39,652 bases of DNA from Parcubacteria group bacterium GW2011_GWA1_47_8 (GTDB taxonomy: Bacteria; Patescibacteriota; Minisyncoccia; Phycocordibacterales; UBA1550): positions 1-39,652 of the forward strand of contig LCOP01000001.1 of the NCBI GenBank assembly GCA_000996605.1, in the 5' to 3' direction. Both the position numbers and the translations under genes were made by a program. Each line of letters starts with the position of its first letter. Positions within the stretch are counted from its first letter, which is position 1. The notes beneath the pieces were generated by a model that saw only the letters and a program-made list of their open reading frames with translations, had not been told where the DNA came from and searched no databases. Shown piece by piece: positions 1-39,652 of this stretch.

Positions 1-2
1 TT

Positions 3-260
3 GAAGAAAAATTTACTTTTGTAGAGACCGCACCTGACTGCGGTTGTTTGGCATGGGTGTGGAAAAGTCAGGTTGCGGAGTTTCGTAATTCAAAGTATTT
101 TAAAACGCTCGCGAATGCGGGGCTTGCGGTGGCGCGGCTCGAGGAATGGCTCTCGCACCGCAAAAGCGAAAAAGGTCCACGCAAAGACGCGGAGGACCGC
201 GCGCGGATGGAGATACCCCTCTTTCTCTTTTTGGAAATCGAGAAGCATGCGGTAAGATAG
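3..260 (+). CDS. 3' end of a protein truncated by the window edge, function unknown
   Basis: Frame open from the window edge (EEKFTFVETAPDCGCLAWVWKSQV...) to a stop at 260, followed 8 nt later by the next ORF. Confidence 0.45.
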   Translation, partial: EEKFTFVETAPDCGCLAWVWKSQVAEFRNSKYFKTLANAGLAVARLEEWLSHRKSEKGPRKDAEDRARMEIPLFLFLEIEKHAVR

Positions 261-267
261 AGATAAC

Positions 268-1254
268 ATGCTCGCCAACCTCATTGGGTTCATTTTAGGC
301 TTTTTTGCGCTTGTGGGCGCAGGGCTTTTCTCGTATACATATCTCGAGCACACGATAGGTCCGCGGACGACAAGCGAGATTGTTTCTGTGCAGACGACGA
401 AGGCAACTACTACGCCGGTTCGCCCGGTAAGCACTACGACGAAAATACACACACCTGCGCTCAAGGTTGTGACGACGACGGTGGTAAAAAAAGTAAACAC
501 GGTAGCGACATCGACGAACGAACAAATTATTGCACCAGGACCACTTCGCAAGCCGGTGTCTGTTGTTTTGCAAACATCGGCAAGCACGCTTTCGTTAAAT
601 GGCGTACTTTTTTATACCAACAAAGCGCGCGCGGAGAACGCCGGGCTTCCGCCACTTGCGGAGAATGCCACGCTTGACCGCGATGCGCAGATGAAACTCG
701 ATGATATGTTTGCCAAGCAGTATTTTGCGCATGAGTCGCCGACAGGGGTGGGGCCGGGCGACTTGGCACGGAGTGTCGGATATACATTTATTGTCGTGGG
801 AGAGAATCTTGCGCTTGGGGATTTTGACGGCGATAAGGGGCTTGTCGACGCATGGATGGCGAGTCCGGGGCACCGTGCCAATATTTTGAATGCGCAGTAC
901 CAGGAGATTGGGATTGCGGTTGGCAAGGGAATGTACGAGGGGCGCGAGACGTGGCTTGCGGTGCAGAGCTTTGGCGTGCCGCTCTCGGCGTGTCCGGCGA
1001 TTGATACGGGGATGAAAGCTCAAATAACCACGAATAGCACCGAGATTGCAGCCATGCGCGCCGTACTCAATGATCAAAAAACGCAAATCGATGCGACACC
1101 CCAAAATGACCCCAACTATAATGAGTATGTAGCGAAGTTTAATGCGCTGGTGCCGATTTATAATGCGATGGTTGAAACAAATCGTGTGCTTGTTGCTACA
1201 TTCAATACACAAGTGCAGGCATTCAATGCGTGCGTGAATGCGGTGACGCATTGA
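268..1254 (+). CDS. CAP/SCP-domain (PR-1-like) protein with N-terminal membrane anchor
   Basis: N-terminal hydrophobic segment LIGFILGFFALVGAGLF, Thr-rich linker, then CAP-type FYTNKARAENAGLPPLAENATLDRDAQ...YFAHESPTG...GENLA...DAWMASPGHRANILNAQYQEIGIAV. Confidence 0.85.
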   Translation: MLANLIGFILGFFALVGAGLFSYTYLEHTIGPRTTSEIVSVQTTKATTTPVRPVSTTTKIHTPALKVVTTTVVKKVNTVATSTNEQIIAPGPLRKPVSVVLQTSASTLSLNGVLFYTNKARAENAGLPPLAENATLDRDAQMKLDDMFAKQYFAHESPTGVGPGDLARSVGYTFIVVGENLALGDFDGDKGLVDAWMASPGHRANILNAQYQEIGIAVGKGMYEGRETWLAVQSFGVPLSACPAIDTGMKAQITTNSTEIAAMRAVLNDQKTQIDATPQNDPNYNEYVAKFNALVPIYNAMVETNRVLVATFNTQVQAFNACVNAVTH

Positions 1255-1305
1255 AAATCGTCCGCGAATTACGAGAAGCGCTTTTCTTTATGGTATTATA
1301 TCGCC

Positions 1306-2025
1306 ATGCCTACCCTTATTTTTGATATTGAAACCATTGGCGAGGATTTTGACACGCTTGATTCTGCGACGCAAGACACGCTCACACGCTGGATCAAAAA
1401 AGAATCCGGTGATGATGACAAGGGATACGAGCGCGCACTTGCCGACGTGAAGGACGGACTTGGGTTCTCGCCGCTCACGGGACGGATTGTTGCGATCGGT
1501 GTACTCGACGACGAACGCAACAAGGGCGCGGTGTATTTTGACGCGCCGAATGCGCGCGTCCCCATCTCCGACCTTGAAGAAAAGGGAATCAAATACAAAG
1601 TCCTCGGCGAAAAAGAAATGCTGGAGCATTTTTGGCGCGGTGTCGCCGAGTACGATGCATTCGTGAGCTTTAACGGACGCGGGTTTGACGTGCCGTTCCT
1701 CATGGTGCGCTCAGCGGTGCATGGTATTCGCCCGACCAAAGACCTCATGTCCAACCGCTATCTCGGAAGCCAAGACTATGAGTCCAAGCATATCGACCTC
1801 CTTGATCAGCTTACCTTTTACGGAGCGGTGCGTCGCAAAGGGAATTTGCATTTGTGGTGCCGCGCGTTCGGTATCGAAAGCCCTAAAGCCGCGGGCGTGA
1901 CGGGTGACGACGTGAAACGACTTTTTGCCGAAGGGAAATACGAAGATATCGCGCGCTACAATGCGGGCGACCTCCGTGCGACGCGTGATCTCTATCATCG
2001 TTGGCGGGATCACATGGCGTTTTAG
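1306..2025 (+). CDS. Predicted 3'-5' exonuclease (RNase H-like, PolB-exonuclease-like)
   Basis: LIFDIETIGEDFD (DxE exonuclease motif), SFNGRGFDVPFLM, late ARYNAGDLRATRDLYHRW. Confidence 0.8.
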   Translation: MPTLIFDIETIGEDFDTLDSATQDTLTRWIKKESGDDDKGYERALADVKDGLGFSPLTGRIVAIGVLDDERNKGAVYFDAPNARVPISDLEEKGIKYKVLGEKEMLEHFWRGVAEYDAFVSFNGRGFDVPFLMVRSAVHGIRPTKDLMSNRYLGSQDYESKHIDLLDQLTFYGAVRRKGNLHLWCRAFGIESPKAAGVTGDDVKRLFAEGKYEDIARYNAGDLRATRDLYHRWRDHMAF

Positions 2026-2026
2026 G

Positions 2027-2175
2027 GAATAGAATTTAGAATTTTGAATGTGGAATATTGAATAGCACTCTAAATTTTCCAATTTGACCTCATAGTACTA
2101 AATCGGAGATTTTAAAATAATTAAATGGATGAATCGATTTTATTCGATATTCTACATTCCATCTTCAATATTCCA
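2027..2175. repeat. Inverted pair of the same AT-rich interspersed repeat
   Basis: gaatagaatttagaattttgaatgtggaatattgaatag (2027-2065) and attcgatattctacattccatcttcaatattcca (2142-2175) in opposite orientation. Confidence 0.6.
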
Positions 2176-2198
2176 CCCTCCCGTGCTACCATACCTCT

Positions 2199-3008
2199 AT
2201 GTCCGACTTCTACAAACCGCACCGCAAGCCCGATTGGAACTACGGTGGTCCGCGCTGGCGCCTCTCTCGGTCAAAGATAGACCTCTTTGAACAGTGTCCG
2301 CGCTGTTTTTATATCGACAACAAGCTCGGTACGGCGCGTCCGTCGGGCTTTCCGTTCAATTTGAACAGCGCCGTCGACCATCTCCTCAAGAAAGAATTTG
2401 ACATTCATCGTGCGGGGAAAACCGCGCATCCGCTCATGAAACAGTACGGGGTGGATGCGGTGCCATTTGACCACGAAAAGATGGGTGTGTGGCGCGAGAA
2501 TTTTAAAGGAATTGACTACAAGCACGAGGCGACGGGATTTACGATTTCCGGTGCGGTGGATGATGTGTGGGTGAACCTGGCGGGTGAGCTTATTGTGGTT
2601 GACTACAAAGCAACAAGCAAGGACGAAGAGATTACGACGCTTGATGAGGATTGGCATATTGGCTACAAGAGGCAAATGGAAGTGTATCAGTGGCTCTTGC
2701 GCAGGAACGGATTTAAGGTTTCCGATACGGGGTACTTTGTGTACGCAAACGGCATCAAGGATAAAAAGGCGTTTGACGGCAAGCTTGAGTTTGATGTTAC
2801 GTTGATCGCATATACGGGGAATGATGCATGGGTTGAAAAAACAATTCTCGCCATTAAAAAGTGTCTCGACACGAATGAGATCCCCGAAGTCGGCGCGCAC
2901 TGTGACTATTGCACCTATCGCAAAGCCGCACGTGACGTGCAGACGGAGTTTCGCGCCGCACAGGCAAAGTCCGTGTCCGCAGGCAAGAAGGACGCACTTT
3001 TTGATTAG
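2199..3008 (+). CDS. PD-(D/E)XK nuclease superfamily protein (RecB/Cas4-like)
   Basis: LSRSKIDLFEQCPRCFYI start, ELIVVDYKATSKD (DxK), YKRQMEVYQWLL (QxxxY-type), C-terminal CDYCTYRK cysteines. Confidence 0.8.
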   Translation: MSDFYKPHRKPDWNYGGPRWRLSRSKIDLFEQCPRCFYIDNKLGTARPSGFPFNLNSAVDHLLKKEFDIHRAGKTAHPLMKQYGVDAVPFDHEKMGVWRENFKGIDYKHEATGFTISGAVDDVWVNLAGELIVVDYKATSKDEEITTLDEDWHIGYKRQMEVYQWLLRRNGFKVSDTGYFVYANGIKDKKAFDGKLEFDVTLIAYTGNDAWVEKTILAIKKCLDTNEIPEVGAHCDYCTYRKAARDVQTEFRAAQAKSVSAGKKDALFD

Positions 3009-3092
3009 TCTATCGATTATTTGTTATTGTTGTATGTTGGCTCTTCCAGAAGACGCTGGGAGGAAAAAGTAAATTAAAAGGGAGAATAAAGG

Positions 3093-3585
3093 ATGAAACA
3101 TACCTTCATTGCTGTATTCGGGCGGTCCGGTTTCAACGGCGACGGCATACCTTTTGAGAGAAGAGCGTAAAGAATGTAAGGTTACTCTCTTTATGTTTTC
3201 AGACCCAAGGGTTCCGGAATACGATATGGAAAAGGTGACCGCGGTCGCCGTGGCTCACGCCTTCGGAGCGGAACACGGCGTAAAGGGAATGCTCTATGGA
3301 GAGGAAAATGATGTGAATGTCCTCTTTGCGTATGTCGCGGCAGGGAAGTATGCCTATGATCATGGAATACACGATGTGGTATGGGCAGTGCACAAAGGAA
3401 ATTTCAAGAGGGTAAATGTGTATCTTGATACCCTTAACACCTTTATGCGAGCGGCAAGGTTTTATGTTGTCGTCCGTGCCTCGTTCGTCAATGACTCACG
3501 AGCGAGTATCCTCTCGCGAGGAGAACAAACGGGAGCCCCACTGCACCTTTTCAATCAGTTCGACGAAGAGAGCAAGGCGGCATAA
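3093..3585 (+). pseudogene. PP-loop ATPase-like protein with an apparent +1/-1 frameshift near the 5' end
   Basis: ATG at 3093 gives MKHTFIAVFG... in one frame; SGGPVSTATAYLLREERKE... (PP-loop SGGxxS) continues in another frame from ~3109. Joining them gives a normal beta-strand plus PP-loop, MKHTFIAVFSGGPVSTATAYLL. Confidence 0.5.
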
Positions 3586-3623
3586 TTCCCCACACAAAAA
3601 AAGACAATAGAAAATCTGGTAAG

Positions 3624-3660
3624 CCCCACTTTGCAGTATGCAGAGTGGGGTGTTTTTTAA
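3624..3660 (+). terminator. Rho-independent terminator
   Basis: CCCCACTTTGCA-GTA-TGCAGAGTGGGG hairpin (3624-3650) followed by a T-run. Confidence 0.8.
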
Positions 3661-3714
3661 ACCCATCAGCCTTTCAAATTCCTTCTTCGTATGCGACAAT
3701 GTGAGGAATACTTG

Positions 3715-3813
3715 TCCCGTTAGAAGTTTCGTCACAATCAGTCTTTACTTAAGATGGGAAAGTCGGTAGTATAATAGTATTTTAGGATTTCAATAATCGA
3801 ACTTCTAACGGGA
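3715..3813. promoter_or_regulatory. 14-bp perfect inverted repeat enclosing a promoter-like TATAAT, right arm reaching the start codon
   Basis: tcccgttagaagtt (3715-3728) and aacttctaacggga (3800-3813); TATAAT at ~3770 between them. Confidence 0.5.
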
Positions 3814-4661
3814 TGAAAAAAGAACATACCGCGTGGGTGATAAAAACATCGGGCGAGCGGGAGCCGTTTTCCTTGGCGAAGCTACGGCACTCGCTCCGTC
3901 GTGCGGGCGCCGACGAGGAAATCATCGAATCTGTCGTGTCGCATGTGCTTCCCGAGCTTCGCGACGGTTTGTCGACATCAGAAATCTATCGCCACGCATT
4001 CACCATCCTCAAGAAAAAGCGCTATGTGGTCGCGGCGCGGTATAGCCTCCGCCGTGCGGTGCTCAACCTCGGGCCGAGCGGATTCCCCTTCGAGAAGTTT
4101 ATTGCCGAGATTTTGAAAAAGAAAGGCTACCAAACAAAAACGGGCGTCGTCTTGCCGGGATTTTGCGTTACGCACGAAGTTGATGTGCTTGCAGAAAAGG
4201 ATGACCGACATATTTTCGTCGAGGCGAAGTTCCACAACCAGCTGGGGATCAAGAGTGATGTCAAAGTCGCGCTCTATGTGTACGCGCGGTTTCTTGATTT
4301 GCAAAAAGGGCATGATCATCGTGAGGATAAAACCCCCAAGATTCACGAGGGTTGGCTCGTCACCAACACAAAACTCACACATGATGCTATTGCGTACGCA
4401 CAGTGTGCGGGACTCAAGCTTATTGGCTGGGACTATCCGCACGAAGGGAATTTGCAAGACTTGATTATGGAAACCAAAGTTCACCCACTGACGTGCCTCA
4501 CGACGCTGAGTGCCTCCCATAAGACGAGTCTCTTGAATCAGGGAATCGTTATGTGTACGGATTTACAGAAGAAAAATCAAGAACTCAAAGCACTGGGCTT
4601 CTCTCCTGAAAAAATTGCCGGCGTGATGAGTGAAATTGACGCGGTGTGTCAGGAGTTTTAG
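3813..4661 (+). CDS. ATP-cone domain fused to Mrr-like restriction endonuclease domain
   Basis: N-terminal ATP-cone-like VIKTSGEREPFSLAKLRHSLRRAGADEEIIESVVSHV...; then FEKFIAEILKKKGYQTKTGVVLPGFCVTHEVDVLAEKDDRHIFVEAKFHN (PD-(D/E)XK, ExK). Confidence 0.75.
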   Translation: MKKEHTAWVIKTSGEREPFSLAKLRHSLRRAGADEEIIESVVSHVLPELRDGLSTSEIYRHAFTILKKKRYVVAARYSLRRAVLNLGPSGFPFEKFIAEILKKKGYQTKTGVVLPGFCVTHEVDVLAEKDDRHIFVEAKFHNQLGIKSDVKVALYVYARFLDLQKGHDHREDKTPKIHEGWLVTNTKLTHDAIAYAQCAGLKLIGWDYPHEGNLQDLIMETKVHPLTCLTTLSASHKTSLLNQGIVMCTDLQKKNQELKALGFSPEKIAGVMSEIDAVCQEF

Positions 4662-4693
4662 TTTTTACACGTTTTTGATATACTTACATCACC

Positions 4694-5209
4694 ATGGAAT
4701 TCATCGACGCCCACACCACCGACATTATTTTGAAGCTCGTACTCGCGCTTTTGCTCGGCATGTTGATTGGTCTCGAGCGCTCTATCGCAGGCAAGACTGC
4801 GGGGATGCGGACGTACGGATTGGTTGCCTTGGGGGCGGCGCTTTTTTCCATCGTCGGTATCCTCGCTTCGGGCGGCTACGAATCGGCGGTGGCGCTTACC
4901 AACTCAACGCGTTTTGCGTCGCAGATTATCACCGGCATCGGGTTTATCGGCGCGGGGTTGGTTATATTTAAACAAGCGCGCGTGAGCGGGGTCACGACTG
5001 CCGCCGGTATTTGGATTGCGGCGGGGGTCGGCATGGCGGTCGGGTACGGGTTTTATACACTTGCTATTGCGGCGACGGTTCTCTCGCTTTTCTCGCTTAC
5101 GATATTGTGGTTCGTCGAGAATCGTCTGACGAAGTTTGTGCGTAGCTCGGTGTTCCCCGGACAGCAAAATGATACCCTGCACAAAGAGCTCGATGACCGT
5201 GAAGACTAA
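4694..5209 (+). CDS. MgtC/SapB family membrane protein
   Basis: LALLLGMLIGLERSIAGKTAGMRTYGLVALGAALFSIVG...ITGIGFIGAGLVIF...VSGVTTAAGIWIAAGVGMAVG is typical of MgtC. Confidence 0.9.
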   Translation: MEFIDAHTTDIILKLVLALLLGMLIGLERSIAGKTAGMRTYGLVALGAALFSIVGILASGGYESAVALTNSTRFASQIITGIGFIGAGLVIFKQARVSGVTTAAGIWIAAGVGMAVGYGFYTLAIAATVLSLFSLTILWFVENRLTKFVRSSVFPGQQNDTLHKELDDRED

Positions 5210-5223
5210 TATATCAATATTTT

Positions 5224-5316
5224 ATGTCCTATATCATCCTTTTCGCATCACTCCTTCTTATCCTCGTCATCGCGAAAGACCTCCGTTCGTGCAAACGACA
5301 AAATAAGTGCAAATAA
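5224..5316 (+). CDS. Small (30 aa) single-TM protein, unknown
   Basis: ATG..TAA translates to MSYIILFASLLLILVIAKDLRSCKRQNKCK; sits between MgtC and EamA genes; below the ORF-track size cutoff. Confidence 0.35.
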   Translation: MSYIILFASLLLILVIAKDLRSCKRQNKCK

Positions 5317-5319
5317 TCT

Positions 5320-5742
5320 ATGTGGCTTTTTTACGCATTTTTTTCAGCATTTACTGCGGCATTGGTCGCTATTTTTGCGAAGCTGGGGCTCAAAGACATT
5401 GATTCGACGCTCGCTACCACGGTGCGTGCGGTTATTATGGCGGTGTTTCTTGTTTCGTTTGCACTTGCCCTCAAGAAATTTGATGGGTTTACTGTGGCCT
5501 CATTCACGGGGCGCGAGTGGGTGCTCATTATTCTCTCGGGTATTGCGGGGGCGTTCTCTTGGCTATTCTACTTTTTTGCACTCAAGTCTGGGACCGCATC
5601 GCAAGTCGTCGCGATTGATAAATTAAGTGTGGTAATGGTTGTCATACTTGCGGTTGTCTTTCTCGGAGAAACGCTTACATGGAAGACGGGAATCGGTGCC
5701 GCGCTCATGACGGTTGGTGCGATTTTGATGGTGTTGACATAA
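5320..5742 (+). CDS. EamA-type (DMT) transporter-like membrane protein, single repeat
   Basis: 140 aa: LYAFFSAFTAALVAIFAKLGLKDIDSTLATTVRAVIM...SGTASQVVAIDKLSVVMVVILAVVFLGETLTWKTGIGAALMTVGAILM. Confidence 0.85.
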   Translation: MWLFYAFFSAFTAALVAIFAKLGLKDIDSTLATTVRAVIMAVFLVSFALALKKFDGFTVASFTGREWVLIILSGIAGAFSWLFYFFALKSGTASQVVAIDKLSVVMVVILAVVFLGETLTWKTGIGAALMTVGAILMVLT

Positions 5743-5791
5743 GCCATTGTCGTTTTGTAAAGTAACATAGTTGTATTAAGATAAGTAAATT

Positions 5792-7567
5792 ATGGACTCA
5801 CGCGAAATTAGAAGTCGATTTTTGAAGTTTTTTGAGAAGCGGGGACACGCAGTCATTCCTTCGGCGCCACTTGTGCCCGAGAACGATCCATCCGTGCTTT
5901 TTAACACCGCTGGCATGCAGCCGCTCGTGCCATACCTCATGGGCGCGCCACATCCACAGGGTAAGCGTCTCGTGAACGCACAAAAATGCGTGCGCACGCA
6001 AGACATCGATGAAGTGGGGGACAATACGCACGACACCTTCTTTGAAATGCTCGGCAATTGGTCGCTTGGGGACTATTTCAAAGAAGACGCGATCAAGTGG
6101 AGCTATGAATTTTTGACGTCCAAAGAAGAAGGGCTTGGTCTCGACCCTAAGCGGCTTTATGTTACTGTATTCGAGGGTAACAACGACGCGCCGCGTGATA
6201 ATGAAGCGTTTGAGATTTGGAAAAAGTACGTTCCAGAGAACCGTATTTATTTCATGCCTGCAAAGTCCAACTGGTGGAGTCCGGGCGACAATGGTCCGTG
6301 CGGTCCCGATACGGAAATGTTTTATGATGTGACCGAGCGCGGCTTGGGCGACATGACCAAAGAAGAATACATGGCGGCGGATGATCGTCAAGATGTCGTC
6401 GAGATATGGAACGATGTTTTTATGGAATATGAGAAAGAGGGCGGCAAGGTTGTGGGAAAGCTTGCGAGTAAGAATGTTGATACCGGTTCGGGATTGGAGC
6501 GCGTGGTCATGATGGTGCAGGGTAAGAATAACATTTTTGATACGGATCTTTTTGTGTCGGTGATGGGGAAGATAAAAGAACTTGTCGGTGGTGAAATCCG
6601 CGACGTGCGGGCATCGCGGATCGTTGCTGACCATATTCGTACGGGGGTTATGATAATCGCCGATGGCGTGCGTCCGGCAAACACCGATCAGGGGTATATT
6701 TTGCGAAGGCTTCTTCGCCGCGCGGTGCGTTATGCCGACGTACTCGGTATCGGGCACAACATGCTTGCTGGACTCGTCCCGATCATTGCGGAGAAATATA
6801 CGGGTGTGTATGACAATGTTGCTGCGCAGGCGACATTCATCGCCGACGAGATTCGCAAAGAAGAAGAGAAGTTCAGGCAGATGCTTGAGCGGGGGATGAA
6901 AGAATTTGCTCACATAAGCAAGCGCGGGGGAGTTTCTGCCGTTGACGTATTTCAACTTTTTTCAACCTACGGGTTTCCTTTGGAAATGACCGAAGAGCTT
7001 GCAAAAGAGCAGGGGATTACGGTCGACCGCGCGGGGTTCGAAGCGGAGTTTAAAAAACATCAGGACCTTTCGCGTACGAGCACTGAAGGGAAGTTTAAGG
7101 GAGGTCTGGCAAACAACAGTGAAAAGACAACCGCACTTCATACGGCAACACACCTCATGCTCGCGGGCTTGCGCAAATATCTGGGCGATAGCGTGCACCA
7201 AGCGGGATCGAACATCACTGAGGAGCGCACGCGGTTTGACTTCACGTATCCGGAGAAAGTTCCGCGTGATGTGCTCGATAAAGTGGAAGCGTACGTGAAC
7301 GAAGCGATTGGCAAACACTCGATCGTGAAGATTGAGCAGATGAAAAAAGAAGACGCGAAAGCGGCGGGTGTCGAGGGGAGCTTTTGGGAGAAGTATCCGG
7401 ATGTGGTGAACGTGTATTCGGTCGTCGTTCCCGACAGCACCACCTACTCCCGCGAGCTCTGTGGTGGTCCGCACGTCGTGCAAACGGAGGGTATGGGAAA
7501 GTTTAAGATTGTCAAAGAAGAAGCTTCATCCGCCGGCATCCGCCGCATCAAAGCGGTGTTGGAATAA
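5792..7567 (+). CDS. alaS: Alanine--tRNA ligase, short form (no C-Ala extension)
   Basis: SREIRSRFLKFFEKRGHAVIPSAPLVPENDPSVLFNTAGMQPLVPYLMG; editing-site THTATHLMLAGLRKYLGDSVHQAGS and RELCGGPHV; ends about 591 aa. Confidence 0.95.
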   Translation: MDSREIRSRFLKFFEKRGHAVIPSAPLVPENDPSVLFNTAGMQPLVPYLMGAPHPQGKRLVNAQKCVRTQDIDEVGDNTHDTFFEMLGNWSLGDYFKEDAIKWSYEFLTSKEEGLGLDPKRLYVTVFEGNNDAPRDNEAFEIWKKYVPENRIYFMPAKSNWWSPGDNGPCGPDTEMFYDVTERGLGDMTKEEYMAADDRQDVVEIWNDVFMEYEKEGGKVVGKLASKNVDTGSGLERVVMMVQGKNNIFDTDLFVSVMGKIKELVGGEIRDVRASRIVADHIRTGVMIIADGVRPANTDQGYILRRLLRRAVRYADVLGIGHNMLAGLVPIIAEKYTGVYDNVAAQATFIADEIRKEEEKFRQMLERGMKEFAHISKRGGVSAVDVFQLFSTYGFPLEMTEELAKEQGITVDRAGFEAEFKKHQDLSRTSTEGKFKGGLANNSEKTTALHTATHLMLAGLRKYLGDSVHQAGSNITEERTRFDFTYPEKVPRDVLDKVEAYVNEAIGKHSIVKIEQMKKEDAKAAGVEGSFWEKYPDVVNVYSVVVPDSTTYSRELCGGPHVVQTEGMGKFKIVKEEASSAGIRRIKAVLE

Positions 7568-7574
7568 ACTTGGG

Positions 7575-7608
7575 TTTACATAGGAAACATAGGAATTGCC
7601 TATGTAAA
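7575..7608. repeat. 10-bp perfect inverted repeat downstream of alaS
   Basis: tttacatagg (7575-7584) / cctatgtaaa (7599-7608). Confidence 0.5.
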
Positions 7609-7713
7609 TGGATGGTGTGGTGTAATACTATGACTGAAAAGTGGGTTTGGCGAGGTTAGTAAAAAGACGGCCGCAACATCCTTGTTGAGGCCGAGCACTG
7701 TTCTAGGCAGGTG

Positions 7714-8121
7714 CTAACCCTCACTCTGTTTTTTCTGAAGTTTTTCGAGCGCGTGAATCATCGTGGAGATTATCTCTCGCGCGATTTTCATTGCGGTATC
7801 CTCGGTCGCATTCCCCCTGATCCATCGTTCGTATCCCAATAAGACCATCTTGGAACCACGCGACCCGTTCGGCGATGGTACTCTCTGGCACTACAGAGTA
7901 TTTTGCAAGGGCGCAGTCTATCACTCCCCACGTCGGATAGCGATAGGCGGATGTTTCGTCCGTGTTGTGCGGAGGTCGAAGGGGGAGCTCATATTTTATC
8001 TCCTCAAGCAATCTCATGAGGCCGCCGCTGTTGTAACACGTTTTCCCGTCCTTTTGAAAGTGCGAGCTTTTTCCCCGCGTACATGCGCATCGGCACGATA
8101 AAGCGCTTGGAGCGCATTCAT
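7714..8121 (-). pseudogene. Degraded gene of unknown family with at least two frameshifts
   Basis: Minus-strand MNALQALYRADAHVRGEKAR..., then another frame ...HFQKDGKTCYNSGGLMRLLEEIKYELPLRPPHNTDE...WGVIDCALAKYSVVPESTIAERVAWFQDGLIGI..., then a further shift at a G-run into NATEDTAMKIAREIISTMIHALEKLQKKQSEG*. Confidence 0.55.
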
Positions 8122-8286
8122 TAAATATTTACTACTCAGTGATCTGTGTTTTCTTGCTGGGGACATTTCCCACCTTCCTGCTCCAGGGGAGCGTTTGAGC
8201 CTAATGAGATACTACGTCAAGAATCCCGGGAAGTAAATACCTCAAAGCATTTGCGTCGTTCCTCTCTTGGCGATATACTATAGGTA

Positions 8287-9468
8287 ATGAAATTCTCCTT
8301 TCTTCAAAAACAAAAGCAGAACAAATCACTGACACTTTTGATCGATATTGGTTCAGCGAGCGTGGGTGTTGCGCTTACAGAAATCCACGAGGGGAAGCCG
8401 CCACAAATTCATAAATCGGTTCGCGAGACCATCCCGTTCCATGACGTACTGTCTTCTCCGCGCTTTTTAATCGCGATGAATCACGCGCTCATGCGCGCCC
8501 TTGCCCGCGTCCAAGAGGAGACAAAAGAGTTTGGTGCACCAGTGCATATCGTATGTACTCTTGCCTCCCCGTGGTTTATTTTGAAAAGTCGCCACCTTCG
8601 CATCGAGCGCACGGTCGCGTTTGAAATCACTGAACGTACCCTCGCCGAGTTTCTTCTCGAAGATATAGAGAAACTCAAGGAGGAAATTAAAGACATTTTG
8701 CCCGCTCCACAAATAGAGATTATAGAAAAGCACGTCATTCGGGTGAAGTTGAACGGATATGAGGTCAAGAATCCGTACGCACAAAAGACAACCCATGCGG
8801 AGGTAGATGTCGTGACGGGAGTTTCTTCGAAGCGGGTCATCGAGAGTATCAAGCATGTCCTCGGCAGTTTTTTCCAAAACGAAACGATTCGTTTTGGCGC
8901 GTTTCCTGTCGCGGCGTTTAGTGCGATACGCGATGTTTTTCTCCATGAAGAGAGCTTCTTGTTCCTCGATATTACTGGAGAGGCAACCGACGTTTCTCTG
9001 GTGCGGGACAATCTCTTGATGGGAACTGTGTCGTTTCCGTACGGAAAAAACTTTTTTATTCGAAAACTATCCGCGGGGCTCCAAGCGCCGCAAGAAGATG
9101 CCGTATCGACATTTGCAATGTTTCTCTCCGGCACCTTGGATCAAAAGAAGCATGGGCGGGTGAAGGGGATTGTCGAAGCGAGTTCTGCAGAGTGGCTGGC
9201 GTCATTCGAAAATGCCCTCGGAGAACTTTCGAGAGAAGGGGCGCTTCCACATAAAATATTTTTTTCTTCAGATGATGACATCGCCAAAATATTTTCTAGT
9301 TTGATACAAGAGGCAAAATCAACCCTGCTTCGCGGAGAGAAATTTGAAGCACAATGCCTTGATCAATTTATTGTGGCGCGGTTTGTTTCTTTTGATACCG
9401 GGGTGGTACGGGATCCGTTCATTGTCATTGAGGCACTTTTTGCACAGAAGCTTTTTGTGCAAAAGTGA
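8287..9468 (+). CDS. PilM/FtsA-like actin-fold ATPase
   Basis: LTLLIDIGSASVGVALTEI phosphate-1-like motif, ESFLFLDITGEATDVSLVRDN second phosphate motif. Confidence 0.6.
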   Translation: MKFSFLQKQKQNKSLTLLIDIGSASVGVALTEIHEGKPPQIHKSVRETIPFHDVLSSPRFLIAMNHALMRALARVQEETKEFGAPVHIVCTLASPWFILKSRHLRIERTVAFEITERTLAEFLLEDIEKLKEEIKDILPAPQIEIIEKHVIRVKLNGYEVKNPYAQKTTHAEVDVVTGVSSKRVIESIKHVLGSFFQNETIRFGAFPVAAFSAIRDVFLHEESFLFLDITGEATDVSLVRDNLLMGTVSFPYGKNFFIRKLSAGLQAPQEDAVSTFAMFLSGTLDQKKHGRVKGIVEASSAEWLASFENALGELSREGALPHKIFFSSDDDIAKIFSSLIQEAKSTLLRGEKFEAQCLDQFIVARFVSFDTGVVRDPFIVIEALFAQKLFVQK

Positions 9469-9490
9469 TATACTGAATATATTATTTATT

Positions 9491-10852
9491 ATGGATGGCA
9501 TTATACGAAAACCAAAAAATGAAGTCCTCGGACAGGATAATTCCGCTAAGCGTCCGCCGCTTATCCTTGAGTCTTCCTTGAAGCAAGGAACTCCGGTAAA
9601 AGGGCTTGAGCGTATCGAACAGAATCCTTTTTTTGACCGTATCAATATGAAGCCTCGAGGAGAGCCGCAGGCAGTGAAGACTACGTCCCCGAAACAGTCT
9701 CGTTCGTATGGATTATGGTGGGCGCTCGCGGTGACAGTGCTTCTCAGCGCGGGGTTTGCGGTCGCAACGTACTTCTCAAGCGCGACGATAGAGCTTGTGC
9801 CGCTTACCAAGAGTGCCAATCTTGACCATGAATTTACCGCAAGTCTCGTCCCTCTCTCTGGTGACCTCGGGTTTCAATTAGTGAGCCTCACCGAAGAGAC
9901 GTCAAAAGATATTCCCGCAACTGTCTCGAAAGATATCAAGCAGAAGGCTTCCGGTAAAGTCGCTATTTTCAATGCATATAGTACCAAAGAACAACGTTTG
10001 GTAAAAAATACTCGTCTCGAGTCGTCAGACCACAAGATATTTCGTATTGACGAATCAGTTGTTGTCCCGGGGGCAAAGATTGTCGGTGGCAAGGTTGTCA
10101 CGCCCGGGTCAGTCGAGGTGCTCGCGTATGCGGATGCCGCCGGCGAAGAGTATAATATCGGACTTGCAGACTTTACTATCCCCGGGCTCAAAGGTGACCC
10201 ACGGTATACAAAGTTCACCGCGCGGTCAAAGCCGGATTCGCCAATCAAAGGGGGATTTTCAGGTTCTGTAAAGGTCCCTACCGATGAAGCCGTCGCGGGA
10301 GCAGAGAAAGACCTGAGAGAAGAACTTAAAAAAAACGTGGTTGAAAAAGCGCGCGGACAAATTCCCGAGACTGCGGTATTTTTCCCCGGAAGCATGGTGC
10401 TTAAGTTCGAAGAAATTCCGCTCTCTCTTTCTATGTCATCAGGGGATACCGCACACCTCCGTATGCGCGCGATTGCTTCCGTTTTCTTTTTTGATAAAGA
10501 AATTCTTACGAAAAAAATTGCACAAGTGGCACTTCCTGAATTCAAAGACAATATGTTAACACTTTCAAATATTGCAACACTGGTATTTACATTCGGCACT
10601 TCTGTCGATACCGTAGTCCTTACTGATCTAAAAAATATCCGCTTTACCCTTGTGGGAACACCACTCTTTGTCGGGCAGATTGATACCCAGAAGATTGCCA
10701 GCGACCTTGCGGGCAAGGATAAGGCAACCGCAGGAAAGATCATCGCCGCCGATAGTAATGTGAAAAGCGCGAATACCGTCATTCGACCGCTTTGGAAAAC
10801 AACATTTCCTGCCGATCCCACAAAAATTTCAGTAAAGATTGTTGCGGAATGA
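9491..10852 (+). CDS. Single-pass membrane protein, baseplate J-like type as seen in CPR genomes
   Basis: Basic/polar N-terminus, TM YGLWWALAVTVLLSAGFAVATYFSSATIELVP, then a long beta-rich domain including KASGKVAIFNAYSTKEQRLVKNTRLESSDHKIFRIDESVVVPGAKI; ATG at 9491 preferred over the upstream start. Confidence 0.5.
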   Translation: MDGIIRKPKNEVLGQDNSAKRPPLILESSLKQGTPVKGLERIEQNPFFDRINMKPRGEPQAVKTTSPKQSRSYGLWWALAVTVLLSAGFAVATYFSSATIELVPLTKSANLDHEFTASLVPLSGDLGFQLVSLTEETSKDIPATVSKDIKQKASGKVAIFNAYSTKEQRLVKNTRLESSDHKIFRIDESVVVPGAKIVGGKVVTPGSVEVLAYADAAGEEYNIGLADFTIPGLKGDPRYTKFTARSKPDSPIKGGFSGSVKVPTDEAVAGAEKDLREELKKNVVEKARGQIPETAVFFPGSMVLKFEEIPLSLSMSSGDTAHLRMRAIASVFFFDKEILTKKIAQVALPEFKDNMLTLSNIATLVFTFGTSVDTVVLTDLKNIRFTLVGTPLFVGQIDTQKIASDLAGKDKATAGKIIAADSNVKSANTVIRPLWKTTFPADPTKISVKIVAE

Positions 10853-10907
10853 TGCGAATATGGGTGGAGCAAGTATTTTCCAATCCCTAAATTACACCCA
10901 AATGGTA

Positions 10908-11235
10908 TCATACTTTGCTGTTAATTTCTCTGAATAATTTCTGTCTTTCGACAAAGACTTTTTGTGCGGTCTCGAAGTGAGTCATGCGTTTTGTTTCCGC
11001 GAGAAGTGTTTCTTTAGTGATTCCTTTCCGTAAATACTAGACCAGTCCTGCAATAGCAACCCGTGCAAACACCGCCAGAATTGTACCGAAACTTGCCGAG
11101 CGCAGTGTCCACCAACTCATACGTTCCTTCTTTATTGCTTGTGCTTTTAAATCTGACCGTATTCCCGAGTTTGATAAACTCGGCAAGTTGTTCCACACTT
11201 ACCAAATGGTCGTCTTTCATATCTATGGTATTCAC
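10908..11235 (-). pseudogene. Decayed small gene (frameshift plus in-frame TAG)
   Basis: MNTIDMKDDHLVSVEQLAEFIKLGNTVRFKSTSNKEGTYELVDTALGKFRYNSGG... then a different frame RVAIAGLV*YLRKGITKETLLAETKRMTHFETAQKVFVERQKLFREINSKV*. Confidence 0.4.
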
Positions 11236-11426
11236 CGCTTCGGGAGCTCTTTTGGGCTCCTTTTGCGTTGGAATCGTATCTCATTTAGGCGTGATTGTGT
11301 GTTGGAGAAGACAGATTCTTTGAAATTATACGATTTTATGTATAATTATAAGAGTCATCTTAAAAACAGTCTTTTTCTTGAGAAAAAGAAGAAGGTATTT
11401 GAAAAATACCATAAATTAAAAAATAT

Positions 11427-11500
11427 GCAGTCGTAGCTTAGCTGGTTAAAGCACCACCTTGTCACGGTGGGGACCGTGGGTTCAAATCCCATCGACTGCG
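11427..11500 (+). tRNA. tRNA-Asp (GTC)
   Basis: Acceptor gcagtcg/cgactgc, D-arm tagcttagctggttaaagc, anticodon loop ..ttGTCac.., T-arm gtgggttcaaatcccat. Confidence 0.93.
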
Positions 11501-11543
11501 CAATGCAAAACACCCCCGGAAATTCCGGGGGTGTTTTGCATTG
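11501..11543. terminator. Very long perfect hairpin / bidirectional terminator immediately after tRNA-Asp
   Basis: caatgcaaaacacccccggaa (21 nt) - a - ttccgggggtgttttgcattg, perfect inverted repeat. Confidence 0.8.
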
Positions 11544-11619
11544 CATTGAAAAAAATGCGCAAATAGTGTATCGTGTCGGGGTGCTGGAAAAGTTTGAGGT
11601 TAAAGATATTAAGTCGTTA

Positions 11620-11678
11620 TAGCTGTTTTGGTAAGTTTACCGCATCGTCACGCCGTGCTTATTGTAGCTGTTTTGGTA
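11620..11678 (+). repeat. Two copies of a tRNA D-arm-like 14-mer, 45 nt apart
   Basis: tagctgttttggta at 11620-11633 and 11665-11678; resembles tagctcagttggta of the following tRNA-Thr. Confidence 0.5.
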
Positions 11679-11735
11679 GGCTTACCGGGTTACCACGCAG
11701 TTTATACAGAGCGAATATAGGGAAAGATTCACCTC

Positions 11736-11808
11736 GCCGTTGTAGCTCAGTTGGTAGAGCACGTTCTTGGTAAGAACGAGGTCTCCGGTTCAATCCCGGA
11801 CAACGGCT
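11736..11808 (+). tRNA. tRNA-Thr (GGT)
   Basis: gccgttg/caacggc acceptor, tagctcagttggtagagc D-arm, cgttc-ttGGTaa-gaacg anticodon arm, ccggttcaatcccgg T-arm. Confidence 0.93.
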
Positions 11809-11836
11809 CACGCAAGTTTTTTGTAAGATTAATTAT

Positions 11837-11909
11837 GCCACCTTAGCTCAGTTGGTAGAGCATCTCACTCGTAACGAGAAGGTCCGCAGTTCGATTCTGC
11901 GAGGTGGCT
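11837..11909 (+). tRNA. tRNA-Thr (CGT), 3' CCA encoded at 11910-11912
   Basis: gccacct/aggtggc acceptor, D-arm tagctcagttggtagagc, ctCGTaa loop, gcagttcgattctgc T-arm, followed by CCA. Confidence 0.9.
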
Positions 11910-11949
11910 CCAAAAAGAAAAAACACCAGATGATGTTCCTTGCGGATTA

Positions 11950-12432
11950 TTATCTGGCGCTTGATTGAATCTGCGGAATAACTTTGGGCGTGGTTTTTTT
12001 AAAAAGAATATTTTTGAAAATTTTTCTATGCGTAGGGAGAAAATCCACTAGCCCTAGTATTTCTCTCGGGGAGAGGAGCTTTGTTTCAAGGAGAGCATCC
12101 CCGTCTTTGATGAGACCCTTCGAGATTTCAATGAAATCTTCTACAATCGCGCCGTATATATAAAGAAAGTGGTTGCCCTTGTCTATCGGATCTAATAATT
12201 CACGCAGGCAGTTCTCTCCCACCACTTGTGATGTTTCTTCCCATAGTTCGCGTATTGCTGCTACTAGGGGCGATTCACCATGCTTGATATGCCCTGCGGG
12301 GAATTTCCATTTTGGCCGCAAGTGTTTTGTATTCTGCACCACGAGAACCTTGCCTTCTTTGTGATTGTACAAAATTATCAATACCGCGCCAGGGTCATCA
12401 TATGGGTCTCTATTTTTCACCGTTACCTCCAT
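11950..12432 (-). CDS. NUDIX hydrolase
   Basis: Nudix box GHIKHGESPLVAAIRELWEETSQVVGE. Confidence 0.88.
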   Translation of the reverse strand: MEVTVKNRDPYDDPGAVLIILYNHKEGKVLVVQNTKHLRPKWKFPAGHIKHGESPLVAAIRELWEETSQVVGENCLRELLDPIDKGNHFLYIYGAIVEDFIEISKGLIKDGDALLETKLLSPREILGLVDFLPTHRKIFKNILFKKTTPKVIPQIQSSAR

Positions 12433-12536
12433 TTTTTACACATTGAAAGGTCAATTAATGACTAAAAAAAATTATGGCATATTTTGTATAAAAAAGCAAA
12501 TTTCTGCCACTCGGTCGCCTCTGCTATACTGGGGCA

Positions 12537-13424
12537 ATGCAAATGACGAAAGAGGATATCAATAGTAAAATCGCCGAACTTGAAGCGGCAATGGTGACCG
12601 CGGACTTTTGGTCCGACAAAGCGCGCGCGCAGGCGACGATCCGCGAAATCCACGAGCTCAAGGAAAAGCTCGCCGGCGTGGGTAAATATGATCGCGGCAA
12701 TGCCGTCATGACCATTTTCTCGGGGGCGGGGGGGGATGACGCCGAGGACTTTTCCAGTATGCTCCTCCGCATGTATACGAAATTTTTTGAAAAACACGGA
12801 TTCTCGTGGACAACGGTGCATGAAAACAAAAATGACCACGGCGGGTATCGCAACATCACACTCGAGATTCATGGCAAAAGCGTGTATGGCATGCTTAAAA
12901 ACGAATCCGGCGTGCACCGACTCGTACGCATCTCGCCGTTCAGTTCCAAAAAGTTGCGACACACGTCGTTTTCCATGGTGGAAGTTATCCCCGATTTCAA
13001 ATCGCATGGTGATGATATCGGGGTTTCTGATCGCGATATTCGGGTCGAGTTCAGCCGTTCTTCGGGGCCGGGCGGGCAGAATGTGAACAAGCGCGAGACG
13101 GCGGTGCGCGTCGTGCACATACCCACGGGGATTGCCGTGCATGTGGAGACCGAGCGTTCGCAGGAGCAAAATCGTGAGCGCGCGGTGCAAATCCTCAAAG
13201 GCAAGCTCTACAAAAAACGTGAAGAAGAGCGCAAGGCGGCGGAATCAGGAATGTACATTAGTAAAACAACCGACATCGAATGGGGAAATCAAATCCGCTC
13301 CTACGTCGTTCACCCCTACAAGATGGTCAAGGATCACCGCACGGGAGTAGAGACCGGAAACGTGGACGCCGTGCTCGAAGACGGGGAGATTGAGGCGTTC
13401 ATTGAAGCGGAGAGGGAATTGTAG
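12537..13424 (+). CDS. prfB: Peptide chain release factor 2
   Basis: SSGPGGQNVNKRETAVRVVHIPTGI (GGQ) and RLVRISPFSSKKLRHTSF (SPF tripeptide); shortened N-terminus, no internal UGA frameshift. Confidence 0.92.
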   Translation: MQMTKEDINSKIAELEAAMVTADFWSDKARAQATIREIHELKEKLAGVGKYDRGNAVMTIFSGAGGDDAEDFSSMLLRMYTKFFEKHGFSWTTVHENKNDHGGYRNITLEIHGKSVYGMLKNESGVHRLVRISPFSSKKLRHTSFSMVEVIPDFKSHGDDIGVSDRDIRVEFSRSSGPGGQNVNKRETAVRVVHIPTGIAVHVETERSQEQNRERAVQILKGKLYKKREEERKAAESGMYISKTTDIEWGNQIRSYVVHPYKMVKDHRTGVETGNVDAVLEDGEIEAFIEAEREL

Positions 13425-13426
13425 GG

Positions 13427-13469
13427 TAGAAAGTAGAATATGGAATATGGAATATTGAATTTTGAATAG
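13427..13469 (+). repeat. AT-rich interspersed repeat (GAATATGGAATATTGAATTTTGAAT type)
   Basis: tagaaagtagaatatggaatatggaatattgaattttgaatag; related to copies at 2027-2065 and (inverted) 2142-2175. Confidence 0.6.
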
Positions 13470-13507
13470 AAACACACACGGGGGGGGCGCGGCTTCGGAT
13501 AAGGGGA

Positions 13508-14188
13508 ATGATTTACTTCGACAATGTCTCAAAGGTCTATCCCGACGGAACCAGTGCGCTCGACGGGGTGACCTTTTCGGTCGACCAAGGAGAGTTTATT
13601 TCCATCGTGGGACACTCCGGTGCGGGAAAGACGACACTTATCAAACTTCTCTTGGGGGAAGAGCACCCCACGAGTGGGTCGGTTTCTTTTGATTCCGTCG
13701 ATATCCAAAAAGTTCGCGCTAAAGATATGCCCACTCTTCGACGCCGCATCGGTGTTATTTTTCAAAATTTTCGCTTATTGCCGACAAAGACCGCGTATGA
13801 AAATGTGGCGTTTGCCATGGAAGCGGCGGGCAAGACCGACGAAGAAATCGCCTCCGACGTGCCCCACGTGCTCGAGCTCGTCGATCTTTCCAAGAAAATG
13901 TGGAATTTCCCAAGGCAGCTCTCTGGCGGGGAGCTCCAGCGGGTCGCTATTGCGCGCGCAATCGTCAATCATCCGGATCTTATCATCGCCGATGAGCCGA
14001 CGGGGAATCTTGACCCGGTGAACACGTATGAAATCATACAAATCCTCAAAAAGATCAATGACATCGGAACGACCGTTATCTTGACGACACACAACAAAGG
14101 CGTGGTCGAGGCATTGGGAAAACGTGTCATTACCATGGATCACGGCAAGGTGGTCCGTGACGATGCTACGGGGAAGTACGCCTTGTAG
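13508..14188 (+). CDS. ftsE: Cell division ATP-binding protein FtsE
   Basis: ABC ATPase: GHSGAGKTT Walker A, LSGGELQRVAIARAIVNHPDLIIADEPTGNLD; directly followed by ftsX. Confidence 0.93.
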   Translation: MIYFDNVSKVYPDGTSALDGVTFSVDQGEFISIVGHSGAGKTTLIKLLLGEEHPTSGSVSFDSVDIQKVRAKDMPTLRRRIGVIFQNFRLLPTKTAYENVAFAMEAAGKTDEEIASDVPHVLELVDLSKKMWNFPRQLSGGELQRVAIARAIVNHPDLIIADEPTGNLDPVNTYEIIQILKKINDIGTTVILTTHNKGVVEALGKRVITMDHGKVVRDDATGKYAL

Positions 14189-14240
14189 CCATGAGTATAT
14201 AGTCTGCGACGGTGATGTGATAGAATAAATAAAAATCATT

Positions 14241-15170
14241 ATGCTCTGGGTAAACACAAAAAGAATCATTAAAGCGGGGTTCATCAACTTTTGGCGAAAC
14301 GGCAGTGTTTCGCTCTCCGCGGTCTTTGTCATGGTTGTCGCCTTGTTCATGATTGGCTCGACATTTCTCCTAACCGCATTTTTGGGCACCGCCCTCAAGG
14401 ACCTCGAGAATAAAATAGATATTAATATTTATATTGCGGTCGGTACCAAGGAGTCCGAAATCATGGATCTCAAACAGCGCCTCGAGGGTTTGCCCGAGGT
14501 GGAGACTGTTTTGTATGTTACGCGCGAACAAGCACTCGAGAATTTTCGCGAGTTACATAAAGATGATCACCGAATCATTCAGGCGCTCGATGAAGTGGGT
14601 GATAATCCGCTCACTGCAATCCTTAATGTAAAAGCAGAGGAGCCTTCGCAATACGAAGGGATCTCTAATTTTTTACAAGGAAAGAGCGCGCTCGTTTCCG
14701 GAGCATCCTCAATCATTTCTAAGGTGAATTATAATGACAACAAGATTGCTATCGATCGTTTGTCGCGGCTTATCGAAGGGGTAAAAAAGCTCGGGAGCAT
14801 CATTACCGCGCTTCTCATCGGTATTTCGGTGCTCATCACATTCAATACGGTCAGACTCGCTATTTTTATCGCGCGGGATGAGATCAGCGTGATGCGTCTT
14901 GTGGGGGGCGGCAACCACTATATTCGTGGACCGTTCCTTGTCGAGGGGGTCATCTACGGCCTCGTGGCTGGACTACTCACGATGATCCTTTTTTATCCAG
15001 TCACATACTGGCTGAAGAATGTGACGCAGGGGTTCTATGGCGGAATTGATTTACTTCAGTATTTCGTCGCGAACTTCGTAGATATTTTTCTCATTACCGT
15101 ACTTACCGGTATGGTGCTCGGGGCGGTCTCGAGTTACCTAGCCGTCCGCAAGTATTTATCCGTCCATTAA
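14241..15170 (+). CDS. ftsX: Cell division protein FtsX (permease)
   Basis: N-terminal FINFWRNGSVSLSAVFVMVVALFMIGS TM, extracellular domain, C-terminal TMs with IFIARDEISVMRLVGG; follows ftsE. Confidence 0.92.
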   Translation: MLWVNTKRIIKAGFINFWRNGSVSLSAVFVMVVALFMIGSTFLLTAFLGTALKDLENKIDINIYIAVGTKESEIMDLKQRLEGLPEVETVLYVTREQALENFRELHKDDHRIIQALDEVGDNPLTAILNVKAEEPSQYEGISNFLQGKSALVSGASSIISKVNYNDNKIAIDRLSRLIEGVKKLGSIITALLIGISVLITFNTVRLAIFIARDEISVMRLVGGGNHYIRGPFLVEGVIYGLVAGLLTMILFYPVTYWLKNVTQGFYGGIDLLQYFVANFVDIFLITVLTGMVLGAVSSYLAVRKYLSVH

Positions 15171-15198
15171 TCACGAGAGTTATCCGCATATCTTTGCC

Positions 15199-16854
15199 AT
15201 GAAGAAAAAATCGCGAAAATATATTTTTGTTGTAGGGGGGGTTATTTCCGGCGTCGGCAAGGGGATCACCGCATCGTCCATCGGCAAGATTCTGCAGGCG
15301 CACGGGTATTCGGTGACGGCGATAAAGATCGATCCGTACGTGAATGTCGACGCCGGCACCATGAACCCAACCGAGCACGGGGAAGTTTTTGTATTGAATG
15401 ACGGCGACGAGACAGATCAGGACATGGGGAACTATGAGCGCTTTTTGGGTATGTCGCTCTCGCGCGATAACTATATGACCACAGGGCGTGTGTACTTGTC
15501 GGTCATTGAGAAAGAGCGCGCGCTTGCGTACAATGGCCGGTGCGTCCAGGTGGTACCCCATATTCCATACGAGGTAATCGAGCGCATTGAGAGGGCAGGG
15601 GAAAAGGCGAACGCCGAGGTCGTGGTCATCGAAGTCGGCGGCACGGTTGGTGAATATGAGAACATTTTGTTTCTCGAGACCGCGCGCATGATGAAGATAA
15701 AAAATCCCGCCGATGTGCTCTTTGCTATCGTTTCGTACCTGCCGACACCGACGACGGTGGGTGAGATGAAGACCAAGCCGACCCAGCACGCGGTGCGCGC
15801 GCTCAACAGCGCCGCGATTCAACCTGACTTCATCATTGCGCGAAGCAATACTCCCATCGACACCAAACGCAAGGAAAAACTTGCGCTCTTTTGTAATGTG
15901 ACGCCCGAGAGTGTCATTTCCGCGCCCGATGTGGAGAGTGTCTACGATGTGCCTATTAATTTTGAAAAAGATGACCTTGGAGAAAAGATTTTGAAGAAAC
16001 TGGGACTTAAGTCGCACGGCAGGAACGGTCGCTGGCATGAGTGGGAGGGGTTTGTTCGTAAAGTGCATCGCGCCAAAGATACTGTCCGCATCGCCATCGT
16101 CGGCAAATATTTTGATACGGGGGATTTTATGTTTGCGGATTCGTACGTGTCGATCATCGAGGCAATTAAATACTCCGCGTACCATGCGGGCAAGAAGCCC
16201 GAGCTCGTGTGGCTCTCGGCGACGGAGTTTGAGGGGAAAAAATCATCGCTTGCCGAACTGAAAAAATTTGACGGCATTCTTGTGCCCGGTGGGTTCGGCT
16301 CGCGCGGTGTGGAGGGGAAACTCGCCGTCATCCGTTACGCACGTGAGCACAAGATTCCGTACTTCGGTATCTGTTATGGCATGCAACTTGCGGTTATCGA
16401 GTATGCGCGGAACGTACTGGGATTTAAAGACGCAAACTCGCGCGAGATCGACCCCAAGTCAAAACACATCGTCATCGACATCATGGAAGGACAAAAGGAA
16501 AATATCGAAAAAGGAAACCTCGGCGGGAGCATGCGTCTCGGTGCGTATGAGGCAAAACTTAAAAAGGGAACCATTGCACGCGGCGCGTATGGCGTAGACA
16601 CAATCATTGAGCGCCACCGTCACCGCTTTGAGGTTGCCCTTGAGTATGTAGAAGCGCTCGAGGCAAAAGGCCTCGTCTTCTCGGGGTGTTCCCCCGACGG
16701 CACACTCATGGAAATCGCGGAGCTTCCCAAATCCGAACACCCTTTTTTCCTCGGTACTCAATTTCACCCCGAATTCCAAGCACGCCCGCTCGACCCGCAC
16801 AAACTTTTTTCCGCATTTGTAAAGGCGGCGATAGAGCGGAAGAAAAAACGTTGA
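15199..16854 (+). CDS. pyrG: CTP synthase
   Basis: YIFVVGGVISGVGKGITASSIGKIL, DPYVNVDAGTMNPTEHGEVFVLNDGDETDQDMGNYERF, GATase GICYGMQLAVIEYARN. Confidence 0.97.
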   Translation: MKKKSRKYIFVVGGVISGVGKGITASSIGKILQAHGYSVTAIKIDPYVNVDAGTMNPTEHGEVFVLNDGDETDQDMGNYERFLGMSLSRDNYMTTGRVYLSVIEKERALAYNGRCVQVVPHIPYEVIERIERAGEKANAEVVVIEVGGTVGEYENILFLETARMMKIKNPADVLFAIVSYLPTPTTVGEMKTKPTQHAVRALNSAAIQPDFIIARSNTPIDTKRKEKLALFCNVTPESVISAPDVESVYDVPINFEKDDLGEKILKKLGLKSHGRNGRWHEWEGFVRKVHRAKDTVRIAIVGKYFDTGDFMFADSYVSIIEAIKYSAYHAGKKPELVWLSATEFEGKKSSLAELKKFDGILVPGGFGSRGVEGKLAVIRYAREHKIPYFGICYGMQLAVIEYARNVLGFKDANSREIDPKSKHIVIDIMEGQKENIEKGNLGGSMRLGAYEAKLKKGTIARGAYGVDTIIERHRHRFEVALEYVEALEAKGLVFSGCSPDGTLMEIAELPKSEHPFFLGTQFHPEFQARPLDPHKLFSAFVKAAIERKKKR

Positions 16855-16887
16855 CATTTTTTTAATACTGAATTATTGTACGAGAGG

Positions 16888-16917
16888 ATCCGCACAGGAG
16901 CGGATTTTGTTGTTTTG
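16888..16917 (+). terminator. Rho-independent terminator after pyrG
   Basis: atccgc-acagga-gcggat followed by tttgttgtttt. Confidence 0.65.
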
Positions 16918-17027
16918 ATTTTTCAATTTTTTAGCCACAAGAAAGAAGAAGATGAAAACCGGAGCATTGGTAGGGCGTACAAATCAAGGAGATAGGATAG
17001 ATCCTCAGTGGTTCATTTCCATGGTCA

Positions 17028-17306
17028 ATGGAAGTTCCAGACTGGATGAAGACCGGAGTCCACCATCGGAGAACATCTAAAGCCCCACTGCACTCGTCGG
17101 GAAGAGCTCACCCCGTTTATTTTTACGGGATTGAGGATGGTCATGGTAAAACTCACTCTATGAAAAGCTCGTTTGATCTTCCTGCGGTATTCTGTGTCGA
17201 GAAGGACTCTCACAAGGATCGGACGTACAAAATCGTAGACGGCACGCCCAAGACAGACCTTCACGACGAGGATGACTACGAGATTATTCCTAATTTTGAA
17301 GACTGA
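17028..17306 (+). CDS. Small hypothetical protein (doubtful)
   Basis: 92 aa ORF with acidic C-terminus ...DGTPKTDLHDEDDYEIIPNFED; precedes a terminator-like hairpin at ~17349. Confidence 0.3.
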   Translation: MEVPDWMKTGVHHRRTSKAPLHSSGRAHPVYFYGIEDGHGKTHSMKSSFDLPAVFCVEKDSHKDRTYKIVDGTPKTDLHDEDDYEIIPNFED

Positions 17307-17348
17307 GTTCCTGACTCAAAAAACTAAAAAGTATTGAAAGAAATTATG

Positions 17349-17393
17349 AACGACTCGCCGGCAAGTATTCGCCCGCGGGTCGTTTTTCTTTTT
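17349..17393 (+). terminator. Rho-independent terminator
   Basis: aacgactcgccgg...cccgcgggtcgtt hairpin followed by tttctttttg. Confidence 0.6.
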
Positions 17394-17484
17394 GGGTAGC
17401 AGTTTCGATTTTCTTGAAAATACCGCCCATTTTTGCTACTATCCGTAAGTGTTCGAAGGCTACCATAGTCTTTGGAGCATACCT

Positions 17485-17555
17485 TGCGAGATCATCTAGC
17501 GGTAGGATGCAGCTCTCTGAAAGCTGTCACCTTGGTTCGAATCCAAGTCTCGCAG
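17485..17555 (+). tRNA. tRNA-Gln (CTG)
   Basis: tgcgaga/tctcgca acceptor, atctagcggtaggat D-arm, agct-ctCTGaa-agct anticodon arm, ttggttcgaatccaa T-arm. Confidence 0.88.
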
Positions 17556-17729
17556 CAGCCATGTGAGATAGACCGAGGCTTACATATCAACATATTTTAG
17601 AGTTCAAAAGTACGCACCCGTCATGGGCTCGAACTTTCCTCAAAAAAGTGAAGAGATGTAAAACTTCGATCGGAATCTCCAATTGGTACTATTCCGTAAA
17701 TTGCATACCTGCTGAGCGCAGTATTCAGA

Positions 17730-17761
17730 GCATAAAAGCACCCAACCGGGTGCTTTTATGC
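17730..17761. terminator. 14-bp perfect hairpin
   Basis: gcataaaagcaccc-aacc-gggtgcttttatgc. Confidence 0.65.
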
Positions 17762-17792
17762 TTATACGGTCAAAAATGATAAAATTGATTTT

Positions 17793-18551
17793 ATGGAATT
17801 CAAACAGTCTACTTTTGGCGACATCATAGAAAGTGAACGAGAAATGTTTTTGACCGCATCAGATCGCTATGGCGACTTTTTTATAAATGCTTCCGAGTTT
17901 AATGTACTACTAAACGAGTTTATTAAATCAGTTGATCCAGATCGATTTATATTTGCTATGTTTCTTTCGCAAATAAGGAAACACGCGACGCTCGCGTTGC
18001 TTTCCGCAGTACGTCTTCATCACGTGCAAACTTCAATGAACCTAAGACAGGTTCTTGAGGCGGGGTCGTGTGCGGCATATGCCATAGCAAATATTGGAAA
18101 AGAAGATTTTGCAGACTTTGATGAGAATGGCTTTTTGGATCCTTCTCAAAAACTCACGAATAAGAGATATAAGTGGCTCGAGGAGAACTTCCCAGCTGGG
18201 TCTACGGCTATCTTGAATATGAAGAAAACCATCAACAATTCTTCGGCACATGCGAATATTGTCTATGCACATAACAATTTTAGATTTGATGAAAAGACTG
18301 GGAAATTTTCTACACCATTTTTCGACATAGAGGACGAGTACTGGGTCAAAACGGATTTGTGGTCTATTGCTAATATAATTATGGGTTTGGTTGATCTGTT
18401 TTATGGAGTAAACAAAGATAGAAATGTTATCAAATTTATAGATGACTTTGTGCCACGATTGAAGGCTTTAGAAAAAGAGAATCATCAACTTAAGGCAATA
18501 ATGATGGGAACAGACCGATTCAAAAAGATTCAAGAAGCAAGTGGTCAGTAG
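17793..18551 (+). CDS. Hypothetical protein, alpha-helical, unknown function
   Basis: 252 aa intact ORF, IRKHATLALLSAVRLHHVQTSMNLRQVLEAGSCAAYAIANIG; well spaced from flanking features. Confidence 0.7.
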   Translation: MEFKQSTFGDIIESEREMFLTASDRYGDFFINASEFNVLLNEFIKSVDPDRFIFAMFLSQIRKHATLALLSAVRLHHVQTSMNLRQVLEAGSCAAYAIANIGKEDFADFDENGFLDPSQKLTNKRYKWLEENFPAGSTAILNMKKTINNSSAHANIVYAHNNFRFDEKTGKFSTPFFDIEDEYWVKTDLWSIANIIMGLVDLFYGVNKDRNVIKFIDDFVPRLKALEKENHQLKAIMMGTDRFKKIQEASGQ

Positions 18552-18555
18552 GCTG

Positions 18556-19905
18556 TTATTTGAGAAGCGATATCTGTTTTTCTTTGAGCACCAACTTGCT
18601 TCGCAGATGACTTAGCAACTCTCGCTTCTCGTATATAGATCGCTTTCGTAGAATGTGCTTCGCGTAGTTTCTGATGTCGATATCCTTGATTTTCACTTTC
18701 TCCATTACTTCTCGTCCAAGCACTGATTCTTGGAACTCATTGTGTTGCTCAATCTCGGCTTTAATCTTGTCTTTCATTCCGATCTCGTCGAGCGATACTA
18801 TGTCAAGGATGTTGGCGAGTTGTTCGACCAGATCCTCCTCTCGAATGTATCCGCATGGGCAGTTCTTGTCCTTGAATTTCGTGCATCCGTAGTACACATA
18901 CCTGTTTGTCGTCCCATCTTTGAGCTTCTTAAATTTCTCATCAGCCGTCACTCCCGATCCGCAGAGTCCGCAGGTAATCATCTTTGTGAAGGCAAACTCC
19001 TTGTCTTGGGCTCTCACTCCATAGTCATTCGTAATCTTGTTCTGTACTTGAGCGTATAAATCTTTGGTTATGATCGGATCATGCTTACCGACGTACCATT
19101 GTCCACCACCTTTCGGGTATTCAAACTCGCCATAGTAAAAAGTGCTTTTTAGAATTATGTAGACATTGCTCAGCGTGAGAGGTTTTCCATGTTTTGTCTT
19201 GAATCGTATATCCTCAGCTAGCCATTTGAATAGTTTTCGACCAGACCATCCATCATACGCAACTTTTTCGAACATTTGTTTGATCACGCCAGCTCGTTGT
19301 TCATCAAGAACCACTTCGCACTTTCTGTTTCTATCTGAATGACTCAGATATCCAGTCGGAGGCACTGATGGCCAGAGTCCCATCTCACACCGCGCCCGAA
19401 GTCCTCGCTTCACATTGACCATCTTGTTGTCATTCTCAAGTTTTGCTTGCGACCCAAGAATCATCAGGAGGAATTTCTCGTTCGGGTTGTTTGTGAACTT
19501 CTGTCCGTAGGTGCGTATCTCGTGGAGCAGTTTCTGATCCATCAGGTCTACCACCGATCCAAGGTCTCCGGCGTTTCTCGACAGGCGATCGGGTGCCCAT
19601 GTCAGAATGCCATTGAATTTACCTTGCCTGATTTCGTTGATTAGTTCGTTGTATACTGGCCTCTGCCCAACCTCTTTGGAAGAGTGCGACTCTCGCTTGA
19701 TCTCGACTATTTCAAGCCCCTCGCGCTCGGCGAGACTAATCATCTCCCTTACCTGCGACTCTATTGATAATGCTTGCTTGTCCTCTTGCTCCGTTGATTT
19801 ACGGGCATACAGACAGTACTTAATCGTTGGTGGGGTTACCTCTGGTGCCATCCCCATCGCTGGCTTTTGTGTTGTTTTTTCCATACAACACAAGGAATGA
19901 CGCAT
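18556..19905 (-). CDS. Large serine recombinase (resolvase + recombinase + zinc-ribbon domains)
   Basis: YCLYARKSTEQEDKQALSIESQ catalytic Ser region, LTWAPDRLSRNAGDL, KRGLRARCEMGLWPSVPPTGY, zinc ribbon CGLCGSG...YYGCTKFKDKNCPCG, C-terminal coiled coil. Internal start at ~19881 is possible. Confidence 0.92.
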   Translation of the reverse strand: MRHSLCCMEKTTQKPAMGMAPEVTPPTIKYCLYARKSTEQEDKQALSIESQVREMISLAEREGLEIVEIKRESHSSKEVGQRPVYNELINEIRQGKFNGILTWAPDRLSRNAGDLGSVVDLMDQKLLHEIRTYGQKFTNNPNEKFLLMILGSQAKLENDNKMVNVKRGLRARCEMGLWPSVPPTGYLSHSDRNRKCEVVLDEQRAGVIKQMFEKVAYDGWSGRKLFKWLAEDIRFKTKHGKPLTLSNVYIILKSTFYYGEFEYPKGGGQWYVGKHDPIITKDLYAQVQNKITNDYGVRAQDKEFAFTKMITCGLCGSGVTADEKFKKLKDGTTNRYVYYGCTKFKDKNCPCGYIREEDLVEQLANILDIVSLDEIGMKDKIKAEIEQHNEFQESVLGREVMEKVKIKDIDIRNYAKHILRKRSIYEKRELLSHLRSKLVLKEKQISLLK

Positions 19906-19951
19906 ACCTCTCTAGGAGTCCAGAGCGTCCTAAACGCCCTAAGTTGGTAAC

Positions 19952-21490
19952 TTATGAGTCAGAATATGGTCTATTGCTCGCTGGAAACATACCCCTTTTC
20001 CTGAGAGGGGTCGGATTGTCTAACCATGCTGGTCTAGGAAAAGTACCAGCAGTTCCTCCTGACCTATTATTTTCAAGTGTCTTGACTACGAGATATGCAA
20101 AAGCGTCTGCAAGGTCATCATGCCTTTCTTTTCCAAACCCTAACAACTGCTGAATGAGTTCTTCGCATCCTGTGTGCGGGAAGAACACACGAGTGTCCTT
20201 CATCATGGGAGTTGCAAGACGCAAACGCGCCGCTTTATCGCTCCCTTTGGTCGGAGCGGCTTCGACATCATACTTGCTCTGTTCCAGAAGCTGGACGAGT
20301 GCTTTTTGATACGCCACATCCTCTATATAGAACTTCACACGCGAACACTTCTGCAGGTGGAGTGCATCCAAAGATTTGATGCGATCGACTTGAGCTGGAA
20401 ATGTGAGACGTTCATTTATGGGATGAGGCTGGATGTAAATTTTGAGGTTCTTTCCGTACCCATAGATATATCCAATGACCATGGCGGTATAGTCAGCGGA
20501 CTGTTTCTCACTAATCGCAAGATCAACCCCGATAGCTATCGTCTGGGGTTTACCACTCGGCAGGTCATCATAGCGATGTATCCATTCAGGGTGAACAACT
20601 CGCTCTGCGGTGGAAATGATCTTGAGTTCATATTCCCGATACCACGCGATATCATCCATAGTCTTTTCTTTTTCTTCCCTGATACTTTCTGGTGTCGGAT
20701 ATTTCCCCGGCCACAGAGGGTTTCCGTGTTCATCAATGATCGGATACTCACGATACGTTCCGTGCATTCGCTCCATGTCGCCATTTTCGATTTTCATCTG
20801 AAGGCGCTTCAATACCGAATCTTCGTGCAATAGGTTTCCTACTGCGATAATGCGAGTTCGCTTGTCTCCAGCTGGGATAATTTCACTTGTAAGCCAGTTA
20901 AAAACCTTGTCCCTGCCTTCTCGAGTTTTAACCGAGTTCGTATCTTCAATGTCGTCGAGAATAATGAGATCGGGACGATGCTCATCATGACGCATACCGC
21001 GAATGCTCTGCTCAGTTGAGCTGATCATGATCTTCACGTTCAGTCTTTTGATAATGAGAGCGGTCGCATTACCCAGGCTATTCTTTTCTTCTTCAAACGG
21101 CCCGAGGTCTTTCCGCAAAAGCTCGTTATTGAGGAGTTGATTTTTGATGTTTGAGAGATACTGTCGAGACTTCTGCTCGGTCTGTCCGCAGATCACTATA
21201 AACTTCCGCTGTTGCACGCCTAAAATCGACCACAGAACATACGCGGTAGTGATGATGGTCGATTTGGCAGATCCTCGGAACGCGACGATAACCGCGAGCT
21301 TGATCGCATCGTCTTCAAGAATGCGGAATATCTCCTCATGGAAAGGAGCTGTCTCGTATTCCATGTATCGATGGAAATAGATGGGAAAGAAATGCTCAAA
21401 ACTCTTTTGAACGACGTTCTTTCGCAGTACTTTATCAATGAGAATCTTCTCGAATAGATCCTCGACTCTATTTTTCTTTTTTCTTGCCAT
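19952..21490 (-). CDS. Phage terminase large subunit
   Basis: Walker A-like AFRGSAKST, Walker B DLIILDDIED, nuclease AIGVDLAISEKQSADYTAMVIG and ERHDDLADAFAYLV. Confidence 0.9.
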   Translation of the reverse strand: MARKKKNRVEDLFEKILIDKVLRKNVVQKSFEHFFPIYFHRYMEYETAPFHEEIFRILEDDAIKLAVIVAFRGSAKSTIITTAYVLWSILGVQQRKFIVICGQTEQKSRQYLSNIKNQLLNNELLRKDLGPFEEEKNSLGNATALIIKRLNVKIMISSTEQSIRGMRHDEHRPDLIILDDIEDTNSVKTREGRDKVFNWLTSEIIPAGDKRTRIIAVGNLLHEDSVLKRLQMKIENGDMERMHGTYREYPIIDEHGNPLWPGKYPTPESIREEKEKTMDDIAWYREYELKIISTAERVVHPEWIHRYDDLPSGKPQTIAIGVDLAISEKQSADYTAMVIGYIYGYGKNLKIYIQPHPINERLTFPAQVDRIKSLDALHLQKCSRVKFYIEDVAYQKALVQLLEQSKYDVEAAPTKGSDKAARLRLATPMMKDTRVFFPHTGCEELIQQLLGFGKERHDDLADAFAYLVVKTLENNRSGGTAGTFPRPAWLDNPTPLRKRGMFPASNRPYSDS

Positions 21491-21893
21491 GGTTTCGAAG
21501 GGATGAAAGCTTCAATGCTTCCCGTATCAGTTTCTTTTGCTCCTTAGTGAGTGGTTCGTCTTTGCTTGATACTGAACCAGACAGCTCAAGCTTGTTGCTG
21601 TACCGAGAATTGTGAGTTGAGAGATACAATCGGATTGCCTCAATCTTTTTGTCTCCGATAAGAGAGAAGAGTTGGTTCTCGGCAATGTCAGACATAAACG
21701 TTCTGCCCTCAACAAGAGCTTCGTCGACCTTTTTTTCGAACTTTCCGCTTGCTTTGATCCATCGGTATACAGTTGCTCTGGCAATGCCAACTTTTTGGCA
21801 GGATGTCTCGATAGTTGGGGTACGCTTCAACTGTTCAAGGAATGCCTTTTTGAGTTTGTTCTGACGAGCTTTGATGGTGTCGCGCCTGCTCAT
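21468..21893 (-). CDS. Terminase small subunit-like / HTH protein
   Basis: TIETSCQKVGIARATVYRWIKASGKFEKKVDEALVEGRTFMSDIAENQLFSLI; overlaps the terminase large subunit start. Confidence 0.8.
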   Translation of the reverse strand: MSRRDTIKARQNKLKKAFLEQLKRTPTIETSCQKVGIARATVYRWIKASGKFEKKVDEALVEGRTFMSDIAENQLFSLIGDKKIEAIRLYLSTHNSRYSNKLELSGSVSSKDEPLTKEQKKLIREALKLSSLRNHGKKKEK

Positions 21894-22648
21894 ATCTTTT
21901 TGGCTTTAAGCCCGGTTAACTTCTGGAATCGATCAATAATGGTCTGGCAATATTCTGGATCAAGTTCGACGCCGATGCAGACGCGCTTTGTCTGTTCACA
22001 CGCGAGCAATGCCGTACCTGATCCGAGGAAGCCGTCATACACCACATCTCCGATGCGTGTGCTGTTGAGAATTAGTCGACGAATGAGATCCAGCGGTTTG
22101 GTCGTCGGATGCATCTTGCTCTTGTTCGGTTTTGGGCAAACCAAGACACTCTTATCTTTTGACTTTAGAAACTCATGAACGCCGTACCAGCCGTACGCAA
22201 TAAGCTCGTGCTGGGGAGCATAATCCATGCGACCAATCACTGCGTGAGTTTTGACCCATATCAGAAGCTGTCCAAATTTGAGACCGGTCTCAAGCATTCC
22301 TTCACGAAGCGCAAAGACCATCTTGTCCGAGTTGAAGATATAGAAGCTATTTTTGCGCTCAAGGTGTGGAAGTACCGCCTCGATCCAGTCGCGGGTGAAC
22401 TTTCGGTACTCCTCATCGCTTTGGAGGTGGTCTCCCGCGATTACTTTGTTCTTCGCTAGCGTTTGGAAGCCCTCTTTGCTTTCGGTTACCGCAACGCCAT
22501 AAGGAGGATCAATTACTACCGCCTTGATTTTGCGTTTTCCAACTAGCTTGGCAACCATGTCCTTGTTGCGAGAATCTGCGCAGAGAAGGAGATGATTGCC
22601 AAGGCGAAATGCTTCTCCATATTTAATTAAGTTTGGTGACTTGTTCAT
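21890..22648 (-). CDS. DNA methyltransferase (N6-adenine/N4-cytosine type)
   Basis: VVIDPPYGVAV catalytic motif, MHPTTKPLDLIRRLILNSTRIGDVVYDGFLGSGTALLACEQ (SAM motif I at C-terminus). Confidence 0.9.
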   Translation of the reverse strand: MNKSPNLIKYGEAFRLGNHLLLCADSRNKDMVAKLVGKRKIKAVVIDPPYGVAVTESKEGFQTLAKNKVIAGDHLQSDEEYRKFTRDWIEAVLPHLERKNSFYIFNSDKMVFALREGMLETGLKFGQLLIWVKTHAVIGRMDYAPQHELIAYGWYGVHEFLKSKDKSVLVCPKPNKSKMHPTTKPLDLIRRLILNSTRIGDVVYDGFLGSGTALLACEQTKRVCIGVELDPEYCQTIIDRFQKLTGLKAKKI

Positions 22649-23900
22649 GTGAGATTTTCTTAAAGCGATTAATAATGACCTGACAAAATACTGGCTCCAT
22701 TTCGCAAAGGTACGCGGTCCGTTTAAGTTGTTCGCACGCCGAGAGGATGCTTCCTGATCCAGCCGTCAGATCAAGTACGACATCGCCAGGACGAGTGCAA
22801 CGGCGCAATGCCTTCTCGTGGAGAGTCGGGCTTTTTTGAGTCGGATGTTGATATTCAGAACTCGGCAATCGCTTCACGAGCCAGATATTGAAGAGGTCGA
22901 GTATGTCGTCGGTAAGGCGGTTGCCTGTGGTAACTTCTTTATTCTGAATCTCATTCAAGTTCTTGATCTTGTCGTTAAGCCAAGGACGGCCAACAGTTCC
23001 GTACACGCAAAATTCGGTTACCTTGTTGAATGCAACTTTTGGTGTGGGTGATTGATTGTCCTTAATCCAAATGCAAAGACGCTTGGAATCAATACCAAGC
23101 TCTCGATATGCTTTTTGGAATAACCACACATAGCGTTCGTCGCACCAGAACATCACGTGAGTGTCTGGCTTCGCTACCGATAGCGCATTCTGCATTACTG
23201 ACTTCACGAATGTCTCGTATTCCGCATCAGACTTGCTGTCGTTAGTGGTACCACCGTACTTGCCTTTGTTGCCGACACCCTTGTTGTATGAGAGGCCAAT
23301 GTTGAACGGCAAGTCATCATTGATGAGGTCTACTTTTACATTGCCCATCAACTTTTGAACGCTCTCAGTTTTGGTCGCGTCTGAACAAAGTAAACGATGA
23401 CGTCCAAGAGCGAAGTAGTCTCCGTGCTTGATGCCAGTATCCTTTGCTTTTTCAACCTCCTCATCCTCGTCGAATTCGTCGTCACTGATCTCTAGGTTGT
23501 CGTCATAAATATTAGACAAGTCGAGAGAATCAAAACCTGCCGTGAGAAGCTCTCCGAGGTCGAACTCAGCGGCGAGCTTCTCGAAGTCCCACGATCCACC
23601 CGAACGATTCGAGGTAAGGAGATAGTCACGGAACTCTGCTTCCGTGAGTGGTCTATTCGGCACCCGTACTTCAATTTCTTCTTCACCTCTACCAAGAAGG
23701 GAGAGCGCAAGTACCCTCTGGTTGCCAGCCACCAAGGTGCCGTCCGTGTTGATGCACGGAAGCTCGGCGACATTGAATTTCTTGAGACTGCGCTTCAACC
23801 CCTCAAGCTGGGTTTCTGATAGTGTGCGAGGATTCTTTTCGTAGCGAATAAGATCTTTCACTTTTCGGCGTTCCGTACGCCACTCTAATTTCTTTGCCAT
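22623..23900 (-). CDS. ParB-like nuclease domain fused to DNA methyltransferase
   Basis: ParB: LIRYEKNPRTLSETQLEGLKRSLKKFNVAELPCINTDGTLVAGNQRVLALSLLG; MTase: DLINDDLPFNIGL, YQHPTQKSPTLHEKALRRCTRPGDVVLDLTAGSGSILSACEQ. Confidence 0.9.
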   Translation of the reverse strand: MAKKLEWRTERRKVKDLIRYEKNPRTLSETQLEGLKRSLKKFNVAELPCINTDGTLVAGNQRVLALSLLGRGEEEIEVRVPNRPLTEAEFRDYLLTSNRSGGSWDFEKLAAEFDLGELLTAGFDSLDLSNIYDDNLEISDDEFDEDEEVEKAKDTGIKHGDYFALGRHRLLCSDATKTESVQKLMGNVKVDLINDDLPFNIGLSYNKGVGNKGKYGGTTNDSKSDAEYETFVKSVMQNALSVAKPDTHVMFWCDERYVWLFQKAYRELGIDSKRLCIWIKDNQSPTPKVAFNKVTEFCVYGTVGRPWLNDKIKNLNEIQNKEVTTGNRLTDDILDLFNIWLVKRLPSSEYQHPTQKSPTLHEKALRRCTRPGDVVLDLTAGSGSILSACEQLKRTAYLCEMEPVFCQVIINRFKKISHEQVTKLN

Positions 23901-23937
23901 AGTTGTGTGATTAATAATTGATAATCAGTACAACAAA

Positions 23938-23962
23938 AACACCAACCGCAGTGGTTGGTGTT
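23938..23962 (-). terminator. Leader hairpin (attenuator/terminator-like) 38 nt upstream of the ParB-MTase start codon
   Basis: aacaccaacc-gcagt-ggttggtgtt perfect 10-bp stem; on the minus strand followed by tttttgttg. Confidence 0.55.
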
Positions 23963-24212
23963 AGTGCATAAGAAAAGGAGGCAGAGATACTTAACGAATG
24001 CAACAACAGCAACCGATTTGGTTGTATTGTTACCTTCGTCAAAGACCCCTTGATCAGAATTTAAAACTTCTGTCCGGCAAACTCCCTCGACTCATGAACG
24101 TGATAGACGTTCATCCGCGTATCTCAACGCGCATAAGGCAATACTTTATGTTTTCAATGTACTACATACAGTTTAGTACGCAGGGGGAAAATTGCAATAG
24201 ACTCTTAGGATC

Positions 24213-24234
24213 GTTGTCTACAGCTGTAGACAAC
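24213..24234. promoter_or_regulatory. 22-bp perfect palindrome in the divergent intergenic region
   Basis: gttgtctacagctgtagacaac. Confidence 0.6.
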
Positions 24235-24361
24235 CGAGCTACACAAATCTCCAAAAGTAAGCTGGAATGGAGCTGTAGCAATTTTTTTGCTATAATTTAT
24301 TCACAGCTGAATATCAGTCGACCTAACCCCTTTGGAATCCCCAAAGGATATGGTCGCAAAG

Positions 24362-24509
24362 CCCGCTAGAGATCAAAGGACTCCCAGTCAGAGTCACTCT
24401 AGCGGGTCATATCGGGAAACCGGTATGGGTATGGCCGAAAGGTTGTATCGCAATGGCTGGGAGCCTTTTGATTATCTGAAGGTTTCCGTCGTTCAAAAAC
24501 CCGCTAGAG
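24362..24509. repeat. Three copies of a 10-mer (cccgctagag), two in inverted arrangement
   Basis: cccgctagag 24362-24371, ctctagcggg 24397-24406, cccgctagag 24500-24509. Confidence 0.6.
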
Positions 24510-25117
24510 AACATATGTATAAAAGAATTCCCGTGAGTAAGCTCACGGGCACTGAACAATTTAAGAATGTAGGTTCCAAGAAATTCTCCGTGCAGGAGTT
24601 TTGGAGTTATGGATTTTCCAACCTCAACTCAAATGTCCTGCGAGGAGCACTCGCAGAATTTATCGTGGAGAACGCACTTCGGGGGAGTGAGCAAATAGAT
24701 GTTCGCAATCCATGGGGCGACTCAGACGTTATCGCGCCAGATGGAAAAAAGATTGAGGTGAAGTGTTGCTCGTATATTCAGGATTGGGATCAGAATGATT
24801 TTTCAAAAATCCTCTGGAGCGGGCTCAAAGCCAAGACCCTCTATTGGTCTTCAGCAGTTAGTGATTTCCCGAGAAGTCCTGCCGATTATAAATCGGATAT
24901 TTATGTACTCGCGCTTTTCAAACACCAAGACCACGCCACGCTCGATATCCTTGATATGAACCAGTGGTGTTTTTACGTACTTTCAAAAGACCGAATTAAA
25001 GAGTTATCCAAAAATGGGAATAGTATCTCGCTCATTCGCCTAGAAAAATTTGATATTACCCCAGTCGGCTTCACTGAAATCTCCAAAACGATAGCCGACA
25101 TTCCAGCTCTAAATTGA
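24425..25117 (+). CDS. PD-(D/E)XK nuclease-like protein
   Basis: RGALAEFIVENALRGSEQIDVRNPWGDSDVIAPDGKKIEVKCCSYIQDW (E...D...ExK). ORF is open from 24332 (TTG), but ATG at 24425/24431 looks more natural. Confidence 0.6.
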   Translation: MGMAERLYRNGWEPFDYLKVSVVQKPAREHMYKRIPVSKLTGTEQFKNVGSKKFSVQEFWSYGFSNLNSNVLRGALAEFIVENALRGSEQIDVRNPWGDSDVIAPDGKKIEVKCCSYIQDWDQNDFSKILWSGLKAKTLYWSSAVSDFPRSPADYKSDIYVLALFKHQDHATLDILDMNQWCFYVLSKDRIKELSKNGNSISLIRLEKFDITPVGFTEISKTIADIPALN

Positions 25118-25165
25118 CCTTTCTTTTTGTCTCAAAATGGTGTAAACTAATGGTAAGTTAGCTTT

Positions 25166-25366
25166 ATGCCAACAAATCACGACAAAAACCTTTCCGCCCT
25201 CCCCGATATCCTGACACTCCAACAGGCGTGTGATGTTTTGAATTGCCATCCAAACACACTCCGCAGTTGGGACAACAAAGGTATTTTGAAGGCAATACGC
25301 TTTGGAGCACGGAGAGATCGTCGTTATCGTAAGGAGGATATTTTGAAAGTGCTCAATCAGAAATAA
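25166..25366 (+). CDS. MerR/excisionase-type helix-turn-helix protein
   Basis: LTLQQACDVLNCHPNTLRSWDNKGILKAIRFGARRDRRYRKEDILKVL. Confidence 0.85.
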   Translation: MPTNHDKNLSALPDILTLQQACDVLNCHPNTLRSWDNKGILKAIRFGARRDRRYRKEDILKVLNQK

Positions 25367-25370
25367 AAAT

Positions 25371-28316
25371 ATGAAGATTACCGATCAACACGCTAAATAT
25401 TTTGCATACGAGCTGACGAAGCGTTGTTCTTCCAATAGTTTGGAGAAACTTTCCTCTACACTTTCAAACGCTCAAGTTGATCTGAACCCTCATCAGATTG
25501 AGGCGGCACTTTTTGCTTTCAGGTCACCGCTCTCAAAAGGTGCGATTTTAGCCGACGAGGTTGGACTTGGTAAAACTATTGAGGCAGGACTCGTTCTCTC
25601 TCAAAAATGGGCTGAGAGAAAGAGAAACATTCTTCTAATCGTTCCTTCAAGTTTACGAAAACAATGGAACGACGAGCTATCGGAGAAATTCTTTCTACCT
25701 TCAATAATTCTTGAAGCAAGATCTTTTAATCAATACATAAAAGATGGAAATCTGAATCCATTCAATCAGGAGGATAAAATCATCATCTGCTCATACCACT
25801 TTGCTCGTTCCAAGTCTCCATATATCAAACAAACAAAATGGGATTTGGCAGTAATAGATGAGGCACACCGCCTCCGTAATGTATATAAAACAAGCAATAA
25901 GATTGCGCGTGAAATTAAAGATGCGCTGACCGAAGTCCCCAAGATTCTACTTACCGCAACCCCACTTCAAAACTCCCTACTCGAACTCTACGGACTGGTG
26001 AGTATCATTGATGATCACGTGTTTGGTGATCTAAAAAGCTTTAAAGCAAATTATGCACGGGTTTCCCGCGAGCAAGATATTTACGAAAATGAGCTCGGTC
26101 TTGTTGAGCCAAAACAAGAAATGTTTGTCGATTTACGCAACCGCTTAAAGCCAGTCTGTATTCGTACACTTCGTCGCCAGGTACTGGAATATATCAACTA
26201 TACGGAACGAAAACCTATCACGCAGGATTACGTTCCTACCGAACAGGAAGTTGAGCTTTATGACGGAATGTCTGAGTATCTTCAGCGAACAAAACTATAC
26301 GCACTTCCTTTTAGTCAGCGCCAACTCATGACTCTTATTTTGCGAAAGCTTTTGGCATCGTCTTCTTTCGCTATCGCCAGCACTTTGGATAAATTGGTAT
26401 ATAAACTCGAACAGCTAATCGTAGATACAAAAGCAAAAATACCTACTCAAGATGGTGGCATCGCCGGTATCGAACAAAACTTTGAAGCTTTTGAGGAAAT
26501 GTCCGACGAGTGGATTGATGACGAGGAGGGTGAAGATGATAAAGAAGAGAAAGAACAGAAGGCTCTTACAGAGAAAGATATTGTGCTCATGGAGCAGGAA
26601 AAAGCCGATCTAGAAAGATTCCGTAATCTAGCACAGAAAATATATACGAACTCCAAAGGGGACGCTTTGCTTACTGCCCTCAAAAAAGGTTTTGAAATGA
26701 CCGCCGAGCTAGGTGCTAAAAAGAAAGCAATCATTTTTACTGAGTCCACTATTACACAACGATACCTAGCAGAAACTCTTCTGGGTAATAATGGTTACAA
26801 AGACAAAATCGTTTTGTTTAATGGTTCAAATAACGACGATAAATCAAAAGAGATATACAAAAACTGGCTCGCAAAAAATAAGGACACTGACAAAATAACA
26901 GGATCAAAGACAGCCGACACCCGAGCGGCACTCATCGAATATTTCAAAGACGAAGCAGAAATCATGATTGCGACCGAAGCGGGAGCTGAGGGCGTGAATC
27001 TGCAATTCTGTTCATTGGTTATTAACTACGACTTACCGTGGAATCCTCAACGAATTGAACAGCGTATAGGTCGTTGCCATCGTTACGGACAGAAGCATGA
27101 TGTTGTCGTAATCAACTTCGTAAACAGAAAGAACGCCGCAGACCAACGTGTCTATGAACTGTTAGATCAGAAGTTTAAATTGTTTAAGGGTGTATTCGGT
27201 GCAAGTGACGAAGTGCTAGGTTCTATTGAATCAGGTGTTGATTTTGAAAAGCGTATTGCGGGAATCTATCAGACATGCCGTACAGCCGATGATATCAATA
27301 CCGCCTTCGATAAGCTTCAGGAAGAGATGGACGAAAGTATACAGAGTAACTTATCTGATACACGTCAAAAACTTCTGGAAAACTTTGATGCTGAAGTTCA
27401 CGAAAAGCTTAAACTCAACCAAAGAGAGAGTCAGTCATACCTTGATACCTATGAACGCTGGCTGTGGGACGTTACTCGTTACTACTTGGGGGATAATGCT
27501 GACTTTGCCGAGCATGAGTATTCTTTTTCTCTCAAAGTAAATCCTTTTCAAAATGAGGACATAGATCCAGGTCCATACAAGATCGGTAAAAATGTGGAAG
27601 ACGCGCACGTCTATCGCCCCGGGCACTCCTTGGCACAAAGAATATTGAATGAGGTTAAAAACAAACAGATTGAGTCTGCTGAGATTGTTTTTGATTATTC
27701 AAATCACTCGTCTATTATTTCCGTACTAGAACCACTTGTCGGTAAACATGGAACCTTAAAAGTTTCTAACTACACTGTTGAGGCTTTTGAAAAGGAAGAT
27801 GCGGTTGTCGTGTCTGCGCTCGATAATAATGGAGAGCCTATTGAAAGAGACATAATTAAGAAACTATTCTCGCTTTCTGCTCAATCAGTTACACCTAAAG
27901 CGCTGTCACCTGAAGAGTCCACGAAGCTAGATGAGCTTGAGCAACAAACTATCTCTATAATTTCTGGGCAGATCGCAGAAAGAAACAGTGAGTTTTTTGA
28001 TGACGAAGTAGATAAACTCGATAACTGGTCAGATGATGTAAAGAAAGGTCTCGAGCTTGATCTAAGGAAGCTTGATATTGATATCAAGACAGCCAAAACA
28101 AATGCCAAAAAAATTGTTAATCTTGAGGAGAAGCTCAAGGCTCAGCGGGAAATCAAGGATTCCGAGAAAAAACGTAATGAGATGCGTAGAAAGTTATATG
28201 AGGCACAGGACGAGGTAGAGATTAAAAAAGAAAAGTTACTGGAAGGAATAGAAGCTCAGCTAAAGCAGAAGTCACAGATAGAAACATTATTTACAATCAG
28301 CTGGAAAATCATTTAA
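25371..28316 (+). CDS. SNF2/HepA(RapA)-like helicase
   Basis: GAILADEVGLGKTIEAGLVL, LAVIDEAHRLRN, LLTATPLQN, ATEAGAEGVNLQFCSLVINYDLPWNPQRIEQRIGRCHRYGQ. Confidence 0.95.
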   Translation: MKITDQHAKYFAYELTKRCSSNSLEKLSSTLSNAQVDLNPHQIEAALFAFRSPLSKGAILADEVGLGKTIEAGLVLSQKWAERKRNILLIVPSSLRKQWNDELSEKFFLPSIILEARSFNQYIKDGNLNPFNQEDKIIICSYHFARSKSPYIKQTKWDLAVIDEAHRLRNVYKTSNKIAREIKDALTEVPKILLTATPLQNSLLELYGLVSIIDDHVFGDLKSFKANYARVSREQDIYENELGLVEPKQEMFVDLRNRLKPVCIRTLRRQVLEYINYTERKPITQDYVPTEQEVELYDGMSEYLQRTKLYALPFSQRQLMTLILRKLLASSSFAIASTLDKLVYKLEQLIVDTKAKIPTQDGGIAGIEQNFEAFEEMSDEWIDDEEGEDDKEEKEQKALTEKDIVLMEQEKADLERFRNLAQKIYTNSKGDALLTALKKGFEMTAELGAKKKAIIFTESTITQRYLAETLLGNNGYKDKIVLFNGSNNDDKSKEIYKNWLAKNKDTDKITGSKTADTRAALIEYFKDEAEIMIATEAGAEGVNLQFCSLVINYDLPWNPQRIEQRIGRCHRYGQKHDVVVINFVNRKNAADQRVYELLDQKFKLFKGVFGASDEVLGSIESGVDFEKRIAGIYQTCRTADDINTAFDKLQEEMDESIQSNLSDTRQKLLENFDAEVHEKLKLNQRESQSYLDTYERWLWDVTRYYLGDNADFAEHEYSFSLKVNPFQNEDIDPGPYKIGKNVEDAHVYRPGHSLAQRILNEVKNKQIESAEIVFDYSNHSSIISVLEPLVGKHGTLKVSNYTVEAFEKEDAVVVSALDNNGEPIERDIIKKLFSLSAQSVTPKALSPEESTKLDELEQQTISIISGQIAERNSEFFDDEVDKLDNWSDDVKKGLELDLRKLDIDIKTAKTNAKKIVNLEEKLKAQREIKDSEKKRNEMRRKLYEAQDEVEIKKEKLLEGIEAQLKQKSQIETLFTISWKII

Positions 28317-28321
28317 CAATT

Positions 28322-29983
28322 ATGAGCAATAACAAACAAAAACTAGAGCTTACATGGATCGGGAAAAACAATCCCGAGTATGATATTGCCAATATTGAAC
28401 CGCGCATTTTAGAAGAGCGGACTGATTTATCGTATGGCGACAAAGATACCGAGAATATGATTATTCACGGTGATAACCTCCTGGCTCTTAAAGCTCTTCT
28501 ACCAGAATACGAAGGTAAGGTGAAATGTATTTATATTGATCCACCATACAATACTGGTAATGCTTTTGAGCATTACGACGACAGTGTTGAGCATTCCACA
28601 TGGCTCTCACTTATGAAGCCGAGGCTTGAATTGCTAAGGGCCCTTTTGGGTGACGATGGAAGTATTTGGATTTCAATAGATGAAAAGGAAGCCCATTACC
28701 TAAAAGTGTTGTGCGATGAAGTTTTTGGAAGAAATAATTTTATTATTCAAACAACAATTAAAAGGGGTTCGGCAACAGGTCATAAAGCAATTAACCCCAC
28801 CCCTGTTCAGGTTTGCGACCTAATGTTGTGTTATGCAAAAAGCAAAGAAAATTGGATTTATAAGCCAGTTTATCAAGAGCGAGATTATGACAAAGCATAC
28901 TCTCAGTATATTGAAAACTATGAAGAGGGTTTTGAAAACTGGAAATTTGTTTCACTTAAGGAAATTCTTAAAAAAGATAATCTTAAAATAGAGACGGCAT
29001 TAAAAAACTTTCCCGAGCGCATTATAAGATTTGCGCAACCAGATTATAAGGGAGTTGGGCAAGAAACAAGGGATTATATCGATCTTTCTAAAAAAGAACC
29101 GAGTAAGATACACAAACAATCCAGAGAGGGCTACCCAGATATTTATTTGATAAATGGAAACAGAATTTTGTTTTACAAAGACAAGATGAAAGAAATAAAT
29201 GGGTCATTTGTGACGGCAGAACTTGTAACTAATCTTTGGACTGATATGAACTATCAAGGAATTGCAAGCGAAGGAGACGTGGTATTCCTAAAAAGTAAAA
29301 AACCAGAGCTTCAAATAAAAAGGATTTTAGAAATGTCTACTCAATCAGGAGATACCGTTCTCGACTCATTCCTTGGTTCTGGAACAACTTCAGCCGCCGC
29401 CCACAAAATGAATAGAAAATATATAGGTATTGAAATGGGAGAACATGCTTACACACATGTACACAAAAGGATGAAAAATGTTGTAGACGGCATTGATCAA
29501 AGTGGAATAAGCAAAGCTATGAAATGGCAAGGTGGGGGTGGATTTAAGTTTTATGAACTTGCGCCAAGTTTCGTAGTGATTGATGAATTTGGTAATCCGG
29601 TGATTGATAGCTACTACAATGACACTAAGCTCATCCGCGCGATGTGTAAGCTAACCAACTACACGTTTGCCCCAAGCCCTGCTGTCTACTGGAAGCACGG
29701 TAAAGGCCAAGGCAACAATAGTATTTATGTAACAACCCAGATGCTTTCTGTGGCAATGGTTCAACAGATTGTGAGTCATCTTGGTGCAAACGAGACACTC
29801 CTCATCTGTCCAAAGAAATTTGAACCTGGATGTGAGAAGGTAGATAACCGTATCACTATCAAAAAGATACCGCAGTCAATTTTGAAGGCGTGCCAATTTG
29901 GAAAGAAAGAATACCTGCTTCCTATCAAAGAACGAGCGATGGAAGAAGTTGACGAAGACGAAGTTGATTCTGACGAAAACTAA
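28322..29983 (+). CDS. Type III-like restriction-modification DNA methyltransferase (Mod)
   Basis: NMIIHGDNLLALKALLPEYEGKVKCIYIDPPYNTGNAFEHYDDSVEHSTWLSLMKPRLELLRALL, SGDTVLDSFLGSGTTSAAAHKMNRKYIGIEMG. Confidence 0.95.
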   Translation: MSNNKQKLELTWIGKNNPEYDIANIEPRILEERTDLSYGDKDTENMIIHGDNLLALKALLPEYEGKVKCIYIDPPYNTGNAFEHYDDSVEHSTWLSLMKPRLELLRALLGDDGSIWISIDEKEAHYLKVLCDEVFGRNNFIIQTTIKRGSATGHKAINPTPVQVCDLMLCYAKSKENWIYKPVYQERDYDKAYSQYIENYEEGFENWKFVSLKEILKKDNLKIETALKNFPERIIRFAQPDYKGVGQETRDYIDLSKKEPSKIHKQSREGYPDIYLINGNRILFYKDKMKEINGSFVTAELVTNLWTDMNYQGIASEGDVVFLKSKKPELQIKRILEMSTQSGDTVLDSFLGSGTTSAAAHKMNRKYIGIEMGEHAYTHVHKRMKNVVDGIDQSGISKAMKWQGGGGFKFYELAPSFVVIDEFGNPVIDSYYNDTKLIRAMCKLTNYTFAPSPAVYWKHGKGQGNNSIYVTTQMLSVAMVQQIVSHLGANETLLICPKKFEPGCEKVDNRITIKKIPQSILKACQFGKKEYLLPIKERAMEEVDEDEVDSDEN

Positions 29984-29984
29984 T

Positions 29985-32795
29985 ATGTCTACTTTTATGA
30001 ACCGAGAACAAGCCCTGCAATACATAACAAACGCAATGAGTTTGCGAGATCCTCAAGAAAAAAGCTTGGTGTTTTTTGCTGACTACCTAGAAGGAGATGC
30101 TGGCAAAAAGGTATTGGCGAGAATGAAGAAAGAAAATCGTGGAAGCGTCGAGGATATTGAGGCTTCGACCAAAGAGTACTCTCAAGCAATACCCGACCTG
30201 AGACAGTTTCAATCTTTCGAACGAACCTTCCCTGCATATACCTTTGCACTGGCTACTGGTGTGGGCAAAACTCGTCTTATGGGTGCCTTTGTAGCGTATC
30301 TCTACCTTGTTTACGGTATACAGCATTTTATGATCGTTGCCCCGGGCAATACCATCTATCGCAAGTTGGTAGATGATTTCAGCAAAGCCAACAATCCCAA
30401 GTATGTTTTTCGAGGAATTGAAGAGCTTACGACTTCGAATGTAAAAGTTATCACCAAGGACAACTATGCCCAAAGCCAGATGGCGCAACTTTTTGCAAAC
30501 AAGATAGAAATTAACATTTTCAATATTCAGCAATTTGCGCAAAAGGATATAGAGAAAGAAAAAGGTATTACCAAGTTTAGTGAAATGCTCGGGGAATCAT
30601 ATTTTGAATATCTTAGTTCTCTCGATGATCTTGTTGTATTGATGGATGAATCGCACCACTACCATGCCGATGCGGCAATGGGTTCGCTTGACCGTATAAA
30701 CCCTTTGTTTGGACTTGAATTTACTGCTACGCCCTATCTTGCTCCGACGAGTACAAAGAAAGGCACGGGGCTTATTCTCAAGAAAAATATCTTCTACGCA
30801 TATAATCTTGGAAATGCTATTCGGGACGGGTATGTAAAAGATCCGTGGGTAGGCACAGAAGCCGATGTTGATTTTGGCCAGTGGGATGCGGAGTCCATAG
30901 AAACCGATGCTCGTAAACTACAGCTCGCCGCCTTTTTTCATGAACGCACGAAAGTTGCTTTGAAAGAATACGCTATTGAAAACAATAGACATGAAGTAAA
31001 GCCCGTCATGCTTGTTGTGGCAAAGGATACTGCCCACGCGAGTGCATTGCGTATGTTGATTGATAGCGAACAGTTTAGAGGTGGTGCGTATAAGGGCAAG
31101 GTAATCGAAGTTCATACAAAAACAAAAGGCGACGAAGCGGATGAGACAATTGAAAAGCTTATATCACTTGAACACCCAGATAACATCGTGGAAATTGTCA
31201 TCCATGTAAATATGCTCAAGGAGGGGTGGGATGTTGCTAATATTTATACGATTGCACCAATAAGGTCTTCGGTGGCACAAATTTTAACTGAGCAAACAAT
31301 TGGTCGCGGACTTCGCCTGCCCTACGGAGAAAAGACGGGAAATAAAAATGTTGATCGTGTAATGATTGTTGCCCATGACAATTACGCAAAAGTGATTGAG
31401 GAGGCACAACACTCCAAGCTTATTCAGCCGTCAAACATTGAAAGCATTTCGACTGATGACACAAAGGTGGTAAGAGAAGTTATTGAAGTGCAATCTGTTT
31501 TTGTCACTAATATTCAAGAGCAAATCAAAGCGAGCGGAAGTCTCATGCAGGAAATTGAAGCGCAGGCAACAAAAGCAGTTAATGCTGTCATGTCGGAGGA
31601 CACTCCAGAAGATGTGAAGATAGCGACAATACAAAACAAAGTGCGGGAGATAGTCGAGATAACAGCGAAAAATGAAGCGGTAAAAATGGGTTCTGTCGAG
31701 GTTGGAAGTACCGCATACGAAGAAGGGTCTTTGTTTAATATTTTGAGTGAACCTGCAAAGAAAGAGCTTGAAGATATTGGGCGTGTTTCGAGACAAACCA
31801 TCGAGGTTCGTAACATTCCTATTCCTAGGTTAATGCTTACGCCTCATTACGGTGAACTCACGATTGATAATTTTGACTTAGATATAACAAAATTAAGTAA
31901 ATTTGCTACGGACGCCTCGATTCTTGAACAGGCGTTACAAGGAAAGGAAGAGAAGGACTTATTCGGCGTAGCTTATCAAGGTCATCGCGAGACTGAGCTC
32001 ACTCGTGTTTCAAGTCTCGGTGAAGGCCGTGCGCAAAGCCCAGAAAATACTATCATCTCAGCTCTCCTTGATTTTCCACTTGTTGATTACGATGAGCAGA
32101 GAGAATTATTGCTCAAACTTTCAAATCAGGCGGTTGCATACTACAAGTCATTTGTTAGCGATACAAGCGCACTCAAAATGATGGTGGAAAATAATTTTCG
32201 CCAGATTGCCAAAGAGATATACGATCAGATATTAACCCACAAAGAGTTTAAGTCTGAGAGTTATTTGGAGTCTAGTATTCGTGAGCCAAAACCGTACTTG
32301 GAGCAATACAATATTTCACGAAGCTTCGATGAGAAGCCTGTTACTTTGGAATCTCAACTTGATCGTTTCTCAAGAGATAAAATCTATACAGGATTTAGCA
32401 AAGCGTGTCACTCAATGTACAGATTCGATTCTTCGGATGAAGTACGGATGGCGTACCTTCTTGATAAAGAACCGTCGGTAGAAGATTGGCTTCGCCCCGC
32501 TCCAAATCAATTTGAAGGACTCTACTGGCGTGATGCGGAGGGAAACTCACAACACCGTTATGAGCCAGATTTCGTAGTGGAGTTCAAGAATGAAATTGTG
32601 ATGATTGAAGTTAAGCCAGGTGTAGAAGCAAAAAACCTAGACGTACAAGAGAAAAAGAAAACCGCTGATAAGTATTGCGAGCTTGTTTCAAAGAATGTTG
32701 GCAAATACGGGATCACCAAGCCGTGGCGGTATGTCATTACCCCTACGGAAAAAATCACTGTTAGTTCTACAGTGGAAGGGTTATTAAAGCTATGA
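29985..32795 (+). CDS. Type III-like restriction endonuclease (Res): SF2 helicase + C-terminal PD-(D/E)XK
   Basis: ALATGVGKTRLMGAFVAYL, LMDESHHYHA, TIGRGLRLPYG, C-terminal YEPDFVVEFKNEIVMIEVKPG. ATG at 29985 preferred, 2 nt after the Mod stop. Confidence 0.93.
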   Translation: MSTFMNREQALQYITNAMSLRDPQEKSLVFFADYLEGDAGKKVLARMKKENRGSVEDIEASTKEYSQAIPDLRQFQSFERTFPAYTFALATGVGKTRLMGAFVAYLYLVYGIQHFMIVAPGNTIYRKLVDDFSKANNPKYVFRGIEELTTSNVKVITKDNYAQSQMAQLFANKIEINIFNIQQFAQKDIEKEKGITKFSEMLGESYFEYLSSLDDLVVLMDESHHYHADAAMGSLDRINPLFGLEFTATPYLAPTSTKKGTGLILKKNIFYAYNLGNAIRDGYVKDPWVGTEADVDFGQWDAESIETDARKLQLAAFFHERTKVALKEYAIENNRHEVKPVMLVVAKDTAHASALRMLIDSEQFRGGAYKGKVIEVHTKTKGDEADETIEKLISLEHPDNIVEIVIHVNMLKEGWDVANIYTIAPIRSSVAQILTEQTIGRGLRLPYGEKTGNKNVDRVMIVAHDNYAKVIEEAQHSKLIQPSNIESISTDDTKVVREVIEVQSVFVTNIQEQIKASGSLMQEIEAQATKAVNAVMSEDTPEDVKIATIQNKVREIVEITAKNEAVKMGSVEVGSTAYEEGSLFNILSEPAKKELEDIGRVSRQTIEVRNIPIPRLMLTPHYGELTIDNFDLDITKLSKFATDASILEQALQGKEEKDLFGVAYQGHRETELTRVSSLGEGRAQSPENTIISALLDFPLVDYDEQRELLLKLSNQAVAYYKSFVSDTSALKMMVENNFRQIAKEIYDQILTHKEFKSESYLESSIREPKPYLEQYNISRSFDEKPVTLESQLDRFSRDKIYTGFSKACHSMYRFDSSDEVRMAYLLDKEPSVEDWLRPAPNQFEGLYWRDAEGNSQHRYEPDFVVEFKNEIVMIEVKPGVEAKNLDVQEKKKTADKYCELVSKNVGKYGITKPWRYVITPTEKITVSSTVEGLLKL

Positions 32796-32826
32796 TCAAA
32801 AATATACTCACAACATTGGGCACCTA

Positions 32827-35358
32827 ATGGTTATGAATTACTTAAAATTAAAAATTAAGAACTATTTATATCGCTCCAAATCTTTTTGGACTACAAAGAA
32901 ATGGTTTGAGGATAAACCGATATTTTCATTGTGGAAAGGAGTGTATCGTAGTCGCTATGAGTTCAATAGGTTTAGGGATTATAAAGATATTCTTACACCC
33001 ACTCTCGTCTCTTTTGGAACAGCGGTTTTGTATTCTGTATTTATAATTTTTATTCTAGAGCTTGGTAACCATTATTACCCGACGGGTTTAAAATACGATA
33101 AAGAAGCAGTTGACACCTTTCTGTCTGTTATAGCGAGTATTTCCGGTGTATTTCTGGGTTTGTATTTTACTGCCATATCTGGCATTGCTAGTAGCTACCT
33201 TTTGCGCGCACCTCAAAATGTTAAACAATTTTTTCTTACAGAACCCAGAGGACAACAGTATGTTAGAACTATAGAAATCACAGGAATCGTTAGTGTTTTT
33301 TATATTGTTTTTAAGTCATTCGGATATCAGATTCATCCAATAGGTTTGGCATTTCTATCCCTACTTGTAGCATACATAATTATTAGGTTTTGGCAGGTTG
33401 GAACAAATGTTTTTTATTCACTGGAGCCACAATTTGCGTTGACCTGGATTACCAGAGACATATTTTTTTCTACAAAAAGTATTGCCCCACCAGGTTTACA
33501 GTGGAATAAGTCAGCAATACAAAATCACCACAGGGTAATGGTCTCAGGAAAGTTTGCTTTGATAAAAAACTTGATTCATTTCGGCAAGTCAGAGATGAGG
33601 GTATCTGATGAGCAGTTGGTGGCAGCTATGGGATATATCGGTGGCCTATTGGTTTCTTATGCAGATTTCAAAAAAAAGATTCCCACTAGTAGCTACTGGT
33701 TTGAAACAAAAAATGAATTTCAAGACTGGACGCTCGCGGGATCATCGCAAATTGCTATTGCGTTGAGTACAGGAACCCCCCTTCAACCTAAAAATGTTCG
33801 GAATTACACGTGGTATGAACAAGAAGCTTTAAATATTGCTGTTCAAATTTTTGAATCCTTCTCAGATGCTAGAAAAATACTCTCAAGTGCTCGAGGTCTT
33901 GATATATTAGTTGAAGTTGTGGAGGTTTATGCACAAGATTTTGATGTAAAAGGAGCAGAACTATTGTTTAAGAAAATTAAGGTTGTTAGCGACCATCTCT
34001 ACACAATACAGGCAAATAATACTCAACAGCAGTTGTTTAAGGAGCAACTATCGTTTGTAGATGCCCAAGGAAGACTTGCGATATCAGCAATGTTGGGATT
34101 GATGAAGTATCTCGACAGTCACTCTTGTGAAGACATAGCAAAACGTATCGCTGGGATTGACTGGTTAGCTGATAAGAACATCTATCTCACAGGTCTACCT
34201 GGCGCAATGCTACCCCGACTCGAGTCCTTGTCTAATGATTTACGAAATGAGAAGGAGATTGAAGGAAACTTGATTTCTGCAGATTGGTATATAAAAACGT
34301 ATTGCTTTCAGCAGTATCTTTTCTCCTTGCAGGGTTACTTCAACTTTATAAAATCACTCCACTCCGACCATTTTCAATCAAGCCTCGATAGATTGTTATC
34401 CGCGCAGCAATTACCGCTTGCGGTGCATCTGATTCAAAGGTGGAAAGAATTTTCGGCAAAATATCGAAGAATGATATTTGACCTGAAAAAACACATAGAT
34501 TGTTCTAATTCACATCGTTTATTAGGAGACCTTCCTTGGATTGAGTTTGATTTTGAAAAGGAGAAGCAGGTTGCTTTGGATCGAGAGAAAGATGTAACGG
34601 ATAAAATGATTCAGCTCTTACCACAATTGAAAACTCTCGCTACTGGTGACGATCTGCCTGACTACTTTGGCCAAGCTCTCACAGAGGGCGTACAGGCTTG
34701 TTATGAAGCTTGTGAGGATAACGACCATGAGAGATTGGGAAAGATCCTTCCTGCAGTTTTTGATGCATCTTTAGTAGCTTACGACAGATTGCGTGAAAAG
34801 GTGAAAGATTGGAGCCAAATTGATAGTAAATTGATATTTTCAAGTGAACCGTTGGAAAATCTCTTTGAAATCAGCGGATACGCAAAACTCTATTCTGAGC
34901 TATATCAAAACCCCGAACTTTGGAGCGTGGTCGAGCGTTTATGGAATATATATTTTCAAGCTGTTGATGCCAAACAAGTGATTCAATTTATCGCTACAAT
35001 GAGTAGCTATCGAGATGGTGTCTTCCAGATAATGCCACAAGCTATGTTAAGAAGTAACTGGCAGATTGGTTTTGAACATAAATTGAGAGAACGTGGCATA
35101 CCGGTGTTTCCAGATAGTGGGAGTTATGATTCCGTAAATGGACGCAGACAGCCAACTCACACAAGTCCTGTAATACGAGTTCTTGAGCGGTCAGGTGGTT
35201 TAAGATTGATGGCTTCGGCAAGAGACATTTTCTTTGCTACGTATTTATCAAGTCTCCCTGCTGCGGAAGGAATAGAGCTTCCCGACAGACACAACTTCAA
35301 GGAATCAATTCAAGAGGAATCGCAAAATCCTAACCAAGAAATAGATGAAGATGAATAA
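32827..35358 (+). CDS. Large protein with N-terminal 4-TM region and ~640-aa soluble domain, unknown function
   Basis: TM-like segments LTPTLVSFGTAVLYSVFIIFILEL, TFLSVIASISGVFLGLYFTAISGI, TIEITGIVSVFYIVFKSFGY, IGLAFLSLLVAYIIIRFW; remainder helical. Confidence 0.85.
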   Translation: MVMNYLKLKIKNYLYRSKSFWTTKKWFEDKPIFSLWKGVYRSRYEFNRFRDYKDILTPTLVSFGTAVLYSVFIIFILELGNHYYPTGLKYDKEAVDTFLSVIASISGVFLGLYFTAISGIASSYLLRAPQNVKQFFLTEPRGQQYVRTIEITGIVSVFYIVFKSFGYQIHPIGLAFLSLLVAYIIIRFWQVGTNVFYSLEPQFALTWITRDIFFSTKSIAPPGLQWNKSAIQNHHRVMVSGKFALIKNLIHFGKSEMRVSDEQLVAAMGYIGGLLVSYADFKKKIPTSSYWFETKNEFQDWTLAGSSQIAIALSTGTPLQPKNVRNYTWYEQEALNIAVQIFESFSDARKILSSARGLDILVEVVEVYAQDFDVKGAELLFKKIKVVSDHLYTIQANNTQQQLFKEQLSFVDAQGRLAISAMLGLMKYLDSHSCEDIAKRIAGIDWLADKNIYLTGLPGAMLPRLESLSNDLRNEKEIEGNLISADWYIKTYCFQQYLFSLQGYFNFIKSLHSDHFQSSLDRLLSAQQLPLAVHLIQRWKEFSAKYRRMIFDLKKHIDCSNSHRLLGDLPWIEFDFEKEKQVALDREKDVTDKMIQLLPQLKTLATGDDLPDYFGQALTEGVQACYEACEDNDHERLGKILPAVFDASLVAYDRLREKVKDWSQIDSKLIFSSEPLENLFEISGYAKLYSELYQNPELWSVVERLWNIYFQAVDAKQVIQFIATMSSYRDGVFQIMPQAMLRSNWQIGFEHKLRERGIPVFPDSGSYDSVNGRRQPTHTSPVIRVLERSGGLRLMASARDIFFATYLSSLPAAEGIELPDRHNFKESIQEESQNPNQEIDEDE

Positions 35359-36391
35359 CTTTATTAAAAAATCCAAAGAATTTATAAAGTCTTTCTTAAA
35401 AGACCCACTCTTTTTGAATAGATGGGAAGAGTCATGGTACTCTCGTCGCCGTGATGATAATCAGTTGTCAGTAAGAATTTCTGGACGTCATAGAAGAAAA
35501 GCCTATCCATATTACGGAGATTCCCATCTGTTTGTTGAAGATATGTACACGGGAATTATGCCCTTTATGATTTACAAGGGGGAAAGAGAAAAATATCCAG
35601 CAAGAATTGAACCAGCTACTACAACTCAAAAACAGAGGATAATTGCTAGCGGTATTTCCCAGCGAGATCACACATTCTTTTTAGAAGACGCAATATGTGA
35701 ATTTGTTAGAACAACTGCCCACATTCTTTTTTCTGATGGCGTAGCGTTTTACGAGATTGTCTACAAGAAAAATGAGGTGGGCGAAATTGAGAGTTTTGAA
35801 TTTGAGTTATTACAACCTTTTTACCTGTTCCGTTTTTGGAAAAACTATTACCAAGTTGTACCGTGGTGGGAAGCAAAAGAATCTCGCATACGTGCCCAGA
35901 TAGTAAAAATACCCGCTGAAAAGATTCTGCGCATTGATTTTCCAAAGCGATACGGAGGAAAACGAAAGATCTACTCTTTGCTAAAGCGTTTGTATCAATT
36001 AAGTAAAGAATTGATACCTGAATTTCAAATGCAGGCTATGGGTAAGAATGAGAATATCGGCTTTAATCTAGATGAGTTTAGTAAGGCAAAATATTTGGAG
36101 ATTGCAAAACTTACCACCCAGTATGGGTGGAACCAGCGTCAGCGTTCAGATAAATATATTACTGAGTATTATTCAATGATCCGTTTTCTACGTGAAAAAA
36201 AACTAGAAGCAACTATTAGAACCCATATTATTGCATCTCTAAACGAAGTTCTTAATCGTCCTCCTTTAAATCTCAACGCTACGATAATTATTGAGAACTT
36301 GTTTTCTGTTGAAAAGGTTGGGGAGCAAGAAAGGCTCTTAGAAAAAGGAAATGTTAAGTTTATGGATCTTTTTAATTCACTCAAAATTTAA
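35345..36391 (+). CDS. Unknown protein, possibly portal-like; overlaps the 3' end of the preceding membrane-protein gene
   Basis: ATG inside the end of the upstream gene (35345 vs 35358); FVRTTAHILFSDGVAFYEIVYKKNEVGEIESFEFELLQPFYLFRF...KIPAEKILRIDFPK. Confidence 0.75.
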   Translation: MKMNNFIKKSKEFIKSFLKDPLFLNRWEESWYSRRRDDNQLSVRISGRHRRKAYPYYGDSHLFVEDMYTGIMPFMIYKGEREKYPARIEPATTTQKQRIIASGISQRDHTFFLEDAICEFVRTTAHILFSDGVAFYEIVYKKNEVGEIESFEFELLQPFYLFRFWKNYYQVVPWWEAKESRIRAQIVKIPAEKILRIDFPKRYGGKRKIYSLLKRLYQLSKELIPEFQMQAMGKNENIGFNLDEFSKAKYLEIAKLTTQYGWNQRQRSDKYITEYYSMIRFLREKKLEATIRTHIIASLNEVLNRPPLNLNATIIIENLFSVEKVGEQERLLEKGNVKFMDLFNSLKI

Positions 36392-36414
36392 TCGTTACTA
36401 ATATCAAACCATAT

Positions 36415-37119
36415 ATGCGTAACGAAAAAATCAACTCAAAGATTGTCACTCTCTGGAATAAGTATTTTCAGAATGACCAAGATGTATACGCTCCGCTTTT
36501 CTACGATGAATTTAAGAAGGGCGGTTTGCTGTTTGTCGGCATGAATCCGTCTTTCAGTGCAAGAGGATTTAAGACGATTCTTCAGAATACAGAATATAAA
36601 GACATGGATCCCGATACATTCTTCAAATGGAGCAACATATCTTCCAATCCTAAGTTGATAGATGACTGCATCAAAGTAGAAAACTACGCATACCAAAACT
36701 ACTCGCTGTACTTCGGTCGTCCTGTTGAAATAGCCAAGAATGTTGGCCTCGATTGGCAACACATTGATCTCTTTCTCTACAAAGAAACGTCGCAGACTGA
36801 TTTCATGAATCGTGTCCGAAGCAAGGGTGTTTTGAACGAGTTTGGTATGGATCAGATAAAATTGTTTGAGGACATTTTAGTTCAAATTGAACCTCGCTGT
36901 GTCGTGGTCAGCAATGCGACTGGCTCGGAAATACTACGCGAATATATAAAGAGTGATCTTTCGTGGGATGCAGAGCGGGGCTTTCACTGGTTCACAAGAG
37001 GAGGCAAGAAAATTCCAATGTTCTTCTCCTCAATGCTGAGCGGACAACGTGCCCTTGATCGCTGGTCATACGAGCGACTTGTGTGGCACATAGGGCAAGC
37101 GGTGAATATCTCAAAATAG
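36415..37119 (+). CDS. Uracil-DNA glycosylase superfamily-like protein
   Basis: GGLLFVGMNPSFSARG (UDG motif 1-like, G-x-N-P), C-terminal MFFSSMLSGQRALDRWSYERLVWHIGQ. Confidence 0.6.
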   Translation: MRNEKINSKIVTLWNKYFQNDQDVYAPLFYDEFKKGGLLFVGMNPSFSARGFKTILQNTEYKDMDPDTFFKWSNISSNPKLIDDCIKVENYAYQNYSLYFGRPVEIAKNVGLDWQHIDLFLYKETSQTDFMNRVRSKGVLNEFGMDQIKLFEDILVQIEPRCVVVSNATGSEILREYIKSDLSWDAERGFHWFTRGGKKIPMFFSSMLSGQRALDRWSYERLVWHIGQAVNISK

Positions 37120-37121
37120 AT

Positions 37122-38267
37122 ATGGAAGATACCCTAGATACAGCAAAAAATGAGAAGCTCGCGGCGATATTTTCTAAATTAGAAAAACCCACTACTTCAG
37201 ATTGGATGTTGGGTCATGAGTATTCATTTACCAAAGTAAGTATTTCGACTTCAGTACCGGAGGCATATTTACTGAAGCACGTTTTCGCTGATAGTTTGGG
37301 TTTCCCCTGTGACTACATGCCGATGGAAAAAGTTTTGTGGGAAATCTGCTTCATAATAAATGGAATTCTATGTAAGGTTGTAAGTCATAAATTCGGGCAT
37401 CGCTTATACATAGGTTCTGCTGATGAGGATACCGTTTCAAAGACCACAGACTATCTTGTTGGAATATTTAATTCTGCGACAGCCTTCCTCTCTACGCTTC
37501 TTAAGGATTACGCAGACATAGAAATAAAGAAAGGCAATGTCAGTATTGATAACCAGTATTCTAGCTTACGAGCTACATATGACTATTTCAGGGATGAAGC
37601 AAAGAAAAAACGAGCTGAGAAAGTGGAGATTACTCCGAAGGAATCGGCCAATCAATTACTACCAGGATGGAACGCTGAGATGGAAAAATTGAGACATGCC
37701 TCCTATCTTGACCAAGGAGCATACTTTGCCTTTTTCGGATTACTCGAACACGTACTAGTTCTCTTTTTGGCATTTAATGATTTTGATCCAAAAACAGAGC
37801 ATCTAAAAGAATTCATTTTTCGTCCCTGGGCTGACAAGTATAAACGGGCATTTAATTTAAGATCTGACAAAGAGGCAGATCGTCACTACCAGTTACTTAT
37901 TGCTATTTCAAGAAAATATAGGAATCCTCAGGCACACGGGATGTTTAATAAAGAAGGCAGAAGCATGGCTTTCTTTTTAGAGGGTACAGGTTTATTGTCG
38001 GCACATTTTTCAAATGAGGAGAGTAATATTCCTCAATGGGTTCGTGGTGATGGAAAGGAGCTTGAGGAGTTGGGTGATTTTCTTTTATGGCTTGAAGGTC
38101 ATACTACATACAAAGTTCCAATGCAGATTATTAAGGGAGGTCTCAGGATACATTTTTCAGAAGAAGGTCGGCAAATATACAAAGATTTAATGAACGACGG
38201 CGATGCATCAGAATTTGTGGAGCATGAAAATCTGATAGCTGATGATCATGGGAATATGGATTGGTGA
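37122..38267 (+). CDS. HEPN-like protein (RNPQAH, Rx4H motif)
   Basis: YQLLIAISRKYRNPQAHGMFNKEGRSMAF; ATG at 37122 is 2 nt after the upstream stop. Confidence 0.55.
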   Translation: MEDTLDTAKNEKLAAIFSKLEKPTTSDWMLGHEYSFTKVSISTSVPEAYLLKHVFADSLGFPCDYMPMEKVLWEICFIINGILCKVVSHKFGHRLYIGSADEDTVSKTTDYLVGIFNSATAFLSTLLKDYADIEIKKGNVSIDNQYSSLRATYDYFRDEAKKKRAEKVEITPKESANQLLPGWNAEMEKLRHASYLDQGAYFAFFGLLEHVLVLFLAFNDFDPKTEHLKEFIFRPWADKYKRAFNLRSDKEADRHYQLLIAISRKYRNPQAHGMFNKEGRSMAFFLEGTGLLSAHFSNEESNIPQWVRGDGKELEELGDFLLWLEGHTTYKVPMQIIKGGLRIHFSEEGRQIYKDLMNDGDASEFVEHENLIADDHGNMDW

Positions 38268-38306
38268 TATAAAGTATCCAAAATAAAAACAATACCAAGT
38301 TTTTAC

Positions 38307-38633
38307 TTACTCGCGTCTCCCAAGCTCTTTACCGAGTGGCCCTTCAATTAGTTCAGTGATGGTACCTACCAAACGAGGCCACGGCATAATACCTCTATAC
38401 CAAAGAAGCATGTTATCTGTCCTAAGTCGGAGAAGCTTCAGGAACTTCTGCCAAGTAAACCCTAGAGGCTTTAACTCATACTTCCATTGGCCCCAGAGGT
38501 ACTTTGGGAGCTGATTACCTGCCCAGACGACATAAGAGTCCCAGTCAATCGTGGGATCGCTAAAGGTGGTATTTTTTAGCTCTTGCATCCAAGCTTTTAC
38601 CTCCTTAGGTTCTGGTGGGGTAGTTATCTTCAT
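38307..38633 (-). CDS. Small hypothetical protein (108 aa)
   Basis: MKITTPPEPKEVKAWMQELKNTTFSDPTIDWDSYVVWAGNQLPKYLWGQWKYELKPLGFTWQKFLKLL...; intact, with a palindromic site over its start codon. Confidence 0.6.
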   Translation of the reverse strand: MKITTPPEPKEVKAWMQELKNTTFSDPTIDWDSYVVWAGNQLPKYLWGQWKYELKPLGFTWQKFLKLLRLRTDNMLLWYRGIMPWPRLVGTITELIEGPLGKELGRRE

Positions 38634-38657
38634 ACCCCAAGTATATAGGGTATGAAG
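38628..38657. promoter_or_regulatory. 10-bp inverted repeat overlapping the start codon of the 108-aa minus-strand gene
   Basis: cttcataccc (38628-38637) / gggtatgaag (38648-38657). Confidence 0.5.
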
Positions 38658-38894
38658 CAGAAGTCAATAAAGTCAAACTCATTGTAAATGAGACAGTGAC
38701 CGAGACGGGTGTTTTGTGTCTCATTTGTAACATTCACAAAAACACCCCACAGACCGAGACGGCTCGTCTAAGGAGTAGAAGGGATGCTAAAATGTTCTTA
38801 CAAGGCCTCACCCCACGTATTTGAGACCGCGACAGTCAGTCCGCGGTAAAGTTTGTTGCATTTTATTGTGTAATAATCTTTGAAATAAATGGCT

Positions 38895-38924
38895 CCTGAC
38901 CCTATTTCGGACTGACCCTATTTC
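38895..38924 (+). repeat. Tandem copy of a 14-mer
   Basis: ctgaccctatttcg at 38895-38908 and 38911-38924. Confidence 0.6.
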
Positions 38925-39027
38925 GTGAGAAAAATCCCAAGTTGGAATTTGCGACATATTTGGCAGTGATAGCGGGGAAGTAAAATAAAACTTTCTTTGC
39001 GTTAGTATTGGTGGTAAACTAAAGATT

Positions 39028-39600
39028 ATGGAAAAAATCTCTGTGCTTCAGAATCAACCGAACATAGAAAAAGAGGTACGAATTGAAACAGTTGAACGGC
39101 AGGAATGTGTTGTTTTTATTGATGCTATAAAAAAAGATACTATTGATACGTTCCCTTTTTTATCAGAAGAAGAAAGAGATACTTTTTCAAAAAAACTGGA
39201 CTTATTAAGTGAAAATAACGAAGTTATCTCTAGTCCTGTTATTTTAATAGGACGCCTCCGTTCAATAATTGCTACTTTAAATAACAGTCATACAAAATTA
39301 GAAGAAGATGTAAAAGAAAAACAGTACTGGCTTGAGAACCCAATACGGTACAAAGCTGGTACATTTTGGGTAGATATAGAAAGTGGAACTTTTGAAGTCG
39401 TTAGTTTAAACGGTGTTTCAATCACTAATCTGGTCACAGAAAAGAGAAAAGAAATAGGAGGTGGTACGGATGACTGGCAAATTAATCTAGCCTTGGGAGC
39501 TATCATGACTTCGAAAAATGAATCTGGTGTTACTGTTGAGATAAAAAACAAGAACGGTAAAACTCGTTTCCCTGCGGTCTCTGCCGCAGGGACATTGTAG
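39028..39600 (+). CDS. Hypothetical protein (190 aa)
   Basis: Intact ORF MEKISVLQNQPNIEKEVRIETVERQECVVFIDAIKKDTIDTFPFLSEEERDTFSKKL...; followed by hairpins. Confidence 0.65.
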   Translation: MEKISVLQNQPNIEKEVRIETVERQECVVFIDAIKKDTIDTFPFLSEEERDTFSKKLDLLSENNEVISSPVILIGRLRSIIATLNNSHTKLEEDVKEKQYWLENPIRYKAGTFWVDIESGTFEVVSLNGVSITNLVTEKRKEIGGGTDDWQINLALGAIMTSKNESGVTVEIKNKNGKTRFPAVSAAGTL

Positions 39601-39652
39601 GAAAGTCTGAAAACCCTCGGTTTTCAGGTATACTGAGCCCATGACACAAAAA

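Follow-up and report, generated by a model that had tools for sequence, protein, structure and literature searches.

The 39,652-nt contig LCOP01000001.1 of Parcubacteria group bacterium GW2011_GWA1_47_8, analysed here over its full length (the window) and part of an 840-kb genome, carries two overlapping genes, one for a membrane protein of 843 aa and one for a 348-aa protein with the predicted fold of tailed-phage portals, which recur together on the mobile elements of several phyla of bacteria. In the explanation that we favour, and to which we give about an even chance, the pair is an undescribed two-gene mobile cassette that combines a domesticated portal-fold protein with a membrane partner, most likely as a protection of its carrier from tailed phages or from competing mobile elements.

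Both genes lie on the forward strand and begin with ATG; the 843-aa gene occupies positions 32827..35358 and the 348-aa gene positions 35345..36391, with an overlap of 14 nt, as the first-pass annotation had read them. The assignment of the first draws on its ORF, hydrophobicity, an AlphaFold2 model and conservation in 15 loci, and that of the second on its ORF, an AlphaFold2 model and Foldseek comparisons with PDB and BFVD. The two ORFs are real genes and not chance ones, since both are conserved across genomes in these 15 loci (identities of the two genes to homologues elsewhere include 52/53%, 36/36% and 22/25%). They belong to a run of seven co-directional genes (25371-38267; gaps of 5, 1, 31, -14, 23 and -37 nt), which encode, in this order, a DrmD-like SNF2 helicase, a type III Mod, a type III Res, the 843-aa and 348-aa proteins, and proteins of 234 and 394 aa. 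The helicase gene (25371..28316, +; PADLOC DrmD, 713 bits), the first of the run and a neighbour of the pair only, scores 712 bits against NCBIfam DISARM_DrmD_b, which is under the cut-off of 950. The neighbouring type III restriction-modification (R-M) genes encode the methyltransferase Mod (28322..29983, +; PADLOC MTase_III, 2e-149) and the restriction subunit Res (29985..32795, +; REase_III, 4e-130), the latter likely starting at the ATG at 29985 rather than at a TTG at 29898. Together these three genes (25371-32795, +) form an apparent single operon in which other DISARM genes were not recognised, and the combination is unusual in its own right. On the 3' side of the pair (36415..38267, +), the genes for the 234-aa (36415-37119) and 394-aa proteins (37083-38267) overlap each other; neither has a family match above cut-offs, although an N-terminal motif like that of uracil-DNA glycosylases can be made out by eye in the 234-aa protein, and neither gene was found in the other pair loci examined.

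The larger protein had been described as having four hydrophobic segments within its first ~200 residues, followed by a helical domain of ~640 residues, and this outline is borne out. In a Kyte-Doolittle scan, hydrophobicity peaks four times, at residues 59, 99, 148 and 168, and the remaining ~640 residues lack an equally strong peak. In the AlphaFold2 model, built with nine family members (mean pLDDT 78.5), long helices are predicted at residues 48-83, 92-127, 140-164 and 171-198, the rest being almost all-helical. The four transmembrane helices are assigned to residues ~59-198 (33001..33420, +). Within this region lies a conserved GVFLGLYFTA motif (residues 107-116), and the second-helix motif GVFxGLY, along with many tryptophans, is nearly invariant in the family.

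The first reading had recognised no family for the 843-aa protein, which holds for the second half of the chain and not for the first: residues ~5-388 (32839..33990, +) align with DUF2254 (PF10011) in hhalign with a probability of 94 and an E-value of 1.3e-7 over 314 columns, against ~4e-3 for reversed controls. A direct Pfam scan returns DUF2254 as a weak match in three of 11 family members, with a best E-value of 0.031, below the Pfam cut-off. By profile comparison, the 843-aa protein is therefore described as a distant DUF2254 relative with an extra alpha-solenoid: its four N-terminal transmembrane helices and the region that follows align with PF10011, whereas the additional helical solenoid of ~450 residues and the portal-like partner gene present in every intact locus set it apart. 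For the C-terminal solenoid there is no confident PDB relative, the best being a designed toroid (E 2.2e-3), and weak matches of the RAI16, SRP72 and toroid-like kind were treated as generic alpha-repeat similarity. A literature search on the function of DUF2254 found no paper.

The nature of the 348-aa partner became apparent from its predicted structure, a feature that had gone unnoticed in the first-pass annotation. By sequence, neither protein was identified in Pfam, NCBIfam, PHROGs, PADLOC or PDB sequences, alignments included; for the 348-aa protein this comprises the portal models PF04860, the PHROG portal families and NCBIfam, and its family members likewise gave no portal match when scanned with Pfam and PHROGs. 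A template-free AlphaFold2 model of the 348-aa protein from nine family members (pLDDT 77, pTM 0.79), by contrast with these sequence searches, was matched by Foldseek to portals or portal-containing structures in all of its top 50 PDB hits (best E 9.6e-5, HK97). These include HK97, HFTV1, phage 812, P23-45, BB1, lambda, G20c and a GTA particle, at probabilities of 0.9-1.0, and in BFVD the best matches (best E 2.7e-6) are mostly COG4695/portal. The TM-scores of the model against portals lie at 0.25-0.48, i.e. below 0.5, with high rmsd, as would fit a chain of several domains that can pivot against one another; the term portal is therefore to be taken as a fold assignment and not as proof of a common function. 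With this qualification, the 348-aa protein is predicted to have the fold of tailed-phage portals, and the likely role of the pair changes accordingly from what had been envisaged.

At the level of sequence the relation to portals appears weak and is not significant alone. In comparisons by hhalign the score improved with the depth of the portal alignment, from an E-value of 0.11 to 0.012 and 0.005 for 10, 21 and 38 phage portals, the best corresponding to a probability of 7%, while reversed and unrelated controls gave 0.1-0.7; global hhalign of the family against portals was uninformative. The stretch that aligns, residues 112-201 (35678..35947, +), falls at the expected place on the wing region of HK97-family portals, and the predicted likeness in fold to portals of the HK97 gp3, G20c, HFTV1 and SPP1 gp6 type extends over the whole 348-aa chain. 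The differences from these portals are consistent. Identity is ~10%, and family members measure 278-367 aa, whereas portals typically exceed 400 aa; the family is strongly basic (pI 9.1-10.0), in contrast to the neutral or acidic phage portals (pI 4.8-7.6 in ten sequences); capsid, protease and tail genes are absent around the 348-aa gene; and the family always has its membrane-protein partner.

The distribution of the two genes speaks for a functional unit, a constant two-gene cassette. A neighbourhood scan recovered the intact pair in 15 distinct loci with constant gene order and strand and a spacing of -59 to +95 nt; three further loci (L005, L022 and L024, the last a weak match) end at contig edges within the pair. 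The independent occurrence of homologues, which would have spoken against the coupling proposed at first reading, was not seen: there is no split pair and no intact locus with one gene alone, and in the sampled Patescibacterial genomes an intact membrane gene implies the portal-like gene and vice versa. The two proteins have also diverged together, their pairwise distances being correlated with r = 0.967 across 14 loci in a mirror-tree comparison, a value reached by none of 10,000 permutations. Shared descent of the carriers adds to this coefficient, yet these carriers come from several phyla and belong to different mobile elements.

The pair is mobile and patchy accessory DNA. Hosts comprise Patescibacteria, Bacillota (including Paenibacillus plasmids), Pseudomonadota and Rhodothermales, and prevalence is ~1% of the genomes sampled (Patescibacteria, two samples: 5/380 and 3/297; other phyla, three samples: 1/198, 3/250 and 2/299; the counts include the starting genome). 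In Paenibacillus lautus the pair (WP_119851504.1 and WP_119851503.1) resides on a plasmid, a near-identical copy of which occurs in Paenibacillus sp. Cedars; in Burkholderia glumae it is found on a conjugative plasmid amid IS elements and adjoins a VapC gene; and in another pseudomonadotal locus (L057) it lies in a Tn7-like element of the TnsABC/TniQ-like kind, the TnsB-like and TnsC-like genes being confirmed by Pfam and TnsA and TniQ by eye. In Patescibacteria, the carriers include recombinase-bearing elements, some of them with serine recombinases. A current phage origin of the pair was rejected because relatives were found neither among 50,697 phage records nor in three scans of the IMG/VR viral collection.

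The nearest relatives of the window in our searches are Patescibacteria, e.g. Nomurabacteria, with the exception of L014, a contig of 8103 bp binned as Gammaproteobacteria, whose pair is 68-76% identical to that of the window, which points either to misbinning or to a transfer in the recent past; directly upstream there is an HNH endonuclease gene. In a Rhodothermales locus (L021), a related stretch occurs twice, at 8112-8534 and 16165-16368, flanking the pair, and these copies are possibly insertion scars.

The neighbours of the pair repeatedly include defence genes of unrelated systems. Besides the type III R-M and DrmD-like genes directly upstream of it in the window, type I R-M genes are found directly upstream in two loci, at 9 bp (L022) and 274 bp (L041); AbiEi/AbiEii lie near the pair in L018; and L010 carries a Pycsar cyclase with its effector (PycC/PycTM) and SIR2, beside which stands a DUF2726 nuclease-like gene. 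Upstream of its type I R-M genes, L041 carries a further gene, of 609 aa (16156-17985, -), with no PADLOC match. Several other loci have no defence gene within reach and show solely recombinases or unrelated genes, and neither pair protein matches a PADLOC-DB defence model. The association is thus recurrent, but it is a raw neighbour listing, and defence genes are common on mobile elements by default. Of the initial suggestion of a membrane-anchored module appended to an R-M operon, the defence-linked membrane module is supported, while the R-M attachment applies to the window, L022 and L041 and fails in most loci. A constant association with type III R-M or DISARM was not observed, type III occurring in the window only, and the view that the pair belongs invariably to an R-M operon was rejected. 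With no R-M neighbour in most loci, it is an independent cassette; R-M genes, present in three loci beside AbiE, Pycsar and recombinases in others, are therefore an occasional neighbour and not a component of the system.

A more prosaic reading would give the pair a housekeeping or other accessory role, e.g. in membrane stress or transport, and regard the portal-like fold as a remote structural coincidence, or as repurposed in a way that has nothing to do with phages. DUF2254 relatives are indeed widespread membrane proteins without a known role, and the relation to portals is weak by sequence; the patchy occurrence at ~1%, the placement on mobile elements, the defence neighbours, and top 50 PDB fold matches that consist exclusively of portals or portal-containing structures make this reading rather unlikely.

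The genes to the left of the run in the window bear on two further readings. Between 18556 and 23900 (-) lie genes, packaging genes among them, of a putative integrative element surrounding the pair: a large serine recombinase (18556..19905, -; Resolvase 2e-19, Recombinase 7e-13, phrog_95 integrase 2e-66), a terminase large subunit, TerL (19952..21490, -; phrog_38, 5e-80), a gene like that of terminase small subunits (21468..21893, -; phrog_24579 TerS, 9e-8), a DNA methylase and a ParB-like methylase. No capsid, protease or tail gene was recognised in this element. A tRNA-Gln gene (17485-17556) is located near its left side, and the ParB-methylase genes are separated from the gene of the DrmD-like helicase by a LOOT RNA (RF03000; 24320-24449, +; 76.9 bits, E 6e-13), with which two probably spurious ORFs of 123 and 261 aa overlap. 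At the place of TerL, the Nomurabacteria element L010 has a gene (17114-18613, -) for a 499-aa protein without known family.

Portals are DNA channels, and the pair could accordingly be a DNA-conducting or gating device of mobile elements, in which a portal ring on the membrane protein would move or hold element DNA, powered by a terminase in some cases. The TerL and TerS genes of the window element, a weak Terminase_2 match in L011 and the recombinases near the pair in many loci fit such a device, and because some Patescibacterial elements carry terminase-like genes, the pair may serve to transfer the element that carries it. There is, however, no terminase near the pair in most loci (the plasmids, the Tn7-like element, L018, L021, L023, L041, L012 and L020), for which reason a model of DNA transfer that needs a nearby terminase was down-weighted, and the Burkholderia carrier has a conjugation system of its own (MPF_F). 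We regard a DNA device as improbable.

It is also quite unlikely that the pair serves PICI-like phage satellites of Patescibacteria in interference or packaging, its portal-like protein joining helper-phage capsids in favour of the satellite: the serine recombinase, TerL/TerS and DNA methylases of the window element, in which no capsid or tail gene was recognised, and small HTH genes that L010 and L015 carry at a comparable position (weak matches) agree with it, but plasmids and a Tn7-like transposon carry the pair without a constant satellite set of TerS, integrase and replication genes, satellites are not known to have such a membrane partner or so strict a pairing, and no phage-like record carries the pair. 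PICI and SaPI satellites that use capsid homologues (Ccm) nevertheless offer a parallel, in that a mobile element encodes a homologue of a phage structural protein and possibly poisons assembly with it; the pair differs from them in having a portal fold instead of a capsid protein, in its membrane partner and in its wide occurrence outside satellites.

In phages, the portal nucleates the assembly of the procapsid and is the docking site for scaffold, terminase and tail proteins. The favoured reading of the pair as a protective cassette can be cast on this basis into a mechanism. The 348-aa protein would presumably oligomerise as portals do, and the 843-aa DUF2254-like protein would dock it at the inner membrane through its cytoplasmic alpha-solenoid. 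During infection, the portal mimic would engage head-assembly partners of the phage (portal, scaffold or terminase), which may assemble at the inner membrane; in SPP1, the portal nucleates procapsids there and nucleation depends on the portal (PMC13212656). Such an engagement could stall packaging at the membrane, switch the four-helix protein so that it perturbs the membrane (abortive infection), or do both. In other words, the docked mimic would either trap and misdirect head assembly, or be turned by the contact into a trigger for its membrane partner; the evidence fits trapping and membrane damage alike. The more specific proposal, that bacteria have domesticated a phage portal and fixed it at the inner membrane by means of a dedicated DUF2254-like partner, there to trap or sense, as part of their immunity, the head assembly of invading tailed phages, is advanced tentatively, at somewhat less than even chance.

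Links between defence and phage portals have precedents: the trigger of SpbK is YonE, the portal of SP-beta, and certain Avs proteins are likewise portal sensors (PMC12847820). The likeness of SpbK-YonE and Avs4 to the present case lies in this tie to portals. There, a TIR or STAND protein recognises a portal that the phage itself encodes, whereas the pair locus itself encodes the portal-like protein, and no TIR or STAND enzyme domain was found in it. Portals are known as parts of virions and as triggers of immunity, but the literature and databases searched describe no counterpart of a free-standing bacterial gene for a portal-fold protein that is constantly accompanied by a DUF2254-like membrane protein.

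The cultured carriers, such as that of the Paenibacillus lautus plasmid, make the pair directly testable, and it would provide a first functional handle on membrane proteins of the DUF2254 type. If the pair moves DNA, it would represent a new DNA-transfer device. If it protects cells, the DNA gateway of phages would have been turned against phages, in a kind of defence that equips the defender with a structural mimic of this gateway.
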